A stretch of DNA of 64,000 nt, from the NCBI GenBank assembly GCA_003021785.1, contig PXQU01000013.1, positions 248,001-312,000 of the forward strand. Reading direction: 5' to 3'. The translations under genes were made by a program, and so were the position numbers. The notes beneath the pieces were generated by a model that was given only the letters and a program-made list of their open reading frames with translations, had not been told where the DNA came from and did not search any database. Origin of the DNA: Halobacteriales archaeon QH_7_65_31 (GTDB lineage: Archaea; Halobacteriota; Halobacteria; Halobacteriales; Haloarculaceae). Positions 1-64,000 of this stretch are shown here, piece after piece; position 1 is the stretch's first letter, and every line of letters starts with the position of its first letter.

Positions 1-217
1 CCTGTCGCGCAATCTCCGTCGCAAGAGGCGCCTCGCTCACCGTGTCCATCGCCGCTGACAGCACGGGGACGTTCAGCTCGACGTTCCGGGAGACTCGGGT
101 GCTGGTGTCTGCCGCGTCCGGCTCGACGCGCGACTCCTTCGGACGAAGTAGCACGTCGTCGAAGGTCAGCGCCTCTGGTACGGTGAGCTTCTGCGAGAAT
201 CTGTTGTCTTCTACCAT
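1..217 (-). CDS. guaB: IMP dehydrogenase, N-terminal part (runs off window)
   Basis: Converts IMP to XMP, the first step of GMP synthesis from IMP, in the cytoplasm. Only the first 72 or so codons are present; the rest lies beyond the left edge. Read leftward from the ATG at 217, the peptide contains LTFDDVLLRP and then VPVLSAAMDTVSE, the conserved N-terminal strands of the IMPDH barrel. Its start faces away from the lipoprotein gene at 387, leaving a shared 170-nt divergent promoter region. Confidence 0.93.
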   Translation of the reverse strand, partial: MVEDNRFSQKLTVPEALTFDDVLLRPKESRVEPDAADTSTRVSRNVELNVPVLSAAMDTVSEAPLATEIARQ

Positions 218-386
218 GTAAACGGTGCACGGCCACGTCTGAAAAGCATTCCGAGAGATACGATACCAGACCCGTGTGAACATATATCACGTAGTGCGAT
301 TCGATAGCGCGTCCGGGGTCGCAGGCTCGTTCGCCGCCGGTTCGCGCGTCCGAACTGTTAAGCCCGTAGCGTTGACATCCGGGGCT

Positions 387-1496
387 ATGCAACGAAGACG
401 GTTCCTGCAGGCCGCTGGGGCTGCAGGTCTGGGTGTGACGGCCGGTTGCTCGTCGGTCAGCGAAGCGATACCGGAGACGGGGCCGGCGGCCGACTTCCCG
501 TTCCCGCCGGGCTGGGGACCCGACGGCGTGCAGAAGCCGAAGGTCGCGTTCCGCTACCACGACAGGGCGCTCGCCGACAAGCCGTTCACGGCGACGTTCG
601 AGATACCCGGACTCGGCGACGACGGCGGCGTCATCGACAGCGCCGGAACTGGCGAACGGCGTCAGTCGGTCGTCGATAACCCCGAGTCGTACTACACCGA
701 GCTCTACCGGGAGCCCGGCGTCAAGTACGCGGGCGTCTCAGCGGACGCCGACGACCGGTTCTCTCACCTCACGGTCGGCGACTGGGAGACCGGCTCCCGG
801 TTCCCGGACGCGCTGCGGAAGGGCGTCGGCATCGTGTTCAAGCGCGCGCTCTCCCTGCCGTTCGGCGCCGGGAGCTTCGAGGTCCGCGACGAGGACGAGG
901 ACCCGCGGGTGGGCGTGTTCACGGTGGACAGCATCCCCGACGACAAGAACTGGACCGGTCTTGAGGAACTCCGCATCGAAATCGGCGCCGCCGGCGCCAT
1001 CCGCGACATCGAAGCCCGGTTCACGCCGAACAGCGCTACCCAAGACGCCGATCAGATGGTGTATAGCTACGACCTCACGCTCGGCGAGTCGCCACCCGAC
1101 GAGCGCGTACAGCGGCCCGAGAGACTGACGAAACTCCCGACGTTCGGGGTGGATTTCCAGCAGGACAACCGCGTCATGGCCGTGACGAACACCGGCGGCA
1201 GCCCGGTCGGAGGCGAGGACACCGGGATGGAGGCGTTCGGTATCGGCCCGGACGAAAGACGCACTGATGTCGACTTGGAACCGGTCGGGACGCTTCCCGC
1301 GGGCGAGACAGCGTACGTCGCCGGTGGCGACGACGGCCTGCAGATGACCGCATCACCCCCCGAGAGCGTCGACGGACGGCCGCCGCTCGCTGGCGAGCTC
1401 GCGGTGCGATTCCACTACTACCACGAGCGCGAGGACGAGGTCGGCGGCCCCTACGAGGTCCAGTACTCAACGGACTGCGACGGCCTGAACTGCTGA
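387..1496 (+). CDS. Tat-exported lipoprotein, function unknown
   Basis: A 369-residue secreted protein with no function I recognise. The N-terminus is a Tat lipoprotein signal: RRR at residues 3-5, a short hydrophobic stretch, and a lipobox-like LGVTAGC with Cys21 as the likely lipidated residue. The mature part is acidic with no obvious catalytic motif. The frame is open upstream to about 276, but ATG 387 is chosen because it places the signal peptide at the N-terminus and a TTAAG element sits about 27 nt upstream, fitting a leaderless transcript. Divergent from guaB. Confidence 0.8.
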   Translation: MQRRRFLQAAGAAGLGVTAGCSSVSEAIPETGPAADFPFPPGWGPDGVQKPKVAFRYHDRALADKPFTATFEIPGLGDDGGVIDSAGTGERRQSVVDNPESYYTELYREPGVKYAGVSADADDRFSHLTVGDWETGSRFPDALRKGVGIVFKRALSLPFGAGSFEVRDEDEDPRVGVFTVDSIPDDKNWTGLEELRIEIGAAGAIRDIEARFTPNSATQDADQMVYSYDLTLGESPPDERVQRPERLTKLPTFGVDFQQDNRVMAVTNTGGSPVGGEDTGMEAFGIGPDERRTDVDLEPVGTLPAGETAYVAGGDDGLQMTASPPESVDGRPPLAGELAVRFHYYHEREDEVGGPYEVQYSTDCDGLNC

Positions 1497-1552
1497 CCGC
1501 GTCCGCCTGAGTGACCAGCGAGAGCCGCTTCATCACTCAGTTCCACGCAATA

Positions 1553-1559
1553 CTTATAT
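1553..1559 (+). promoter_or_regulatory. TATA-like box for the small gene at 1582
   Basis: CTTATAT lies 23-29 nt before ATG 1582, the usual archaeal spacing for a leaderless start. Confidence 0.5.
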
Positions 1560-1581
1560 GAGATACGCCGTAGCTTCGCGT

Positions 1582-1773
1582 ATGGACGCCGCATGTTCCA
1601 ACGTGGCCCGTGTTGCCGGAACGAGTACACACTCCGTAGACACGACAGCGACAAAGCTCACGTTCGGAACAGCGGCCTGGTTCGCGTTCGACTGGCTCGG
1701 TCTCGCTCGGCAGCGACTGGGCTATCGCGACGCTGACCACCCACCGGCGACGGGGTATCGCCCGCAGCCCTGA
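1582..1773 (+). CDS. Small hypothetical protein (63 aa)
   Basis: I do not recognise this product. The frame can extend to an ATG at 1558, but ATG 1582 is preferred because a TATA-like CTTATAT sits 23-29 nt before it. The stop TGA (1771-1773) is immediately followed by the ATG of the next gene, which suggests one transcript and translational coupling. It contains one modest hydrophobic stretch (WFAFDWLGLA) and a Pro-rich tail. The context supports a real gene, but short GC-rich frames arise by chance. Confidence 0.45.
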   Translation: MDAACSNVARVAGTSTHSVDTTATKLTFGTAAWFAFDWLGLARQRLGYRDADHPPATGYRPQP

Positions 1774-2607
1774 ATGAGCGTCTCGAAACACCCGATCGCG
1801 GTTCGTCTCGAGCAGCAGGTCGGCGAGGGGACCCGACTGCTCGCGACAGTGATGTGTCTCCCGCTCGTCGACGGCATCTTTCCGGCCCTCGTGCTCGCGG
1901 GCGGGCTCTCGACCGCGCTCGGGATTCTGGAAGTCGGACTGCTCGTCTTCGGCGGGTCGGCGACGCTGGCGGTCGTCCTCGCCGAGATGGAGGGGACGCG
2001 CCGCGAACAGATACAGTCGATCCTCTTGGTCGGTGTGCCGCTCGTGGTCGTCGCCGGGGCCGAGACCGCACTGGCTCCGACGATCGCGACGATGCTCGCG
2101 ATTCCGACGTTCGAGCGGTTCGCCGCGCTGGTCATCCTCGCCATCGCAGCCAAGACGGCTTCCGCGACGGTCGGTGAGTATCTCCCCTCACCGGGTGTCA
2201 TCGTCGGACTCGGGCTGGTCGCGTCGTTCCAGCCCGGCAGCTTCGAGCTGGCATTCAGCGCGAACCCGACTGTCATTCTCCGAGGGATGGCCGCGGCGGG
2301 AGCCGGTGTCTCCTTCGCGCTCGGCGCTGCGCTGTTCGGTCCGTGGCTCCGCGGCAACGTCGATATCGACCGCTTCCGGTTCGGTAGCGCCGTCGCGCTC
2401 GGCGTGCTCCCGTTGAGCATCCTCGGTCTCATCGAGGCGAACGTTCCGCTCGCGCTCGCCGTGCTCGCCGTCACGTCGCTGCTCTCGCTCGATCCACAGG
2501 GCGCAGTCGAGCCGGAGCCGATGTCGGACGACGAGAGCGCCGACGCCGATCAGGGCGACGAGCCGGTAGGCGACCCCGCTGGAAGCGAGCAGGCCCCGTG
2601 GCTCTGA
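1774..2607 (+). CDS. Polytopic membrane protein, haloarchaeal DUF5794-like
   Basis: A 277-residue integral membrane protein with about seven hydrophobic segments and an acidic, disordered tail from about residue 248. It matches my memory of the haloarchaeal family DUF5794, whose function is unknown; I could not verify the number. It begins directly after the stop of the small gene upstream and is followed 36 nt later by a small zinc-ribbon gene on the same strand. I associate that partner (DUF5795) with this family. Confidence 0.7.
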   Translation: MSVSKHPIAVRLEQQVGEGTRLLATVMCLPLVDGIFPALVLAGGLSTALGILEVGLLVFGGSATLAVVLAEMEGTRREQIQSILLVGVPLVVVAGAETALAPTIATMLAIPTFERFAALVILAIAAKTASATVGEYLPSPGVIVGLGLVASFQPGSFELAFSANPTVILRGMAAAGAGVSFALGAALFGPWLRGNVDIDRFRFGSAVALGVLPLSILGLIEANVPLALAVLAVTSLLSLDPQGAVEPEPMSDDESADADQGDEPVGDPAGSEQAPWL

Positions 2608-2643
2608 CGACAACGCTTTGACGCGCCGGCTGAACGTTGAGGT

Positions 2644-2868
2644 ATGGCCGACAATCGCGTCGTGGAGGGGCGAATGGTGACGCCGAAGGCGCTCGCCGAA
2701 CGGATCGAAGGCGACTCTGTTATGGACGCCGAGGGAATCGAGGACGCCGATTTCGACTGCCCGGACTGCGGTGAGAGCGTTCTCTCCGTCGGCTACATGC
2801 CCGGCGTGGCGAGCTTCCACACCGGCTACAAGTGTCAGGAGTGTCCGTGGTCGGATATCGAGGCGTAG
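2644..2868 (+). CDS. Small zinc-ribbon protein, DUF5795-like
   Basis: A 74-residue protein with two CxxC pairs, Cys39/Cys42 and Cys64/Cys67, expected to bind one zinc. No enzymatic motif is present, so it may be an adaptor or nucleic-acid-binding protein. It lies 36 nt after the membrane protein on the same strand. The family is probably haloarchaeal DUF5795 (recalled, not verified). Its stop meets the stop of the convergent ferredoxin gene with no gap. Confidence 0.72.
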   Translation: MADNRVVEGRMVTPKALAERIEGDSVMDAEGIEDADFDCPDCGESVLSVGYMPGVASFHTGYKCQECPWSDIEA

Positions 2869-3219
2869 CTACCGCGGCAGCAGCTGTCCCCAGTACCGTT
2901 TCTCGATGAGTTCGACCGTCAGCGGCTCCGTCACCGACACCTGACACGACAGTCGCGGGTAGCCGTAGCGCGCGGCCAGCCGGTCGTGCCAGTGGTCGGC
3001 CGTCGGCTCCGTCCCGTCGTCCGTGTGGACGCGGACGCCACAGCTCGCACAGAGACCGTTGCCGCCGCAGTTAGCGACCTTCGCCGCCGGCGCGTACACC
3101 TCGAAGCCCGCATCGAGCAGGAGCGTCCGGAGGTTCTGTCCGTCTGTCGCTGTGAGTTCGGTCTCGGTCTCAGTCTCGGTCTCGCCGTCTCGCACTCGCA
3201 CCGCGTGTGTCTCGGCCAT
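2869..3219 (-). CDS. [2Fe-2S] ferredoxin-like protein
   Basis: A 116-residue soluble electron carrier. The cluster ligands are Cys51, Cys57, Cys60 and Cys92: a Cx5CxxC set followed by a distant Cys in RLSCQV, as in adrenodoxin/reductase-type plant-like ferredoxins. Near the N-terminus (residues 13-21) is a run of alternating Thr-Glu encoded by a CTCGGT-type hexamer repeat, which is low complexity and may vary in length. ATG 3219 is chosen; the frame stays open upstream but that stretch overlaps the tRNA. No reductase lies next to it, so its partner is unknown. Confidence 0.82.
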   Translation of the reverse strand: MAETHAVRVRDGETETETETELTATDGQNLRTLLLDAGFEVYAPAAKVANCGGNGLCASCGVRVHTDDGTEPTADHWHDRLAARYGYPRLSCQVSVTEPLTVELIEKRYWGQLLPR

Positions 3220-3300
3220 AGGTGTCGATGGGCGTCGAGCGGTATAGTCGATGCCCCGAATCGAAACCCCTTTACTCGGAATCCATGTACGAGGAGACGA

Positions 3301-3479
3301 GGGGCTGTGGCCAAGCCAGGCATGGCGACTGACTCCAGAGGCCACGCGCCCGGTGACGAGACTCCAGACTGATATACCGAGCCGGCGACTGATCATCGCC
3401 CGCGATGACGACCCTCTGGAGGACCGAGGCGCACACCGGAGATATCAGTCGATCGGGGGTTCAAATCCCTCCGGCCCCA
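3301..3479 (+). tRNA. tRNA-Trp (CCA) with a long intron
   Basis: The acceptor stem pairs GGGGCTG (3301-3307) with CGGCCCC (3472-3478), with A73 at 3479. D stem, anticodon stem (ACTGA at 3328-3332 with TCAGT at 3445-3449) and T arm all fold. The anticodon CCA is 3335-3337. An intron of about 105 nt (roughly 3339-3443) interrupts the gene after position 37, the canonical archaeal site. The intron holds C/D-box-like motifs (GATGACG near 3404, CTGA near 3369 and 3390) and TCTGGAG (3415-3421), complementary to the anticodon loop. This matches the known haloarchaeal pre-tRNA-Trp intron that guides 2'-O-methylation. Confidence 0.95.
3339..3443 (+). ncRNA. tRNA-Trp intron, probable box C/D guide RNA
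   Basis: It carries C/C'-like (GTGACGA, CGATGACG) and D/D'-like (CTGA) motifs, plus segments complementary to the anticodon region of its own host tRNA. In Haloferax the equivalent intron guides methylation of positions 34 and 39. The function here is by analogy. Confidence 0.7.
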
Positions 3480-3493
3480 TACTCACTTTGAAT

Positions 3494-4374
3494 GTTTCAA
3501 TCCCACAAGGGTTCGTCTGTAACGCGCGCTCCGCCCGGAGCATGAGCCGCCGGATATCGCTTCAACCCCACAAGGGTTCGTCTGTAACAGAAAGCGACCA
3601 GCGGCTCGCCGGGGGGTAGCTCGCTTCAACCCTACAAGGGTTCGTCTGTAACAGTCGCTGAGACTGTCGGGCGAGACCCAGAAAGCAGCTTCAACCCTAC
3701 AAGGGTTCGTCTGTAACTAGCGCGAACTAACAGCCACCCTTCGCGTGTCCGCTTGCTTCAACCCTACAAGGGTTCGTCTGTAACATTTCTTCCCGCACCT
3801 CGGGCGAGTTCGCAGACACGCTTCAACCCTACAAGGGTTCGTCTGTAACCGTCGTATGCAGCCAGAGACAGCCATGTGTCCACAGGCTTCAACCCTACAA
3901 GGGTTCGTCTGTAACTCGGATCGACCGACTCACCCGCCGCGAGGAGCATGTCGCTTCAACCCTACAAGGGTTCGTCTGTAACCAGCCCCGCGAGGGTCCC
4001 CGCGCCCACTCCGAGGGAGCTTCAACCCTACAAGCGTTCGTCTGTAACTGTCGTACGTCGCCGGGTCCTGTGTGATCCCGACGCTTCAACCCTACAAGGG
4101 TTCGTCTGTAACCCTCACTCATCCAGATCACCGATATGAGATCTCAGTGCTTCAACCCTACAAGGGTTCGTCTGTAACCGTGACGATGTCGCTGGATGGC
4201 GAGACACGTTCACGCTTCAACCCTACAAGGGTTCGTCTGTAACCGCGGCCGGACGTTGCCCTGCGTCCTCGATCCGTTCGCTTCAACCCTACAAGGGTTC
4301 GTCTGTAACCGGCTCAACCTCGCCGCGTTCGTTCCGTCGGACGAGCTTCAACCCTACAAGGGTTCGTCTGTAAC
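3494..4374 (-). CRISPR. Type I-B CRISPR array, 14 repeats and 13 spacers
   Basis: Fourteen 30-nt repeats start at 3494, 3559, 3623, 3688, 3755, 3820, 3886, 3953, 4019, 4083, 4149, 4214, 4280 and 4345. Spacers are 34-37 nt. On the minus strand the repeat begins GTTACAGACGAACCC and ends GTTGAAGC, matching haloarchaeal I-B repeats with an 8-nt crRNA 5' tag. The copy at 3494 has three substitutions, the one at 3559 has one, and the one at 4019 has one. Decay at the left end makes it the old, leader-distal end, so transcription runs leftward, in the same direction as the cas operon. The array ends only 14 nt from tRNA-Trp. Confidence 0.97.
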
Positions 4375-4477
4375 CATACTCGATCTTCGGGAGACACGTC
4401 TGCTAACGTGTGGATACAATAAAGAGCTTCTGTCGACCCTCAATAAGCTGCATTCCACAGAGGGTTGACGGAACTAG
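4375..4477 (-). promoter_or_regulatory. CRISPR leader
   Basis: An AT-richer stretch just upstream (minus strand) of the newest repeat. It includes a TTTATTGTAT-like element near 4415-4425 that could be the array promoter. Two inverted repeats are visible: ACACGT (4394-4399) with ACGTGT (4406-4411), and GTCGACCCTC (4432-4441) with GAGGGTTGAC (4460-4469). The second could terminate the cas transcript arriving from the right. Leader identity rests on position and repeat polarity. Confidence 0.65.
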
Positions 4478-4740
4478 CTAGAGAAACCGCTGCTCTTCGG
4501 TCGGATCGTCGGTATATACCGTCCGGTTCAGGAGTGCATCGGAGGATAACTCGTAGATGATTGTTGATTCGCCGGGTTTCAGCAGATCATCGACCTTTCT
4601 TTCAGCGTAGCTAGATTACCTTCGGAGATCTCCCCCTCAAGTCCCGAGTTCTGGACGTGGAAAAAGTATCGACGGTCGAATTTGAGGGCCCCCTGCGTCC
4701 GGTCGGCCTCCGGATCATAAACCACCACGACGTATACGCT
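4478..4740 (-). pseudogene. cas2: cas2 remnant (frameshifted, no start codon)
   Basis: Cas2 pairs with Cas1 to capture new spacers. Read leftward, this stretch encodes VYVVVVYDPEADRTQG then FFHVQNSGLEGEISEGNL, the recognisable first half of haloarchaeal Cas2. That frame then hits a stop. A second frame continues with DDLLKPGESTIIYELSSDAL and ends in DPTEEQRFL before a stop at 4478-4480, the usual Cas2 C-terminus. The frames switch near 4594-4602 in a CTTTCTTTC tract. No ATG or GTG is evident before VYVVV. It cannot make a normal Cas2. Confidence 0.85.
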
Positions 4741-4741
4741 A

Positions 4742-5110
4742 TCACCACCGTTGGAACGAATCGTACGCCTCGCCGGTGAGTAGGTGTTTTGAGCTTGTAT
4801 GCTTCGAGCTGCAGCAGGTATTGATAGCTGACCTTCCGGTTCAACATCGGATGTTCAACAGTCCGTTCCGGTGTCTCGTCGAACTCCTTCGCGTACATCT
4901 TTCGTCCGGATTCGTTTAGCAGACAAGAGCCGAGATCAGTCATCATTTGATGCTGTCGCCGACTACCAGCAGGTCAGTCTGGAGTCGCACGAACGCATCT
5001 CGGTCAATATCTTCAATCGTAGTTTCGAGAGTTGGCGCGCTTCGAGAGCCGCTTTGACTATCTTAGTAGAGGCGTATCAAGCACCGTCGACCTCGTAGTT
5101 ATGAGGATTC
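4742..5110 (-). pseudogene. cas1: cas1 remnant (internal deletion and frameshifts)
   Basis: Cas1 is the spacer integrase. About 4800-4935 encodes SCLLNESGRKMYAKEFDE, then ERTVEHPMLNRKVSYQYLLQ and LEAYKL, the typical Cas1 C-terminal region. The last codons (HLLTGEAYDSFQRW, then TGA) lie in another frame, so at least one frameshift separates them. To the right, 4950-5110 holds short out-of-frame pieces (LDTPLL, IVKAALEA, ANSRNYD) that I read more cautiously as mid-protein Cas1. The N-terminus and the segment before SCLLNE, which carries active-site residues, are missing. No cas4 is recognisable between this and cas3. Confidence 0.8.
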
Positions 5111-5146
5111 TGAGTGATAAGATCTGAACGAAATGAGTTGCCACAT

Positions 5147-7792
5147 TCATACCTCCGTATCGAAGACAACCGATTCAATCCTAACGCCCTCTCCGGTAGT
5201 GATATCATATCCATCGGCTTGACTCGCAGGCGTAAATGCTCGAAGATCATCATCAGTATTGTCTTCTGAGACCGGGATCGAAGTGACACATGACTGCAGT
5301 GCCTGAAAGTTCGATTTCGCAGCTGTCCACCGGCCGTCTTCTTTGCCATTCAGATACGCCTCAAATTCTTCCCGTTCGGAATCAGTCACTAACACCGCAA
5401 CATCAACGGTCTCGTAATCATTATCGATCAGGGACACACTCCGTAAGTACTCGCCGTTTCCGCTATGGAAGGCATCAACCAGCGGATCAGTCACTGCGTC
5501 CGTCTGCCGTTGTGCATGGAGTGTTTCATAGAACGATTTGATACCGGAACTGATGAGTGCTGCTTCAGGGATCTCCGCCGTAGTTCTCTCGTCTCGAAGC
5601 GACTGCAAAACGGTTCGTGTCGGTCGAAGCAGGGAGTCATCACCGTAAACCAACTTGCTTGGCACATACTCACGGCCTGCTGGACTGTCGAGTCGCCAGA
5701 TCGTCACCGTCCGAGTCGGCCCCCCAAACGAGCGATTACAACGTCCAGCAGCTTGGACAATCGCAGGCAGTGGAGCAAAGTCTCGAAACAGACGATCAAA
5801 GCTAATGTCGACCCCAGCCTCGATCAGTTGGGTCGAAATCGTAATCGTCGGGAGATCATCGAACGGTGTGGTCGAATCATCGCTGATAACTTTTGAGAGT
5901 GCATCTAACAGTAAGGATCGGTCTTTCGGCCGGAGACGCGTGGTCAACGTTGCCGTGAGCAGTTCACAGTCATCGGTGGACGCATCGAGATAGCGTAGAT
6001 ACCCAGCCGCTGATCTCTCCTCGTCATCGGTCGCTCGCTGGTAGGCCAGCAGTGAGTCACCAAGAGCCAGAGTCGTCGGTTCTGTGAGTGCCTCGGTCAT
6101 CTCAACGGCACAATCAACCGTATTGACGATCGAAAGCGTGTTTCTTCCAGCAGCTGTCTCAGCCCGTACCACCTCAGCAGCATCAGGGATCCCAAGAGGC
6201 TGGCTCGTCCCGGTAAAATAATCTAATAGACTGTCGTGCAAGGTGAATTGCACACGAGGAGAATCCTCCAAGACGGCTGTATACTCATCAGCCATATCCA
6301 CGAGTGGCTCTGGAGTCGGACATCTCGCCAACTGGCGAAGAAACCGTGGCTGTGTGGCAGTCATCAAAATCACGGTTGCATCATACAGCTCGACGCAACT
6401 CTTGATTAGCTGGCCGATGAGGTTCCACCACGACAGCGGGGCAGCCTGTGGTTCGTCGATGACGATAACACTGTCATGGAGGGCCGGCAGTTTCACCGAT
6501 TGAACGTTTCCAGGGCCAGCGAGACTCTCAAACAACTGCGTGAATGTCGTTACGACAAGCCCGGATCGCCACGCTTCTGCATGCAACGTTTCTCGACCGG
6601 TCCCGTAGCTTTCACCCGCCAGCTGATTGGCAGCGGTGCGGGTGTCTGCCAGATGGTGGTGTTTGGTGTATGCCGTTGAGTGTGGCGTCACATCCAAAAC
6701 AGATTGGATTTCGCTATCGACTTGATCGATGATCGACGTATACGGCAACGCATAGATGACGCGACTATCCCGATTGTCAGCTCGCGTCATGGCGGCTCGA
6801 AGCCCACTGTATGTCTTCCCAAATCCGGTGGGAAGAGTCAACTCGAAGACGTACTGGTCAGGGCTCGCTTCAATCGTCTGGGTCGCACGGGCGTTGGCAG
6901 CGGTTTGGATCGCGGCCACTCGTTGGTCCGTCGTCGCAGAGCTGCTAGGGAGTGCTGCATCCGGATGCTGTCGATACCACCGCGATTCTGATCCATTTGG
7001 AAGGGTTGTCGAGGCGAGACGATCGACAGCTTGGGTGAGCTTCGTTACATCTGGGCGATCGACCGTGCCGAGATTGGCTGTCGTCTCCGGCGTTGTCAGT
7101 TCACTTGCATCGCTCTTATCGGCGGTCACCAGCGTCGACCACACTGCCTCCGTGTAGGCGTAGAATTGATCGGCCGCGTCGTCAGTCGAACGATTCGAAA
7201 ATAGTTCTGCTTCGAGTTGATTGAGGAAGTTTAGATACTCAGAGATCTCCGTCTCGTTGATTGCTTTCCATCGGAGGCTGCCGTCTGTGGCTGCTTGGAG
7301 GATCTGATCTGCTGCCGGAGCGCATTCAACATCGATCTTTTCGAGCTGTTCAGCTAAAACAGCCACATGCTGTTGTTTGGTGACGCGATCCGACTGGCGA
7401 TATCGCTCGAATTCGTGCTTCAGGTTCGGCAACACGCCGTGGTGTTTGGCGACTGCGATGAATCCGGCAGCAATCGTCTGGGGGCTGCACTCTAACTCCT
7501 GTAACACCCACAAAGAGAGTAACGCGCTGACGCCGCCGTGGAAAGTGTGCCTACGTGAGGGCGCCTCTGAACGACTGTCGGTTTCGAGATACTCCTGAAA
7601 CCACGGGGTGAGCTTCCCGAAGTCGTGTGTCCACGCAAGACTGTGGGCGACCGTCGACCACTCTTCCCCATAGGGGGTCTGGCCCCACCCGTCGGTCAAA
7701 GCTGCTACTCCGCTGGCAACCCCTTCAAGATGGCGCGCTAGCGATTGGGTCTCTCGGGCTTGATATGCCGTCAGTGGATCGTCGGTAGTCAT
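5147..7792 (-). CDS. cas3: CRISPR-associated helicase-nuclease Cas3
   Basis: The 881-residue effector nuclease/helicase of type I-B interference, recruited by Cascade to unwind and cut target DNA. The N-terminal HD nuclease domain shows His56-Asp57 in HSLAWTHDFGK, His82/His85 and His117-His118. The helicase core has Walker A PTGFGKT (321-327), the DExH-type DEPQ (446-449), the MTATQP motif, and the late motifs ISTQLIEAGVD and QAAGRCNR. All motifs are present, so it appears functional. ATG 7792 overlaps the cas5 stop by ATGA; a TTG at 7801 is an unlikely start. Fourth-from-Cas6 partner genes precede it in the same operon, and the decayed cas1/cas2 follow it. Confidence 0.96.
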   Translation of the reverse strand: MTTDDPLTAYQARETQSLARHLEGVASGVAALTDGWGQTPYGEEWSTVAHSLAWTHDFGKLTPWFQEYLETDSRSEAPSRRHTFHGGVSALLSLWVLQELECSPQTIAAGFIAVAKHHGVLPNLKHEFERYRQSDRVTKQQHVAVLAEQLEKIDVECAPAADQILQAATDGSLRWKAINETEISEYLNFLNQLEAELFSNRSTDDAADQFYAYTEAVWSTLVTADKSDASELTTPETTANLGTVDRPDVTKLTQAVDRLASTTLPNGSESRWYRQHPDAALPSSSATTDQRVAAIQTAANARATQTIEASPDQYVFELTLPTGFGKTYSGLRAAMTRADNRDSRVIYALPYTSIIDQVDSEIQSVLDVTPHSTAYTKHHHLADTRTAANQLAGESYGTGRETLHAEAWRSGLVVTTFTQLFESLAGPGNVQSVKLPALHDSVIVIDEPQAAPLSWWNLIGQLIKSCVELYDATVILMTATQPRFLRQLARCPTPEPLVDMADEYTAVLEDSPRVQFTLHDSLLDYFTGTSQPLGIPDAAEVVRAETAAGRNTLSIVNTVDCAVEMTEALTEPTTLALGDSLLAYQRATDDEERSAAGYLRYLDASTDDCELLTATLTTRLRPKDRSLLLDALSKVISDDSTTPFDDLPTITISTQLIEAGVDISFDRLFRDFAPLPAIVQAAGRCNRSFGGPTRTVTIWRLDSPAGREYVPSKLVYGDDSLLRPTRTVLQSLRDERTTAEIPEAALISSGIKSFYETLHAQRQTDAVTDPLVDAFHSGNGEYLRSVSLIDNDYETVDVAVLVTDSEREEFEAYLNGKEDGRWTAAKSNFQALQSCVTSIPVSEDNTDDDLRAFTPASQADGYDITTGEGVRIESVVFDTEV

Positions 7793-8550
7793 CGGAAACA
7801 AACTGTCCGATCACCCACGGTCGACAGCGGTGCCTCCGGTGCATGGAGCGGTTCCGTTTCAGGCGCGTACGCATAGGATGCAAAACCGGTTGTTTTACGA
7901 CCAGATTCCTCGGCTTCCATGAACGCTGGTGAACGTTCCATCCGAAGTGGAGTGTCAGGCGTGGGAACAACATGGCCTTCCGGAACTGTGGAGCTGATCG
8001 CTTCCGGATCGCCACCAGCTTCGACCGTGTTTCGTTCGACATCCTCAAAGGAGGCCAGACACTCAGTTTTCCCGAGAGATGGTGTATACACAGCTCGCCC
8101 GCTGGTGAGATACTCAGCCAACCGTTCGAAGGTGTCTGTCTCCGCTAGGATGAGATCGATGCGGTAGGCTGCATCGACGACGTACTCGAAGGTTCGCCGT
8201 TTCCGTTCTTTGGCGATCGTTTCGGGGTCAATCACCGTTTTCCCAGAAACCCCTTGTGCAGATTTGATATCTCCACTGGTGGTCGGCAACGTCAACATCG
8301 GAATCGACTGGGTGCGAAGCGAACAGACTGGTGAGATCGCCATCGCTGAGTGTTCACGGCTGAATGTCTCATAATAGGAATCGCGTGGTTCCCCAAGGAC
8401 AGCAGCTAACAGTCCGGCAACAGTCGTTCGAGGGATCACCCGATAGGTTGGCTTCTCCGTAGTCGAATCCACCCGTCGGAAATGTGCAAACGGGCCGCTG
8501 ACGGTGAAGGACAAACACTCCTGACCGACGACATCTAGAGCTGTAGTCAT
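7789..8550 (-). CDS. cas5: Cascade subunit Cas5 (type I-B)
   Basis: A 253-residue RAMP-fold protein expected to cap the 5' tag of crRNA in the I-B Cascade. The N-terminal part (SFTVSGPFAHFRRVDS, then TTVAGLLAAVLG) is the typical Cas5b start, and the GKTECLAS segment is also characteristic. Its ATG overlaps the cas7 stop (ATGA) and its stop overlaps the cas3 ATG in the same way, so translation of all three is probably coupled. Length is normal for Cas5b and no lesion is visible. Confidence 0.94.
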   Translation of the reverse strand: MTTALDVVGQECLSFTVSGPFAHFRRVDSTTEKPTYRVIPRTTVAGLLAAVLGEPRDSYYETFSREHSAMAISPVCSLRTQSIPMLTLPTTSGDIKSAQGVSGKTVIDPETIAKERKRRTFEYVVDAAYRIDLILAETDTFERLAEYLTSGRAVYTPSLGKTECLASFEDVERNTVEAGGDPEAISSTVPEGHVVPTPDTPLRMERSPAFMEAEESGRKTTGFASYAYAPETEPLHAPEAPLSTVGDRTVCFR

Positions 8551-9599
8551 GCCTCGTAGGGATCGTGTTCGACGACCGAATCGGCGCCGACAGCCGATTC
8601 AAGTGCGGTTGTTAGCACCTCCGGTCCACCAACTTCACCGTCGGCTTCGACGGTAAGATGATGGTCAGCAGTGTAGTGAACGGTCTCGACGTGTTCGTCG
8701 TACTTGTCTACGGCAGCTACTAACTCATCGATGTTGAGAGTGACATCCGTGATGTTGCGAAGCTCTGTATCGGCAACGTCGCCACTCAGCTCAAGCCCGT
8801 CATCGAGTGTCCCGATATGGAACTCGTCGGTAGCATACTCAACACGAAGATACAGCCGTGGTTGATGCCCCATCTTCGATCGGGTGAGAGTCTGGTTTTT
8901 GACCGAGCGCCACAACAATGTATCAAGCCGTTCGACATCTGCCGTACTGAGCAGTGTATCCCCTGCGGCGACTTCATTGACGATACCATGGAAGGGAATG
9001 ATCGCATACTGGAGTCGGTTGTCCGTAGCGAAGGTTCCCTGCTCGGCATCTTTACTGCTTGAAACGACCGTCGAGAGCTGTTTTGATTCGCTTTTCTGGA
9101 CGACCGTATTCAGGCTGCGAGCATGGCTAAACTGCACCGGCCCGATGAACTGTCCCGGGAAGCCCTCACCAATCGTCTCTTGGAAGTCACTACTGAACGA
9201 ACACGTCGCCCCAAAGTAGCGGACATCAGCAGCATGCTGCAGAAAGCTTACCGCGGCTTCGTTTCCGCCCATCTTCTCGATGTCGTCCTCATCAAGGCCG
9301 GTCACCCGAGTGAATAGCACATCACGGCCGGGAACGTCTTCGATATCACTCTTCGAGGGGTTCTTGACGTAGATCCCAAAGTCATCGTCGTCGAGCTGGT
9401 CGCGAAGATACCGTTTCAATCGAACATCCGTCACGACAGCCGCCCCGGTCGTCTCGTCGATCCGGGGTTTGTCGTTGGCCGACAATGGATTGCCGTTCGG
9501 ATTGGTGTCCTCAGCGTCGTACACGAAGACGATTTCTGAACGATTCGCTACGGTGTCGGTTCCATCAGGGTCGGCGGCGGCGGTGTCTGTATCAGTCAT
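8547..9599 (-). CDS. cas7: Cascade backbone subunit Cas7 (Csh2 type)
   Basis: The 350-residue backbone protein that polymerises along the crRNA spacer. Residues following the acidic N-terminal tail read SEIVFVYDAEDTNPNGNPLS, the classic Cas7/Csh2 opening, then DVRLKRYLRDQL. The mid-protein GPVQFSHARSLN and the SKMGHQPRLYLRVEY segments are also typical. ATG 9599 is chosen over a TTG 24 nt upstream; it lies four nt after the cas8b stop. The N-terminal tail of about 20 Asp/Thr-rich residues is a haloarchaeal feature. Confidence 0.95.
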   Translation of the reverse strand: MTDTDTAAADPDGTDTVANRSEIVFVYDAEDTNPNGNPLSANDKPRIDETTGAAVVTDVRLKRYLRDQLDDDDFGIYVKNPSKSDIEDVPGRDVLFTRVTGLDEDDIEKMGGNEAAVSFLQHAADVRYFGATCSFSSDFQETIGEGFPGQFIGPVQFSHARSLNTVVQKSESKQLSTVVSSSKDAEQGTFATDNRLQYAIIPFHGIVNEVAAGDTLLSTADVERLDTLLWRSVKNQTLTRSKMGHQPRLYLRVEYATDEFHIGTLDDGLELSGDVADTELRNITDVTLNIDELVAAVDKYDEHVETVHYTADHHLTVEADGEVGGPEVLTTALESAVGADSVVEHDPYEA

Positions 9600-9603
9600 G
9601 GGA

Positions 9604-11826
9604 TTAGTTGTCGTCGGCTGCAAGGGGTTGCTCGGAAGACTGTTCGTCGTCGGTATCGAGGCTCGTATCGCTGAGCCCGTAGGCGATCCCCAAGCTGTAG
9701 AGCCACTGGAGTTCGGCTTCGGTCAGTGACCAGTCATTGAGAGTCGCAGAGAGCATCAGATCAGGCAGTCGATCGGTGTACCGATTGAGTGTCTGATACG
9801 ACCGACTATCCTCGGCTTCGGCGTAGGAATTGTTCATCTGCAGCACCTCTTTGGTGACCTCTTGAACGGTCTGTTTGGTGAGGTAATCGACGGGGTATCG
9901 CCGAACCAACGTTGAGGAGATATCCTCATAATCTTGGTAGGCGGTGATACGGCCCACCAGTCCACCGAGGATGAAGACGGCCCGTTGGGGGTCACCGTCT
10001 AAGGCGGCATGTGATTCAAGGAACTGTGCAAGTCGATCGTCGCGTGAGTCGTACTCGTCGATCATGGGCGTGGTTTCGAATGAGAGCGTCTGGCTGCTAT
10101 CTAAGAACCCTGCATCAGTGAGGGCTCGAAGCTGGATGTATTGTTCGACGACACTGCGTTTCGGGAAGGCGATATACTCACCGTCGTCATCGAACTGCTC
10201 GCGTTGGTCTTGAACAAGTTGGTGGAGATAGTTTTCCAGTAACGTAGCAGCTGATAGTTTCCCATCGGTTAGCAGTGTCTTGACGGGACTAAAGCGGCTG
10301 TCATCGGCCGCTCCAGCTCCTGGCGTTTCATTTGCTTGCCGACTACTCCGGGTTGGCTCCGTCGTCCGACGGAAGTACACTCCGTAGAGGATCAGACGGG
10401 TTAGATTACTGGGCTCCCCGAGCAACCAACTGGACTCAGGAGAGGGGTTGCCTTCGAAGATGCCATTAGAATCGAACGGCATCCCACAGAGAACGGTGTT
10501 GTGGGCATCTTCAAGTTCTAACGGTCGGAAAACCCCATCGAGGGTGTCGAAGAAGACACGATCTGGATTCCCGGTAACCTGATAGACCACTGCGATCCGG
10601 ACGGTCGAGTAGTTGAGGGAAGACGACGTTCCGAGAGACAATTCGCTCGAAGAATCAGAGTCTGTGGAGTAGGCTGACCGAACCGAGTCGAATAATTCGG
10701 TGACCGTCTCATTGAGGGTACCATCTTCGCCGGTGTCGGCCGACTGTAGTTCGGTGAATACCTCTCGATAGAATCTCTCGAAGGTCTCTGGGTCAGTCTC
10801 CGACCCACGGGTTGCCAGATACGGCAGCACGTACAGCCGTCGGCTTGAGCCCAAAGGTTGATAGAAGTCATCGAACACGGAGCCAGCCACCGCTACCGCA
10901 GCGGCAACGTCGAACGATAGCGGGCGATTTCTCCATGCCGATTGACCCTCTGTATCGAGATCGGCGAAGTGCTCGCGTTGCTTCTTGCCGAACATTCCAA
11001 ACAACCCGGGCGACCCGCCAGTGACCGCTTCAACGGTGTCACTCACATAGCCAGTGGCTTCTCCTTCAGCATTTTCGACAGAGATACTGGTCAGCCGATC
11101 AGCTTTCTTTGCTCGCATTACATCGTTGAGCACCGGCACTTCGCCAGGATACTTGTACTCGGTTGCACCCGGTGGTTTCACCCGAACGGTGATCAGAGCC
11201 TCAATTTCGTCGTCTTCACTGTCGACCAACCGAAGGAACGAGTCAGCCAACTCGTCCATCGCGGTATCATCATCGCCGAGTGTAGCCAGCCCCTCAAGAA
11301 TGGCCGCTTCATCAGGCTCAGCCGACTTCCGGACTTCTTCGGCGTACTCACTCTGAGCCCAGTCGGTGAACCGATCTTGGATGTTGTTTGTTCCCCACGC
11401 ATCGTCACGGAGGCCGGCGATATGGTGGGCATCAGCACCCTTGTGGGTGGTAATCGAGTAATCCGTCATCGAGCTGGTTTTGCCCTCGGGATAAGAGTGG
11501 CCGACCTGATAGCGACCGGCTTCGGTCAACGTCGTAATCTCGACTGCCTCATCAGTTGTCTCGGCCGTCCCTAACTGTGGATTCTGTGGGTCAGAGAGAT
11601 CAGCATACACGGTGATCAAGCTATCAGGCTCTCCAAAGAGACCACTCTTCGCGCGTGGCGTAAGGTATGCGAGATGTTCCGGCGCGAGATCCCAGTCCAA
11701 ATCAGCGGAGGTAGCTGCGTTGTACCAATCGTACAACGAGTACTGCCAAGCGACCTCATACAGTGAGGCTGGAATTCGATCTTGGAACCGATCGACGGCC
11801 GTTTCAGCGAGTGTGTTACTCGTCAT
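9604..11826 (-). CDS. cas8b: Cascade large subunit Cas8b (Csh1 type)
   Basis: A 740-residue protein, recognised mainly by its place between cas6 and cas7 and by its size, which suits Cas8b/Csh1, the subunit that reads the PAM and recruits Cas3. Segments such as LYDWYNAATS, YLTPRAKSGLFG and VVYQVTGNPDRVFFDTLDGV look like haloarchaeal Csh1. ATG 11826 overlaps the cas6 end by 11 nt. A longer frame upstream lies wholly inside cas6 and is not used. No frameshift was seen. The sequence of this subunit diverges quickly, so identity is less secure than for its neighbours. Confidence 0.9.
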   Translation of the reverse strand: MTSNTLAETAVDRFQDRIPASLYEVAWQYSLYDWYNAATSADLDWDLAPEHLAYLTPRAKSGLFGEPDSLITVYADLSDPQNPQLGTAETTDEAVEITTLTEAGRYQVGHSYPEGKTSSMTDYSITTHKGADAHHIAGLRDDAWGTNNIQDRFTDWAQSEYAEEVRKSAEPDEAAILEGLATLGDDDTAMDELADSFLRLVDSEDDEIEALITVRVKPPGATEYKYPGEVPVLNDVMRAKKADRLTSISVENAEGEATGYVSDTVEAVTGGSPGLFGMFGKKQREHFADLDTEGQSAWRNRPLSFDVAAAVAVAGSVFDDFYQPLGSSRRLYVLPYLATRGSETDPETFERFYREVFTELQSADTGEDGTLNETVTELFDSVRSAYSTDSDSSSELSLGTSSSLNYSTVRIAVVYQVTGNPDRVFFDTLDGVFRPLELEDAHNTVLCGMPFDSNGIFEGNPSPESSWLLGEPSNLTRLILYGVYFRRTTEPTRSSRQANETPGAGAADDSRFSPVKTLLTDGKLSAATLLENYLHQLVQDQREQFDDDGEYIAFPKRSVVEQYIQLRALTDAGFLDSSQTLSFETTPMIDEYDSRDDRLAQFLESHAALDGDPQRAVFILGGLVGRITAYQDYEDISSTLVRRYPVDYLTKQTVQEVTKEVLQMNNSYAEAEDSRSYQTLNRYTDRLPDLMLSATLNDWSLTEAELQWLYSLGIAYGLSDTSLDTDDEQSSEQPLAADDN

Positions 11827-12589
11827 CAGTGATGTTGATAAAACCGAGTCCGAGACCGTTCCGTTCGCCAATGCCGGTGTCCAACGCAAGGTTGAGATGT
11901 CGGCGGTGATCGTCATCCCGAACCTGATACTCGAATCGCCACTTGCTGAGTACGAAAGTCATCTCTTGGCCTTTAGTGACTGTCACCGGCACTGCGAAGG
12001 TTTTCAGCAACTCGTAGCTGTCGAACAGTTCGTGGTCGGTTTCACTCGGCCCAGGGAGGTAGTCCGGACAGAACCGATCGTGTTTTTGATCGAGGTTGTT
12101 TTCGAGTTGGGTGACAAACGGCTCCATCGTATGTTCAGGCCGCCAGAACACAGCGGTATCGCCACCCGGATGGTCGATATTGTACTCGTCGCACCGCCAT
12201 GGTGGAATCCGAACTAAGACACCAGTGCCGGTCTCGATCGTGCCGGTGCTACCGGGTTCGCCGACATCAGGCGATACTGGGGTTACATCTTCGACATAGA
12301 ACGGCATCTCGCTAATGTTGAATTCCCGGTTGTCAAGTAGATCTGCAGCGACGTGAGCCAACAACTCTTTTTCGGGAGCTGCGACCAACACGGTTCGCTC
12401 ATCGCCGGCTTGCATATCCCGCGGCGGGAATGGATTCGAGTAGACGAATCCCGGCGGCTCGCCGTCGCCATGTCGATCATCGAACTCGGTGTCTGAAAGT
12501 GCAGCCCAGAGCCTGCTACGCAGTTGGTGATGGTAATCGTTCTGGTAGACTGCGTCCGCTCGAGCGGACAATGTAGCCATTACACGCAC
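11816..12589 (-). CDS. cas6: crRNA-processing endonuclease Cas6
   Basis: The 257-residue nuclease that cuts the array transcript inside the repeat, leaving the 8-nt tag. The C-terminal glycine-rich loop GIGERNGLGLGFINI is diagnostic, and a possible catalytic His lies at the N-terminal YHHQLRSRLW. First gene of the operon. The start is GTG 12589 because a strong GGAGGTGA (12599-12606) sits 9 nt before it; an in-frame ATG at 12580 is the alternative, giving 254 residues. Confidence 0.93.
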   Translation of the reverse strand: MRVMATLSARADAVYQNDYHHQLRSRLWAALSDTEFDDRHGDGEPPGFVYSNPFPPRDMQAGDERTVLVAAPEKELLAHVAADLLDNREFNISEMPFYVEDVTPVSPDVGEPGSTGTIETGTGVLVRIPPWRCDEYNIDHPGGDTAVFWRPEHTMEPFVTQLENNLDQKHDRFCPDYLPGPSETDHELFDSYELLKTFAVPVTVTKGQEMTFVLSKWRFEYQVRDDDHRRHLNLALDTGIGERNGLGLGFINITDDE

Positions 12590-12598
12590 TTCGGTGAC

Positions 12599-12640
12599 TC
12601 ACCTCCGTTGTGGATGCTCATGTGATTTGTTGTATATTTA
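12599..12640 (-). promoter_or_regulatory. cas operon promoter and Shine-Dalgarno site
   Basis: On the minus strand TAAATATA (12633-12640) is a good TATA box. A start about 27 nt further on would give a 5' leader of roughly 20 nt holding GGAGGTGA (12599-12606), 9 nt from the cas6 GTG. An ATG at 12621 opens a 13-codon frame whose TAA overlaps the alternative cas6 ATG (TAATG); it lies upstream of the predicted transcript start. Confidence 0.6.
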
Positions 12641-12649
12641 CCCACATCA

Positions 12650-13080
12650 TAAATCTCCCCAAAGGGAGGTGAAAGTGGAGCAGTCATCTTGGTTATAGCC
12701 CTTTGACAGATAGTTTTGTTCTCTCGATTGAGTTCGGCTGAAACTGACATACAGATCATTTGGGTAGCTTCAACTTCTCTGAGATTCATTTGGAACCTTC
12801 CAGTAGATCTATATGCCCATGTTTCTAACTACAAGTGCATTTGAGAGGCTGTTCTGGCATGCCCAGCTATATTACGACCATTCGCGTGGTCTTTGGCTGG
12901 GTAGTCAATATCTTGGCACAAAGACGGATATAGTGCGTGTTAGATTAAAATTTTTGGTTGAGACAGTTCCTTTGGATAGAATAGGGGTTGGACCCCACAA
13001 TCTTATTAGCGTTAATAATTTTATCAGGGCCTATGGGAGATTGAAGTGGCAAAAGATCAATCGGGTAGTTGAGACTACCA
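12650..13080. other. AT-rich region upstream of cas operon, no gene supported
   Basis: This stretch is clearly richer in A/T than its surroundings. The one open frame of some length (12813-13103, plus strand, 96 codons) has no family resemblance, lacks the usual acidic haloarchaeal composition and has no clear start signal. It is probably foreign or decayed DNA. Confidence 0.4.
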
Positions 13081-13081
13081 A

Positions 13082-13106
13082 CTTTCAGTCGAACCCCAGT
13101 TGAAGC
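13082..13106 (+). repeat. Possible shortened CRISPR-repeat relic
   Basis: CTTTCAGTCGAACCCC followed by AGTTGAAGC resembles the crRNA-sense repeat with about five central bases missing. The last eight bases equal the crRNA tag GTTGAAGC. It points opposite to the array and to the relic at 13366. Could be chance. Confidence 0.35.
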
Positions 13107-13300
13107 CTCAAAAAGAGGAGTATATGTGTTTTAGATAAAACTTCGTGGAGTTGAAGCAGTCCTTCGTCCAACCAGAACGCCGTCTCTATGCGTGCGCTCC
13201 AGTCTACCGGCGGCGGGTTCTCTACAGTATCCAGCAGTACCGTCACGACGTACTCACAGTCCCGGTCACGCTGTACGACACATATAGGCCGTATTGACAT
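13085..13300 (-). CDS. Doubtful small ORF (71 aa)
   Basis: Reads from ATG 13300 leftward with an acidic middle (ETAFWLDEGLLQLHEV) that looks more like real haloarchaeal protein than the surrounding frames. No family is recognised. It may be a fragment of a longer gene lost when the CRISPR locus was rearranged. Low confidence. Confidence 0.2.
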   Translation of the reverse strand: MSIRPICVVQRDRDCEYVVTVLLDTVENPPPVDWSARIETAFWLDEGLLQLHEVLSKTHILLFLRLQLGFD

Positions 13301-13365
13301 CCCACTTGGCGAGAGGATCGGTCACCTTGGGGAGGCGTAATATCCTGTGCAGTCGCCGTGATTGG

Positions 13366-13395
13366 GGTTCAACGCATCAACGGTTCGTCTGTAAC
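13366..13395 (-). repeat. Orphan degenerate CRISPR repeat
   Basis: Identical to the array repeat at 25 of 30 positions, with the outer GTCTGTAAC end perfect and the changes clustered in the centre. It lies on the far side of the cas operon, in the same orientation as the array, with no second copy within spacer distance. It fits the last trace of a second array flanking the cas genes, as is common in haloarchaea. Confidence 0.8.
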
Positions 13396-13748
13396 AGCGT
13401 CCCGTCCAGCGCTCGACTAACGACGCCGACCCGATCAAGGAAGGGAGACGGGCGATAGGGTGGGTCGCGAATCGGGCGAATCTCGATCCCGACGAGTACG
13501 AGACCGAGGTCGACGGCGGCGAGGACCACACTTCGATGATTATCGACGCCGTCACAGAGTATGACACAGTGTGCGTCGGACTCTCGGAACGGAGCGACGC
13601 AGAACAGCTCGAGTTCGGATCGACCGCACGGCGGGTCAGCCGGGATGTCCCCGGCAACATCGCGGTCGTCCGTGGGCGAGAGCTACTCAAACCAGATGGC
13701 AGTGACCGAACGCTCGCTGATCTGACGGCAGCCGAAGAGATCACCTGA
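13396..13748 (+). pseudogene. 5'-truncated UspA-type domain gene
   Basis: An open frame starts directly at the orphan repeat with no start codon of its own and ends at TGA 13746-13748. It encodes the C-terminal part of a universal-stress-protein fold: TVCVGLSERSDAEQLEFG followed by ARRVSRDVPGNIAVVRGR, the typical end of UspA domains appended to haloarchaeal amino-acid or ion transporters. Everything 5' of this, including any transporter part, is absent, so the gene was cut where CRISPR sequence now begins. An internal ATG at 13536 could give a 70-residue fragment, but function is unlikely. Confidence 0.75.
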
Positions 13749-14169
13749 TCGTATCTTCACACTCGTCGTAGAGTTCGGATCTAATTCTCGGAGCGACACC
13801 CGTCCTGTACGCTACCAGGGAGATGGACGACGACCGCCTCCGTGTCGAGCTAGCGAGCCACCTGCGCGAGCGTCCGCCCGTAACTGCTTATACTCCCTGT
13901 CACGATCCTCCGATTACGGTGTGCGTCGGCGCTTCGAGGTGTTCGAAATGATATGGTGACTTACGCCCTCGTAGAGACATCAATCCATGATACCCTGACC
14001 AGCCAAAAAATGGCGTTCGACCGGCTGGTCGGCACAAACTCACATCCACACGCCGGCGCCGTCTTCGGCTACTACCCTACGTTCGATGAAGGATCAGATC
14101 CGTCGTACGTGCGGATTCATCGCACTCATTCATGAAGACAGCAGCCATCGCAGGAGGCGCGGGCGAGCA
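13749..14169. other. Intergenic region, no gene supported
   Basis: It contains a TTATACT element near 13890 and a 60-codon plus-strand frame (13953-14135) without recognisable family or composition. I see no RNA gene or repeat. Confidence 0.4.
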
Positions 14170-15045
14170 TCAGTAGTCGCCGAGCACGCCGAGCCGCCGC
14201 GCCCGGGCCGTCGCGTACTCGAACACGAAATACCCGCCGATGAGGTAGCCCACCGCGACCGAGACGAGCAGCGCCAGATCGGCGAGCGGAAACTCCCAGA
14301 GCCGGACGCCATCGACCATGGCGCGCTGGAGCATGGCGCTGCCGTGCGCTAAGGGGAGCACTCGCGTCCACGGCAGATCGAAGACGGGGGCCGAGATCAG
14401 CGCGACGAACCCGAACTGGAGGAGGTTGAGCCAGTTACCGATCTGCTTGTAGAGGACCGTCACGCCGCCGGCGGCGAAGCCGAGCCCGAGGACAGAGGTG
14501 ATCGACAGTCCGGCGACGACGACGACCGTCAGCGGCGCGAGGCTGAGTCCCGTTCCCGTGACGACGAGCATGACCGCGAGGATCACGGCGCTCGTGAGGA
14601 ACGTCCGTACCACCTTCGCGACCCCCTTCAACAGCGCGACCGGCGCGAAGCCGAACGGAGTGGTGATGTGACGCTCTAAGGTTCCCCACTGCACCTCGCT
14701 GCCGATATCGTTCGATACCGACGAGTACGCGCCCACGGACAGCGTCCACAGGAAGTAGCCGACGACGATTCCTTCGATCGAGTCCGTCAGCGCCTGCCCC
14801 GCGAGCAGCTGCCCGCCGAGGAACAGCGCGGCGAAGAAGAACAGCGAGACCACGATTCCACCGACCGCGTTCGCCGGATAGCGCACGAAGATGAGAAACT
14901 CCCGGTACAACACCGCCCGAGTCAAGTGGTAGTAGGTGGCCGGGCGATGCCCTTCATCAACAGCCGCATAACTGTCACCGACCACTCCGTTCGCAGACGC
15001 ACCGTCAGCAGCTGCCGCGTCCGGACGCGACGCGTCGTTACTCAC
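14170..15045 (-). CDS. ABC-2 type transporter permease
   Basis: A 291-residue membrane protein forming the channel of an ABC exporter with the ATPase encoded just upstream. After a polar N-terminus there are six hydrophobic segments between about residues 55 and 285, the ABC-2 arrangement. GTG 15045 overlaps the ATPase stop (GTGA), so the two are co-translated. The substrate is unknown; such pairs export drugs, lipids or polysaccharide precursors. Confidence 0.88.
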   Translation of the reverse strand: MSNDASRPDAAAADGASANGVVGDSYAAVDEGHRPATYYHLTRAVLYREFLIFVRYPANAVGGIVVSLFFFAALFLGGQLLAGQALTDSIEGIVVGYFLWTLSVGAYSSVSNDIGSEVQWGTLERHITTPFGFAPVALLKGVAKVVRTFLTSAVILAVMLVVTGTGLSLAPLTVVVVAGLSITSVLGLGFAAGGVTVLYKQIGNWLNLLQFGFVALISAPVFDLPWTRVLPLAHGSAMLQRAMVDGVRLWEFPLADLALLVSVAVGYLIGGYFVFEYATARARRLGVLGDY

Positions 15046-16109
15046 CGCGATGCACCTCCGAGTCCGGCGTCGCTCGCAACACCCGTGCGTTCGAGGAACA
15101 CGTCTTCGAGGTCCGGCTGTACGGTGCGGAGATCGGAGACGGTGACGCCGGCCGCCCGGAGCGCGTCCGTCAGGTCGTACAGCCGGTCTCCGCCCGCGAC
15201 GACCGTGATCGCCGGCGGGCGCGACTCACGGTCGACCGCCCGTACGTCGAACGCGTCCCGGAGTCCCGCGACGGTGTCATCGTCGAGATCCGGGCTCGCC
15301 ACGCGGACGATGTCGCGGTCGGCTCCGCCGAGCAGCGCCTCGACGGTGTCGTCGGCGACGATCCGGCCGTTCGACAGCATGACGACGCGGTCACACACCG
15401 CTTCGATGGTCGTCATGTCGTGGCTGCTGACGACGATCGTGAGCCCCTCCTCGACGGCGAGCCGGCGGAGCTCCGCACGGAGCGTTCGCGCACTCTCGAC
15501 GTCGAGCCCGAGCGTCGGCTCGTCCAAGAAGACCAATTCGGCGCCGCCGGCCAGCACGCTCGCCAGCGACACCTTCTGTTTCATCCCCCGCGAGAGGTCC
15601 CGAACCGGCGTGTCCGCCTTGTCCGCGAGATCGAGCCGGTCGAGCAGCCGGTCGTGGCGCGCCGCCACGGAGTCGGGATCGACCCCGCTTATCGTCGCGA
15701 AGTAGCGGAGGTTCTCTCGGACGGTGAGCCGCCAGTAGTCGTTGCGCGCGCCCTCCAGCATCGCGTCCACGTCGGCGTACGCCGTCTTGCGACCGTCGCG
15801 CACGTCAGTGCCGAACACTCGGACTGACCCCGCGTCGGGGATGACGATGCCCAGCGCGCACTTGATCAGCGTCGTCTTCCCCGCGCCGTTGGGACCGAGC
15901 AGGCCGACGACTGACCCGCGTTCGACGGCGAGGCTCACGTCGTCGACCGCCGTCACCGCGTCGTCGCCGTCCCCGAACCGCTTCGTGAACCCCTCGACCG
16001 AGAGGGCAGGCGGGCCGGTCATCTCCGCCCTCGATACGTCGTCGCGTTCGTCCCGCGTCTTGTCGGGCTCGCGGGGACCGTCGCGCGCGCTCGCCGCGCT
16101 CCGTGCCAT
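15042..16109 (-). CDS. ABC transporter ATP-binding protein
   Basis: A 355-residue ATPase that powers the adjacent ABC-2 permease at the membrane. It has Walker A GPNGAGKTT, signature LSRGMKQKVSLA, Walker B ELVFLDEPTLGLD and the switch His in VVSSHD. A C-terminal region of about 80 residues after the ATPase core ends with DVFLERTG, typical of exporter ATPases. ATG 16109 is chosen because GGATATAT (16133-16140) lies about 25-30 nt upstream, giving a leaderless transcript. Confidence 0.92.
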   Translation of the reverse strand: MARSAASARDGPREPDKTRDERDDVSRAEMTGPPALSVEGFTKRFGDGDDAVTAVDDVSLAVERGSVVGLLGPNGAGKTTLIKCALGIVIPDAGSVRVFGTDVRDGRKTAYADVDAMLEGARNDYWRLTVRENLRYFATISGVDPDSVAARHDRLLDRLDLADKADTPVRDLSRGMKQKVSLASVLAGGAELVFLDEPTLGLDVESARTLRAELRRLAVEEGLTIVVSSHDMTTIEAVCDRVVMLSNGRIVADDTVEALLGGADRDIVRVASPDLDDDTVAGLRDAFDVRAVDRESRPPAITVVAGGDRLYDLTDALRAAGVTVSDLRTVQPDLEDVFLERTGVASDAGLGGASR

Positions 16110-16132
16110 TACACCTGCATAGAGGTCAAGCG

Positions 16133-16140
16133 GGATATAT
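16133..16140 (-). promoter_or_regulatory. TATA box of the ABC exporter operon
   Basis: ATATATCC on the minus strand, about 25-31 nt before ATG 16109; fits a leaderless mRNA. Confidence 0.6.
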
Positions 16141-16298
16141 CCCCGCTCGGTTTCCAGTGCGAACACGGATCTCGACCAGTTCGCGGCGGCCAGCTCCGCC
16201 GCGAGGAGCTGTTCGGGACTCGCGCAAACCGTGGGGAACCTCGTCCGATTCCGTTACGGCCCCTTCGTCCCCCTTTCGGCTTCGTCGGCGTCCGTCGC

Positions 16299-16925
16299 TC
16301 AGGTCGATTCCGCGTCCATCGACCGTGCCGGATCGAGCGTCGCGAAGGCGAACTCGGTACTGCTGCCGAGCGGATCGGTCGCGGTCGTCGTCTCGATGTC
16401 GACGAAGCCGGCCGCGCGGAGCTGGTCGAGGGTGCGGTCCCGCCCCGGCGTCGAGAAGAACATCCGCCCGCCCATCCAGCCGCGCCGCACCGTCTCGAAG
16501 CGACCGCCGGAGAGCGTCAACAGGAGTCGCCCGCCCGGTCGAAGCACGCGAGCGAACTCCGCGTACGCCTCGGGGTGGCGCTCGCGCTCGACGTGAAACA
16601 CCGCGTGGTACGCCGTGACCGCGTCGAACCGGCCAGCGCTGAACGGAAGCGCCGTCATTTCGCCGTGGACGAGCCGGGCGTCCGGGATCGTCTCGGCCGC
16701 GAGATCGAGCCCGCGACGGGAGACGTCGAGTCCGGCGCTGTCCGGCGGGAGGTTCGCGAGCGTGCGAGCACCGTCGCCACAGCCGACATCGAGGACGGCG
16801 GGGTCGCTGGGTAGCTCGGCGAGCAGGTCGTCGATCAGCGCCGCATCCGACCCGTCCGGGTCGCGCCGCTCTGCGTACGTCTCGGCCACTTCCTCCCATG
16901 CGCGGCGCACCGCGTTGCGGTCCAT
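16299..16925 (-). CDS. SAM-dependent methyltransferase, class I
   Basis: A 208-residue cytoplasmic methyltransferase. The SAM-binding motif is AVLDVGCGDGARTLANL with the following acidic strand AGLDVSRRGLDLA; motif post-I and the ARVLRPGGRLLLTL segment near residue 120 are standard for the UbiE/Methyltransf_11 family. The substrate cannot be told. It stands alone between the ABC operon and the GlpA-like gene. ATG 16925 is preferred over upstream in-frame codons, which would add an uncharacteristic Arg/Cys-rich extension. Confidence 0.85.
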   Translation of the reverse strand: MDRNAVRRAWEEVAETYAERRDPDGSDAALIDDLLAELPSDPAVLDVGCGDGARTLANLPPDSAGLDVSRRGLDLAAETIPDARLVHGEMTALPFSAGRFDAVTAYHAVFHVERERHPEAYAEFARVLRPGGRLLLTLSGGRFETVRRGWMGGRMFFSTPGRDRTLDQLRAAGFVDIETTTATDPLGSSTEFAFATLDPARSMDAEST

Positions 16926-17048
16926 ACCGGAGTAACGAGCGCGAGCGGCTTGACAGCACGGGCCGATTATCCGACCGGACGCGGGACACCGACCGCTTGC
17001 AGGACTGAGTGAGCGGTCGATGGTCGCCGTCGCTCGACGCATCCGGTG

Positions 17049-18236
17049 TTATTCGGGGCGCGTCCGCGAGAGAAGTCCGGAGAGCCCGTACTCCCGCATT
17101 GCCGCGTCCGGCTCTGGGAGCGGTGCGGTCGCGGTGTCGCTCTCGCGTTCGACGCCGAGCCGAGCACACACCACGTCGCTCACCGATTCGGCCATCGCGC
17201 GATGGGTAGTCAGCTTCCCCCCGACGGCGCTCGTCAGTCCCGCGAGACCGTCGCAGTCGGCGTGATCGAGTACAGAGTAGTCACGAGAGAAGCCGACGGA
17301 CTCACCCGTCGCCTGTGGCTCGTACAGCGGGCGTACCCCCCAGTAGGTGTGCGAGGTATCGGCGTCGGCGAGCGCGGGGACGACCGGCGTGAGCTCCTCG
17401 AACAGCAGGTCGGTCTCCCACTGCGCCTTCGGGAACTCGTCCGGGTCGTCGACGGTCACGTCGGTCGTCCCGAGTACGGAGTGGCCACCGGACGGGACCA
17501 CGATATCGCCGGAGGACTTCGGACGACAGCGGTTGAGGACTGCATCCGCGTAGCGGTCGGTCGTCACGCACATCGCACCACGGGAGGCGCGCATCTCGAT
17601 ATCGACGCCAGCGAGTTCGGCCACGCCGTCCGCCCACGCGCCCGCTGCGTTGACGACGTGGTCGGCACGCACTGTCCCGTCGGCCGTCTCGACGCCGACG
17701 ACGGTATCATCCTCGACGACCAGATCGGTGACTGTCGTCTGCTGGTGGATCGTCGCGCCGTTGCGCTCGGCGTCGGTGGCGGTTGCGGCGACAAGCCGCA
17801 CGGGGTCGATCGCGCCGTCCGGGACGGCGAGTGCGGTCTCGATCTCGGCGGCGAGTCGGGGCTCACGCTCGCGCGCCTCCGCGCTGGTGAGTCGCTCGGT
17901 CGGGATGTCGCAGTCAGCACAGGCGGCTGTCAGCGTGTCGAGATACTCGTCGGGATCGTCGGGGAGCGAGACGAACAGCCCACCGGTGTCCTCGATACAG
18001 TCGGGCGCGATCTCGCGGAGAGTCAGATTCTCAGCGATACAGCTCCGGGCGGATTCGGGATCATCGACGGCATACCGCGCGCCGGAGTGGAGCAGGCCGT
18101 GCATCGCGCCGCTGGCTCCCGCGGCCAGCTCACCGCGTTCGAGCAGCGTCACGTCGACGCCGCGGCGCGCGAGGTCTCGCGCCACGCCGACCCCCGTCAC
18201 GCCGCCGCCGACGATCGCGACCCGTGTCGCGTTCAT
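17049..18236 (-). CDS. FAD-dependent oxidoreductase, glycerol-3-phosphate dehydrogenase A-like
   Basis: A 395-residue flavoprotein of the DAO/GlpA fold. The N-terminal dinucleotide motif is VAIVGGGVTGVGVARDLARRG with the acidic end of strand 2 (LLERG), then GAMHGLLHSGARYA, a hallmark of GlpA. The C-terminal GGKLTTHRAMAE segment is also GlpA-like. Haloarchaeal GlpA is usually longer, with an extra C-terminal region, so this may be a paralogue lacking that part; glpB and glpC are not adjacent. Glycerol-3-phosphate is the likely but unproven substrate. Confidence 0.75.
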   Translation of the reverse strand: MNATRVAIVGGGVTGVGVARDLARRGVDVTLLERGELAAGASGAMHGLLHSGARYAVDDPESARSCIAENLTLREIAPDCIEDTGGLFVSLPDDPDEYLDTLTAACADCDIPTERLTSAEAREREPRLAAEIETALAVPDGAIDPVRLVAATATDAERNGATIHQQTTVTDLVVEDDTVVGVETADGTVRADHVVNAAGAWADGVAELAGVDIEMRASRGAMCVTTDRYADAVLNRCRPKSSGDIVVPSGGHSVLGTTDVTVDDPDEFPKAQWETDLLFEELTPVVPALADADTSHTYWGVRPLYEPQATGESVGFSRDYSVLDHADCDGLAGLTSAVGGKLTTHRAMAESVSDVVCARLGVERESDTATAPLPEPDAAMREYGLSGLLSRTRPE

Positions 18237-18290
18237 GTCCGATCGGTGGGGGTCGTCACGGTTACGCTGTACGCATCGGGAGCGGCGATA

Positions 18291-18521
18291 TCACGGCGCA
18301 CGCGTGGTCAGTTCGAGTGCGTGGATGTCCGTCGTCATGTGCTCGTTGAGCGCGTCGTAGACGCGTTCGTGCTGATCGAGCAGTGAGAGATCAGCGAAGG
18401 CCGGCGCGACGACCTCGGCTTCGAGGTGATCGTCGTCGTGGCTGCCGCGAGCGCGTGAGACGGTGGCCTCGGCGTCGGGGATGTCCGCTTCGATGAGCCG
18501 TTCGACGTCGGCGGGGTTCAT
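18291..18521 (-). CDS. BolA-like protein
   Basis: A 76-residue protein of the BolA/YrbA fold. The core reads DLSLLDQHERVYDALNEHM, matching the conserved L..RHR.VY..L segment of the family. It carries a His-rich stretch (SHDDDHLE). BolA proteins partner monothiol glutaredoxins in iron-sulfur trafficking in other organisms; the archaeal role is unclear. It lies back to back with the photolyase gene. Confidence 0.8.
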   Translation of the reverse strand: MNPADVERLIEADIPDAEATVSRARGSHDDDHLEAEVVAPAFADLSLLDQHERVYDALNEHMTTDIHALELTTRAP

Positions 18522-18568
18522 ATCGTGGGGTGGCGACGACCGGTGAAAAGCCCGACGCCCACGGACAG

Positions 18569-18574
18569 GTATAC
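18569..18574 (+). promoter_or_regulatory. TATA box of photolyase gene
   Basis: GTATAC, 25-30 nt before ATG 18599, consistent with a leaderless transcript. Confidence 0.5.
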
Positions 18575-18598
18575 ACGGGAGCCGACCGTTACCCCGGT

Positions 18599-20002
18599 AT
18601 GGATATCCACTGGCATCGCGACGATCTCCGCGCGAGGGACAACGCTGGTCTCGCCGCCGCGAGTACCGACGGCCCGGTCCTCCCGGTGTTCGTCTTCGAC
18701 GACGAGATTCTCCGGCACGGCTCCCCTCCGCGGGTCGCGTTCATGCTCGACGCGTTGGCCGAACTCCGCGAGTGGTATCAGGCCAATGGCGGTGATCTCT
18801 GTGTCGCCCGCGGTGATCCGACAGCCGTTCTACCGGACCTCGCGGCCGAACGGGGCGTCGAGACGGTCCACTGTAACGCCGGCTACTCGGGGCTTGCACG
18901 CGACCGTGACAGCGCCGTCGCGGAGGCGCTCGACGCCGACGGCGTGGCTCTCGAAACCCACGAGGACGCACTCCACCACGAGCCCGGCTCGATTCGGACC
19001 AACGCCGGCGAGCCGTACTCGGTGTACACCTACTTCTGGAAGAAGTGGCGCGACCGGGAGAAGGCCGACCCGTACGACGCGCCGGACGCTATCGCCGACG
19101 TGACCGGCGAGGAGCTGCCGACGCTCGCCGAACTCGGATTCGAGGAACCCGAGGCCGACGTCGAGCCGGGCGGGATGGAGACCGCCCGCGACCGCCTCGA
19201 CAGCTTCGTCGACGGGCCGATCTACGAGTACGAAGAGATCCGCGACACCCCCGCCGCCGACCGCACCTCGAAGCTCTCGGCACACAACCGCTGGGGGACG
19301 ATCGGACCGCGGGAGCTGTACGCCGCCACCGAGCGGGCGGCGGCGAACGCCCCCGACGAGGACGCCGCTGAGGCCGTCGAGGAGTATCAGGGCGAGCTGG
19401 CGTGGCGGGAGTTCTACCACCACGTCCTCTACTTCCATCCCCACGTCGTCGACGAGAACTACAACGAGTACGAGGAGGGGATCGACTGGCGGGACGACGA
19501 GGCGGAGATCGAGGCGTGGCGCGACGGGGAGACCGGCTACCCGATCGTCGATGCCGGGATGCGACAGCTCAAACAGGAGGCGTGGATGCACAACCGCGTC
19601 CGGATGATCGTCGCTTCGTTTCTGACGAAGGACCTCATGGCTGACTGGCGATACGGCTACGACCATTTCCGCGCGAAGCTGGCTGATCACAACACCGCCA
19701 ACGACAACGGCGGCTGGCAGTGGGCCGCCTCGACCGGAACCGATGCGCAGCCGTACTTCCGCATCTTCAATCCGATGTCACAGGGGGAGCGTCACGATCC
19801 CGACGCCGAGTACATCCGCGAGTACGTCCCCGAACTCGACGGTGTCGACGCGGACACGATCCACTCGTGGCACGAGCTCACGAAGTCGCAACGCAAAGCG
19901 ACCGCGCCGGAGTATCCTGCACCGATTGTCGACCACAGCGAGCGCAGAGAGCAGGCGCTCGCGATGTTCAAGCGCGCACGCGGCGAGGACCCCGACGAGT
20001 AG
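18599..20002 (+). CDS. phr: Deoxyribodipyrimidine photolyase / cryptochrome family
   Basis: A 467-residue flavoprotein that uses light to split UV-induced pyrimidine dimers. The N-terminal antenna domain begins DIHWHRDDLRARDNAGL. The FAD-binding C-terminal half has GETGYPIVDAGMRQL, MHNRVRMIVASFL and NDNGGWQWAASTGTDAQPYF, all class I photolyase signatures. The full set of conserved segments suggests an active CPD photolyase rather than a signalling cryptochrome. ATG 18599 fits the TATA box 25-30 nt upstream; longer in-frame starts overlap the bolA side. Confidence 0.93.
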   Translation: MDIHWHRDDLRARDNAGLAAASTDGPVLPVFVFDDEILRHGSPPRVAFMLDALAELREWYQANGGDLCVARGDPTAVLPDLAAERGVETVHCNAGYSGLARDRDSAVAEALDADGVALETHEDALHHEPGSIRTNAGEPYSVYTYFWKKWRDREKADPYDAPDAIADVTGEELPTLAELGFEEPEADVEPGGMETARDRLDSFVDGPIYEYEEIRDTPAADRTSKLSAHNRWGTIGPRELYAATERAAANAPDEDAAEAVEEYQGELAWREFYHHVLYFHPHVVDENYNEYEEGIDWRDDEAEIEAWRDGETGYPIVDAGMRQLKQEAWMHNRVRMIVASFLTKDLMADWRYGYDHFRAKLADHNTANDNGGWQWAASTGTDAQPYFRIFNPMSQGERHDPDAEYIREYVPELDGVDADTIHSWHELTKSQRKATAPEYPAPIVDHSERREQALAMFKRARGEDPDE

Positions 20003-20106
20003 GCGAGCGCGCATCGACTCCCGCCCGAACGCGATACCGGGAATTCGCGTGGCACTCCTCAACTCTTTTCACCTTCCCGAGTGTCTTGAGACGTGAGGGT
20101 ATAACA

Positions 20107-20618
20107 ATGAGTGAATTTTCCAACCCGGAGCTTGACCCGCTCCCGTACGACTACGACGCGCTGGAACCGTCGATCTCCGAGCAGGTACTCAACTGGCATC
20201 ACGACACCCACCATCAGGGCTACGTGAACGGGCTCGAAAGCGCCGAGGAGACGCTCGCGGAGAACCGCGAGTCCGGCGAGTTCGGCTCCTCCGGCTCCAC
20301 GATCCGTAACGTCACCCACAACGGCTCGGGTCACTATCTCCACACGCTGTTCTGGGAGAACATGGACCCGAACGGCGGCGGCGAGCCGGACGGTGACCTC
20401 CGCGCCCGTATCGAGGCGGACTTCGGCTCGTACGAGGGCTGGAAAGGCGAGTTCGAGGCCGCCGCAGGCGAAGCCGGTGGCTGGGCGCTGCTGGTCTACG
20501 ATCCCGTTGCACAGCAGCTGGTCCCGCCCGCGGCGACTTCATCGAGGGATTCTTCGATGTCGTCGACTGGGACAACGTCGCACACCAGTACGAACAGGTC
20601 GTCTCGCGCGTCGAGTAA
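20107..20618 (+). pseudogene. sodA: Superoxide dismutase (Mn/Fe) with internal deletion
   Basis: SodA normally removes superoxide. The first 138 or so codons are intact haloarchaeal SOD: YDYDALEPSIS, the first metal ligand in LNWHHDTHHQGYV, the second in NGSGHYLHTLFWENM, and GGWALLVYDPVAQQL. At about 20520 the frame passes straight into sequence that in another frame reads PARGDFIEGFFDVVDWDNVAH and finishes VVSRVE at TAA 20616-20618. About 33 residues are missing between them, including the DVWEHxYY segment with the last two metal ligands (Asp and His). The loss is also out of frame, so the product must be inactive. Confidence 0.9.
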
Positions 20619-20634
20619 ACAGTCCGCTTCTCCG

Positions 20635-20640
20635 TTTTTT
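20635..20640 (+). terminator. T-tract after sodA
   Basis: Six consecutive T residues 17 nt after the sodA stop, a typical archaeal intrinsic termination signal. Confidence 0.4.
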
Positions 20641-20728
20641 CACCGCCGGGTAGAATTGCGGAAAGACGATCTGAGATAAGAGCAAAACACCGCCGGAGAG
20701 GAGAAACAGCCGCCAGTGTGGGCTAGTC

Positions 20729-20908
20729 TTATACTGATTCAGCAGCACCTTCGAGAATGTATTTCGCGATCCAGAGGAGAAGAACGCCAACACCAGCTGC
20801 ATATAGTATCCCGCTAAGAGTCTCTGACGTACGTACGCCGCCGGCAAAACAAGCTCCGACGATAATTAACACTCCCAACGTCTCAGAGTACCCCCCTTCC
20901 TGTGCCAT
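20729..20908 (-). CDS. Small integral membrane protein (59 aa)
   Basis: A 59-residue protein read from ATG 20908 to TAA 20729-20731. It has two hydrophobic helices, TLGVLIIVGACFAGG and GILYAAGVGVLLLWIAKYIL, joined by a short polar loop, and a short polar tail. A TTAAATT box (20936-20942) lies 28-34 nt before the ATG, the right spacing for a leaderless start. No family is recognised. It sits between the broken sodA and the insertion element. Confidence 0.65.
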   Translation of the reverse strand: MAQEGGYSETLGVLIIVGACFAGGVRTSETLSGILYAAGVGVLLLWIAKYILEGAAESV

Positions 20909-20935
20909 ATCAGAGGGTCCCTCCTACTTCACTTC

Positions 20936-20942
20936 AATTTAA
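20936..20942 (-). promoter_or_regulatory. TATA box of small membrane-protein gene
   Basis: TTAAATT on the minus strand, 28-34 nt before ATG 20908. Confidence 0.5.
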
Positions 20943-20969
20943 CCCTCTTTTTGGAAGACACGCCAGATT

Positions 20970-21214
<245 letters not shown>

Positions 21215-22153
21215 CTACGCCGTGCATGGTTCACCCTCCCGTTGTGCGATATTCTCCGACGCGTTCAGGTCGGCATGGCGTCCACGGTTGCACTCCGAAC
21301 ATAAAAAGTGGTCGCCATCACGGGTCCCCATCGACCCACACGCCGAACACCGTTGGCTGGTATGGTACGCATCGACCTTCTCGACGCGGATACCAGCGCG
21401 TTCGGCTTTGTACGTGATGAACTGTATGAGACGACGGGAGAGGTTGTGATTCAAGTCCTTGATCCGACGGTGTTCTTTGTCACCCACACGGTTACGTGCG
21501 CGAAGCGCACCCGCTTGTGAAAGCGAATCGCGTAGGGAACGATATCTGCGTCGAACGTACTTCGCCTCACCACCAGACACCAACATCGACTCGTCCTCAC
21601 CGTGGGCGGTCACAGCGAGGATGTGACGTTCACCAATATCGACACCGATAGGCGTCTCGCCCGACGTTTCAGTGTCGTATTCGATGTTGAACGTACAGAA
21701 CCAGTCATCGCCACGGCGGTACACTTGAAGTCGTGTCTTGTCGGCGTCACCTTCGACCAGTCGGTCTACAGGGTCGGCAATATCGTCGTACACTTCTATC
21801 GGGGTGTACCACCATTGGGAGACGCACGGGAAGCCGATCACGACCGTACCGTTCTCGGTCGTGTCGAGTTCCCAGTTCTGGTTGTTGACGGCGAACGGCT
21901 GACTCTCTCGGTAGCGAACCTCTCCGTCCTTGGTGTGGTCGGCTTTCGCTTCGCGGATGGCTTGGTTCTGGATAGCCGAGTAGAGGTCGTTGTCGATGCT
22001 GGCCGTGGTCACGGACTTGCCGAAGTCACCGTTCTCCCATCCGTCGATGCAGAACTGTTTGGTGTCACGGTAGAGGCGGGTAGCGCGTTGCCACTCTTTC
22101 CGCCGTGAGCGGGATGGGTTGTGGAATTTCGCGGTGACAGTCACCACGACCAT
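21215..22153 (-). CDS. tnpB: TnpB-family RNA-guided nuclease, RuvC-II region deleted
   Basis: TnpB cuts DNA at sites specified by an omega RNA and helps retain its element. The 312-residue protein has the RuvC-I Asp ([12 protein letters not shown]), the zinc ribbon (CSACGSMG and CSEC) and the RuvC-III Asp ([13 protein letters not shown]). Between HNLSRRL and [12 protein letters not shown] about 40 residues are missing in frame. That stretch normally holds the RuvC-II catalytic Glu (the EDLxGIR segment) and the following Trp/His region. The protein should bind RNA and DNA but not cut. ATG 22153 is chosen; an extra 16 codons upstream are hydrophobic and atypical. Confidence 0.88.
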
Positions 22154-22285
22154 TACAACTGTAATCAGATGTGCTTGTTTAAGTATCTGTTGGAATATCA
22201 AACCGTGCTATCGACGGTGGATTGTGTCGTCAATTGTCGGATTCATCCCCGCCCTGAAGTGCGGGGCTTTCTCCTTGTGCTACAG

Positions 22286-22711
22286 TAATCCGCGCCATGT
22301 CTGAGGTACTCGACACACCCGCGAACTACTACTCCCGGATTCGACGGGAGCGTTGCGTGTCGGAGTTGAAGCTGCGCCGACCGGCTTGCATACCGAGCGA
22401 CGTCGACATGCAACCCTTCACGATAGACGTCATGCCCCTGCGCCGACGTTTCGTTGTGATCCATTCGGGCGATTGCGCCCCACACCGCAGGGTCAGTCGA
22501 TGATCGGTAATGGAGCGTGACGAGAAAGCGAGGAAGGTGTCCCCGTTCGCGGTCGAATCCGACTGTGAGAAGGCAATCAGACCGATCACACGAAACATGA
22601 TACGCAACATCGTAGCCGTCCGGTCGGGAAGGGGTGTTCGTTCATATAGCCGTTTCGTTGCGGCAGTCTTCAACTCTCATATATCCTCAAAATAAAAATC
22701 TTAACAAACAG
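22286..22711. other. Intergenic region flanking the insertion element, no gene supported
   Basis: Several overlapping frames exist on both strands (for example 22297-22503 plus, 22329-22673 minus) but none has a recognisable domain or promoter. An AT-rich run near 22680-22715 could act as a terminator for the truncated gene to its right. Probably decayed DNA. Confidence 0.4.
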
Positions 22712-22954
22712 CTAGCCATGATCGACCAGCTCAGCCATCGCTGTGGTGCTTTCTGGCTCGTGGCGTGCAATCGCGCGGAGCAGTCGGAGGTTCGGTTCGC
22801 TCATCAGTCGATCGAAGTCCACGAGCCACTCGAACTGTAACACCGGCTCCATCGGCTCGGCAGGCTCACCTCGTTCCGCGCGCGTCAGCCGCTCTCGCGC
22901 TCGCTCGTGGAGCTGTTCTCCCTCGTCGACTCGGATATGTAGCGTCGTACTCAT
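22712..22954 (-). pseudogene. HVO_A0114-like DNA-binding protein, C-terminally truncated
   Basis: An 80-residue product starting STTLHIRVDEGEQLHERARERL, then ERGEPAEPMEPVLQFE and NLRLLRAIARHEPES, the N-terminal half of the haloarchaeal HVO_A0114-type regulator family. It stops just as the winged-helix begins (TAMAELVDHG), where family members continue with a recognition helix and wing. Its ATG overlaps the stop of the DUF6516-like fragment (ATGA), the usual gene pair. Loss of the DNA-binding half suggests it is non-functional. Confidence 0.65.
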
Positions 22955-23115
22955 CTGTTTCTCCTCCGTTCGACGTCGCGTCGAAAGTGGTCGTACAGGG
23001 CCACGATACCGGGGAAATCGACACGTTCGACGCCTTTCGCGGTGTGGCGCTCATGCCGTTTTTTCTGCTCGTGTGCGTTGTCGTATCCATATCTATCGTA
23101 TGCCCCTATCCGCAT
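22951..23115 (-). pseudogene. DUF6516-like toxin family, C-terminal fragment
   Basis: Encodes YDNAHEQKKRHERH then VDFPGIVALYDHFRRDVE, the C-terminal half of a family (DUF6516) that I associate with toxin-antitoxin-like pairs, always next to an HVO_A0114-type gene as here. The N-terminal half is missing: upstream of ATG 23115 no matching frame is seen. With its truncated partner this is a decayed two-gene module. The DUF number is recalled, not checked. Confidence 0.65.
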
Positions 23116-23184
23116 TTTCTATAGTTCAGACCCCATACGACTTCCCAACGACACGCTTGTACCTCATCGCTCACAATCGCTCGT

Positions 23185-23451
23185 ATGCCGCGACCGAAAT
23201 CGACGTTCGACGACGTACGCGAGTTCGAGTTCCGTGATCCGACGGAGGTACTCGACCCCGACACGATGTACACGGTGTACGAGATCGCGCGCCTGCTCCA
23301 AGGGGTCGAGGTCGACCGTGAACTCGATGCCGCGACAGAAGGCGTCTTTCTCGACTGGGCGATCCCGTGGATGCTCGACAATCAGGCGGCGTTCTGTTTC
23401 GCCGAACCCGACGACGACGCGAGTCCCGGCTTCTACGGCCTACGGGATTAA
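23185..23451 (+). CDS. Conserved haloarchaeal protein, DUF5827-like
   Basis: An 88-residue soluble protein, no known function. The sequence DPDTMYTVYEIARLLQGV looks helical and HTH-like, followed by EGVFLDWAIPWMLDN and a tail ending PGFYGLRD. I recall this layout as haloarchaeal DUF5827 (unverified). Convergent with the MBL gene, overlapping it by 4 nt. Confidence 0.7.
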   Translation: MPRPKSTFDDVREFEFRDPTEVLDPDTMYTVYEIARLLQGVEVDRELDAATEGVFLDWAIPWMLDNQAAFCFAEPDDDASPGFYGLRD

Positions 23452-24032
23452 CCCATCTGCGCGCTCCGGAGTGCAAGCTCGATGTGGTGGCGAGCCTCGC
23501 GTTCGATGCTCGGCCCGTGGCCGGCATGAAGCGAATCGAGTGAGTCGTCCGTCGCGTCGAGGAGCCGCTCGATGCTCTCGACGAGGCGCGGGTGGTCCCC
23601 CTCGTCGAGGTCAGTCCGACCGTAGCCGCCGTTCGCGAACACCAGATCGCCGGCGAACACCGTCTCACCGTCTGTTCGCAGGAAACAGAGGTGATCGTCT
23701 TTATGACCGGGCGTGTGGAGCGCGCGGTAGTCGTGATCGCCGAGTGTGATCGTCGTGTCGGCTTCGATCTCGCGGTCCACGAGATCGTGGTCGGGGTCGA
23801 ACCCCCACACGTCCACGTCGAACGCCTCGGTAACGGCCCCGGTGTTCCCGATGTGGTCGTGGTGGGTGTGGGTCAGGACGACGGCGTCGAGACCGCCGGT
23901 TCGGCTCTCGATCTTCGAGACGACGTCGAACTCGTTGCCGGGATCGACGAGGACCGTTCGGTCGCCGTCGACGAGAAAGACGTTGCTCGTGAACACCTGT
24001 TCGCTCGCGGCGAGATTCGAGATGTGGGCCAT
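23448..24032 (-). CDS. MBL-fold metallo-hydrolase
   Basis: A 194-residue zinc hydrolase of the glyoxalase II/metallo-beta-lactamase fold. Zinc ligands are visible in THTHHDHIG, in the His of TPGHKDDH, in the Asp of FAGDLVFANG and in the His of HAGHGPS. The substrate is unknown; thiol esters or lactones are common for the family. Start ATG 24032 is preferred; an in-frame ATG at 24056 would add eight residues. Confidence 0.87.
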   Translation of the reverse strand: MAHISNLAASEQVFTSNVFLVDGDRTVLVDPGNEFDVVSKIESRTGGLDAVVLTHTHHDHIGNTGAVTEAFDVDVWGFDPDHDLVDREIEADTTITLGDHDYRALHTPGHKDDHLCFLRTDGETVFAGDLVFANGGYGRTDLDEGDHPRLVESIERLLDATDDSLDSLHAGHGPSIEREARHHIELALRSAQMG

Positions 24033-24133
24033 ATCACGAGGAGCAGACAGAGACACGAAAAGCCTGCTGACGCGCGATGAGAGACGCAGTGCCGTGTCGA
24101 AATCGCCTTGTCGGTTGTGGCCGAGAGTCAGGT

Positions 24134-25084
24134 ATGAACCGGACTGCAGTCGCAGTCGGGGGTATCATCACCCTGTTCGTTCTCGTGCAGGTGCTCGCAC
24201 TCGCGCTCGTCGCTCCCTTCGACGCGGCGGGGTATCAGGCCGTTCCGGACGGACAGACCGACAACCCGGTCAACAGCCTCGTCTACATCGCCGGCATCCT
24301 CGTCGCGACCGGGCTGATGTTGCTCGCCTTCCGGTACGACGCCGACAGTCTGGTCCGGGGCGTGATTGCACTCAGTGCGACGTACATCTGCTACTACGTC
24401 TTCTCGGTGCTCTTGCCGCCGGTCTCGGTAGCCGGGATTCCCGTTCTCGCGCTCGCGGCGGCGGTCGCACTCGTCGCTGCGATGCTCGCGTACCCGGAGT
24501 GGTACGTCATCGACACCGCCGGCGTCGTGATGGGTGGCGGTGCAGCGGGGCTGTTCGGCATCTCGTTCGGCGTTCTCCCGGCGGTCGTGCTGCTCGGTAT
24601 CCTCGCCGTCTATGACGCGATCTCCGTCTACGGGACCGAACATATGCTCGATCTCGCCGACGGTGTGATGAACCTCAGACTTCCCGTAGTTCTCGTGATG
24701 CCGCTGTCGCCGTCGTACTCGTTCATCGACGCGATGGACGATGAGGAAGGAGCGACGGACGAGAGCGACGACACCGACGGCGAGCGCGACGCGTTCTTCA
24801 TCGGGCTCGGCGACGCGGTGATGCCGACGGTGCTCGTCGCGAGCGTGGCCCATTTCAGCGACCTGCCGACGCTCGTGCCCGGACTCGACGCGCCGCTCCC
24901 GGCGGTGACTGCGGCGATCGGAATGCTCGCCGGCTTACTCGTCCTGATGCGGCTCGTCGCCGCGGGGCGCGCACACGCGGGGCTACCGCTCCTAAACGGC
25001 GGCGCGATCGGCGGCTATCTCGTCGGTGCGCTCGCGGCCGGGATTCCGCTGGTTGAGGCGCTCGGCGTGGCGTCGTATCTGTAA
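24134..25084 (+). CDS. Presenilin/signal-peptide-peptidase-like intramembrane protease
   Basis: A 316-residue polytopic membrane protein with the two aspartate motifs of presenilin homologues: YD (Tyr160-Asp161, in LAVYDAISVYGTEHM) and GLGD (224-227, Asp227). A PLL (285-287) takes the place of the C-terminal PAL motif. About nine hydrophobic segments fit the fold. An acidic loop (residues 200-219) separates the two active-site regions. It should cleave helices within the membrane; natural haloarchaeal substrates are unknown. Divergent from the MBL gene. Confidence 0.88.
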   Translation: MNRTAVAVGGIITLFVLVQVLALALVAPFDAAGYQAVPDGQTDNPVNSLVYIAGILVATGLMLLAFRYDADSLVRGVIALSATYICYYVFSVLLPPVSVAGIPVLALAAAVALVAAMLAYPEWYVIDTAGVVMGGGAAGLFGISFGVLPAVVLLGILAVYDAISVYGTEHMLDLADGVMNLRLPVVLVMPLSPSYSFIDAMDDEEGATDESDDTDGERDAFFIGLGDAVMPTVLVASVAHFSDLPTLVPGLDAPLPAVTAAIGMLAGLLVLMRLVAAGRAHAGLPLLNGGAIGGYLVGALAAGIPLVEALGVASYL

Positions 25085-25191
25085 ACGACTTGTTCCACAA
25101 CTCGCTCACGTTCTCCCGAGATCTCTCTCAATTCGCCCCGATCTACGCCGAACGACCGAAAAATTAGACCGATAAGACCGTTATTCCGTGT

Positions 25192-25786
25192 ATGGTTCGC
25201 GTCGATGACGCAGGTGTGTGACGAAGTGTTGGCTGGATCGTGAGGAACTCTCCGAGCTCGAAGCCGCAGCTGCTCGCGTCGACTGGGAGCGAGAGATCGC
25301 CGTGATGTTGATGGGCCGGTGTGGCTTCCGTGCCGACGAGGTGACCTACCCCGGTGACGCTGAACTTCGATGGAGCGATGACGGTGAGTGCTGGTTCGCC
25401 GAGGTGCGTGGGAAGAACACGAGTGGCGGCGAGCCGAAGCTCCGTGATGCATGGATACCCGAGACGACGCAGACGAACATCACGCGGTTTAGTCGCGAGC
25501 GTAGACGCGAGACGGGCGAGTCGTGGGTGCAGACCAGTCAGTCGAGCATCCGGCGGTGGGTGAAAGAGACCGCCGAGGAAGTCGCTCAGGACGCCGCACA
25601 ACCCGCACGTTGGCGTGAAGTGTCGAGCCACGACCTCCGGCGGTCGTGGGCGACGTACCATCTCGTGGAGCGGCAGGTGGACGCGCGGACGATGATGAGC
25701 GTCGGTGGGTGGTCAGACTACTCCGCTTCGAGCCGTACCTCGCAGAACCGACCGAGGGACGAATCGGGACCGCGATGCGTGGCTGA
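25192..25786 (+). pseudogene. Tyrosine recombinase (XerC/D-like integrase), two frameshifts
   Basis: A site-specific recombinase remnant. ATG 25192 opens MVRVDDAGV and hits TGA within a GTGTGTG tract. In the next frame the protein continues TKCWLDREELSELEAAA and EIAVMLMGRCGFRADEV. SSHDLRRSWATYHLVE gives the catalytic HxxR, and GGWSDYS is box C's end. A second shift near 25730 moves the final IEPYLAEP-like residues, with the expected catalytic Tyr, into a third frame ending at TGA 25784-25786. The reading frame that remains open instead runs into the downstream vapB gene, producing a false fusion. Confidence 0.82.
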
Positions 25787-25832
25787 TACAAGTAGCGCAA
25801 CAAGTATCAGTCATCGGTCTGTAGAACTGCGT

Positions 25833-26087
25833 ATGGCAACACAGGAACCTGCCGAAGAGACAAAAGTGAGCGATAGCGGTGTCGTTACGGTTCCCGCTGA
25901 CATTCGCCGCCGGCTCGACATCGAACCCGGCGATAAGCTCCGGTGGAACACCGACAACGACGGCAGCCTGACTGTGGAGGTCGTTCGAGAGCGGTACGGG
26001 GCATTCGAAGACGACGAGATGAAAGCTGACCTCGGTGGCGATGGACTCGAAACCCACGACCGTGCCGGCTACGAGGACGACATCTGA
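25833..26087 (+). CDS. vapB: AbrB-type antitoxin VapB
   Basis: An 84-residue swapped-hairpin AbrB protein: VSDSGVVTVPADIRRRLDIEPGD is the classic DNA-binding segment, followed by an acidic C-terminal tail that would clasp the toxin. It binds its own promoter and neutralises the PIN toxin encoded next. Its TGA overlaps the vapC ATG by one base (TGATG). It shares a frame with the broken integrase upstream, but ATG 25833 is the natural start. Confidence 0.87.
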   Translation: MATQEPAEETKVSDSGVVTVPADIRRRLDIEPGDKLRWNTDNDGSLTVEVVRERYGAFEDDEMKADLGGDGLETHDRAGYEDDI

Positions 26088-26515
26088 TGCCGGCCACGGT
26101 TATCGACTCGAATGTCCTCATCGACTACAAGGACACAGGAGGTGACCGCCACGAGCGAGCAGAGACACTGGTTCGAGGTTTCGACAGCAGTACTCTCCCG
26201 ACCGCCAGAGTGACGAACTACGTCCTGCTGGAAACACTGAACTGGATTCACGAACGCCGACGCCACGACATCGCTCTTGACCTCCAGCATCGGCTTACCG
26301 ACTCCGCTGGGTTCGAACTCATCAACGCAGCGCAGAAGGACTTTCACCGTGCCGTCGAGCTGTTCGAAACCTACGAGACGCTCGCGTTCGGCGATGCCAC
26401 TATCGCCGCGTACATGGAACGCACCGATCTCGAGTATCTGTACTCCTTCGACGATGACTTCGATCAGCTCAACTGGATAACGCGACTCGACACTGCTGAA
26501 AACCCGTTTAGTTGA
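26087..26515 (+). CDS. vapC: PIN-domain toxin VapC
   Basis: A 142-residue PIN-fold ribonuclease. Acidic metal ligands are visible as Asp7 (VIDSNVLIDY), the Glu of NYVLLETLNW, Asp in AFGDATIAAYM and the Asp cluster in YSFDDDFDQL. It inhibits growth by RNA cleavage when VapB is lost. It forms an operon with vapB, overlapping by one base. All motif residues are present, so the pair appears intact although the genes around it are decayed. Confidence 0.88.
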   Translation: MPATVIDSNVLIDYKDTGGDRHERAETLVRGFDSSTLPTARVTNYVLLETLNWIHERRRHDIALDLQHRLTDSAGFELINAAQKDFHRAVELFETYETLAFGDATIAAYMERTDLEYLYSFDDDFDQLNWITRLDTAENPFS

Positions 26516-26565
26516 CACGTACATACTGATAGATACAGTCGCTCTGTCCGGTGGGTAACCAGCTG

Positions 26566-26729
26566 TCAGCTGTTGTCGTATACCCATGTCTTGAACGACT
26601 GGAACTCTTTCGTCCCGGCCTGCTCGCCGATAGTTCAAAGGGTTCCAGTGTCTGGTTTGTCGTGTAGCGGGACGGGAACAGTTCGTGTATCACCTCCACC
26701 ATCTCTATCCCGGATATCCTACCGGGCAT
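26566..26729 (-). pseudogene. hicA: hicA toxin remnant, internally deleted
   Basis: HicA is a small RNA-binding toxin. The frame from ATG 26729 opens MPGRISGIEMVEV, the HicA N-terminus. Another frame carries DTRTVPVPLHDKPDTGTL, the catalytic His region, then a stop and IGEQAGTKEFQSF up to TGA 26566-26568, the usual C-terminus. The middle beta-hairpin is missing and the pieces are out of frame, so no toxin can be made. Confidence 0.65.
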
Positions 26730-26840
26730 CTATTCGAAAATATCGGATTCATCAAGCGGTTCGGAGTGGTTGTTCGCCGGGTCGATACCGGCTTCGCGGA
26801 GTTCGGCATCGGTGAGCGTAATCGTCGGTTCGATACCGGT
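26730..26840 (-). pseudogene. hicB: hicB antitoxin remnant, C-terminal end
   Basis: About 35 codons reading ITLTDAELREAGIDPANNHS to a TAG directly before the hicA ATG. LREAGIDP is the type of tail seen on haloarchaeal HicB antitoxins, and the order hicB-hicA matches. The remainder of HicB is not found upstream, where the ornithine cyclodeaminase gene begins its 3' end. Confidence 0.5.
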
Positions 26841-26886
26841 ACTCGTGGTTATACTTTCGACGCCGCAATCAAAGCTGTGTCGGGGG

Positions 26887-27876
26887 CTACCGCAACGCCT
26901 CGCTCGCGGGAGCGAACTCGATCTCCTGACCGAGCCCCCGCTCGCTGGCCCGCTCGTAGAGCATGTAGCCGGCGGCGACCGTCTCGATACCCGTTCCCCC
27001 GGAGTCGAACAGCGTGATCTCCTCGTCGGTCTCGCGTCCGGCGGCGTGGTTGGCGAGGATCTCACCGAGGTCCGCGTGGACGTGGTCGTCGTCGACAGCG
27101 CCCGCCTCGCGGGCCTGGAGGAACTCGCCGGAGTCGGCGGTCGCGCGCTCGCGCAGGTCGGGGACGTACTTCGCGTTCGCGACGGTCTGGGTGTCTACCT
27201 CGCGGGCAGACGGGTCGTACTGGCCCATCGCGGTGACGTGCATCCCCGGTTCGAGCAGGTCGCCGTCGAACACCGGTTCGGAGGCCGAGGTGGCCGTCAC
27301 GACGATATCCGATCCCTCGACGGCGGCGTCCGAGGAGGCGACGGCCCCGACGGCGGCGTCGATCTCGTCGTTCATCTCGGCGGCGAAGCGCTCTCGGCTC
27401 TCGGCGGTACGCGAGTAGACGTTGACCGTCTGGAGCGCACGGATCGCATCGAGCGCGCGGAGCTGGCCTTTCGCCTGCGGCCCGGCCCCGATGAGCGCGA
27501 CGGTGTCGGCGTCCTCGCGAGCGAGTGCGTCGGCCGCGACGCCGCCGACAGCACCGGTCTTGTAGGGGTTCATGGCCGCGCCGTCGATGAGCGCGAGCGG
27601 CACACCGCTCTCGGCGTCGAACAGCGGGAGCACGAAGTGGGCGTCCGCGCTCCCGAAGCCGGCGGCGTATGTGTAGCCGCCCATCGCCCCGGTGTCGGGG
27701 AGAATGGCGAGATAGCTCGTCAGGAATCCCGGCGGCTCCGCGTTCGAGAGCTTCTGTCTCGGCGCTGCGGGGTTTCCGGCCCCGATCTCGCGGTAGCCGT
27801 CGCGCACGACCCCGACGTACTCGTCCATCGTCGCCAGATCTCTGGTCTCCTCGCTCGTGAGAAACAGTGTCGACAT
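26887..27876 (-). CDS. Ornithine cyclodeaminase / alanine dehydrogenase family
   Basis: A 329-residue NAD(P)-dependent enzyme of the OCD/mu-crystallin fold. Early residues RDGYREIGAGNPAAPRQKL contain the substrate-binding Arg/Lys, and the Rossmann motif is ALIGAGPQAKGQLRAL, followed by VNVYSRTAESRERFA. Conserved GQYDPSAREVD and FDSGGTGIETVA segments are present. The family includes proline formation from ornithine, archaeal alanine dehydrogenase and imine reductases; sequence alone does not choose. ATG 27876 matches the usual length of about 325-330 residues. Confidence 0.87.
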   Translation of the reverse strand: MSTLFLTSEETRDLATMDEYVGVVRDGYREIGAGNPAAPRQKLSNAEPPGFLTSYLAILPDTGAMGGYTYAAGFGSADAHFVLPLFDAESGVPLALIDGAAMNPYKTGAVGGVAADALAREDADTVALIGAGPQAKGQLRALDAIRALQTVNVYSRTAESRERFAAEMNDEIDAAVGAVASSDAAVEGSDIVVTATSASEPVFDGDLLEPGMHVTAMGQYDPSAREVDTQTVANAKYVPDLRERATADSGEFLQAREAGAVDDDHVHADLGEILANHAAGRETDEEITLFDSGGTGIETVAAGYMLYERASERGLGQEIEFAPASEALR

Positions 27877-27922
27877 GACCCCGCGTTCGTAGGGGACGGT
27901 CTTGGCTCTGGTGGCAGGCCGG

Positions 27923-28318
27923 TCAGACGGCCCGGACCGCGAGCGCACGCCAGCTGCCGAGGAAGAGCCCCCCGAACAGGAGCGCGACGACGAAGAACGC
28001 CGGAGCTGCGCCGCCGGGGACGATCGAGGTCGCTCGCAGGGCCTGTGCGAACAGGTCGGTTCCGAGCCACGCGATCGCGGCCCGGACGACGGCAGTGCGC
28101 GTGTCGGCGTACGCGTCGGCTCGGAGGGTCCCCACGGCCAGACCGACGAGGAGCCACCCGACGACGAACGGTGCGGCGATCTCGGGGACGCGCGCGAGGA
28201 GGCGTCCGCTTGCCGGGTGTCGCATCGCGCCGAGCGTCGCGAACAGCGCGATACAGAGCAGATCACCGACGAGCACGAGTCCGATCTGGCGGTCGGTCGT
28301 AATGCCGGCACGGAACAT
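27923..28318 (-). CDS. DUF3054-like membrane protein
   Basis: A 131-residue protein with four hydrophobic helices: GLVLVGDLLCIALFATLGA, APFVVGWLLVGLAVG, a weaker third and AFFVVALLFGGLFLGSW. This matches DUF3054, a family of unknown function found in actinobacteria and haloarchaea. The same strand carries the cyclodeaminase gene 46 nt downstream. Confidence 0.8.
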   Translation of the reverse strand: MFRAGITTDRQIGLVLVGDLLCIALFATLGAMRHPASGRLLARVPEIAAPFVVGWLLVGLAVGTLRADAYADTRTAVVRAAIAWLGTDLFAQALRATSIVPGGAAPAFFVVALLFGGLFLGSWRALAVRAV

Positions 28319-28383
28319 AGCGGTCGTCGGGGCGGAGGCGGCTTAGGCGTCGCGCTTTTTCGCTCGCGTTCCCTACACTTGGC

Positions 28384-28914
28384 GTGGAGTTCGAGATCCT
28401 CGGTGACGCGACCGGCGGGCCGAAGCTCCGACTGGACTGGCAGCGGTTCAGCTACGCCGGCAAGTTCGTCATGACGAACACCGGAAAGGGGGTGTTCCGC
28501 ACGGGAGATCGGGAGAGCGGTGCGTTCGACGCGTCGATCGTCGCCGCGGTCTCGTTCAACGAGGACCGGACCGACGACCGGACGGCGTGGCTACGATATG
28601 TCACGGTTCGCGAGGACCGTCGCGGCGAGGGGATCGGTTCGCGGCTCTGCCGACGAGTGAGCGACGGCCTGCTCGACAGCTACGGCCGCGTACGGATCGC
28701 CGTCAACAATCCGTTCGCGTACGAGGCGCTGTATAAATCGGGGTTCGGCTTCACCGGAGCGACGACGGGTGTCGCCGAGCTGGTGCTGGAGCGGCCACAC
28801 GACCGCGACCCGGAGACGTACCGCTCGGGGCTGGACCGGTATCGCAGTCGGGAGCTTTCGGCGGCAGAACAGACGTTTCTCGACGGTCGGTCACGACCGC
28901 CGGGTGAACGATAA
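28384..28914 (+). CDS. GNAT-family N-acetyltransferase
   Basis: A 176-residue acetyltransferase. The acetyl-CoA motif A reads RYVTVREDRRGEGIGSRLCRR, with the R-R-G-E-G-I-G pyrophosphate loop, and the motif-B-like YEALYKSGFGFTGAT follows. It starts with GTG 28384. The acceptor substrate is unknown. It has the same strand as the next hypothetical gene. Confidence 0.82.
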   Translation: MEFEILGDATGGPKLRLDWQRFSYAGKFVMTNTGKGVFRTGDRESGAFDASIVAAVSFNEDRTDDRTAWLRYVTVREDRRGEGIGSRLCRRVSDGLLDSYGRVRIAVNNPFAYEALYKSGFGFTGATTGVAELVLERPHDRDPETYRSGLDRYRSRELSAAEQTFLDGRSRPPGER

Positions 28915-28953
28915 GGTGGCTATTTGTGGGACGCGTTCGTGGCAGCTTGTACC

Positions 28954-29829
28954 ATGGTCGGAACGGCGGCGAGCGTCGCGTTCGGAGTGCAGGAGGCCGC
29001 CGATATCGGTGTCGTGCAGACGCCGTACGGCTCTGTCACCGTCACGGCGCTGTTACAGCTCGTGTTCGTCGCAACGGTGTGTCTCCTCGGAGCCGGCGGG
29101 CTCTTCTCGTACGTCGCGGCGGCACGGACGCTGTGTCGCCGGGAGCGCCGGCGCGTCGCCGCAGAGATCGAGGCGTTCACCGCGTTCCGGTCGGCGCTCG
29201 ACGCGAACACGCCGACGAACGCTCGGAAGCTGTCGATGACGCCGGCGACACGGCCAACGGTGCTCCGGGAGTCCGACGGGACGCTCGCGACCGTCCGAAC
29301 GGCGTTCGCAGAGACGGTGATGGCCGTCGACCACTACGAGGAGGAGTACGACGAGACGCTCGCCGAACACGCGCGGGCGGAGCTAGGCCCTGCCGCCGGT
29401 AGTGCGCTCGCCGAGGGAGACGTGTTCACTCCGGGGCTACGTTCGGTCCTCGTCGATCGGACGGACGCCGCGATCAGACGGCGCGAGCAGTTTCTCGATC
29501 GGTTGGACGATGAGGCGGTATCGTTACAGGAGAGCGAGCGACGCCTCGTCGAACCGGTCGCCGAGTCCGCGACGCTCGTGACGCCACTCGATGACGGGTA
29601 TCCGGCCCTCGAAGCGCGCTGGCGGCGGTTCGACGTCGTGGAACGACGGATCGAGCAGGTCGTCACCGATCGAGCGAGTCACGCGACGGACGAGCGCGGA
29701 TCCGTGCTGGCGTATCTCTACGAGTCGTTTCCGATCCCCGATCCGGTGGTGGCCGATGCGAGCGCCGCGCTCGGCGTCATCCGCGAGCGCCGCGCACGGG
29801 TGATCGATGCGCTCACCCGTGCGAACTGA
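28954..29829 (+). CDS. Hypothetical membrane-anchored protein with helical domain
   Basis: A 291-residue protein without a recognised enzymatic motif. Near the N-terminus lies one strong hydrophobic helix (VTALLQLVFVATVCLLGAGGLF), then a basic patch and a long Glu/Arg/Ala-rich region from about residue 60 to the end that looks helical and coiled. It resembles a haloarchaeal family I recall as DUF7260 (unverified). Start uncertain: ATG 28954, GTG 28939 or TTG 28924 are in frame. Confidence 0.65.
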   Translation: MVGTAASVAFGVQEAADIGVVQTPYGSVTVTALLQLVFVATVCLLGAGGLFSYVAAARTLCRRERRRVAAEIEAFTAFRSALDANTPTNARKLSMTPATRPTVLRESDGTLATVRTAFAETVMAVDHYEEEYDETLAEHARAELGPAAGSALAEGDVFTPGLRSVLVDRTDAAIRRREQFLDRLDDEAVSLQESERRLVEPVAESATLVTPLDDGYPALEARWRRFDVVERRIEQVVTDRASHATDERGSVLAYLYESFPIPDPVVADASAALGVIRERRARVIDALTRAN

Positions 29830-29906
29830 GCGTCCGTCGGCTCACACGTCGTGCCGTTGATCGGCGAGACTGACAGCTTCAAGCCACCGGCGACCACAGG
29901 GTCGGT

Positions 29907-30890
29907 ATGGGGAACGCGGACCTTCGCTCGCTGGCGTCGCTCACAGAGATGCCGTTCGACGAGCTCGCGGGGAGCGTCGTCGCCGTCGACGCGCACAACT
30001 GGCTGTATCGGTATCTGACGACGACAGTCAAGTTCACGCGCGACGGGGCCTACACGACCGCCGACGGGCGAGAGGTGGCGAACCTCATCGGTGTCGTGCA
30101 GGGGTTACCGAAGTTCTTCGAACACGATATCACGCCGGTGTTCGTCTTCGACGGCGGCGTGACGGAGCTGAAGGCCGACGAGGTGGACGAGCGCCGCGAG
30201 CAGCGGGAACGGTACGAGACGGAGCTGGCCGAGGCGAGAGACGCCGGCGAGGACGCCGAACGGATCGCCACGCTGGAGTCGCGCACCCAGCGACTGACCG
30301 ACACGATCCACGAGACGACGCGCGGCCTGCTCGAACGGCTCGACGTGCCGATTGTCGAAGCGCCCGCCGAAGGGGAGGCACAGGCCGCCCACATGGCCCG
30401 ACAGGATCAGGTCGACTACGTCGGAAGCGAGGACTACGACGCGCTCCTGCTCGGTGCGCCGTACACCCTCCGTCAGCTCACGTCGAGCGGGGGCCCCGAG
30501 CTGATGGACTTCGCGGCGACGCTCGACGAGCACGACCTCACGTGGGAGCAGCTCGTCGACGTGGGTCTGTTGATGGGGACGGACTTCAACGACGGGATCG
30601 ACGGCGTCGGCCCGAAGACGGCGGTGGCGCTCGTCCGCGATCACGGCGATCTGTGGGGGGCGCTCGACGCTCGCGACGCCTACATCGAGGGGGCCGAACT
30701 CATCCGCGAGCTGTTCTTACACCCGGACGTGACCGACGAGGCGAGCTTCGACGCCGACATCGACCCGGACATGGACGCGGCTCGTGCGTACGTGACCGAG
30801 GAGTGGGAGGTCTCCGCCGACGAGGTGGAACGGGGATTCGAGCGGATCGAGGAGTCGCTCGTGCAGACCGGGTTGGGGCGCTGGAGTTAG
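29907..30890 (+). CDS. fen: Flap endonuclease FEN-1
   Basis: A 327-residue structure-specific nuclease that removes 5' flaps in Okazaki-fragment maturation and base excision repair. The N- and I-domains carry the metal ligands: [38 protein letters not shown] and [16 protein letters not shown], the last with the helix-hairpin-helix. The C-terminus QTGLGRW fits the QxxLxxW part of a PCNA-interacting motif. All catalytic residues are present. The sequence around its stop is repeated downstream. Confidence 0.95.
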
Positions 30891-30974
30891 CCCGGCTCGG
30901 GCAGACCGGGCTATATCGCTGGAGTTAGCTCGGATCGGGCAGACCGAGCTAGCTGGAGTTGAGCCGGATTCAGA
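30863..30974 (+). repeat. Three imperfect 38-bp tandem copies of the fen 3' end
   Basis: GCAGACCG recurs at 30863, 30901 and 30939, followed each time by GCTGGAGTT and a GGxTCGGG- or GGATTCAG-type tail. Copy 1 lies inside fen and encodes its PCNA-binding end and stop; copies 2 and 3 are downstream and diverged. The period of 38 is not a multiple of three. Confidence 0.85.
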
Positions 30975-31012
30975 CAGGGGGCCTAACAGCTGAAACCGCA
31001 CTCCCGGGACAG

Positions 31013-31019
31013 CTTTACA
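31013..31019 (+). promoter_or_regulatory. TATA box of enoyl-CoA hydratase gene
   Basis: CTTTACA, 24-30 nt before ATG 31043; leaderless start. Confidence 0.5.
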
Positions 31020-31042
31020 ACAGCTGGCGCGCACCTCCGGGT

Positions 31043-31834
31043 ATGAGTGACGAAGCAGTCCTCGTGGACGTGACAGACGGCGTGGCGACGGTGACGCTCA
31101 ACCGCCCGGAGCGGCGCAACGCGTTGAGCGACGAGGTATCGACCGGTATCATCGACGCTATCGACGGGCTGGAGGGTCGCGACGACGTTCGGTGTCTCGT
31201 GGTGACGGGCGCGGAGGGGACCTTCTGTGCCGGGGGTGACGTGAGTTCGATGGCCGACCGGGCCAGCGGGGACCAGCAGCTCCACGACGCGGTCCGGCAT
31301 ATCCAGAACAGCACGTCGCGGGTGATCCGGCGCGTCTACCAGTTCCGGCGACCGACGGTCGCCAAGCTCGACGGCGTCGCGTTCGGAGCTGGGGCGAATC
31401 TCGCGATCGCGTGTGACTGCGTCGTCGCGAGCGAGCGGGCACGGATCAGCTTCGGCTTCAAGCAGGTCGGGCTGGCTGTCGACACGGGCACGTCGTATCT
31501 GCTCCCGCGTATCGTCGGCGAGAGCGTCGCGAAGGAGCTCGTCTTCACCGGCGAGCTCGTGGAGCCGGAGCGCGCGAGCGATCTCGGACTCGTCAATCAC
31601 GTCTACGACGACTTCGAGGCGGAGGCCGACGCGTTCGTCGAGACGATCGCATCGGGACCGTCTGTCGCGCTCGCGACGTCGAAGCAGGCGATCGAACAGG
31701 GATTCTCGCTGGATCTGAAGGCCGCACAGGACAACGAGGCGACCAATCAGGCGGCCGTGTTCGAGACGCACGATCATGAAGAGGGGGCGACAGCGTTCAT
31801 GGAGTCTCGCGAGCCGGAGTTCGAGGGGCGATAG
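31043..31834 (+). CDS. Enoyl-CoA hydratase/isomerase family protein
   Basis: A 263-residue crotonase-fold enzyme, probably hydrating 2-enoyl-CoA in fatty-acid beta-oxidation. Oxyanion-hole segments are NRPERRNALSDE and GTFCAGGDVSSMA, and the second is VAFGAGANLAIACD. The Glu in the helix near RISFGFKQVGLAVD is less clearly placed, so hydratase versus isomerase is open. It precedes an acyl-CoA dehydrogenase gene on the same strand, suggesting a shared pathway though each has its own promoter. Confidence 0.87.
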   Translation: MSDEAVLVDVTDGVATVTLNRPERRNALSDEVSTGIIDAIDGLEGRDDVRCLVVTGAEGTFCAGGDVSSMADRASGDQQLHDAVRHIQNSTSRVIRRVYQFRRPTVAKLDGVAFGAGANLAIACDCVVASERARISFGFKQVGLAVDTGTSYLLPRIVGESVAKELVFTGELVEPERASDLGLVNHVYDDFEAEADAFVETIASGPSVALATSKQAIEQGFSLDLKAAQDNEATNQAAVFETHDHEEGATAFMESREPEFEGR

Positions 31835-31867
31835 CGGCCTAACGTCGTTCGCGACCGCCCGGAACAT

Positions 31868-31875
31868 CTTTTACA
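31868..31875 (+). promoter_or_regulatory. TATA box of acyl-CoA dehydrogenase gene
   Basis: CTTTTACA, 22-29 nt before ATG 31897. Confidence 0.5.
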
Positions 31876-31896
31876 TCGTAATCCTGTAACAGTGGT

Positions 31897-33066
31897 ATGG
31901 CATCACAGATGGCGGAGAGTGGTCAAGAGCCGTTCCTGCTCGACGGCGCACACGACGCCGTGCGCCGCGCCGTGCGCGAGTTCGGCGAGGAGGAGATCGA
32001 GCCGGTCGCACGGGAGCACGACGAGGAGAACAAGTACCCCGAGGAGCTTCGCAAGCTCGCGGCCGAGTACGACTTCGTCGCGCCGTCGATCCCGCAGAAG
32101 TACGGCGGCGCGGGCATGGACCCGATCTCGCGAACCATCGTGACGGAGGAGCTGTGGCGGGCCGACCCCGGTATCGGGAGCGCGATCGGCTCTGCCGGCT
32201 TCGGAACCTCGATGATTCTGGAGTACGGCGACGAGTGGATGAAAGACGAGTGGCTACCACAGATCACGGCGGGTGATGCCGTCTCCTTCTCGGCGATCTC
32301 GGAGCCGGCCCACGGCTCGAACGTCGCCGGTATCGAGACGACCGCCGAGAAGGACGGCGACGAGTACGTCATCGACGGCAACAAGACGTGGATCACGAAC
32401 GGGACCGTCGCCGATGTCGGTGTCGTAATGGCGAAGACCTCGCCCGACGAGGGCCATCAGGGTATCTCTGCGATGCTCGTCGAGAGCGACCGCGACGGCT
32501 TCTCGTCGACGAAGATCGACAACAAGCTGGGCATCCGCGCGTCCGATCTCGCGGAGCTGCAGCTCGACGGCGTGCGCGTTCCCGAGGAGAACGTCATCGG
32601 GACGGTTGACAAGGGATTCTACCAGCTGATGGACTTCTTCGCGTCCGGGCGTGCGAGCGTCGCGGCACAGGCCGTCGGCGCAGCACAGGCCGCCCTCGAC
32701 GCCGCCATCGACTACGCCGGCGAGCGCGAGCAGTTCGGCCAGCAGATCAGCGACTTCCAGGCCGTCAGCCACAAGATCGCCGACATGGCGACGAAGGTTG
32801 AGGCCGCGCGCTCGCTCACCTACCGCGCGGCGAGTCAGGTCGCCGCCGGCAAGGACGACGAGGCCGTCAAGCTGGCGTCGATGGCGAAGTACTTCGCCTC
32901 CGAGAACGCCGTCGAGGTCGCCGACGACGCGATCCAAGTTCACGGTGGTGCAGGCTTCGTGACCGACCACCCGGTCGAGCGGTACTACCGCGACGCCCGT
33001 ATCACGAAGATCTACGAGGGGACCTCGGAGATCCAGAAGAACATCATCTCCGACCGGCTCCTCTAA
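31897..33066 (+). CDS. Acyl-CoA dehydrogenase
   Basis: A 389-residue flavoenzyme catalysing alpha,beta-oxidation of acyl-CoA. FAD/substrate motifs: SFSAISEPAHGSNVAGIETTA, TWITNGTVADV, QFGQQISDFQAV and the C-terminal QVHGGAGFVTDHPVERYYRDARITKIYEG-type region (seen here in order near residues 345-375). The catalytic base is expected to be the Glu of YEGTSEIQ. Electrons would pass to ETF. Next to the hydratase gene. Confidence 0.94.
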   Translation: MASQMAESGQEPFLLDGAHDAVRRAVREFGEEEIEPVAREHDEENKYPEELRKLAAEYDFVAPSIPQKYGGAGMDPISRTIVTEELWRADPGIGSAIGSAGFGTSMILEYGDEWMKDEWLPQITAGDAVSFSAISEPAHGSNVAGIETTAEKDGDEYVIDGNKTWITNGTVADVGVVMAKTSPDEGHQGISAMLVESDRDGFSSTKIDNKLGIRASDLAELQLDGVRVPEENVIGTVDKGFYQLMDFFASGRASVAAQAVGAAQAALDAAIDYAGEREQFGQQISDFQAVSHKIADMATKVEAARSLTYRAASQVAAGKDDEAVKLASMAKYFASENAVEVADDAIQVHGGAGFVTDHPVERYYRDARITKIYEGTSEIQKNIISDRLL

Positions 33067-33083
33067 TCGGCCATCTGTTCTCG

Positions 33084-33088
33084 TTTTT
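33084..33088 (+). terminator. T-tract after acyl-CoA dehydrogenase gene
   Basis: Five T residues 17 nt after the stop, a typical archaeal termination signal. Confidence 0.35.
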
Positions 33089-33169
33089 CCGTCGCCGCGA
33101 GCGACCGCCATCTCCGTGTTTCCCCACAGTGAGCGTCGCATCTTTGTATCCCCGCCGGAACCACCGCGC

Positions 33170-33528
33170 ATGTCAGTGTCACACGTCGACTGGACCGACG
33201 CGCAGTCGTCGACAGCGGTCGATGTCGACGGTCACGACGTGGAGATGGCCTACTACGAGAAGGGTCCGGCAGACGCGACGCCGGTCGTGTTCGTGCACGG
33301 CGTGTCGACCAACACGAACCACACGGCTGAGATCGACTACGACGCCATCACCGCAGAGCTGCTGTGTTGTGGGCAGAGGCCGACCAGATGCAACAGGTTG
33401 AGTACGGAGAGCGACTCGTCGAGGACATCGGCGGCGAGAGACGCCAGCTTGACGAGTCGTTCCACTGGGTCCGGGAGGATCGTGCGGAGGCGTTCGCGAC
33501 CGAGCTCGAAGCGTTGCTCCGGTCGTGA
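33170..33528 (+). pseudogene. Alpha/beta hydrolase, internally deleted
   Basis: The first 58 or so codons from ATG 33170 are the start of an alpha/beta hydrolase: MAYYEKGPADATPVVFVHGV, with the oxyanion-hole HG. At about 33358 the sequence jumps into another frame reading VLWAEADQMQQVEYGERLVE, then HWVREDRAEAFATELEALL to TGA 33526-33528. That is a typical C-terminus with the catalytic His in the FHWV segment. The middle, with the nucleophile and acid, is gone and the parts are out of frame. The product would be inactive. Confidence 0.8.
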
Positions 33529-33565
33529 CCGAAACCAATAGACGCCCCCGAAGCGAGGTGCGGGT

Positions 33566-34078
33566 ATGAGCGACACCCCACCCGACTGGGAGTTCAAGGA
33601 ACGTGACGTGCTCATCCTGCGTGAGCTGTCACGGGACACACAGCTGAGCTCGCGCGATCTGGCGCGCATCCTTGACGAGAAACACGGAATCGAGGTGAGC
33701 CACGTCACCGTCTCGGAGTCGATTCGCGGAATGCGCGAGGAGGGTGTCTTCCGCGAGGCGGTCATCCCCAACGAGGAGTACTTCGTCTTCGGGCTGTTCG
33801 AGTTCAAGTTCAACACCGAGAACTTCGAGGACGGCTGGCGCGAGGCGATGGAGTACATCCGCGACTCCCCGAACACGCTGTTTTACTTCCTCTCGGACGG
33901 CGAGTACCAGTGGAAGTCGGTGATGATGTTCCCGACGCGGCCCGACGAGTCACACTGGATTCACGAGTGTTACAAACATCACGGCGACGTCATCGACAAC
34001 ATCCGGAACAGCGTCGTCCACAACGTCTTGAAGTTCCGCACCGATCCCGAGATGCTCGCGACCTTGCAGGAGGAGTAA
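33566..34078 (+). CDS. Winged-helix transcriptional regulator (Lrp/AsnC-like)
   Basis: A 170-residue DNA-binding protein. Residues 8-62 form a winged helix (ERDVLILRELSRDTQLSSRD, then VSHVTVSESIRGMREEGVF). The C-terminal part has alternating strands and helices (FGLFEFKFNTENFEDGW), probably for dimerisation or sensing. It starts 38 nt after the broken hydrolase; whether it regulated that gene is unknown. Confidence 0.78.
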   Translation: MSDTPPDWEFKERDVLILRELSRDTQLSSRDLARILDEKHGIEVSHVTVSESIRGMREEGVFREAVIPNEEYFVFGLFEFKFNTENFEDGWREAMEYIRDSPNTLFYFLSDGEYQWKSVMMFPTRPDESHWIHECYKHHGDVIDNIRNSVVHNVLKFRTDPEMLATLQEE

Positions 34079-34135
34079 CGCTTTCACCGGGCAGCGCAGG
34101 GACGGGCTCAAGACGCCCTCGCTCCTGTCGTCAGT

Positions 34136-34402
34136 ATGGACGCGCCCGAAGCCCCACCGGCGGAGTGTCCGGTCTGTGACACCAGCTACAGCTCGGTGTC
34201 GCTCCACGAGTCGGGACTGATGGTGAATCTGCTCGACAACGCGCGATACCGGCGGGTCTGTTTCGAGCCGATCGAGCGGGACGGGAACGCGCTCGTTCGG
34301 TTCTACCACCACAGCCACGAGCAGGTGGGCGACACGGAAGCGAGCAGTCGCTCCGAGACGGCGTCCGGTGACGCGACTGCGCCGGTCGAACCGACGGAGT
34401 GA
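34136..34402 (+). CDS. Small conserved haloarchaeal protein with one CxxC
   Basis: An 88-residue protein: an N-terminal CPVC pair followed by SVSLHESGLMVNLLDNARYRR, and an acidic Ser/Thr/Glu-rich tail. The single CxxC plus a later Cys (RRVCFEP) may bind zinc. No function recognised. Confidence 0.6.
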   Translation: MDAPEAPPAECPVCDTSYSSVSLHESGLMVNLLDNARYRRVCFEPIERDGNALVRFYHHSHEQVGDTEASSRSETASGDATAPVEPTE

Positions 34403-34438
34403 GCCGCACGGCGGGACGAGGCGATCGGACGGCTCGGA

Positions 34439-35704
34439 CTACTCCGCGGCGCTGGCCGCCCGAATGATGGTCCGCTCGTCGAACGCCTCCCCGACGAGCT
34501 GGAGTCCGACCGGTCCGCCGTCGGTCTCGCCGGCGGGGACCGAGATCGCCGGCAGATTCGCGAGATTCGCCGGGACCGTGTTCGCGTCGGCGAGATACAT
34601 CTGGAGCGGATCGTCCAGACTCTCGCCGCGTTCGAACGGCGCGACGGGCATCGTCGGTGACGCGATCACGTCCGCCGACTCGAACGCCTCGGCGAAGTCC
34701 CGACGGACCCACGCGCGGGCGTCCTGTGCTTTCTCGTAGTACTTATCGTGGTAGCCGGCAGAGAGCGCGTACGTGCCGAGCAGGATACGACGCTTCACCT
34801 CCTCGCCGAAGCCCTCCTCGCGGACGGCGGCGAAGGAGTCGTTCCAGTTCCCCTCGACCTCGCTATCGGGACCGTACCGGACCCCGTCGAAGCGGGCGAG
34901 ATTCGAGGAGGCCTCGCTCATCGCGATGACGTAGTACGCCTGTACAGCCGTCTCGACCGACGGGAGCGACACCTCGACGGTCTCGGCTCCCTGTTCGCGG
35001 AGCGTATCGAGCGCACGCTCGAACTGCTCGACGACGGCGTCGTCGCCTCCCTCGACGAGTTCGGTCGGTACGCCGACGGTGAGACCAGCCACGTCACCGT
35101 CGGCGGCATCGGCGTACGTGGTGTCCGTCTCGCGGGTGGTGGCGTCGCGTGGGTCCGGGCCGGCGATGACTTCGAGCAGTTCGGCGGCCGACTCGACGGT
35201 CGGGGCGAGCGGCCCGATCTGTTCGAGCGAGTTCGCGTAGGCGATGAGTCCGTACCGCGAGACCAGCCCGTACGTCGGCTTGAGACCGACGACGCCACAG
35301 AACGCCGCGGGACAGCGCACGGAGCCGCCGGTGTCGGAGCCGAGTGCGAGGTCTGCATCGCCGGCGGCGACGGCGGCCGCAGAGCCACCGGAGGAGCCGC
35401 CCGGAACCCGCCCCGGTGCGGCGGGGTTCTCGGTCGCGCCGAACGCCGACGTCTCCGTGGTCGTTCCCATCCCGAACTCGTCCATGTTCGTCTTGCCGAC
35501 GATGGTCGCGCCGGCCTCCTTGAGCTTGGAGACGACCGTGGCGTCGTACGGCGGGACGTACTCGGCGAGCATCGCGGAGCCGCAGGTCGTTCGAACGCCG
35601 TCCGTCGAGATGTTGTCCTTGACGGCGACGGTTCGACCGTCGAGGGGGCCCGGCTCGTCGCCCTCGATGTCGGTCCGGGTGATGAAGGCGTTCGGCTCGC
35701 TCAT
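34439..35704 (-). CDS. gatA: Asp/Glu-tRNA amidotransferase subunit A
   Basis: A 421-residue amidase that releases ammonia from glutamine for GatB to amidate misacylated Asp-tRNA(Asn). The Ser-Ser-Lys catalytic triad is visible: Lys in DGRTVAVKDNIS, and the GGSSGGSAAAVAAGDADLALGSDTGGS signature. The substrate loop GRVPGGSSGG and the C-terminal PAISVPAG segment are normal. ATG 35704 overlaps the gatC TGA (ATGA). gatB is not in this window. Confidence 0.95.
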   Translation of the reverse strand: MSEPNAFITRTDIEGDEPGPLDGRTVAVKDNISTDGVRTTCGSAMLAEYVPPYDATVVSKLKEAGATIVGKTNMDEFGMGTTTETSAFGATENPAAPGRVPGGSSGGSAAAVAAGDADLALGSDTGGSVRCPAAFCGVVGLKPTYGLVSRYGLIAYANSLEQIGPLAPTVESAAELLEVIAGPDPRDATTRETDTTYADAADGDVAGLTVGVPTELVEGGDDAVVEQFERALDTLREQGAETVEVSLPSVETAVQAYYVIAMSEASSNLARFDGVRYGPDSEVEGNWNDSFAAVREEGFGEEVKRRILLGTYALSAGYHDKYYEKAQDARAWVRRDFAEAFESADVIASPTMPVAPFERGESLDDPLQMYLADANTVPANLANLPAISVPAGETDGGPVGLQLVGEAFDERTIIRAASAAE

Positions 35705-35967
35705 GAGACCGTCGGCCCTTTGAAGTAGCCGTCCTCGGTCTCCGGTGCGTTCCGGAGCGCCTCCTCCTGTGAGAGCCCCTCCGATACCTCGTCCGGGCGA
35801 AACACGTTCTCCAGCTCGGCGTCGTCCTCGGTCTCGGGGACGGAATCGAGCGTCTCGAAGTACGAGAGGATGTCGTCGAACTGGGCGGTGAACTGTTCGA
35901 TCTCGTCCTCGTCGAGGTCTACGCGCGCGAGCGACGCGACGTGCGTGACGGCATCGTGATCGACCAT
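35701..35967 (-). CDS. gatC: Asp/Glu-tRNA amidotransferase subunit C
   Basis: An 88-residue belt protein that stabilises the GatA-GatB complex. The sequence HVASLARVDLDEDEIEQFTAQFDDILSYF is the standard GatC helix pair, with the tail ending RNAPETEDGYFKGP. ATG 35967 is preferred over an upstream TTG. First gene of the gatCA operon. Confidence 0.94.
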   Translation of the reverse strand: MVDHDAVTHVASLARVDLDEDEIEQFTAQFDDILSYFETLDSVPETEDDAELENVFRPDEVSEGLSQEEALRNAPETEDGYFKGPTVS

Positions 35968-36116
35968 GTTCGAAGGTTCCAACGGCCGCCACTAAGCGTT
36001 TCGGAGCGACGGATACGTTCGGGATCGATCCCGTTCGGGAGGACACTTATCAGGCTGGCAGACGTATCTGACAATCGAGTAGACGCGTTCTACCAGCGCA
36101 GCTGTTTCCCACAACT

Positions 36117-37097
36117 ATGTCAGATAACGCACGCAGACTCCAGCGCGCTCGCACGGACGAGGAAACGACGGAGGAGGAGACGGAGACCGACTCCGTCAGC
36201 GAGCTGACCTGCCCGGAGTGTGACGGGTCGCTCGCGGCCGACGCCGAACACGGCGAGACCGTCTGTGAGGAGTGCGGGCTCGTCATCGAGGAGGACAGCA
36301 TCGACCGCGGGCCAGAGTGGCGCGCGTTCGACTCCGCCGAGAAGGACGAGAAGTCCCGGGTGGGCGCACCGACGACGAACATGATGCACGACAAGGGCCT
36401 GTCGACGAACATCGGCTGGCAGGACAAGGACGCCTACGGCAACTCTCTGTCGAACCGACAGCGACAGAAGATGCAGCGGCTCCGCACGTGGAACGAACGG
36501 TTCCGAACGCGCGACTCCAAAGAGCGCAACCTGAAGCAGGCACTCGGCGAGATCGACCGGATGGCCAGCGCGCTCGGCCTCCCCGAAAACGTCCGCGAGA
36601 CCGCCTCCGTCATCTACCGGCGCGCGCTCAACGAGGACCTGCTGCCCGGCCGCTCCATCGAGGGCGTCGCCACCTCCAGTCTCTACGCCGCCGCACGACA
36701 GGCTGGAACGCCGCGGTCGCTCGACGAGATCACGCAGGTGTCCCGGGTGGAGAAGGACGAGATCGCCCGGACCTACCGGTACGTCGTGCGCGAACTCGGC
36801 TTAGAGGTCGCGCCCGCCGATCCAGAGAGCTACGTCCCGCGGTTCGCCTCCGATCTCGATCTCTCCGACGAGTCCGAGCGCCGTGCGCGCCAGCTCCTCC
36901 AGAGCGCGAAGCGCGAAGGGATTCACTCCGGCAAATCGCCCGTCGGACTGGCTGCGGCTTCGGTGTACGCCGCGTCGCTGTTGACCAACGAGAAGGTGAC
37001 CCAGTCTGACGTGAGCGAGGTCGCCAACATCTCCGAAGTCACGATCCGTAACCGGTATCACGAACTGCTCGAAGCCGAGGACGGGATCACGACCTGA
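36117..37097 (+). CDS. tfb: Transcription initiation factor TFB
   Basis: A 326-residue TFIIB homologue that bridges TBP, promoter BRE and RNA polymerase. The N-terminal zinc ribbon uses Cys32, Cys35, Cys50 and Cys53; the B-reader region EWRAFDSAEKDEKSRVGAP follows; two cyclin folds occupy about 130-215 and 225-320, with SIEGVATSSLYAAAR and SPVGLAAASVYAASLL. The acidic N-terminal extension is a haloarchaeal feature. All domains are complete, unlike the second TFB at 48.5 kb. The GATACTTATC-like AT element near 36042-36050 may be the promoter. Confidence 0.95.
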   Translation: MSDNARRLQRARTDEETTEEETETDSVSELTCPECDGSLAADAEHGETVCEECGLVIEEDSIDRGPEWRAFDSAEKDEKSRVGAPTTNMMHDKGLSTNIGWQDKDAYGNSLSNRQRQKMQRLRTWNERFRTRDSKERNLKQALGEIDRMASALGLPENVRETASVIYRRALNEDLLPGRSIEGVATSSLYAAARQAGTPRSLDEITQVSRVEKDEIARTYRYVVRELGLEVAPADPESYVPRFASDLDLSDESERRARQLLQSAKREGIHSGKSPVGLAAASVYAASLLTNEKVTQSDVSEVANISEVTIRNRYHELLEAEDGITT

Positions 37098-37112
37098 CGG
37101 CGAGGGCGGTCG

Positions 37113-37117
37113 TTTTT
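37113..37117 (+). terminator. T-tract after tfb
   Basis: Five T residues 16 nt after the tfb stop. Confidence 0.35.
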
Positions 37118-37141
37118 GCGGCTGCGCTTCTTATCTCCGAC

Positions 37142-37393
37142 GTGACCCGGAGCTACGAGTACGTCTGTCCGGCGTGTCAGAACACCGTCGAACGCGGTTT
37201 TCACGTCCCCTCTATCGTCCGCTCGTGCGAGAACGACTGCGGCTTCGACCACTACATCCGGACGGATCTCCTCGACAAGGTTGAGTCGGTCCCGGAAGCG
37301 GATCGCCCCGACGAGTGGGAGGAGATGGACAACGAGAAGAAGGTGTACGTCGCGCTGCGGGAAGGCGTCCTCTCGCTGCCCGACCTGCAGTGA
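37142..37393 (+). CDS. Small zinc-finger-like protein (83 aa)
   Basis: An 83-residue protein starting at GTG 37142. Cysteines in YVCPACQNT and SCENDCGFDH resemble a zinc ribbon; the rest is charged and ends in LREGVLSLPDLQ. Haloarchaeal in style, no function recognised. Located between tfb and the NUDIX gene on the same strand. Confidence 0.65.
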   Translation: MTRSYEYVCPACQNTVERGFHVPSIVRSCENDCGFDHYIRTDLLDKVESVPEADRPDEWEEMDNEKKVYVALREGVLSLPDLQ

Positions 37394-37460
37394 CGCGTTC
37401 GTCGGTCCTCCGACGCCCCGGAAGAGGTGGCTTCTTCCCCTCCCCGACCGGCGGATCAGT

Positions 37461-37934
37461 ATGGAACGCACACGCCATCGGACGGCGACGATCTATATCG
37501 TCAACGACGGTGCGGTTGCCCTCCACGAGCACGAACGCATCGGCCGGACGATCCCGCCCGGCGGTCACGTCGACCGTGGTGAACTCCCGCACGAGGCCGC
37601 GCTCCGCGAGTGTCGGGAGGAGACCGGGCTCGAAGCGACCATCGTCGACGACGAGGCGACCGAGACGGCGTCCGGTCGCGTCCTCCCCCGCCCGCGCCAC
37701 CAGATGCTCTACGACGTGAACGTCCATCCGGACGGGCAGGTCGGTCACCAGCACGTCGACGACCTCTTCTACGCGAGCGTTTCCTCACGCGACATCGATC
37801 CCGCCCCGGGCGAGGCCCCGCCGAGCGACTGGGCGTGGTACGACGCCGATGCGCTCCGCTCGGGTGCGGTAGACGACGACGTGGTCACGTTCGGGCTGGA
37901 GGCCATCGACGCCGTGGCGGGTCAGAACGGGTAG
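37461..37934 (+). CDS. NUDIX hydrolase
   Basis: A 157-residue pyrophosphohydrolase. The Nudix box is GGHVDRGELPHEAALRECREETGLEA, matching Gx5Ex7REUxEExGU. It acts on nucleoside diphosphates linked to another moiety; the exact substrate is not evident. It overlaps the end of the convergent PHP gene by 13 nt. Confidence 0.88.
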   Translation: MERTRHRTATIYIVNDGAVALHEHERIGRTIPPGGHVDRGELPHEAALRECREETGLEATIVDDEATETASGRVLPRPRHQMLYDVNVHPDGQVGHQHVDDLFYASVSSRDIDPAPGEAPPSDWAWYDADALRSGAVDDDVVTFGLEAIDAVAGQNG

Positions 37935-38605
37935 GACAGCGCGCGAACGAGACGGCGCTTGACGCCGCCACCGAACTGCCTGATCGAGATCCGCCACGGG
38001 GTCCGTTTCCCGACGACGGAGGTCCGACCGGCACGGATGGCGTCCAGCACCGCCTCGGGCGTGCGCTCGTCGGCGTCGATCTCCGTCACCGCCTGTCCGA
38101 CCATCTCGGCGATATGGGCGTCTGATCCGGCCGTCATGGGGAGGTCGCGGCTCGCGGCGAACGTCTCGGCGGTGCGGTTCGAGCGCCCGGTGAACAGCCG
38201 GGAGTTGTACACCTCGACGGCGTCGGCGCGTGCGAGCGTCTCCTCGGAGACGTGGGAGGCGACGCCGTGACGGGAGCGCTGGAACGGGTGCGGAACGACC
38301 GCGAGACCGCCCTGATCGCGGATCCGATCGAGCGTCTCGACGAAGGAGAGTCCGGGCGGAATCAGCTCCTCGACGCCGAGCGCGAGGATATGGCCGGCCT
38401 CACTGGTCACCTCCATCCCGGGGATACCGACGAGACCGTACTCCTCGGCGCGGTTAGCAGCTGCGAGGCTCGCGTCGATCTCGTCGTGGTCAGTGATCGC
38501 TACCACGTCGAGACCGACGGCGTCCGCCTGCGCGAGCACCATCTCCACCGGATCGCGCCCGTCGTACGACAGCGAGGAGTGACAGTGGAGTTCGGCCCGT
38601 AACAC
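37922..38605 (-). CDS. PHP-domain metal-dependent phosphoesterase
   Basis: A 227-residue protein of the PHP family. Metal ligands are seen in ELHCHSSLS, AITDHDEIDAS, PGMEVTSEAGHI, VVPHPFQ and TAGSDAHIAE. Such stand-alone PHP proteins act as phosphatases or nucleases; the substrate is unknown. GTG 38605 (VLRAELHCH) is the likely start; a TTG at 38632 would add nine residues. Confidence 0.85.
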   Translation of the reverse strand: MLRAELHCHSSLSYDGRDPVEMVLAQADAVGLDVVAITDHDEIDASLAAANRAEEYGLVGIPGMEVTSEAGHILALGVEELIPPGLSFVETLDRIRDQGGLAVVPHPFQRSRHGVASHVSEETLARADAVEVYNSRLFTGRSNRTAETFAASRDLPMTAGSDAHIAEMVGQAVTEIDADERTPEAVLDAIRAGRTSVVGKRTPWRISIRQFGGGVKRRLVRALSYPF

Positions 38606-38707
38606 ATCCAACGCGAGGAGATACGAGCGCAAAAACGCCCCGGTCTACCCGTCCACGTTCGTGCGTATGAAAAGGGATTTGACCCCCGGCAATCGGCATA
38701 TAGGTGT

Positions 38708-40825
38708 ATGAGTCTCTCGCCATCGGACCGCGACCTCGTCGTCGGTGAGCTGGGTCGCGAGCCGACGTCCGCCGAAGCCGCCCTGTTCGAGAACCTCTGG
38801 AGCGAACACTGCGCGTATCGCTCCTCGCGACCGCTGTTATCTGCGTTCGAGAGCGAGAGCGACGACGTAGTCGTCGGACCCGGTGACGATGCCGCCGTCG
38901 TCACACTCGACGACGACACCTACCTCACGTTCGGCATCGAGAGCCACAACCATCCCTCCTACGTCGATCCGTTCGACGGCGCGGCCACCGGTGTCGGCGG
39001 GATCGTCCGCGACACGCTCTCGATGGGCGCGTATCCGATCGCGCTCGCCGACTCGCTCTACTTCGGTTCGTTCGACCGCGAACACTCGCAGTATCTCTTC
39101 GAGGGCGTCGTCGAGGGGATCAGCCACTACGGCAACTGTATCGGCGTTCCGACGGTCACCGGGAGCGTCGCCTTCCACGACAGCTACGAGGGGAATCCCC
39201 TCGTCAACGTCGCCTGTGTCGGTGTCGTCGACGACGAGCGGCTCGTCACCGCCGAGGCACAGCAGGCAGGGAACAAGCTGGTCCTCGTCGGCAACGCGAC
39301 CGGCCGCGACGGACTCGGCGGGGCTTCCTTCGCGAGCGAAGACCTCTCGGAGGACGCCGAAACCGAAGACCGCCCCGCCGTACAGGTGGGTGACCCGTAC
39401 AGCGAGAAGCTCCTCATCGAGGCGAACGAACAGCTCGTCACCGAATCGCTAATCGAGTCTGCGCGCGACCTCGGCGCGGCGGGACTCGGGGGAGCCTCCT
39501 CGGAACTTGTCGCGAAAGGCGGGAAGGGAGCCGAGATCGAACTCGAACGCGTCCACCAGCGCGAGCCGGCGATGAACGCGCTCGAAATCCTGCTCGCCGA
39601 GAGCCAAGAGCGGATGGTGTACGAGGTCCGGCCCGAGAACACGGATGCGGTCGCCGAGATCGCCGACCGGTTCGATCTCGGCTGTTCGGTCATCGGTGAG
39701 GTGACCGACGGGAACTACGTCTGCAGCTTCGACGGCGAGACGGTCGTCGACGTGCCGTCGTCGTATCTGGCCGACGGCGCACCGATGAACGATCTCGATT
39801 CGGTCGCTCCCGAGCCGCAGGCGCGTGCACTGCCCGACACCGATCTCGGATCCGCGTTCGAGACGGTGGTCGCCGCGCCGAACACCGCCTCGAAGGAGTG
39901 GGTGTATCGCCAGTACGACCACGAGGTCGGTAACCGGACGGCGAAACGCCCCGGGGACGATGCCGCACTCATCGCGGTTCGTGACGCCGGCAAAGGGGTC
40001 GCAATCTCTTCAGGTGCTGAGCCGAACTGGACGGCCGCCGCACCGTACGAGGGGGCACGCGCCGTCGCGCTGGAGAACGCGACGAACCTCGCTGCGATGG
40101 GCGCACGACCGCTCGCCGCCGTGAACTGTCTCAACGGTGGCAATCCAGAGAAACCGGAGGTGTACGGAGGCTTCCGTGCCATCGTGGACGGACTCGCAGC
40201 GATGTGTGCGACGCTCGATACGCCCGTCGTCGGCGGGAACGTCTCGCTGTACAACGACTCCGCGGCCGGCCCGATCGCCCCGACACCGACGCTTGCCGTC
40301 GTCGGGTCGAAGGACGGGTACGACGCGCCCGGGACCGATCTCGCCGGCGGCGGGACGGTCCTGCTCGTCGGTGAGCGATCGGGGACGCTCGGCGGAAGTC
40401 AGTATCTCGCCGGCCACGGCGGAACGGACCGGTTCCCGACGCTCCCGGAGGACCCCGGCGCTGTCATCGAGGCGATCGCGACGGTCGCGAACCGGCCGAC
40501 GACGACCGCGGTTCACGACGTGAGCCATGGCGGTCTCGGCGTCGCGCTCGCGGAGATGGTGACCGACGACGCCGGGCTCGATGCGACGCTCACCGGTGGC
40601 TCCCTCCCCGTCGAACAGCTCTTCTCCGAGCAACCGGGCCGGGCCGTGGTGGAGACGACCGATCCCGACGCGGTTCGCACCGCCGTCGGAGATCTCCCAG
40701 TGACTGAACTCGGGGAGAGTGATGGCTCCGGGCAGTTGTCGCTCACGGTCGGTGAGACGACACTCGAGTACGCGAGCGACGAGATCACGGCACTGCGAAG
40801 TCAGATCGCTCGAACCCTCGACTGA
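38708..40825 (+). CDS. purL: Phosphoribosylformylglycinamidine synthase subunit PurL
   Basis: A 705-residue ATP-dependent enzyme converting FGAR to FGAM in purine synthesis, working with PurQ and PurS. It shows the paired AIRS-type domains: GPGDDAAVVTLDDDT, SHNHPSYVDPFDGAATGVGG with the catalytic His, GLGGASFASEDLSE, and in the second half GDDAALIAVRDAGKGV and GGNVSLYNDSA. Length fits the small bacterial/archaeal PurL. purQ and purS are not adjacent. Confidence 0.96.
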   Translation: MSLSPSDRDLVVGELGREPTSAEAALFENLWSEHCAYRSSRPLLSAFESESDDVVVGPGDDAAVVTLDDDTYLTFGIESHNHPSYVDPFDGAATGVGGIVRDTLSMGAYPIALADSLYFGSFDREHSQYLFEGVVEGISHYGNCIGVPTVTGSVAFHDSYEGNPLVNVACVGVVDDERLVTAEAQQAGNKLVLVGNATGRDGLGGASFASEDLSEDAETEDRPAVQVGDPYSEKLLIEANEQLVTESLIESARDLGAAGLGGASSELVAKGGKGAEIELERVHQREPAMNALEILLAESQERMVYEVRPENTDAVAEIADRFDLGCSVIGEVTDGNYVCSFDGETVVDVPSSYLADGAPMNDLDSVAPEPQARALPDTDLGSAFETVVAAPNTASKEWVYRQYDHEVGNRTAKRPGDDAALIAVRDAGKGVAISSGAEPNWTAAAPYEGARAVALENATNLAAMGARPLAAVNCLNGGNPEKPEVYGGFRAIVDGLAAMCATLDTPVVGGNVSLYNDSAAGPIAPTPTLAVVGSKDGYDAPGTDLAGGGTVLLVGERSGTLGGSQYLAGHGGTDRFPTLPEDPGAVIEAIATVANRPTTTAVHDVSHGGLGVALAEMVTDDAGLDATLTGGSLPVEQLFSEQPGRAVVETTDPDAVRTAVGDLPVTELGESDGSGQLSLTVGETTLEYASDEITALRSQIARTLD

Positions 40826-40861
40826 ACGAACGTTTTAGTCGGGTCATCAGCTATACGCGGT

Positions 40862-42124
40862 ATGCGCTCCGGGGTTCCGGTCGTCGTTCTCGTCGTCTGT
40901 CTCGCGCTCGCCGGCTGCACCGTCGGCTACCAAGGACCGATAGCGACGCCGGTCCCAGATGAGCCATCGCCAACGCCGAACGCCGCGACGCCGACAGCCG
41001 AGCCGTCGCCCACGCCGACGGAGACGCCATCGTCCGATGACCCCGGAGAGATCAGCGTAAGCGGCGGGGAACTCGACGTGAAGCCGGGAACGGTGTACGA
41101 CCGCGTTACGGGGCTGTTGTCGACGACGGCCGATCCGCCAGAGCGGATTCGGATCCGCCCGATCGACGGGCAGACGCGGTCGCTGCCGGCGGACACGACG
41201 AGAATGGCGTTTTACGATTTGTTCGGGCTGACGACCTCGGATGAGAACGCCAGCGGGAGCGTCGCGGCGTACGTCGCCCAGCCGAGCGTCGTGAACGTCA
41301 ACAGCGCGGTGCTCGGCAATCCGCGACTGGAGTCGATCCTCGCCCACGAGTTCGTCCACACCGTGCAGTTCCGCGAGAACGCGATCGGTGCAGTTCGGGG
41401 GGCGGCGGGGTACACCCTCGACAGTCGACTCGCGAGCAACGGCGCGATCGAGGGGGCAGCGGTGTTCGGAGCCGAGGCTTACTGGAGCCAGTTCATCGAG
41501 ACGGGCGTGCGACCGGCCGAGGACGCCGCTGCGCTGTATCGAAACTCGACCGGACGCGGTCGGCTCACCGCGGCCGCGTATGCGCTCGGCTACGAGCACA
41601 TCGCGGCGCGGATCGACGATCCCGCACGGCTCGATCGCATCTACCGAGACCCACCGACGACGACGGAGCAGCTGCTCCATCCGGGCGTTATCGACGCGCC
41701 CCGGGAACTCGAAGCGAGCGTCGGAGAGACGGAGTGGCTCGCGAGCGACACCGGAGGCCGGTTCGGTGAGCTGTTCGTCCGGACCACGCTCGGGACGGAA
41801 CTGAACGCGTCGGCGGCTGCGAGCGGCGCTGACGGCTGGGGGACCGACACGCGGCTCGACTTCCTCACGCCCGAGGACGAACGAGGGTTCGCGTGGGTGC
41901 TTCGCTTCGACGACGCGGCGAACACGAGCGAGTTCGAGCGTACCGCTCACACGTGGTTAGACGAGCGAGCGACACGAGACGGGGACGGCTGGACCAGCCC
42001 CGAGGGCCGGTATCGGCTCGTCCCGGTCGATTCGGAGACCGTCGTCTGGCTGGCGGGCGCAGAGACGTTCGTTGAGGAGGCGACAGCGACGTCGGACGAC
42101 GGCGCAGTCACCGTCTCGGTGTGA
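40862..42124 (+). CDS. Secreted zincin-like lipoprotein, Hvo_1808 family
   Basis: A 420-residue lipoprotein. The signal peptide is hydrophobic with lipobox LALAGC (Cys19), followed by a Pro/Thr-rich linker to about residue 65. The body has HEFVHTVQF, an HExxH zinc motif, and a downstream EGAAVFGAEAYW that may provide the third ligand. This fits the haloarchaeal Hvo_1808-type surface proteins, probable cell-surface metalloproteases of unknown substrate. Confidence 0.75.
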   Translation: MRSGVPVVVLVVCLALAGCTVGYQGPIATPVPDEPSPTPNAATPTAEPSPTPTETPSSDDPGEISVSGGELDVKPGTVYDRVTGLLSTTADPPERIRIRPIDGQTRSLPADTTRMAFYDLFGLTTSDENASGSVAAYVAQPSVVNVNSAVLGNPRLESILAHEFVHTVQFRENAIGAVRGAAGYTLDSRLASNGAIEGAAVFGAEAYWSQFIETGVRPAEDAAALYRNSTGRGRLTAAAYALGYEHIAARIDDPARLDRIYRDPPTTTEQLLHPGVIDAPRELEASVGETEWLASDTGGRFGELFVRTTLGTELNASAAASGADGWGTDTRLDFLTPEDERGFAWVLRFDDAANTSEFERTAHTWLDERATRDGDGWTSPEGRYRLVPVDSETVVWLAGAETFVEEATATSDDGAVTVSV

Positions 42125-42125
42125 A

Positions 42126-42281
42126 CTACGCCAGCAGCAGCGGGACGCCGAACGTGACGAGAACGCCGACGGCGGCGACGGCGGCTCCGACGGCGACCGC
42201 CCGGATGGTGTACGGCGACTGTGGGGCGGTCGTTCGCTCGGTCGCGTGCTCGCTGTCGTGATCGTCGTGGTCGTCGCTCAT
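42126..42281 (-). CDS. Small single-helix membrane protein (51 aa)
   Basis: A 51-residue protein: an acidic His/Asp-rich N-terminus (SDDHDDHDSEHA) and one C-terminal membrane helix (VAVGAAVAAVGVLVTFGVPLLL). The polar part could bind metal. Its stop abuts the stop of the convergent lipoprotein gene. I recall similar haloarchaeal proteins beside kor genes, but the family number is unsure. Confidence 0.65.
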   Translation of the reverse strand: MSDDHDDHDSEHATERTTAPQSPYTIRAVAVGAAVAAVGVLVTFGVPLLLA

Positions 42282-42343
42282 ACCTGCCGGTGGAGACTGC
42301 GGTACTTCGCCGTTGCGATCGGCGATAGAAGACGGACGGCGGG

Positions 42344-43279
42344 TTACTTGTGCGCGTCGAGCAGCTCGTACGAGCGCTTCCACTCGTGATCGTCGTCGAA
42401 GTACTGCTCTGCGACCGGCTGTTCCGGCATGGAGCCGCGCTCTAGCTTCTCGGTCTGGTAGTCGTTGCGGTTCTCCTCGGTGAAGTAGCGCCCTGTCAGG
42501 ACCTTGCCGTCGTAGAGTGCGGTTTCGGTCTCGTACATCGCGTCGGCCGCCTCGCGGCGATCCGTGATGTCGAAGTCGTACTCCTCGCTCTGCTGGATGT
42601 CGATGTACGGAACGTACTGTTTTGCGTCCTTGTTCCACGTCGGACACTGGGTGAGGAAGTCGATGTGCGAGAAGCCGTCGTGTTCGATGGCCTCGACGAT
42701 GATCTCCTTCGCCTGATTCGGATTGACCGCGGCGGTGCGGGCGACGTAGCTCGCACCGGCCGACAGCGACATCGACAGCGGGCGAAGCGGGTCCTTCGCG
42801 GAGCCTTCGAGCTGCGTCTTCGACTCGTGGCCCTTCGGACTCGTCGGTGAGGTCTGTCCCTTCGTCAGCCCGAAGATCTCGTTGTTGAACACGATATACG
42901 TCATATCGTGGTTCTCGCGGGCGGTGTGCATGAAGTGGTTCCCGCCGATGCCGTAGCCGTCGCCGTCGCCGCCGGCGGCGATGATCGTCAGCTCCGGGTT
43001 AGCGAGCTTCGCCCCACGTGCGAGCGGGAGCGAGCGGCCGTGAATGGAGTGGAAGCCGTAGCTCTCGAAGTACGACGAGAGCTTGCCCGAACAGCCGATC
43101 CCCGTGACGAGGAGGATCTCCTCGGGATCGATACCCAGCTCCGTGGCGGCTCCCTTCAGCGCCTTCAGGACGCCGAAATCACCGCAGCCCGGACACCACG
43201 TCGCCTGTGGCTCGATGTCCGGCGTGAACTCGTTCTGATCGATCTCGCGCTCCTCTCCGATTGCGTTGAATGCACTCAT
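42344..43279 (-). CDS. korB: 2-oxoacid:ferredoxin oxidoreductase, beta subunit
   Basis: A 311-residue TPP-binding subunit. The cluster-associated WCPGCGDFG (Cys29, Cys32), GIGCSGKLSSYFESYGFHS, and the TPP motif GGDGDGYGIGGNHFMH are present. With KorA it oxidises a 2-oxoacid (2-oxoglutarate or pyruvate) to the acyl-CoA while reducing ferredoxin, as in halophilic archaea that use this in place of the NAD-dependent complex. It starts 4 nt after the korA stop. Confidence 0.94.
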   Translation of the reverse strand: MSAFNAIGEEREIDQNEFTPDIEPQATWCPGCGDFGVLKALKGAATELGIDPEEILLVTGIGCSGKLSSYFESYGFHSIHGRSLPLARGAKLANPELTIIAAGGDGDGYGIGGNHFMHTARENHDMTYIVFNNEIFGLTKGQTSPTSPKGHESKTQLEGSAKDPLRPLSMSLSAGASYVARTAAVNPNQAKEIIVEAIEHDGFSHIDFLTQCPTWNKDAKQYVPYIDIQQSEEYDFDITDRREAADAMYETETALYDGKVLTGRYFTEENRNDYQTEKLERGSMPEQPVAEQYFDDDHEWKRSYELLDAHK

Positions 43280-43282
43280 GGA

Positions 43283-45172
43283 TTAATCACCTGCCGCCGG
43301 CTGGAACCGAGCGGTCTCGCGCTCGAACTCCGTGTCGTCGATCGTCGCTTCGAACCCCTCCACAATCTCGGCCGGCTCGAACGGGTTGCCGTTGTACTTG
43401 AGCAGACTCGACAACATTGGGCCGAACTCGCCAAGCTCCTTCTGCGTGAGTCCGCGGAACTGCTCCGTCGAGTTCATCTCGACGACGAGACACTCCTCGA
43501 CCGATTCGAGGAACGACCGCACCTCGGCTTCGGGGTACGGCATCATGTCGGAGACGCCGAGCATCTTCACGTCGTGGCCCGCCGCGCGGAGCCGATCGAC
43601 CGCCTCCTCGACGGTCCCCTGCTGGCTCCCGTAGGTCATGATGCCGTACGTCGCGTTCTCGTCGCCGTGATACGTCTGGTGAGACGAGTTGGCGTCGAGA
43701 TCGTCGCGAATCGCCTCCATCTTCTGGAGTCGGCGGTTCATCTGGGCGACCCGGTTGTCCGGGTCCTCGGAGATGTGCCCTTCCGGCGTGTGCTCGTTCC
43801 CGGACGCGAGGAAGCGCCCGCCTTTCTGGCCGGGGATCGACCGCGGGGAGACACCGTCGTCTACGTCGTGTTTGAACCGCTGGAACTTGCCGGAGGCGTG
43901 GTGTGCGGCCTCCGCGATCTCGTCTTCGGTGAGCGTCGCACCCAGATCGGGGGCCGGCTCCTCGTCGAAGAACGCCGCGTCGACGTTGCGCAGCTCGCCC
44001 GAGAGCTTCTGATCGTAGAGAACGATGACGGGGATGTGGTAGCCGTAGGCGATCTGGAACGCCTTGCGCGTCTGCGTGTACGCCTCCTCGACGTTCGCCG
44101 GCGCGAAGACGACGCGGTTGGAGTCGCCCTGACTCGTGTAGAGGACGTGTTCGAGATCGCCCTGTTCGGGCTTGGTCGGCATCCCGGTCGAGAGACCGGC
44201 ACGGGCCGCCTCGATCAGGACGAGCGGCGTCTCGGTCATCTCGGCGAGCCCGAGCGGCTCGGACATGAGCGCGAAGCCGCCGCCGGAGGAGCCGGACATG
44301 GCCTTCGCGCCGGCGTGTGAGGCCCCGATAGCCAGCGTCGCTGCGGCGATCTCGTCTTCCACCTGTTCGGCGACGCCGCCGAACTTCGGGAGATGCTTGT
44401 TCATCAGCGTGAACACTTCTGTCCACGGGGTCATGGGGTAGCCGGCGATGAACCGACAGCCCTCGTCGAGCGCGCCGTACGTGATGGCGTTCGACCCCGA
44501 GAGCAGCACCTGCTCCGTCTCGTGTTCGTTTTCGGGAAGCTCGATATCGTGGTCGTGGTCGGTCCCCGCGACTCGTTCGTGGGCGTCTTCGAGGACTGCG
44601 AGGTTCGGCTCGAAGATCTCGTCGGGCATGCTCTCGCGCATCAGCGTCTCGAAGTAGGAGAGATCGAGCCCGAGAAGCCCGGCGGTGATACCGACACCGG
44701 CGGTGTTGCGCATCACTTCGCGCCCGTGCTCCTTGGCGATCGCGCGCAGATCGACGGGGTAGACGTGCCAGTCGTTCGCCTCGACCCGCTCCTCGAAGTC
44801 GGCCGGGAGATCCGCCTCGTCGAGCAGTCCGGAGTCGTAGATGATGATGCCGCCCTCGCGAAGCTCGTCGAGGTTCTCGGTAAGCGGCTTCGCCTCCTCG
44901 TCGCCGTAGTAGGCGTCTTCCTGTGGGTTACGAGCGAAGGAGTCACCGAGCGAGAGGAGCACGTTGTAGCCGTCGCCGCGAGACGTGACCGGGCGGTCGC
45001 GAGCGCGGACCTCGACGTAGGTGTGGCCGCCACGGATTCGGGACGGGTAGTGACGGTGCGTGAAGACGTGCAGTCCGGCGCGCAACAGCGCCTTCGTGAA
45101 GTTCTGACTCGTCGAGTCGATTCCGTCGCCGGAGCCGCCCGCGATTCGCCAGATTAGTTCGTTATCTGTCAT
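43283..45172 (-). CDS. korA: 2-oxoacid:ferredoxin oxidoreductase, fused gamma-alpha subunit
   Basis: A 629-residue fusion. Residues 1-190 form the gamma domain (RIAGGSGDGIDSTSQNF, SRIRGGHTYVEVR); the alpha domain follows with GYPMTPWTEVF, GASHAGAKAMSGSSGGGFALM and RAGLSTGMPTKPEQGDL. This two-gene gamma-alpha plus beta arrangement is the haloarchaeal Por/Kor type. ATG 45172 is selected; a longer frame upstream is hydrophobic and non-family. Divergent from the DICT gene, with a 160-nt AT-rich spacer. Confidence 0.94.
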   Translation of the reverse strand: MTDNELIWRIAGGSGDGIDSTSQNFTKALLRAGLHVFTHRHYPSRIRGGHTYVEVRARDRPVTSRGDGYNVLLSLGDSFARNPQEDAYYGDEEAKPLTENLDELREGGIIIYDSGLLDEADLPADFEERVEANDWHVYPVDLRAIAKEHGREVMRNTAGVGITAGLLGLDLSYFETLMRESMPDEIFEPNLAVLEDAHERVAGTDHDHDIELPENEHETEQVLLSGSNAITYGALDEGCRFIAGYPMTPWTEVFTLMNKHLPKFGGVAEQVEDEIAAATLAIGASHAGAKAMSGSSGGGFALMSEPLGLAEMTETPLVLIEAARAGLSTGMPTKPEQGDLEHVLYTSQGDSNRVVFAPANVEEAYTQTRKAFQIAYGYHIPVIVLYDQKLSGELRNVDAAFFDEEPAPDLGATLTEDEIAEAAHHASGKFQRFKHDVDDGVSPRSIPGQKGGRFLASGNEHTPEGHISEDPDNRVAQMNRRLQKMEAIRDDLDANSSHQTYHGDENATYGIMTYGSQQGTVEEAVDRLRAAGHDVKMLGVSDMMPYPEAEVRSFLESVEECLVVEMNSTEQFRGLTQKELGEFGPMLSSLLKYNGNPFEPAEIVEGFEATIDDTEFERETARFQPAAGD

Positions 45173-45277
45173 AGTGTAGCTGGCGTCGAAACGCCTTACG
45201 TACACTGTGGCCGCGGCTACCAAAAGCATTTGTGACGTATTAACACAGATTAATAGTGATAAAGGAGGATTAACCAT

Positions 45278-45292
45278 GTAGAAGTGTTCTAC
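45278..45292. promoter_or_regulatory. Inverted repeat between korA and the DICT gene
   Basis: A perfect 6-bp inverted repeat with a 3-bp centre, GTAGAA-GTG-TTCTAC. It lies about 10 nt before the GTATATAC TATA-like element (45301-45308) of the DICT gene, the place where activators or repressors often bind in archaea. The regulator is unknown. Confidence 0.4.
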
Positions 45293-45334
45293 TCCCACAG
45301 GTATATACGCGATTAGTGTGTGATATCGGTACGA

Positions 45335-46048
45335 ATGTCACTCGCTGAACTGATTCGTGGGGTCGAGGCCTACGAAAAGACGTTGACGGTGTTCAACAGT
45401 GACGAGACCACTGTCGACTCGTTACGGACGCAGTTCGGCGACCGGAACCTCACCGTCGAGCACGAGACGGCGACCGGTCCGGACTCGTACGTCGTCCTCT
45501 CAGAGGAGTCCGAGTTCGTCACCGCGGCGAGCGTCGCCGACGTGCTCGCGACCGGAAGCGACACCGAGCCGGAGCTCGCCTCCGACACCTACCGCCCGAT
45601 CCTCGATCACCTCGACGAGACGATCTTCACCTCCTACGACACCGAGCAGATGATCGCCGCCTCGCGAGAGATCGAAGACCGGGCCTGGCGGCTCGGCACG
45701 GGGAAGCTTCACGCCGGGTTTCAGAAGCTCTCCATCCTCAACCCGCAGATGGACATCTACGAGCGGCTCGCGTCGGAGGGGACTCTCAACGTCCACGCCT
45801 ACGCGACCCCCGACGACGACGTGCCACACCACGACACCGACCTCACCATCCACGTCGAGCGGTCCGACGAGATTCGCGAGTCGTGGTTCGTCGTCTACGA
45901 CGGCGGCGGGGTCGATGTGAACAAATGCGCGCTCGTCGCCGAGGAGCGCGAGCCGCGCTCGTTCTACGGCTTCTGGACGTACGACGCCGAGACCGTCGAT
46001 TGGCTGCTCGACTACTTAGACGAGACGTACGGCGTGCTCGCTCAGTAG
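45335..46048 (+). CDS. DICT-domain sensory protein
   Basis: A 237-residue soluble protein opening SLAELIRGVEAYEKTLTVFN, the beginning of the DICT (sensory) domain seen beside haloarchaeal bacterio-opsin activator-type regulators. Later segments include RPILDHLDETIFTSYDTEQM and YDGGGVDVNKCALVAEER. No DNA-binding or output domain is present, so it may signal through a partner. A TATA-like GTATATAC is 27-34 nt upstream. Confidence 0.75.
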   Translation: MSLAELIRGVEAYEKTLTVFNSDETTVDSLRTQFGDRNLTVEHETATGPDSYVVLSEESEFVTAASVADVLATGSDTEPELASDTYRPILDHLDETIFTSYDTEQMIAASREIEDRAWRLGTGKLHAGFQKLSILNPQMDIYERLASEGTLNVHAYATPDDDVPHHDTDLTIHVERSDEIRESWFVVYDGGGVDVNKCALVAEEREPRSFYGFWTYDAETVDWLLDYLDETYGVLAQ

Positions 46049-46249
46049 CTACTCCGCTTCGACGTACGTTCGGAGGAGTCCACACTCCGGACAGACGACC
46101 GGCTGGATATCGAGCCGTTCGTTCATGCCCAGCGAGCCGAGGATACCGCCTCGTTTCTCGTCCGAGATCACCTGTAGCTCGTAGCCGCCGTTCGTCTGGA
46201 GCGTCACCGACTCCATCCTGACGCCGCAGTCCGGACAGCGTCGCTCCAT
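46049..46249 (-). CDS. Small zinc-ribbon protein (66 aa)
   Basis: Two CxxC pairs, RRCPDCGVR and VVCPECGLL, flank a 40-residue insert with a GGILGSLG loop. Probably binds one zinc. It starts one nt after the lactonase-like gene's stop on the same strand, so the two are likely co-transcribed. Function unknown. Confidence 0.75.
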   Translation of the reverse strand: MERRCPDCGVRMESVTLQTNGGYELQVISDEKRGGILGSLGMNERLDIQPVVCPECGLLRTYVEAE

Positions 46250-46250
46250 C

Positions 46251-47039
46251 CTACCACACCTCCCCGAACCGGTCTACCATCGCCGTATCGTGACCGAGCA
46301 GTACGTCCGCGTCCGTCCGGCGCTCCAGATCCTGCACGTACGCGAGCGACTCCCTCCATGCCTGATTATCCCACAACAGCGAGGCGGCCATCGACTGCCC
46401 CTCGTAGTTCTCCTGCCAGTACGCCTCGTCGCCGACCACGAGCAGGGTCTCGCCGTCGCGGTCGAGACGCGCACCGAGCAGTCCGGGCGTGTGGCCGGGC
46501 AGGTGGAGCAGTTCGACGCCCGGGACAAGCTGCCGGTCCCCCTCCACGACCGTCCAGTTCAGGTCGTGTTCGAAGTCGGGGGCGAAGTAGGCGATCGAGC
46601 CGGAGTCGGTCTTCGCCGACCGGTACGCGAACTCGATCTCGCGTTCGTGGACGTAGATGGGCACGTCGGTCCCGTCGAACTGGTAGAGTCCCCCGGCGTG
46701 ATCGAGATGGAGATGCGACATCACGACGGCGTCGATGTCGTCGGGCGCGAAGCCCGCGGCGTCGAGGTCGGCTTCGAGGTCGTGCTCGGCAGCATCGACG
46801 TGCGCGAAGGCCTGATACAGCGGCGCGGGCCAGTAGCCGTCGCCGGCGTCGGGGTGTGAGCCGGTGTCGAAGAGGATCGTCGCCTCCGGATGGTCGATGA
46901 CGAGGTTCCAGACGAGAAACTCCTCGTACCGAAGATCGGGGTTCGGGTCGCCGGCGGTGGCAGCGACAGCACCGTCGAGGACGAAGTTCGCGTCGGCTTC
47001 GATACGGCCCCTGTCGAGGAGATGCACGTCGTACGACAT
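46251..47039 (-). CDS. MBL-fold hydrolase, N-acyl-homoserine-lactonase-like
   Basis: A 262-residue zinc hydrolase of the AttM/AiiA-like branch. The metal motif HLHLDHAGG is followed by His ligands in HLPGHTPGLLG, the Asp of VVGDEAYW and the His of LLGHDTAM. ILFDTGSHPDAGDGYWPAP is typical of this branch. The substrate could be a lactone or another ester; AHL degradation is not proven in archaea. A TTTTATTA box sits about 22-31 nt before the ATG. Confidence 0.82.
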   Translation of the reverse strand: MSYDVHLLDRGRIEADANFVLDGAVAATAGDPNPDLRYEEFLVWNLVIDHPEATILFDTGSHPDAGDGYWPAPLYQAFAHVDAAEHDLEADLDAAGFAPDDIDAVVMSHLHLDHAGGLYQFDGTDVPIYVHEREIEFAYRSAKTDSGSIAYFAPDFEHDLNWTVVEGDRQLVPGVELLHLPGHTPGLLGARLDRDGETLLVVGDEAYWQENYEGQSMAASLLWDNQAWRESLAYVQDLERRTDADVLLGHDTAMVDRFGEVW

Positions 47040-47105
47040 ACCAGTCAGTACGAGCCCGCATAATAAAACAGTGTGCGCGAGCGTTCCACTCGGTTTTAAT
47101 TCGCA

Positions 47106-47720
47106 ATGAAATCGATTAGCCAGCTTCTGTCTCGCCGTCAGTCAGTCAAATCCATTCAACAAGAGGATAATGCCGAACCCACAGTATTAGCGATCGATAA
47201 TGAGTCCGCTGATAAGATCTTCACTGCACTTTCCTCGGGTACCACCCGGTCAATACTGGCTTCTCTCTATAAAAAGCCGAAGACTGCGTCTGAGATCAGC
47301 GACGATGCAGAGACATCACTTCAAAACGTGAGTTACCATTTGACAAAACTCAAAGAACATAATCTCGTTGAAGTGGCTGACATATGGTACTCAGACCAAG
47401 GTAAAGAGATGAAAGTCTACAAACCGGCCGATAAAGCACTTGTTTTGTTTGCTGGTGAAGATCTGACTCAGTCAACTGTCCTAGATTCAATTAGAAGTGT
47501 AATCGGTGTTGTGGCAACGTTTTTCATAGTGAGTGTTCTTATTAATCATCTATTCCGACGTTTTGCGTCTTCTTCGACTCCAGTTCCTGCTGGTGTCGGA
47601 GAGTCTTCAGGAGAAGTAACGACATACATATTACCGTCTGGAGCAGTGTTTTTCCTCGGAACACTGTTTGCAGCTGTCGTTCTCATCGGTATTCGTTATC
47701 ATCGAGAACGACGTTCTTGA
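47106..47720 (+). CDS. Membrane-anchored ArsR-type HTH protein
   Basis: A 204-residue protein of lower GC than neighbours. Residues about 35-110 form a winged helix (KIFTALSSGTTRSILASLY, then NVSYHLTKLKEHNLVEV). Two membrane helices follow (VIGVVATFFIVSVLINHLF and GAVFFLGTLFAAVVLIGI). This family of HTH-TM proteins is common in haloarchaea and usually acts as an unidentified regulator. Codon use is more A/T-rich, suggesting recent acquisition with the next gene. Confidence 0.75.
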   Translation: MKSISQLLSRRQSVKSIQQEDNAEPTVLAIDNESADKIFTALSSGTTRSILASLYKKPKTASEISDDAETSLQNVSYHLTKLKEHNLVEVADIWYSDQGKEMKVYKPADKALVLFAGEDLTQSTVLDSIRSVIGVVATFFIVSVLINHLFRRFASSSTPVPAGVGESSGEVTTYILPSGAVFFLGTLFAAVVLIGIRYHRERRS

Positions 47721-47786
47721 GGAGTAAAACGACTCTTGAACCCTACTGAAGACATTTACTGCCATCGTCCGAACTCCCACTCGGCT

Positions 47787-48335
47787 ATGAGACGACGCAC
47801 ATACCTGTCATCGATAGCCGCAATGGTGCTGACTTCAGGATGCATCGGTAGCGAAGCAGGCCAAAGCCCTTCAGATCAAATGGAAAAGAAGAGCGTATCC
47901 GTCGAAAACGTGGTCACTAGCACCGAGATAGAGAATTTAGAAATCAATGTGGAGGTACTCCAGACGGAAATCACAGAGAGTGATACTGCACGCATTCGAA
48001 TCTCGTACTCAAATCGTGGTGACGACCCGATCGAGATGAATATCGATCCAGACGTACCGGCTCCCCTCTCCAGTAGTGAGGAAGAATCAGGTCTGCTACT
48101 GCTGTCTGATGGGTATGATCCAACGCGAGCCTCGGATGAATGTTGGAAACCACAAGAGGAAGGTTTTCCCCAACCCGCAGTCGCGAATCAATATCCCATT
48201 GAGCCAGAACAAACTGTTGGGTTAGAGTACGACATCTGGGTGAATGCCGGGCAAGAAGCAACCTGTATCGAACCTGGAGAGTATCAATTCGAGCCGAATA
48301 AGGGGAAATTCGTGCTCATTGTGGACGATGTATAG
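47787..48335 (+). CDS. Tat lipoprotein, function unknown
   Basis: A 182-residue protein with a Tat-type lipoprotein signal: RRR at 2-4 and lipobox LTSGC (Cys18). The mature part has beta-rich repeats such as VEVLQTEITESDTARIRISY and GDDPIEMNIDPDVPAP, and may be a surface adhesin or binding protein. It belongs to the same A/T-richer pocket as the preceding gene. ATG 47787 was chosen for the signal peptide. Confidence 0.72.
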   Translation: MRRRTYLSSIAAMVLTSGCIGSEAGQSPSDQMEKKSVSVENVVTSTEIENLEINVEVLQTEITESDTARIRISYSNRGDDPIEMNIDPDVPAPLSSSEEESGLLLLSDGYDPTRASDECWKPQEEGFPQPAVANQYPIEPEQTVGLEYDIWVNAGQEATCIEPGEYQFEPNKGKFVLIVDDV

Positions 48336-48532
48336 AGTGAGACATTCAAAGGTTCTAATCAAATTTTGAGCGCCTGTGAGATCTAGCGGAGCGGTGAGTA
48401 GCTACCCCTATCGTTCTACTGTTGGATTGGTGGTGGGCTTGTAATCTAATTAGGCTACCTGCAGAGTCTATTTTCCCCTCAATGGGCGAGGGGCTCGCTG
48501 TACTGGCGAGTTCCCTGAACACGGTGAGAACG

Positions 48533-49458
48533 ATGGCAACGAGAGACATCTACGAGAGCGGATTCGACGAAGACATCCAAACGGAGTCAAGTGCGAACCA
48601 ATGCCCCGGGTGCGACGGTCGGGTCACTACGAACGCGGTCGAAACGGTCTGCGAGAACTGTGGACTCGTCATCAAGGAACAACGTATCGATCACGGGCCG
48701 GAGTGGCAGGCATACGACGACGAGGAGTGCGAGCCAACGGGCGCGCCGCTCACTGCTGCCCGCCACGATCGAGGGGTGTCGACGGAAATCGGTCGTGGGA
48801 CCGACGCGAAGGAGAACGAACTCTCCGGGCAGAAGCGGCAGCAGCTGGCTCGAAGGCGCCGTGAGCAGTCCCGTGGCCGCTGGCGGTCGAAAGCGGAACG
48901 GAATCTCGTGCATGGGCTGGGCGAAGTCCGCCGGTTGGCAAGTGCCCTCGAGCTCTCCAATTCGGTGCGTGATCAGGCGTGCCAACTCTTCCGGAGCGCC
49001 CAAAACGAGGATCTGCTTCGTGGCAGATCTATCAAGGCCATCGCCGCGGCCAGCGTCTACGGAGCCTACCGGTGTAACGGGCTCTCGCGGTTAGTGGACG
49101 ACGTCAGCGAGATGGCCCGCGTCGCGGAGTCACGGATCACGAACACGTACAAAACACTGAACGGAGAGCTGGGCCTTCCCGCCGAACCTGTCTCCTCCAC
49201 ATATTCGTGCCGCGTCTGGCCTCGGATCTCACGTGTCCGGACGAGATCCGACAGCGGGCCCGAACGCTCGCAGAGCAGGCCGAGGAGCGCGGCGTCACGA
49301 CGGGCGTCCATCCGGCGGGGGTCGCCGCGGCCTGCCTCTACAGGGCCGGTCGCGAGGAGGGCCGATGGTTGACGAAATCCGAGGCTGCGGACGTGGCGAA
49401 CGCCTCGAAGGCGACCGTCCGGACACATCGTGATACGTTGGAGGAACAGGTCACCTGA
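48533..49458 (+). pseudogene. Second TFB, frameshifted
   Basis: A TFB paralogue: zinc ribbon with CPGCDGRV and CENCGLVI, reader region GPEWQAYDDEE, and the first cyclin fold (RSIKAIAAASVYGAYR). Just after LGLPAEPVSSTY the frame leaves TFB sequence near 49190-49207. Another frame starts FVPRLASDLTCPDEIRQR and continues through the second cyclin fold (VHPAGVAAACLYRAG) to the end at 49458. A one-base indel in the ATATTCGTG tract explains it. Without the second cyclin fold the product cannot work normally, unless a frameshift is programmed. Confidence 0.85.
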
Positions 49459-49512
49459 CGCAGTCCACTGTCTCTCCGTCTGTACTGCACATCGTTCTAT
49501 CCACGCTACGAT

Positions 49513-50667
49513 TTAATTCGGAGCCTGTCGGTAGATGAGGTTGCGCTGAATCTCGTTCGCGCCCTCGTAGATGACCGGGATCCGCACGTCGCGGTAGATC
49601 CGCGAGATCTTGTTCTCCAGCAGGACGGACCGACCGCCGTGGAGCTGCATCCCGCGCTCGGCGCAGTCGTTGGCGACCTCGGTGGATTTCACCTTCGCCA
49701 TCGACGCCCAGTAGCCGCCGTGATCGTTCTGCTCGACCTTCTCGGCCGCGCGCCAGTTGAGCGCGCGGGCGGACTCGAACTCCATCCGCATGTCGGCGAG
49801 GATATGCTGGACGGACTGGAACTCGTTGATCGTCCGACCGAACGCGTTACGCCCGTGGGCGAACTCCCACGCCTCCTCGATGGCGGCGGCGGCGAGCCCG
49901 AGTCCGTGGCCGCCGACCACGATACGACCGTGGTTGAAGAAGTCGGCGAGCATGTAGAACCCGGCCCCCTCGACGCCGATGAGGTTCTCCTCGGGGACGC
50001 GCGCGCCGTCGAGGACGATATGCGCCTGCTTCGAGGCCGGCATCCCCATCTTCGTCGGGATGTGTTCGGCCTCGTAGCCGTCGGTGTCGGTCGGTACGAT
50101 GAACATCGAGTAGTTGCCGTAGCGGTTGTCCGGGTCGTCGCCGGTCTTCGCGTACAGGGTCACCCAGTCGGCCTCGACGCCGTTGCCGACCCAGTACTTC
50201 TCGCCCGTGAGCACCCACTCGTCGCCGTCCTTCTCGGCGGCCGTCGTCATCCCGGCGAGATCGGAGCCGGTCTCGGGTTCCGAGACGGCAAGCCCGGTGA
50301 GCTGCTCGTTCTCGGCGACCGGGCGCAGATACTCCTCGCACTGCGCGTCGCTCCCGTGTTCTTCGAGCATGCTCGCCCCGAAGCTGGCGAGCTGAAGCGT
50401 CAGGGCGATCCCGGCGTCTGCGCGGTAGAACTCCTCGGCCATGGCGAGCACCTGCGGCAGATCGAAGCCGCGGCCGCCGTACTCCTCGCTGATGTCCTGT
50501 GCGATGAGGTCAGCCTCTATCCCGGCTTCGAGGATCTCCCACGGGTACTCGCCCGACCGGTGATACGCCTCTGCGTTCGGCTCGATATGCTCGCGTGCGA
50601 ACTCGCGAGCTTCCTGTTTGATCTCGTGTGCGTGATCGGGTACGACGGTCTCGTCCAGCAAATCCAT
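49513..50667 (-). CDS. Acyl-CoA dehydrogenase
   Basis: A 384-residue flavoenzyme paralogous to the one at 31.9 kb. Motifs: LAVSEPETGSDLAGMTTAAE, YWVGNGVEADWVT, AFGRTINEFQSVQHI and QLHGGRSVLLENKISRIYRD. The usual catalytic Glu lies in the IYEGANEIQ segment. ATG 50667 has TATTTA 24-29 nt upstream, a leaderless start. Longer in-frame upstream sequence is not family-like. Confidence 0.93.
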   Translation of the reverse strand: MDLLDETVVPDHAHEIKQEAREFAREHIEPNAEAYHRSGEYPWEILEAGIEADLIAQDISEEYGGRGFDLPQVLAMAEEFYRADAGIALTLQLASFGASMLEEHGSDAQCEEYLRPVAENEQLTGLAVSEPETGSDLAGMTTAAEKDGDEWVLTGEKYWVGNGVEADWVTLYAKTGDDPDNRYGNYSMFIVPTDTDGYEAEHIPTKMGMPASKQAHIVLDGARVPEENLIGVEGAGFYMLADFFNHGRIVVGGHGLGLAAAAIEEAWEFAHGRNAFGRTINEFQSVQHILADMRMEFESARALNWRAAEKVEQNDHGGYWASMAKVKSTEVANDCAERGMQLHGGRSVLLENKISRIYRDVRIPVIYEGANEIQRNLIYRQAPN

Positions 50668-50690
50668 ACGAGACGTTAGGCTCCGGAGAG

Positions 50691-50696
50691 TAAATA
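50691..50696 (-). promoter_or_regulatory. TATA box of acyl-CoA dehydrogenase gene
   Basis: TATTTA on the minus strand, 24-29 nt before ATG 50667. Confidence 0.5.
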
Positions 50697-50797
50697 CCCC
50701 CCTGAAACCCGCGAGTCGTTGTCGCTCGTTCATCAATGAGGAAAGCCGTGCTCAGACGGGAGCGAACAGCTGTCGATCAAGCGGTGACTCGACGCGT

Positions 50798-51247
50798 TCA
50801 GTCTGATTGCCACAGAGTCTCGATACGCCGGCGTATCGCCGTGAGCACAGTCGAGTGCAGCTCCAACGGGTGGGTCGAGGGGAGTTCGAGATCGGTAACT
50901 GCCGTCCCGGCCGGTGGCTGGTGAAAGTGTAACCGAGCGTTGTGCGGGTTCGGATGCCGGTCCCACCGACACTCCCAGCGGTCCCCCTGTTCGTGTGCTT
51001 CGACGTAGTGGAGCGAGAAATCACCGGTCGTGAACCAGCGGACATCGAGCCGAGCCGTCGTGACTGACTCCGGATACGCTTCGGTATCCATCTCGACACG
51101 GAGCAGTCGCGGGTCGTGAAACGTCGGCTCGAACGTCGTCGCTGACACGAGCGACTCCGCGTCGAGATGGCGCTCTAACAGACGCAGAATCTGTCGATCC
51201 GGTGGCCCCGTCGATGGCGACGGCGAATCGGACGGTGGCTGGCCCAT
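50798..51247 (-). CDS. Hypothetical protein partnered with HTH gene
   Basis: A 149-residue protein: a Pro/Ser-rich N-terminus, then QILRLLERHLDAESLVSATTF and beta-like segments (LDVRWFTTGDFSLHYVEAH, ECRWDRHPNPHNARLHFHQPP). His-rich but no catalytic pattern I know. Its ATG directly follows the stop of the HTH gene (TGAATG), implying tight coupling. I recall haloarchaeal two-gene pairs of this type; function unknown. Confidence 0.68.
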   Translation of the reverse strand: MGQPPSDSPSPSTGPPDRQILRLLERHLDAESLVSATTFEPTFHDPRLLRVEMDTEAYPESVTTARLDVRWFTTGDFSLHYVEAHEQGDRWECRWDRHPNPHNARLHFHQPPAGTAVTDLELPSTHPLELHSTVLTAIRRRIETLWQSD

Positions 51248-51775
51248 TCAGGCGGGAAGCAGATGGCCGTCGTTCTCAGACAGCTGGCGGGCGAGCTCGT
51301 ACAGTCTGAGCGCTCGAATCACGCCCTGCCACTCGCTGACTGCGGCCATTCGCTCGTGGATGCGGTCGTGCGTATCGTGTTCGAACACGTCGACTGCTGC
51401 CGGGTCCGTCGTTTCAAACTGGGCTTCGTACGCCGCGCGCCGGGCTTCGAGCGTCTCGACACGGTCGATGATCGACTCGACACTCAGATCGCTCGCGATG
51501 CGGCTCGCGTCTTGCCATTCGAGATAGCCGTCGTCTCGCCGGTACGTCGTCGGGCGACTCTCCCGGTCGGTCCGTGCGATTCCCATCTCGACCAAGCGGT
51601 CGAGATGTTTCTTCGCGGCGTTCGGGGAACAGTTCGCCAGCTCGGCAATCTCGGCATGGGGCGTCGGCTCCGTGACGCCGAGAACGACATCGTAAACGCG
51701 ACCGAACGTGTCCGTCCCCGTCTGCCACCGCCGCTCGGTGTCGTCGGACTCGGGAGCCGGATCGAACTCCGTCAT
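51248..51775 (-). CDS. HTH transcription regulator, DUF7342-like
   Basis: A 175-residue protein. Residues 24-75 form a winged helix (DVVLGVTEPTPHAEIAELAN, NAAKKHLDRLVEMGIARTD). The C-terminal helical part includes SIIDRVETLEARRAAYEAQF, probably for dimerisation, and ends near ALRLYELARQL. Family recalled as DUF7342 (unverified). It is co-transcribed with the hypothetical gene that begins at its stop. The pair looks like a small regulatory or toxin-antitoxin-like module; I cannot show which. Confidence 0.72.
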   Translation of the reverse strand: MTEFDPAPESDDTERRWQTGTDTFGRVYDVVLGVTEPTPHAEIAELANCSPNAAKKHLDRLVEMGIARTDRESRPTTYRRDDGYLEWQDASRIASDLSVESIIDRVETLEARRAAYEAQFETTDPAAVDVFEHDTHDRIHERMAAVSEWQGVIRALRLYELARQLSENDGHLLPA

Positions 51776-52010
51776 GTGACCACCTACGCCGCGTTTCGCA
51801 ATATATCTTCCGTGAACTCATATATCTGAGACGCTGTCGCGGATCGACGCGGCCCGAGACTCATGCCTTCGGAACCCGAGGCAGGCGATGACCGGTCTTC
51901 CAACCAACTGTCGCTGTGTATACACAGCGTCCCACGGAAACAGCAGAGGATGGTTCGAAAAGTAGGGCGGAAGAACGGATACGGCTCGGATTCGGACGCG
52001 AAGTCGCGCG

Positions 52011-53663
52011 TCAGTCGTCCTGTTCTGGCGCGGCCTCGTCGGGAGCGTTCCCGGCGAGCAGGCGGTCGCCGCTGTACCGCTCGCGCAGGTCCTTCTTCGA
52101 GAACTTCCCAGTGGCGGTCTTGGGGACCTCCTCGATGTACTCGATCGCGTCCGGCAGCCACCACTTCGGATACTCCTCGCGGAGCAGGTCCATGATCTCA
52201 TCATCGAGGGTGTCGCGGTCTGTCCCCTCGGACGGAACGACGAACGCGACGGGTCGCTCCTGCCACTTCTCGTGGGGGACACCGACGACAGTCGCCTCGG
52301 TCACGTCGTCGTGGGCCATGACGGCGTTTTCCAGCTCGACGGACGAGATCCACTCACCGCCGGACTTGATGACGTCCTTCGCGCGGTCGACGATCTGGAT
52401 GTAGCCGTCGGGGTCGATGCTCACCACGTCGCCCGTCTTGAGCCAGCCGTCCTCGAAGTCCGCCTCGTTTGCATCGGGGCGTTTGAAGTACTCCTTGGTG
52501 ATAGTCGGGCCACGGACGTGCAGCTCGCCGAACTCCTCGCCGTCCCAAGCGATCTCCTCGCCGTCCTCGTCGATCACCCTGTACTCGATGCCGGGAATCA
52601 TGATCCCCTGTTTGCCGCGCTTGTCGAGCTGCGTCTCGTAGTCGACGTCTTCGAGATCGGACTTGAGCTGAGAGACGCTCCCGATCGGGGCCATCTCGGT
52701 CATCCCCCACGCGTGGAGCACCTCGACGCCCCTGTCGTCGAACCACCGGATCATCGACTTCGGCGCGGCCGAACCGCCGACGATGATGCGGTCGAGCGAG
52801 CTGAGATCGACGTCCGTCTCCTCGGCGTACTCCATCAGCCCGAGCCACACCGTCGGCACGCCGGCGGTGACCGTGACGCCTTCCTCCTCGATGAGCATCG
52901 CGATGTCCTCGGGGTCAGGTGAGGGACCCGGATAGACGTGTTTCGAGCCGGCAGCCGTCGCGGTGAACGGCATCCCCCACGCGTTGACGTGGAACATCGG
53001 CACGACCGGCATCACGACGTCGTCGTCCTCCATCGGAATCCCCTGTGGCGTGAGCGTCGTCATCGTGTGGCTCCACAGCATCGACTGGGTGTACTCGACG
53101 CCTTTCGGCTTCCCGGTCGTGCCCGAGGTGTAACACATCCCGGCGGGCTGGTCACTCGGCAGGTCGGGCCAGTCGTAGCTCGGCTCGTGGCCGCCGATGA
53201 ACGACTCGTAGTCGGGCGCGTCGAGGGCGTCGGTCTCCGTCTCGCCCATCACGACGAAATCGACGCCGTCGAACTCCGAGGCCCCGTCGGCCGCGCCGGC
53301 GAGCTTCTCCGCGAGCGAGGGGTCGACGAAGATGAGTTCGTCGTCGGCGTTCTCGACGATGTAGCGGATATGCTCGTCGGGAAGAAGTGGATTGATGGTG
53401 TGGAGCTGTGCCCCCATCGACGGGATGCCAAAGTAGGTCTCGTAGTGGCGTTCGGTGTTCCAACAGAACGTGGCGACGCGGTCCTCGTGTTCGATCCCGT
53501 GCGCGTTGAGCGCGTTCGCCAGCTGGGCGATCCGGTCGGCGTACTCGCTGTACGTCGTCCGACTGATTCCGTCGTGGTCGCGAGAGACGATCTCCGTGTC
53601 CGGATACAGCTTGCTCGCGCGCCACAGGAACGGTCGCAGGGTCTGTGAGTGAGCACCTGTCAT
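52011..53663 (-). CDS. Medium/long-chain fatty-acid-CoA ligase
   Basis: A 550-residue AMP-forming acyl-CoA synthetase. The P-loop-like MCYTSGTTGKPKGVEYTQ, VVPMFHVNAWGMPF, the adenylate motif WGMTEMAPIG, the hinge DGWLKTGDVVSIDPDGYIQIVDR and the C-terminal catalytic Lys in PKTATGKFSKKDLRE are all present. It activates fatty acids for beta-oxidation, consistent with the acyl-CoA dehydrogenases and hydratase in this window. Confidence 0.93.
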   Translation of the reverse strand: MTGAHSQTLRPFLWRASKLYPDTEIVSRDHDGISRTTYSEYADRIAQLANALNAHGIEHEDRVATFCWNTERHYETYFGIPSMGAQLHTINPLLPDEHIRYIVENADDELIFVDPSLAEKLAGAADGASEFDGVDFVVMGETETDALDAPDYESFIGGHEPSYDWPDLPSDQPAGMCYTSGTTGKPKGVEYTQSMLWSHTMTTLTPQGIPMEDDDVVMPVVPMFHVNAWGMPFTATAAGSKHVYPGPSPDPEDIAMLIEEEGVTVTAGVPTVWLGLMEYAEETDVDLSSLDRIIVGGSAAPKSMIRWFDDRGVEVLHAWGMTEMAPIGSVSQLKSDLEDVDYETQLDKRGKQGIMIPGIEYRVIDEDGEEIAWDGEEFGELHVRGPTITKEYFKRPDANEADFEDGWLKTGDVVSIDPDGYIQIVDRAKDVIKSGGEWISSVELENAVMAHDDVTEATVVGVPHEKWQERPVAFVVPSEGTDRDTLDDEIMDLLREEYPKWWLPDAIEYIEEVPKTATGKFSKKDLRERYSGDRLLAGNAPDEAAPEQDD

Positions 53664-53752
53664 ACGTAGTTCTGACAGGGGACGGTAATGATTCTTACTA
53701 CGAGTAGCGATCGACGAACAGCGGTGGCCGATCGCAGAGACGAACGGCGCGG

Positions 53753-54031
53753 CTACAGCTTGTTCTGGGCGTCGTCGGCAAGCTCCTCCATCCGTTTGCC
53801 GATGCGACCGGCGTCGGAGAACTCGTCTTCGCTCATCACGTCCGCGAGCGCGTTCCCGAGGACGAACACCGCGTGTTTGTGCTCGCTTTTCGACTTGTGT
53901 ACGTCGTCCGGCTCTACGTCGAGCTCGTCGTAGGCGTCGAACGCGGTCGTCTCGACGGCGTCCATCTCGCGAAACGTCTGCATGATCTCGACCATGTGGC
54001 CGTGGAGTTCGAGCAGTTCCTCTTTGTGCAT
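53753..54031 (-). CDS. UPF0058 family protein
   Basis: A 92-residue helical, acidic protein (HKEELLELHGHMVEIMQTF, KHAVFVLGNALADVM). It matches UPF0058, a small archaeal family of unknown function. No metal or catalytic motif beyond scattered His. Its neighbours (RHH protein, acyl-CoA ligase) do not reveal a role. Confidence 0.85.
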   Translation of the reverse strand: MHKEELLELHGHMVEIMQTFREMDAVETTAFDAYDELDVEPDDVHKSKSEHKHAVFVLGNALADVMSEDEFSDAGRIGKRMEELADDAQNKL

Positions 54032-54085
54032 ACGTTCAGTTCCGTTGAAACGGCGATAAAGCTTGTGTGGAAGCCAGTTGCACGA

Positions 54086-54298
54086 TCAGAAGACGTACTC
54101 GTCGTCGTGGCCCATCATCCCGTCCTCCTCGTAGGCCGGCTCCTCGTCGTCCATCGGCCCGGAGGTCTTGTACGCGCGGATGCCGGCCGAGAGCACGTCC
54201 TCGATGGCCTCCTCGCGGCTCTCGAACTCACCCTGCTCGACGAGCTGCGTGAGCTGCATCTCCAGATGGTCCGGCACTGTGATGTCGGCTTTCACCAT
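54086..54298 (-). CDS. Ribbon-helix-helix (CopG-type) protein
   Basis: A 70-residue regulator: VKADITVPDHLEMQLTQLVE then FESREEAIEDVLSAGIRAY form a beta strand and two helices of an RHH DNA-binding dimer, with an acidic tail. Family recalled as DUF7120 (unverified). Targets unknown. TTAAATAC (54323-54330) lies 25-32 nt upstream for a leaderless start. Confidence 0.8.
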   Translation of the reverse strand: MVKADITVPDHLEMQLTQLVEQGEFESREEAIEDVLSAGIRAYKTSGPMDDEEPAYEEDGMMGHDDEYVF

Positions 54299-54322
54299 GT
54301 TGGCTCGGGCTTTGAGAGTGTA

Positions 54323-54330
54323 GTATTTAA
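54323..54330 (-). promoter_or_regulatory. TATA box of RHH gene
   Basis: TTAAATAC on the minus strand, 25-32 nt before ATG 54298. Confidence 0.5.
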
Positions 54331-54446
54331 GCATACTGGATATTTTGCCGAGGAACGAAGTTGGGCTGTCGATACCGATACAATTCTTGTCGTTCCGAAA
54401 ACACCGAGAGCGGTAGGCTAACGTCGATAGAGGGGTACGGTCGGAT

Positions 54447-55037
54447 ATGTACGACGTCACCGCTCTTCACGAGGAGTTCGACGGCGAACGCGTCCCGCCA
54501 GGGCAGCGGGAGACGACGCGGTTTCCCGTGCTCTCGAAGTCCGGCACGCCGTCGGTCGATCTGAGCGAGTGGACGCTGGACGTGTGGGGGGCCGTCGGCG
54601 AACGGCTCGAACTCGACTTCGACGCGCTCCGCGCGCTCGACACGGAGACCCAGCGACAGGACTTCCACTGCGTGACGGGCTGGTCGCGACTCGACAACGA
54701 GTTCACCGGGGTGACGTTTCCGACGCTCGCGGACGCTGCCGGCGTCACCGACGAGGCGGTTCACGTCATGTTCCACGCCGCAGACGGCTACACGACGAAT
54801 CTCCCGCTCGACACCTGTATGCGCCGCGAGCTGCTGGTGACGTGGGAGCACGACGGCGAGCGGCTGCCGGCCGACCACGGCGGCCCGGTTCGGGTCGTCG
54901 TCCCGCACCGATACGCGTACAAGGGTGCGAAGTGGCTCACGGGAATCGAGTTCCTGACGGAGCCGGAACGCGGCTACTGGGAGAAACGCGGCTACTCGAA
55001 CACGGCGAACCCATGGAACGAGGAACGGTACGCCTGA
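54447..55037 (+). CDS. Sulfite-oxidase-family molybdopterin oxidoreductase
   Basis: A 196-residue protein of the Moco-binding fold of sulfite oxidase/MsrP. The Cys ligand for molybdenum is expected in DFHCVTGWSRLDNEF, followed by VHVMFHAADGYTTNLPL and HGGPVRVVVPHRYAYKGAKWL. It lacks a signal peptide, so it is cytoplasmic. The size suits the short single-domain form. Substrate unknown; MsrP-like methionine-sulfoxide reduction is one option. Confidence 0.85.
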   Translation: MYDVTALHEEFDGERVPPGQRETTRFPVLSKSGTPSVDLSEWTLDVWGAVGERLELDFDALRALDTETQRQDFHCVTGWSRLDNEFTGVTFPTLADAAGVTDEAVHVMFHAADGYTTNLPLDTCMRRELLVTWEHDGERLPADHGGPVRVVVPHRYAYKGAKWLTGIEFLTEPERGYWEKRGYSNTANPWNEERYA

Positions 55038-55085
55038 GGAGCGCCGAACGGGATACATAAGCCGGTGGCATCCCAACCGTGAGCA

Positions 55086-56420
55086 ATGAGATCGCTCGGC
55101 GACGAACGGCGGGTCGTCTCCCGCGCACGCCAGATACCCGCGCCACCGACGCGAGCGACGTTGGCCGGCGCGACTACGCCGCGTGTCTTCTGGAGCGGCG
55201 AGGGGGAGTCGACCGTCATCGGGTCAGGGGCCGCCGCGACGCTCACCGCTACCGGTAGTGACCGGTTCAGCGAGATTCGTGCTGCCGCCGAGCGGCTGTT
55301 CGCCGAAGGTGACGTCCACGCCGGGACCGAGGCCGCACGACCGCGGCTGTTCGGCGGCTTCACCTTCCACGACGATCACGACCGGGGTGACGACGGCCCG
55401 TGGGGTGCGTTTCCGAGCGCGCAGTTCGTCCTCCCGCGTCGGCAGGTGACGTACACCGAAGGCGGCGCGTGGCTGACGGTGAACGCCGTCGGCTCGGAGT
55501 CGACGGCCGGAGCCGTCAGCGACGAACTCGACGCGACCGCCGACGCGCTCGCCGGGCTCTCGGCTCCCGAATCGGTGCGCCCGTCCACCGTCGTTGAGCG
55601 AGCGCGAACGACGACGATCGACGCGTGGCGGGAGTCGGTGACGAACACGACCGAGCAGATTGCGACCGGTGAACTCCAGAAGGTGGTGTTGGCGATGGCG
55701 CTCGAAGCCCGGCTCGACGGACCACTGGCCGCAGACGAGGTGACCGCACAGCTCGCAGACACCTACCCCGACTGCTACCGCTTCCTGTTCGAGCCGGTCG
55801 ACGAGCGGGAGCCGCAGCCGGCGTTCATCGGCGCGACACCGGAGCGGCTTGTGACCCTCCGCGGACGGACGCTCGCGACGGGGGCGCTCGCGGGCACGAC
55901 CGGACGCGGGGACACCCCCGCCGAGGACGAGTGGCTGGCCGACGAGCTTCGACGCGACGAGAAGAACGTTCACGAGCACGAGATCGTGGCCGACGCGATC
56001 CGCGAGCAGCTCTCGCCGTTCGCGGCCACCATCTCGACGGGGGAACGCGACGTGCGCCGGCTCGCAACGGTCCAACACCTCGAAACCCCGATCACGGCGA
56101 CTCTGGCCGATGACGAGCACGTCCTGACGCTGGTCGAGGCGCTCCATCCGACGCCCGCCGTCGGCGGACTCCCGCCGGATCGCGCGCTGGCGACGATCCG
56201 CGAGACGGAGTCGTTCGACCGCGGCTGGTACGCCGCGCCGGTCGGCTGGTTCGACGCCGCCGGCCACGGCAGCTTCGCGGTGGCGCTCCGCTCTGCCGTC
56301 ACTGCCGGCGATACGGCGACGCTGTTCGCGGGCGTGGGTATCGTCGAGGACTCCGATCCCGACGCCGAGTGGGACGAAGTCCAGCTCAAATACCGACCGA
56401 TGCTCGACGAGCTGGAATGA
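55086..56420 (+). CDS. menF: Isochorismate synthase
   Basis: A 444-residue chorismate-using enzyme, first step of menaquinone synthesis. The C-terminal half has TGELQKVVLAMALEA, FIGATPERLVTLRGRTLATGALAGT, ERDVRRLATVQHLETPI and LHPTPAVGGLP, the isochorismate/salicylate synthase signatures. The TGA overlaps the menD ATG (ATGA). First gene of the menFDB operon; a GATACATAAG promoter-like element lies near 55054. Confidence 0.92.
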   Translation: MRSLGDERRVVSRARQIPAPPTRATLAGATTPRVFWSGEGESTVIGSGAAATLTATGSDRFSEIRAAAERLFAEGDVHAGTEAARPRLFGGFTFHDDHDRGDDGPWGAFPSAQFVLPRRQVTYTEGGAWLTVNAVGSESTAGAVSDELDATADALAGLSAPESVRPSTVVERARTTTIDAWRESVTNTTEQIATGELQKVVLAMALEARLDGPLAADEVTAQLADTYPDCYRFLFEPVDEREPQPAFIGATPERLVTLRGRTLATGALAGTTGRGDTPAEDEWLADELRRDEKNVHEHEIVADAIREQLSPFAATISTGERDVRRLATVQHLETPITATLADDEHVLTLVEALHPTPAVGGLPPDRALATIRETESFDRGWYAAPVGWFDAAGHGSFAVALRSAVTAGDTATLFAGVGIVEDSDPDAEWDEVQLKYRPMLDELE

Positions 56421-58183
56421 CACCACCCAACGTCAACACGCTGTGGGGCGAGATCATCGCCGACGAGCTGGCGAAATCGAGCGTCGACGCGGCGGTGCTC
56501 TCGCCGGGATCGCGCTCGACCCCGCTGACGGTCGCGTTCGCGCAACACCCCGAGATCGAGACGTACACGCAGCTCGACGAGCGGTCTGCGGCGTTCTTCG
56601 CACTCGGGCGGGCAAAACGGACGGGAGAGCCGACGCCGCTGGTCTGTACCTCCGGGACCGCGCTCGCGAACTACCACCCGGCGGTGATGGAGGCCGGTCG
56701 CGCCCGCGTACCGATGCTCCTGCTCACCGCCGACCGACCGCCCGAGCTGGACGACTCGGGGGCGAACCAGACGGTCGATCAGTCGAATCTGTACGACGGC
56801 TCGCTACGCCACCGGCGGACGCTCCCCGAGCCGGAGGTCCACGACCGGAAGCTCAGGGCGCTCCGGACGGCGATCTCCCGAGGTGTCGCCACGACGACCG
56901 CGACGGACCCCGGTCCGGTCCATCTGAACGTCCCGTTTCGGAAGCCGCTGGAGCCGACCGTCGAGACCGACGACGTCTCCGATGAGTGGATCGATGCTCA
57001 CCAGCTCGCCACAGCGGGGCGAGACGGCCCGTTCGTGCAGACCACGCGGGGGACCCCGACGCTGTCGCCCGGCGAGCGCGACGAGCTGGCCGCCGATGTC
57101 GAGACCGCAGACCGGGGACTCATCCTCTGTGGGCCCGCCGACGGTCCCGCTCCCGGTCCCGACGCACTCGCCGCGCTCGCGCGGGCGACCGGGTTTCCGG
57201 TGCTCGCCGACCCGCTTTCCGGACTCCGGTTCGGCTCGCATATCGACCGCGAGGGGGTGACGGTTCTCGGCGGCTACGACGGCTGGGCGGCAGGGCTGCG
57301 GGCCGATCTGACGCCGGATCTCGTGCTTCGATTCGGGGCCTCACCGACATCGAAACCGATTCGCAAACGACTGGCGAGCGCGGCGCGGGAGACGCCGTCG
57401 CTCCGGCAGTATCTCGTCGATCCGACGGGCGGGTGGCGCGAGGCGGAGTTCGCGGCGACGGACACGCTGGTCGCCGATCCGACGCGACTTGCTCGCTCTC
57501 TTGCTGACCGACTCACCGTCCCCGAGACGACGCCGTACGCCGACCGGCTGGCGACACTCGATGCCGACTACTGGGCGCTCGTCGCCGACGAAGACCGCTT
57601 CTTCGAGGGGCGAGCGGTGGCCGATGCCGTCGCCGATGCGCCCGATCCGAGCACCGTCTTCGTCTCGAACTCGATGCCGGTTCGGGATATGGACCGCTTC
57701 GTCCGACCGAGCGCGAGGGAGCTGACGGTACTCGGTAATCGCGGCGTCTCCGGGATCGACGGGATCACCTCGACCGCGCTGGGAGCCGACAGCGCGAGCG
57801 ACGATCCGCTCGTCCTCGTCACCGGTGATCTGGCCTACTACCACGACACGAACGGACTGCTCGCGCTCGACCGGTTCGGTCTCGACGCGACGATCGTGCT
57901 CATCAACAACGACGGCGGCGGCATCTTCCATCTGCTCCCCATCGAGGCTCACGACACGTTCGAGGGACAGTTCCGGACGCCACACGGGCTCGATTTCGCC
58001 GCGACCGCCGACCTCCACGCGCTGGAGTTCACTCGCACGAGCACGCGTGCCGGGTTCCACGAGGCGTACGCGGCGAGTCTCGAACGGGACGGCACACAGC
58101 TCATCGAGGTGCAGTTCGACTCGGAGGCGAGCCACGAGGTTCGCGACGAGATACAGTCGCGGGTCGAAGCGGAGCTGCTGTGA
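56417..58183 (+). CDS. menD: SEPHCHC synthase MenD
   Basis: A 588-residue TPP enzyme adding succinic semialdehyde (from 2-oxoglutarate) to isochorismate. It shows LSPGSRSTPLTVAFAQH, CTSGTALANYHPAVMEA, LLTADRPPELDDSGANQTVDQ and the TPP-binding GDLAYYHDTNGLLAL with INNDGGGIFHLLP. Length and order fit MenD. ATG 56417 within the ATGA overlap. It consumes the product of MenF. Confidence 0.95.
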   Translation: MTPPNVNTLWGEIIADELAKSSVDAAVLSPGSRSTPLTVAFAQHPEIETYTQLDERSAAFFALGRAKRTGEPTPLVCTSGTALANYHPAVMEAGRARVPMLLLTADRPPELDDSGANQTVDQSNLYDGSLRHRRTLPEPEVHDRKLRALRTAISRGVATTTATDPGPVHLNVPFRKPLEPTVETDDVSDEWIDAHQLATAGRDGPFVQTTRGTPTLSPGERDELAADVETADRGLILCGPADGPAPGPDALAALARATGFPVLADPLSGLRFGSHIDREGVTVLGGYDGWAAGLRADLTPDLVLRFGASPTSKPIRKRLASAARETPSLRQYLVDPTGGWREAEFAATDTLVADPTRLARSLADRLTVPETTPYADRLATLDADYWALVADEDRFFEGRAVADAVADAPDPSTVFVSNSMPVRDMDRFVRPSARELTVLGNRGVSGIDGITSTALGADSASDDPLVLVTGDLAYYHDTNGLLALDRFGLDATIVLINNDGGGIFHLLPIEAHDTFEGQFRTPHGLDFAATADLHALEFTRTSTRAGFHEAYAASLERDGTQLIEVQFDSEASHEVRDEIQSRVEAELL

Positions 58184-58220
58184 TCGGCTGGATTTTTGCC
58201 GTGGCCCTCGTTGTCGGGGT

Positions 58221-59108
58221 ATGGTCTCAGAGCTATTCGACGCCGACAGCTGGGAGCCGGTCGCGGGGTTCGACTTCCGCGATCTGACGTACCACCGCGC
58301 GACCGACGTGGGCGCGCTCCGTATCGCGTTCGACCGGCCCGAGGTCCGCAACGCTTTCAGACCGGAGACGGTGGATGAACTCTCGACGGCGCTCGATCAC
58401 GCGAAACGACAGACCGACGTGGGCTGTGTGTTCATCACCGGAAACGGTCCCTCGCCGGAGGACGGCGGCTGGGCCTTCTGTTCGGGCGGTGACCAGCGGA
58501 TTCGAGGGGAGGCCGGCTACGAGTACGACAGCGAGGAATCGAACGACGACACCGCCGGCCCGCGGCTCCATATCCTCGAAGTGCAGCGCCAGATCCGTCA
58601 CATGCCGAAGCCCGTCGTCGCGGTCGTGCCGGGGTGGGCGGTCGGCGGCGGTCACTCGCTGCACGTCGTCTGCGATATGACCTTGGCCGGGACGGAAGCG
58701 AAGTTCCTCCAGACCGACCCGGACGTGGGGAGCTACGACGCCGGCTTCGGTAGCGCGTATCTCGCTCACCAGATCGGCCAGAAGAAGGCGCGTGAGGTGT
58801 TCTTCCTCGGGAAGACCTACTCCGCGGAGGCGGCCGCCGAGATGGGGATGGTGAACGAGGTCGTGCCGCAGGCGGAGCTGGAGGAGCGCGCACTGGAGTG
58901 GGCCGAGGAGATGCTCTCGAAGTCACCCAACGCCATGCGGATGCTCAAATACGCGTTCAACATGGACACCGACGGGCTCGTCGGCCAGCAGGTCTTCGCG
59001 GGTGAAGCGACCCGGCTCGGCTACATGACCGACGAGGCACAGGAGGGGAGAGACGCCTTCAACGAGAATCGCGAGCCCGACTTCTCGGAGTTCCCGTACT
59101 ACTACTGA
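58221..59108 (+). CDS. menB: 1,4-dihydroxy-2-naphthoyl-CoA synthase
   Basis: A 295-residue crotonase-fold enzyme that closes the naphthoquinone ring from O-succinylbenzoyl-CoA. Key stretches: RIAFDRPEVRNAFRPETVDEL, AFCSGGDQRIRG, PGWAVGGGHSLHVVCDMTLAG and FLQTDPDVGSYDAGFGSAYLA, the last with the MenB-specific active-site Asp and Tyr region. It lies 37 nt after menD. menC, menE and menA are not in this window. Confidence 0.95.
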   Translation: MVSELFDADSWEPVAGFDFRDLTYHRATDVGALRIAFDRPEVRNAFRPETVDELSTALDHAKRQTDVGCVFITGNGPSPEDGGWAFCSGGDQRIRGEAGYEYDSEESNDDTAGPRLHILEVQRQIRHMPKPVVAVVPGWAVGGGHSLHVVCDMTLAGTEAKFLQTDPDVGSYDAGFGSAYLAHQIGQKKAREVFFLGKTYSAEAAAEMGMVNEVVPQAELEERALEWAEEMLSKSPNAMRMLKYAFNMDTDGLVGQQVFAGEATRLGYMTDEAQEGRDAFNENREPDFSEFPYYY

Positions 59109-59203
59109 GTCAGGGTCGCTCGGTGGTATCGGCGCACGCGCGGAGCAGACGACCGTCGAAGAGAAACCACACGCTCATCACCCCCACAGCGAAAAATGGG
59201 CTA

Positions 59204-59833
59204 ATGCCAGTGCCGTCACTCGTCGTCGGAATCGCCGGCGGAACCGGGGCGGGAAAGACGACGATCGCCCGTGAGATCACGTCCGGCGTCGACGCCGTCA
59301 CGCTCGTCCCCCTCGATAACTACTACGCCGATCGCTCCGAGCTGCCGATGGCCGAACGCGAACAGATCAACTACGATCATCCGGACGCGTTCGACTGGGA
59401 GCTGCTCCGCGAGCAGCTCATCGCACTGTGTGAGGGTCGTCGCATCGAGATGCCGGAGTACGATTTCTCGGTCCACAACCGAACCGAGGAGACGACGACC
59501 GTCGATCCCGGCGACGTGGTGATGGTCGAGGGGATTCTCACCCTCCACGACGAGGCGATCCGCGAGCTACTCGACATCAACCTCTACGTCGAGACCGACG
59601 CCGACGTGCGTATCCTCCGGCGGATCCGCCGTGACGTCATCGAGCGGGGCCGCGAGCTCGACGGCGTCATGTCTCAGTATCTCTCGACGGTGAAGCCGAT
59701 GCACGAGCAGTTCGTCGCGCCGACGAAGAAGGAAGCCGACCTTATCATCCCGGAAGGGGCGAACGACACGGCCGTCGGACTCCTTCGCGAGCGGGTCCAC
59801 GCCGTCGTCTCCGGCAACGAGCGTCCCGTCTAA
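59204..59833 (+). CDS. udk: Uridine kinase
   Basis: A 209-residue P-loop kinase that phosphorylates uridine (and probably cytidine). Walker A is GIAGGTGAGKTT, then PLDNYYADRSELP, YDHPDAFDWELL and PEYDFSVHNR, all uridine-kinase motifs. Haloarchaeal Udk of normal length. It overlaps the convergent DUF5785-like gene by 4 nt. Confidence 0.93.
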   Translation: MPVPSLVVGIAGGTGAGKTTIAREITSGVDAVTLVPLDNYYADRSELPMAEREQINYDHPDAFDWELLREQLIALCEGRRIEMPEYDFSVHNRTEETTTVDPGDVVMVEGILTLHDEAIRELLDINLYVETDADVRILRRIRRDVIERGRELDGVMSQYLSTVKPMHEQFVAPTKKEADLIIPEGANDTAVGLLRERVHAVVSGNERPV

Positions 59834-60186
59834 GCCGACTGCCCCTCGCCGGTAATCGGGTTGTACTGCCAGTGTGGCGAGTCGCGAAGCGCCTCTCCGA
59901 TACATCTGTGGAAGTCGAGGAGATCGTCGAAGCTGTCCTCCTCGACGTACTCGAACACCTCCGCGAGCGAGACGACCGTCTCGTGGTCCATGCGCACGGG
60001 ATCGTCGCCGTACTCCTCAACGAACGCCGACTTGTCGAGCGGGAACGATTTCCCCTCGTCGATCTTCTTCACGATGACGGCGTGCCCGAACTTTCGCATC
60101 CCCTCGCTACCTTTCTCACCGTCGGGGTCGTGCGGCCAGTCCATACCGAATCTGAGGCCAGCGGTCGCAAAAGCGTTCTTATCCAC
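59830..60186 (-). CDS. Conserved haloarchaeal protein, DUF5785-like
   Basis: A 118-residue acidic protein opening NAFATAGLRFGMDWPHDP, with VVSLAEVFEYVEEDSFDDLLDF and HWQYNPITGEGQSA. No known motif. It matches my memory of DUF5785 (unverified). Divergent from the CinA-like gene across a 45-nt spacer. Confidence 0.75.
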   Translation of the reverse strand: MDKNAFATAGLRFGMDWPHDPDGEKGSEGMRKFGHAVIVKKIDEGKSFPLDKSAFVEEYGDDPVRMDHETVVSLAEVFEYVEEDSFDDLLDFHRCIGEALRDSPHWQYNPITGEGQSA

Positions 60187-60231
60187 CTGTCAGGAGCGAC
60201 TGCTTTTGTCGCTCCCACTGCCAGTGAGCGT

Positions 60232-60972
60232 ATGAACGTAGCCCTACTCACCGTCGGTGACGAGCTGCTCGCTGGGGACACGACGAACACGAACGCGACG
60301 TGGCTGGCGAGTGAGATAACGAGCCGTGGCGCGACAGTCCGGCGCATCCTCACCATCCCGGACGACCACGACACCATCGCAGACTGGACTCGACGATACC
60401 ACGACTGGTACGACGCCGTGGTCGTCACCGGCGGTCTCGGCGGAACCCCGGACGACGTGACGATGGCAGCCGTCGCCGACGGACTCGACCGCGAGCGTGA
60501 GCTGTTCACCGACGTGCGCGACGATCTCGTCGCGAAGAGCGAGGCGTTTCGCGAGGCGAACCCCGATATCGCGGACGAGTACGAGTTCGACATGGAGTTC
60601 GCCGAGAGCGCCTCCCTCCCTGTCGGTGCGCGCCCGCTCGTCACCGACGCCGGCTGGGCCCCCGGCTGTGCCGTCGATGGCATCTACGTGCTTCCGGGGA
60701 TTCCGGCCGAGATGAAAGCGATGTTCGAACTCGTGGCCGAGGAGTTCGACGGCGAGACCGACTCACGGACGCTGTACACGCCCACGCCGGAGGGAGCGAT
60801 GGGTGACGTACTGACCGAGGTTCGTGAGCTGTTCGACACCGATGTTGGGAGCTATCCTGCCGACCCAGATACGCCGAACCGGCTGAAGGTCGTCGGCGAG
60901 GACGAGGCCGAAATCGAGCGCACTGTGACATGGCTTCGTGAGAAGGTCGAGACGGTTCCGGAGCCGGAGTAG
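60232..60972 (+). CDS. CinA/MoaB-like molybdopterin-binding-domain protein
   Basis: A 246-residue protein with the MoCF/CinA fold: ALLTVGDELLAGDTTNTNATW, VVVTGGLGGTPDDVTM and YVLPGIPAEMKAMFE. CinA proteins have nucleotide-recycling or damage-linked roles in bacteria; the C-terminal CinA deamidase domain is absent, as is normal in archaea. CTTTTG lies 24-30 nt upstream. Confidence 0.83.
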   Translation: MNVALLTVGDELLAGDTTNTNATWLASEITSRGATVRRILTIPDDHDTIADWTRRYHDWYDAVVVTGGLGGTPDDVTMAAVADGLDRERELFTDVRDDLVAKSEAFREANPDIADEYEFDMEFAESASLPVGARPLVTDAGWAPGCAVDGIYVLPGIPAEMKAMFELVAEEFDGETDSRTLYTPTPEGAMGDVLTEVRELFDTDVGSYPADPDTPNRLKVVGEDEAEIERTVTWLREKVETVPEPE

Positions 60973-61107
60973 AACGGTGGAATATGAGACTGTGAGTTGA
61001 ACCGGACGCAGACGGTCCTACTCCTCACTTCGTTCGCCGTGCATGCTGCGGCTGTGAAGGTTCAAATCCCGCGAGTATCTGCTTCTCGCGAGTTCGCTCC
61101 GGGAGAA

Positions 61108-61191
61108 CGGTGGGACTGGGATTTGAACCCAGGAATCCGTGAGGATACCGGTTTTCAAGACCGGCGCAATAGGCCGCTCTGCCATCCCACC
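61108..61191 (-). tRNA. tRNA-Ser (UGA)
   Basis: Reads from 61191 leftward: acceptor GGTGGGA pairs with TCCCACC, discriminator G. Anticodon stem CCGGT/ACCGG with loop CTTGAAA gives anticodon UGA. A long variable arm (TATCCTCACGGATT region) marks it as a class II serine tRNA. T arm GGGTTCAAATCCC. No intron. Confidence 0.95.
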
Positions 61192-61231
61192 ACGACATCC
61201 GCTACCCGGTGAGGGGGTTTCGACCTTTCGG

Positions 61232-61969
61232 TTAGCGCCGTAGGTCGCCGTCGCTATCGACGAACAGCCCGACCTCGTCCAGCCACGCGGCGGTCGCCTC
61301 GGGCACGCGGCTTCCGGCCTGCTGGCGCGTCCGAATCGTCGTGACGGCGTTCACGAGATCGGAAGCCGTCTCCACGACCGGGCGATACGGGAGAAACGCC
61401 ACGTCGTTCCCCATATCGAGCGTGCGCTCGGTGAGCGACTCGACGGCCGGGTGGGCGTAGGCGTCCTGGAAGTCGATCTCCTCGCGGAACGCGGCGTAGT
61501 AGACCCGCCCGTCGGTCGTCGGCCCGAGTACGGTCTCGGTCGTCCGGATCTTCATGGCGGCGGCGTCGACCTGCTGGCGGGCCGTGAACACCGCCTCAGG
61601 TGTGAGAATCCCGACCGACTGCACCTCCTCAGCATCGAGCAGATGACTCGCCGTGTTGCCGGCCCGTCCGGCGAACGTCTCACCTACTTGTCGCTCGAAC
61701 CGCGCGTCCTCGACGACCGGCGAGACGACGTCGCGAATCTCACGCTCTGCGGTCCCCTCGCCGCGAGCGTGTGTCTCGGGTAACGACTCGTCCGGGCGGA
61801 CGTTCACGAGGAGGTCACCGCCGCTCGCTGCGACGGCGCGAACCACGTCACGCGCCATCGCAGTGTAAAGGTCAGCACACTGCTCGGGCGACAGCGGCGT
61901 CGTCTCGGCCAGCTCAGAGAGGACGAGTCCCGGTCGCGGCGGATCGATGAGAACGGCGATCGTAGTCAT
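61232..61969 (-). CDS. DUF2064/glycosyltransferase-A-like protein
   Basis: A 245-residue protein whose N-terminus (AVLIDPPRPGLVLSELAETT, then CADLYTAMARDVVRAV) resembles the rSAM/selenodomain-linked transferase family 1 (DUF2064, nucleotidyl/glycosyl-transferase-like). Later VQSVGILTPEAVFTARQQVDAA and an acidic tail. The nucleotide-binding DxD is not obvious. Function unclear. Confidence 0.55.
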   Translation of the reverse strand: MTTIAVLIDPPRPGLVLSELAETTPLSPEQCADLYTAMARDVVRAVAASGGDLLVNVRPDESLPETHARGEGTAEREIRDVVSPVVEDARFERQVGETFAGRAGNTASHLLDAEEVQSVGILTPEAVFTARQQVDAAAMKIRTTETVLGPTTDGRVYYAAFREEIDFQDAYAHPAVESLTERTLDMGNDVAFLPYRPVVETASDLVNAVTTIRTRQQAGSRVPEATAAWLDEVGLFVDSDGDLRR

Positions 61970-62028
61970 ACCGACTGCTGGCGCGGCGTCACCTTGAGCT
62001 TTTTATTTCGGGACGATCAGTGTGACGT

Positions 62029-62238
62029 ATGAACGGAGACCGGCAGCTCATTGCGCTACTCGTCGGGGGCATCGTCGTGCTCGCCGTCGGCTCGCTCGTC
62101 GTCCTCGCCCGCAACACGCTCGGCAGCTATCCGACGAAAGCAGGTGCAGTCGTTGTGCTGCTGCTCGTGTCACTGCTCGTCGGGTCCGTACTCGGTATGA
62201 AGGGCCGGGAGTGGCTCCGGAATCCCGGCTACTGGTAG
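62029..62238 (+). CDS. Small two-helix membrane protein (69 aa)
   Basis: Two membrane helices, ALLVGGIVVLAVGSLVVLA and AGAVVVLLLVSLLVGSVLG, with a positive loop and the tail REWLRNPGYW. No family recognised. It has its own region between the DUF2064-like gene and aroC, divergent from the former. Confidence 0.65.
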   Translation: MNGDRQLIALLVGGIVVLAVGSLVVLARNTLGSYPTKAGAVVVLLLVSLLVGSVLGMKGREWLRNPGYW

Positions 62239-62244
62239 CCGGCA

Positions 62245-63468
62245 CTACTCGTCGAGAGAGTCAGCACTCGTGGCGGCATCGTCCGGGTCTGACTGCGGTG
62301 AAGCGGGATGATACTCGGTGTCGTACTCGCCGGGCTGGTCGTCCAATCGATCGGGGTTGAGACGGCCACCCAGCAGCATGAAATCGAGCACCGTGCAGTA
62401 CAACATCGCTTCGACGACCGGCACGGCACGCGGCGGTAGCGACGGGTCGTGGCGACCGACGACCTGCGCGTCCTTCTCCTCGCCCGTCTCCCAGTCGACG
62501 GTGCGCTGTCGTTTCGGAATCGAGGTCGGCGCGTGCCACGTCGCCTCGCCGTAGATGGGTTCGCCGGTCGTGATCCCGCCCTGTAGCCCGCCGTGATCGT
62601 TGCCGACCGGGACCGGATCGCCCTCGTCGCTCACCACCTCCGAACGGGTCCCGTCGTCGAACGTCCAGTCCTCGTTGCGGTCGCTCCCGCGAACGGCCGC
62701 GCTCTCGCGACCCTGTCCGTACTCGACGGCCGTCGTGGCCGGAATCGAAAACATCGCCTGCCCGAGCCGCGCCGGGAACGAATCGAACCGTGGCGCACCG
62801 AGACCGCGGGGAACGCCGCGCGCCTCGAAGTAGATCGAGCCGCCGATAGAGTCGCCTTCCTGCTGGTACTCGTCGATGGCCGCCCGCATCTCCTCGGCCG
62901 TGTCGGGGTCTGCGCATCTGACCTCGTTCGCTTCGCTGTGTTCGAGGAGCTGCTCGAAGCTCACCTCCGGCGCCTCGATATCGCCGATGCGGTTGACGTG
63001 TGCCTTGATCTCGACGTCGTGGGCAGACTGGTCGAGGACTGCCTTCGCGACTGCCCCGGCCGCGACCCAGTTGAGCGTCTCGCGGGCCGACGACCGACCG
63101 CCGCCGCCCCAGTTGCGCGTCCCGAACTTCGCGGAGTAGGTGTAGTCGCCGTGGCTCGGGCGCGGGGCCGTGACGAACGGCTCGTACTTGCCCGACCGAG
63201 CGTCCTTGTTCCGGATGACCATTCCGATCGGTGTGCCCGTCGTGTGCCCCTCCAGCGTCCCGGAGTTGATCGTCACTTCGTCCGGCTCGCCGCGGGAGGT
63301 AGTGATCATCGACTGGCCGGGTTTGCGGCGGTCGAGTTCCGCTTGAATCAGCTCCTCGTCGAGTTCGACACCGGCGGGACAGCCGGAGACGGTCACGCCC
63401 ATCGCGTCCCCGTGGCTCTCACCGTACGTCGTGAACTGGAAGAGCCGACCGAAGCGATTGCCGTTCAT
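62245..63468 (-). CDS. aroC: Chorismate synthase
   Basis: A 407-residue FMN-dependent enzyme, last step of the shikimate pathway, making the chorismate that MenF and aromatic pathways use. Signatures: GRLFQFTTYGESHGDAMGV, GRSSARETLNWVAAGAVAK and GNDHGGLQGGITTGEP. ATG 63468. It is followed upstream (on the same strand) by aroA, whose 3' part is 160 nt to the right. Confidence 0.96.
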   Translation of the reverse strand: MNGNRFGRLFQFTTYGESHGDAMGVTVSGCPAGVELDEELIQAELDRRKPGQSMITTSRGEPDEVTINSGTLEGHTTGTPIGMVIRNKDARSGKYEPFVTAPRPSHGDYTYSAKFGTRNWGGGGRSSARETLNWVAAGAVAKAVLDQSAHDVEIKAHVNRIGDIEAPEVSFEQLLEHSEANEVRCADPDTAEEMRAAIDEYQQEGDSIGGSIYFEARGVPRGLGAPRFDSFPARLGQAMFSIPATTAVEYGQGRESAAVRGSDRNEDWTFDDGTRSEVVSDEGDPVPVGNDHGGLQGGITTGEPIYGEATWHAPTSIPKRQRTVDWETGEEKDAQVVGRHDPSLPPRAVPVVEAMLYCTVLDFMLLGGRLNPDRLDDQPGEYDTEYHPASPQSDPDDAATSADSLDE

Positions 63469-63630
63469 TACACGCAGTCGGGCGTGCGTCCATTTCAACC
63501 TTGCAGTAGAGGCGAGGGTTCAAATACGGAGACGGGCGCACCGACCCCGTGCAGTAACGATTCGCCCCGGTCGGTCGAGGCGGGTGTGTGACGACCCGGC
63601 CGGGAGCCGTCTCCGTCACCTGTTTGCCCC

Positions 63631-64000
63631 CTACTCACGAACGTCAGCACCGAGCGACCGTAGCGTCTCGAAGTAGCCCGGGAACGAGACATCGACGTGC
63701 CCGGCCCCCTCGACGGTCACCGGCCCGGCGACGAGTCCGACGAGCGACAGCGCCATGATGATGCGGTGGTCGTCGTGCCCGGCGACCGTGCCGCCGGTGA
63801 GTGACGATTTTCCACCGTGGACCGTCAACACATCTTGTTCTTCCTCGACGACTACACCGAGCGTGTCGAGTTCCTCGGCCATCGCGCTCACGCGGTCGGT
63901 CTCCTTGTACCGGACGTGCTCGCAGTTGGTGATACGGGTCGTTCCGTCGGCGACAGCACCCAGCGTCGCGATCGTCGGTAACAGATCAGGCGTGTCACCC
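63631..64000 (-). CDS. aroA: EPSP synthase, C-terminal part (runs off window)
   Basis: 3-phosphoshikimate 1-carboxyvinyltransferase, the step before chorismate synthase. Only the last 120 or so codons lie inside the window: [37 protein letters not shown] with the shikimate-3-phosphate-binding region, and [19 protein letters not shown]. The start lies beyond the right edge. Adjacent to aroC in the same orientation. Confidence 0.95.

Follow-up and report, generated by a model that had tools for sequence, protein, structure and literature searches.

The effector operon, the remnants and the array

The window, by which the whole analysed stretch of 64,000 nucleotides is meant, contains a type I-B CRISPR-Cas gene set organized as one operon on the minus strand. 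It consists of cas6 (11816..12589), cas8b (9604..11916), cas7/csh2 (8547..9623), cas5b (7789..8550) and cas3, the latter coding for the HD nuclease and helicase (5147..7801). All five genes are uninterrupted reading frames with Pfam matches above the cut-off, in agreement with the first-pass annotation, where they had been described as intact. The NCBIfam cut-offs were passed by Cas6, Cas7/Csh2, Cas5b and, with the HD model, Cas3; the helicase core of Cas3 scored below its cut-off (92.4 versus 102.45 bits). Cas8b passes Pfam Cas_TM1802, and its match to NCBIfam Cas8b/Csh1, at 71.6 bits versus a cut-off of 104, is limited to residues 537-746. For cas6, cas8b, cas7 and cas5, dN/dS values of 0.06-0.11 were obtained at a dS of about 1.6, which indicates purifying selection; for cas3, dS was saturated. 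The system is probably still able to attack invaders by crRNA-guided interference. In type I-B systems the effector genes are usually linked to cas4-cas1-cas2, a linkage which is not strictly defining and which is absent at the window locus.

Behind cas3, only remnants of adaptation genes were identified on the same strand. The cas2 remnant (4481..4737) is divided over two frames, with residues 9-47 in one and 47-87 in the other (E 7e-16), and no ATG, GTG or TTG is present at the start codon position of its homologues, so that the frameshift and missing start codon noted earlier were both seen again. The cas1 remnant (4738..4949) comprises the C-terminal residues 273-342 of 342. The N-terminal 272 residues are gone as a single piece, and a 2-nt gap relative to the sister locus of Hnt. 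pteroides breaks the stub near its end; the separate internal loss that had also been proposed for cas1 was not seen. The absence of cas4 was borne out: nothing in the interval from cas3 to the array matched it, and the best E value across window positions 1-16000 was 0.72. Similarity of the stub to the intact loci of other genomes starts at about 4941, and the junction segment that separates the stub from the stop codon of cas3 (4950..5146, minus strand; about 200 nt) gave no convincing match among the loci compared. Since cas2 is open in the sister locus, the frameshifts of the window are lineage-specific.

In the CRISPR array (3494..4374, minus strand), 14 repeats alternate with 13 spacers, each 34-37 nt in length, which confirms the spacer count given before. 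It has the 30-nt haloarchaeal repeat, with all 14 copies above the gathering score of Rfam CRISPR-DR24, and is preceded by a leader (4375..4477, minus strand) of a type found beside the arrays of genomes G339 (a canonical locus) and G101. Of 31 conserved leader columns, 4 are altered in the window and 0-7 in each of 19 further leaders, which gives no clear indication as to whether leader decay marks a dead array. The oldest repeats lie at the end next to an intron-bearing tRNA gene (3301..3479, plus strand; Rfam 43.9 bits), which is missing from the ARAGORN list and which we take to be tRNA-Trp. This gene forms the left edge of a CRISPR island: positions 2000-3488 are syntenic with same-genus genomes, and for 3488-22000 no match of at least 60 nt was found in the compared stretches of these genomes. 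The two oldest repeats lack a variant that is found in the other 12, an indication of at least 11 repeat additions since the variant arose. Searches for spacer targets gave one chance-level match for the whole array against phages, no exact match for the 22-nt heads of 5 of the 13 spacers against viral contigs, and only a self-match for one of the 13 against 292 genomes.

A Cas8b clade without adaptation genes

The window Cas8b falls into a separate clade of 14 loci (support 100/100; 14 rows), which is distributed over at least nine genera and four families. The clade comprises 11 sampled genomes together with Hnt. pteroides, Hor. pallida and Hfx. larsenii, and includes the G024 locus, whose contig ends just past cas3. 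A match to full cas1 or cas4 (E<=1e-3) was obtained for none of the 14 loci. Within 15 kb, a full cas1 was present in 0 of the 11 sampled clade genomes versus 62 of 69 ordinary Cas8b loci, a count that leaves out Cas1 rows from genomes without a Cas8b match as well as a small number of short Cas1 fragments, and in which some loci lie near contig ends. The window locus is thus a member of a distinct haloarchaeal type I-B lineage with TM1802-type Cas8b that keeps no adaptation module.

The same genome, an assembly of 16 contigs that is 90.6% complete, contains a second, complete type I-B locus on contig C3, with 81 repeats and an intact cas4-cas1-cas2 set, each product of which exceeds its NCBIfam cut-off. 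A genome-wide search for such a set had been proposed earlier, together with the caveat that another Cas1-Cas2 might act in trans; the C3 locus provides such a set, and the caveat was justified. An orphan array of 54 repeats without nearby cas genes shares one spacer with the C3 array; the window array has no spacer in common with those of C3, C13 and C1 as read. The first-pass description of the 13 spacers as a frozen memory is unsupported, because an intact cas4-cas1-cas2 is present in the genome and the repeat variant suggests the later additions. A helper in trans is not always available in the clade, since no Cas1 was seen anywhere in 5 of the 11 clade genomes and only the stub was seen in the Hnt. 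pteroides genome.

Ancestry of the stubs and alternative explanations

The window cas1-cas2 stub, like its leader, is closest to intact loci of other haloarchaea, for the stub G090 (82% identity), G101 (81%), G392 (80%) and G339 (79%), compared to 76% for the sister clade stub and 72% over 285 nt for the C3 locus of the host. In a tree of 27 rows, based on 471 alignment columns, the window stub groups with G392, G339, G101 and G090 (89.1/87), the Hnt. pteroides stub with G235 (96.1/97) and the Hct. salina stub with G134 (86.7/94). A grouping of the window and Hnt. pteroides stubs was rejected (AU p=2.3e-6, SH p=0.037), as was a single group of four clade stubs (AU p=2.5e-7); the very long-branched Hfx. 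larsenii stub was omitted from the AU test. With this mixed ancestry, the broken cas1-cas2 is probably not a decayed leftover of a module inherited together with the window Cas8b. It is likely that the stubs were left behind as scars when ends of other loci, consisting of cas2, leader and array, were captured. The array of the window need not come from the same capture as its donor-type leader, since its repeats (GTTACAG...) are unlike those of the near donors (GTTTCAG...). As to the form of such a capture, the data fit a truncated piece as well as a whole module that was later cut down.

These results bear on how the adaptation genes were lost. The earlier reading, in which the strain's own complete module decayed recently and left 13 frozen spacers, agrees with the reality of the stub and its frameshifts and with the open cas2 of the sister locus, but private decay is unsupported because the absence is clade-wide and the stub has its tree neighbours among intact loci from other genomes; with an intact module elsewhere in the genome as well, we consider it quite unlikely. 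A single ancestral loss, after which cas1 and cas2 eroded vertically within the individual lineages, would explain the clade-wide absence and the graded lengths of the remnants, and fits the sister-group loci G138 and G317, where no cas1 or cas4 was seen in the surrounding stretches examined (in the third, G266, the contig ends inside cas3). However, the stubs depart from the Cas8b tree in the tests given above, and a stub DNA identity of about 76% against a synonymous difference of about 0.67 in the cas genes is unlike long neutral decay. Erosion of this kind is unlikely as the whole account, although the original module may have been lost in the common ancestor, with capture later. That the lesions are an assembly or base-calling artefact, as a fragmented and incomplete assembly might suggest, has a negligible probability: cas4 and 272 residues of cas1 are missing in addition to lesions of differing kinds in two genes, which makes sequencing error unlikely, and an equivalent absence is found in complete plasmid records sequenced independently.

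It is also conceivable that defence was lost and that the complex today serves chiefly as a regulator or an addiction module. For Hor. pallida, the cascade genes are open and cas3 contains two stops, one of them inside the Walker A motif, and G350 retains cas6 and cas8b only. Against this stand the open cas3 in 12 of the 14 clade loci, the window among them, and the length of most arrays: 12 to at least 83 repeats were counted in 11 loci, with six in Hor. pallida, five in G350 and none seen on the short contig of G024, and in many arrays the repeats are near-identical. This reading is therefore held to be very unlikely.

The CreTA-like element, the proposed model and known systems

Upstream of cas6, an arrangement of two degenerate repeats around a short spacer was identified on the minus strand, resembling psiR1-psiS-psiR2 of CreTA. 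In the candidate creA, psiR1 (12767..12796) has the 5' handle GTTGAAGC in 8 of 8 positions, psiS (12745..12766) is 22 nt long, and psiR2 (12715..12744) is conserved in its 5' part and degenerate in its last 8 nt. A segment assigned by position only as candidate creT promoter and transcript (12797..12958) borders on a TTC PAM and a protospacer (12959..12981) matched by psiS at 14 of 20 positions, both likewise on the minus strand. In the seed (positions 1-5 and 7-11 at the TTC-flanked site), 8 of 10 bases match for the window, 10 of 10 for G276, Hct. salina and Hfx. larsenii, and 9 of 10 for G044. Shuffled sequences reached the score, which was designed after the window had been seen, in 3 of 500 cases for the window in the wide scan and 0 of 400 in the narrow one, and in 0 of 500 each for G276, Hct. 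salina (G363), G044 and Hfx. larsenii; G276 was missed at short reach and was detected, together with Hfx. larsenii, at wider reach. Among the 13 clade loci scanned, seven were without a match and that of G350 (1/500) is an array spacer; G024, with 108 nt upstream of cas6, was outside the wide scan. CreTA was reported to depend on the cascade genes and not on cas1-4 (PMC8501985), so the retained gene set may be explained by such an element. Change of any of the 10 seed bases was reported to abolish the antitoxic effect; with its two mismatches, the window element may therefore be dead.

The explanation which we favour, with a probability of about two in three, is an effector-only type I-B lineage that carries a captured cas1-cas2-leader end, learns in trans and keeps Cascade with the aid of CreTA. 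Cas6 would cleave the array transcript, the crRNA would be bound by Cas8b-Cas7-Cas5, and the target would be cut by Cas3. The end of another type I-B locus, with the 3' part of cas1, cas2, leader and perhaps array, would have recombined in behind cas3, and the captured cas genes would have accompanied a useful leader and array and decayed afterwards. Spacers would be gained through Cas4-Cas1-Cas2 in trans, here presumably the C3 set. The linked CreTA may make, or may once have made, cells dependent on Cascade and not on cas1, cas2, cas4 or cas3, which could be part of the reason why Cascade is kept. A bolder version, which we regard as rather doubtful, is that the lineage refreshes its memory chiefly through the capture of leader-array ends, together with scraps of cas2 and cas1, from co-resident or passing complete loci, and that CreTA addiction preserves Cascade alone. 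If this holds, recombination between loci would be a further route to immune memory, next to the addition of single spacers. A broken cas1-cas2 need not identify a dying CRISPR system; here the damage may be a trace of array capture, in a lineage that persists without the module across its genera and families. The CreTA link offers a testable reason for the survival of effectors while memory-making genes vanish, which is relevant to the question why adaptation genes are missing from many CRISPR loci.

No account of the window Cas8b clade, or of CreTA combined with adaptation loss, was found among the papers listed by the literature searches, which covered few subscription papers. Provirus-encoded type I-B systems without cas1, cas2 and cas4 were described for Haloferax lucentense, Natrinema salifodinae and Halobacterium GSL-19, with Cas proteins 70-90% identical within the H. 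lucentense/GSL-19 set (PMC12596717). Like the window locus, they are haloarchaeal and combine interference genes and arrays with missing adaptation genes; adaptation in trans was presumed there too, sometimes in genomes with no other Cas locus. However, the Cas8b of GSL-19, the one member compared, is only 28.1% identical to the window Cas8b and belongs to a separate clade, and no relatives of the window Cas8b were found in the phage records or viral contigs searched. In the parts consulted of that report, the main text of which mentions 'CreTA' 0 times, neither stubs of the kind proposed here to be captured nor a connection with CreTA was met.

For Streptomycetaceae, type I-E loci were reported that have interference genes and an array and, like the clade, consistently lack the adaptation module; these loci carry tnsB-tnsC, and the transposase was proposed as a substitute (PMC8730458). 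CreTA itself is a type VIII toxin-antitoxin RNA guard of type I-B Cascade (PMC8501985, PMC9458426). With it the window shares the two degenerate repeats upstream of the cas operon, the conserved psiR1 handle and 5' part of psiR2, and the TTC PAM; its seed agrees in part with a site upstream. The 22 nt of the window psiS fit the report that 24 bp spacers repress without interference (PMC10989794). The published seed matches at 10 of 10 bases versus 8 of 10 in the candidate element of the window.

The Cas8b clade and its adaptation genes

The type I-B locus is encoded on the minus strand in the order cas6, cas8b, cas7, cas5, cas3, cas1-cas2 stub, leader and array (12589 down to 3494). In the stub, cas1 is reduced to residues 273-342 and cas2 is split over two frames without a start codon; cas4 was undetectable at the locus. 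For the Cas8b protein, 13 relatives with 47-75% identity were identified, and the remaining haloarchaeal Cas8b matches reached at most 41%. The resulting clade of 14 loci, supported with 100/100 in the Cas8b tree, includes Halonotius pteroides, Halostella pelagica, Haloarcula mannanilytica, Halorientalis pallida, Haloferax larsenii, Halalkaliarchaeum AArc-CO and Halocatena salina.

Among 391 genomes sampled from the class, a full cas1 within 15 kb of the Cas8b gene was present in 62 of 69 genomes with an ordinary Cas8b, in two of eight with an intermediate Cas8b (36-41%) and in none of the 11 sampled clade genomes. With Hnt. pteroides, Hor. pallida and Hfx. larsenii added, no full cas1 or cas4 match was obtained in the 14 clade loci, a count in which G024 is uninformative because its contig stops just past cas3; cas1, cas2 and cas4 were searched directly in Hfx. 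larsenii and nine other stretches. The contig of a further genome, G266, ends inside cas3, so that it says nothing on the sister group. A full Cas1 is encoded elsewhere in six of the 11 sampled clade genomes and in none of the other five, and the stub is the only Cas1 seen in the Hnt. pteroides genome. The Cascade genes (cas6, cas8b, cas7, cas5) have uninterrupted frames in 13 of the 14 loci, as does cas3 in 12 (Hfx. larsenii judged by annotation). The exception for Cascade is G350 (L060/L085), where cas6 and cas8b were kept and cas7, cas5 and cas3 lost.

Origin of the stub and setting of the locus

Vertical erosion of the stub, our initial assumption, was dropped on the basis of DNA identities, the tree and AU tests. 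The cas1-cas2-leader sequence is 82, 81, 80 and 79% identical to the intact loci of G090, G101, G392 and G339, respectively, compared to 76% for the stub of Hnt. pteroides, the sister locus within the clade, and 72% (285 nt) for the genes on contig C3 of the same genome. Three of these intact loci contain an ordinary Cas8b, and the G090 Cas8b match is partial (37%). The similarity starts at the same point in all four (window position ~4941) and continues to the leader end in G101 and G339. In a tree of 27 rows, whose short alignment of 471 columns could be misled by recombination, the window groups with these four loci (89.1/87), Hnt. pteroides with G235 (96.1/97) and Hct. salina with G134 (86.7/94). 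Constraining the window and Hnt. pteroides as a group was rejected (AU p=2.3e-6; SH p=0.037), as was a group of all four tested clade stubs (AU p=2.5e-7). On these sequence comparisons, the ends of other I-B loci have probably been joined repeatedly to clade effector operons, being either short on arrival or trimmed later.

In G276 (L061 reverse complement, 13360-14822), cas3 is followed by a cas2, a pair of CRISPR repeats, an open but N-truncated cas1, and then another cas2; the pair of repeats ahead of this cas1 plausibly represents a recombination seam. In Hfx. larsenii (L074 7928-6752, minus strand), the region upstream of cas6 carries cas1 (residues 244-341) and cas2 (in two pieces) as inverted remnants that are interrupted by other DNA.

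The array of 14 repeats and 13 spacers adjoins at its end an intron-bearing tRNA (3301-3479). Left of ~3488, the DNA is syntenic with three same-genus genomes (80-86%). From 3488-22000, no piece of at least 60 nt matched the stretches examined beyond the tRNA in these genomes, one of whose contigs ends early; 14170-16170 has a 73% match on a different contig of one genome, and the others gave short matches only. The G+C content is 55% in the cas genes, 46% in the stretch above cas6 and 65-66% in both flanks. The CRISPR-Cas stretch thus looks like an acquired island. A plus-strand segment at 13536-13748, similar below the Pfam cut-off to the C-terminal end of a universal stress protein, is possibly its right edge. 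Two ectopic repeat-like sequences, at 13366-13395 (minus, 25/30), close to this segment, and at 13128-13157 (plus, 21/30), may be left over from an upstream array of the kind present in Hst. pelagica and Har. mannanilytica. G+C dips at 20001-24000 (0.59) and 44001-48000 (0.60) could mark other acquired stretches.

Spacer acquisition

The first-pass annotation regarded the array as a frozen memory unless a Cas1-Cas2 acts in trans. The frozen state was not shown: GTAGG occurs in 12 of the 14 repeats and GTGGG in the two oldest, a change within nucleotides 18-22 of the repeat, which serve as an adaptation anchor in H. hispanica (PMC9458426). This pattern would correspond to at least 11 spacer additions after the change if each new repeat is copied from the first one; gene conversion is the alternative explanation, and recent spacer gain in the array could not be demonstrated. 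A search of the genome for another cas1-cas2-cas4 set identified a complete one on C3, with cas6-8b-7-5-3-4-1-2 and 81 repeats, containing the single, intact Cas1 family match of the whole genome, and the proviso of a Cas1-Cas2 acting in trans may therefore hold. A third array, with 54 repeats and a C3-like leader (L051, C13:176000-190000, at 6152-9630), lies 66 kb off on the window's own contig, with no cas genes in the 14 kb read around it. It has one 34-nt spacer in common with the C3 array, which also links C3 to this organism. L052 (C1:1-9000) contains, at 2158-2740, a small array whose 10 repeats vary and which has no recognisable leader.

A candidate CreTA guard and comparison with published systems

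Upstream of cas6, a candidate psiR1-psiS-psiR2 unit of CreTA, the toxin-antitoxin RNA guard of I-B Cascade, was identified (12796-12715, minus strand), with psiS matching a TTC-flanked site at 12981-12959. Its seed matches at 8/10 positions (3/500 shuffles), and with two mismatches the guard may be decaying. Seeds of 10/10 were found in G276, Hct. salina and Hfx. larsenii and of 9/10 in G044 (0/500 shuffles each), two of the four having the single mismatch at position 6 of the known CreTA (PMC8501985). The scan gave no match in seven of 13 clade loci. A G350 match (1/500 shuffles) was rejected, as it corresponds to a regular spacer of an array and is directed at the opposite strand, leaving no convincing match in this locus without cas7, cas5 and cas3.

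According to published assays (PMC8501985), creTA is toxic once any cascade gene is missing, and not when cas1, cas2, cas3 or cas4 is missing. With this asymmetry, such a guard would shield Cascade and leave the other cas genes to drift. Hor. pallida fits this asymmetry, with cas6, cas8b, cas7 and cas5 open and two in-frame stops in cas3 (L018 14035-16605), one of them in the Walker A motif; the scan gave no CreTA match there.

In the literature searched, no paper on this clade, captured stubs or a CreTA link was found. Type I-B systems without adaptation genes have already been published for haloarchaeal proviruses (PMC12596717); the Cas8b of GSL-19, a member of that set, is 28% identical to the one described here and belongs to a different clade.
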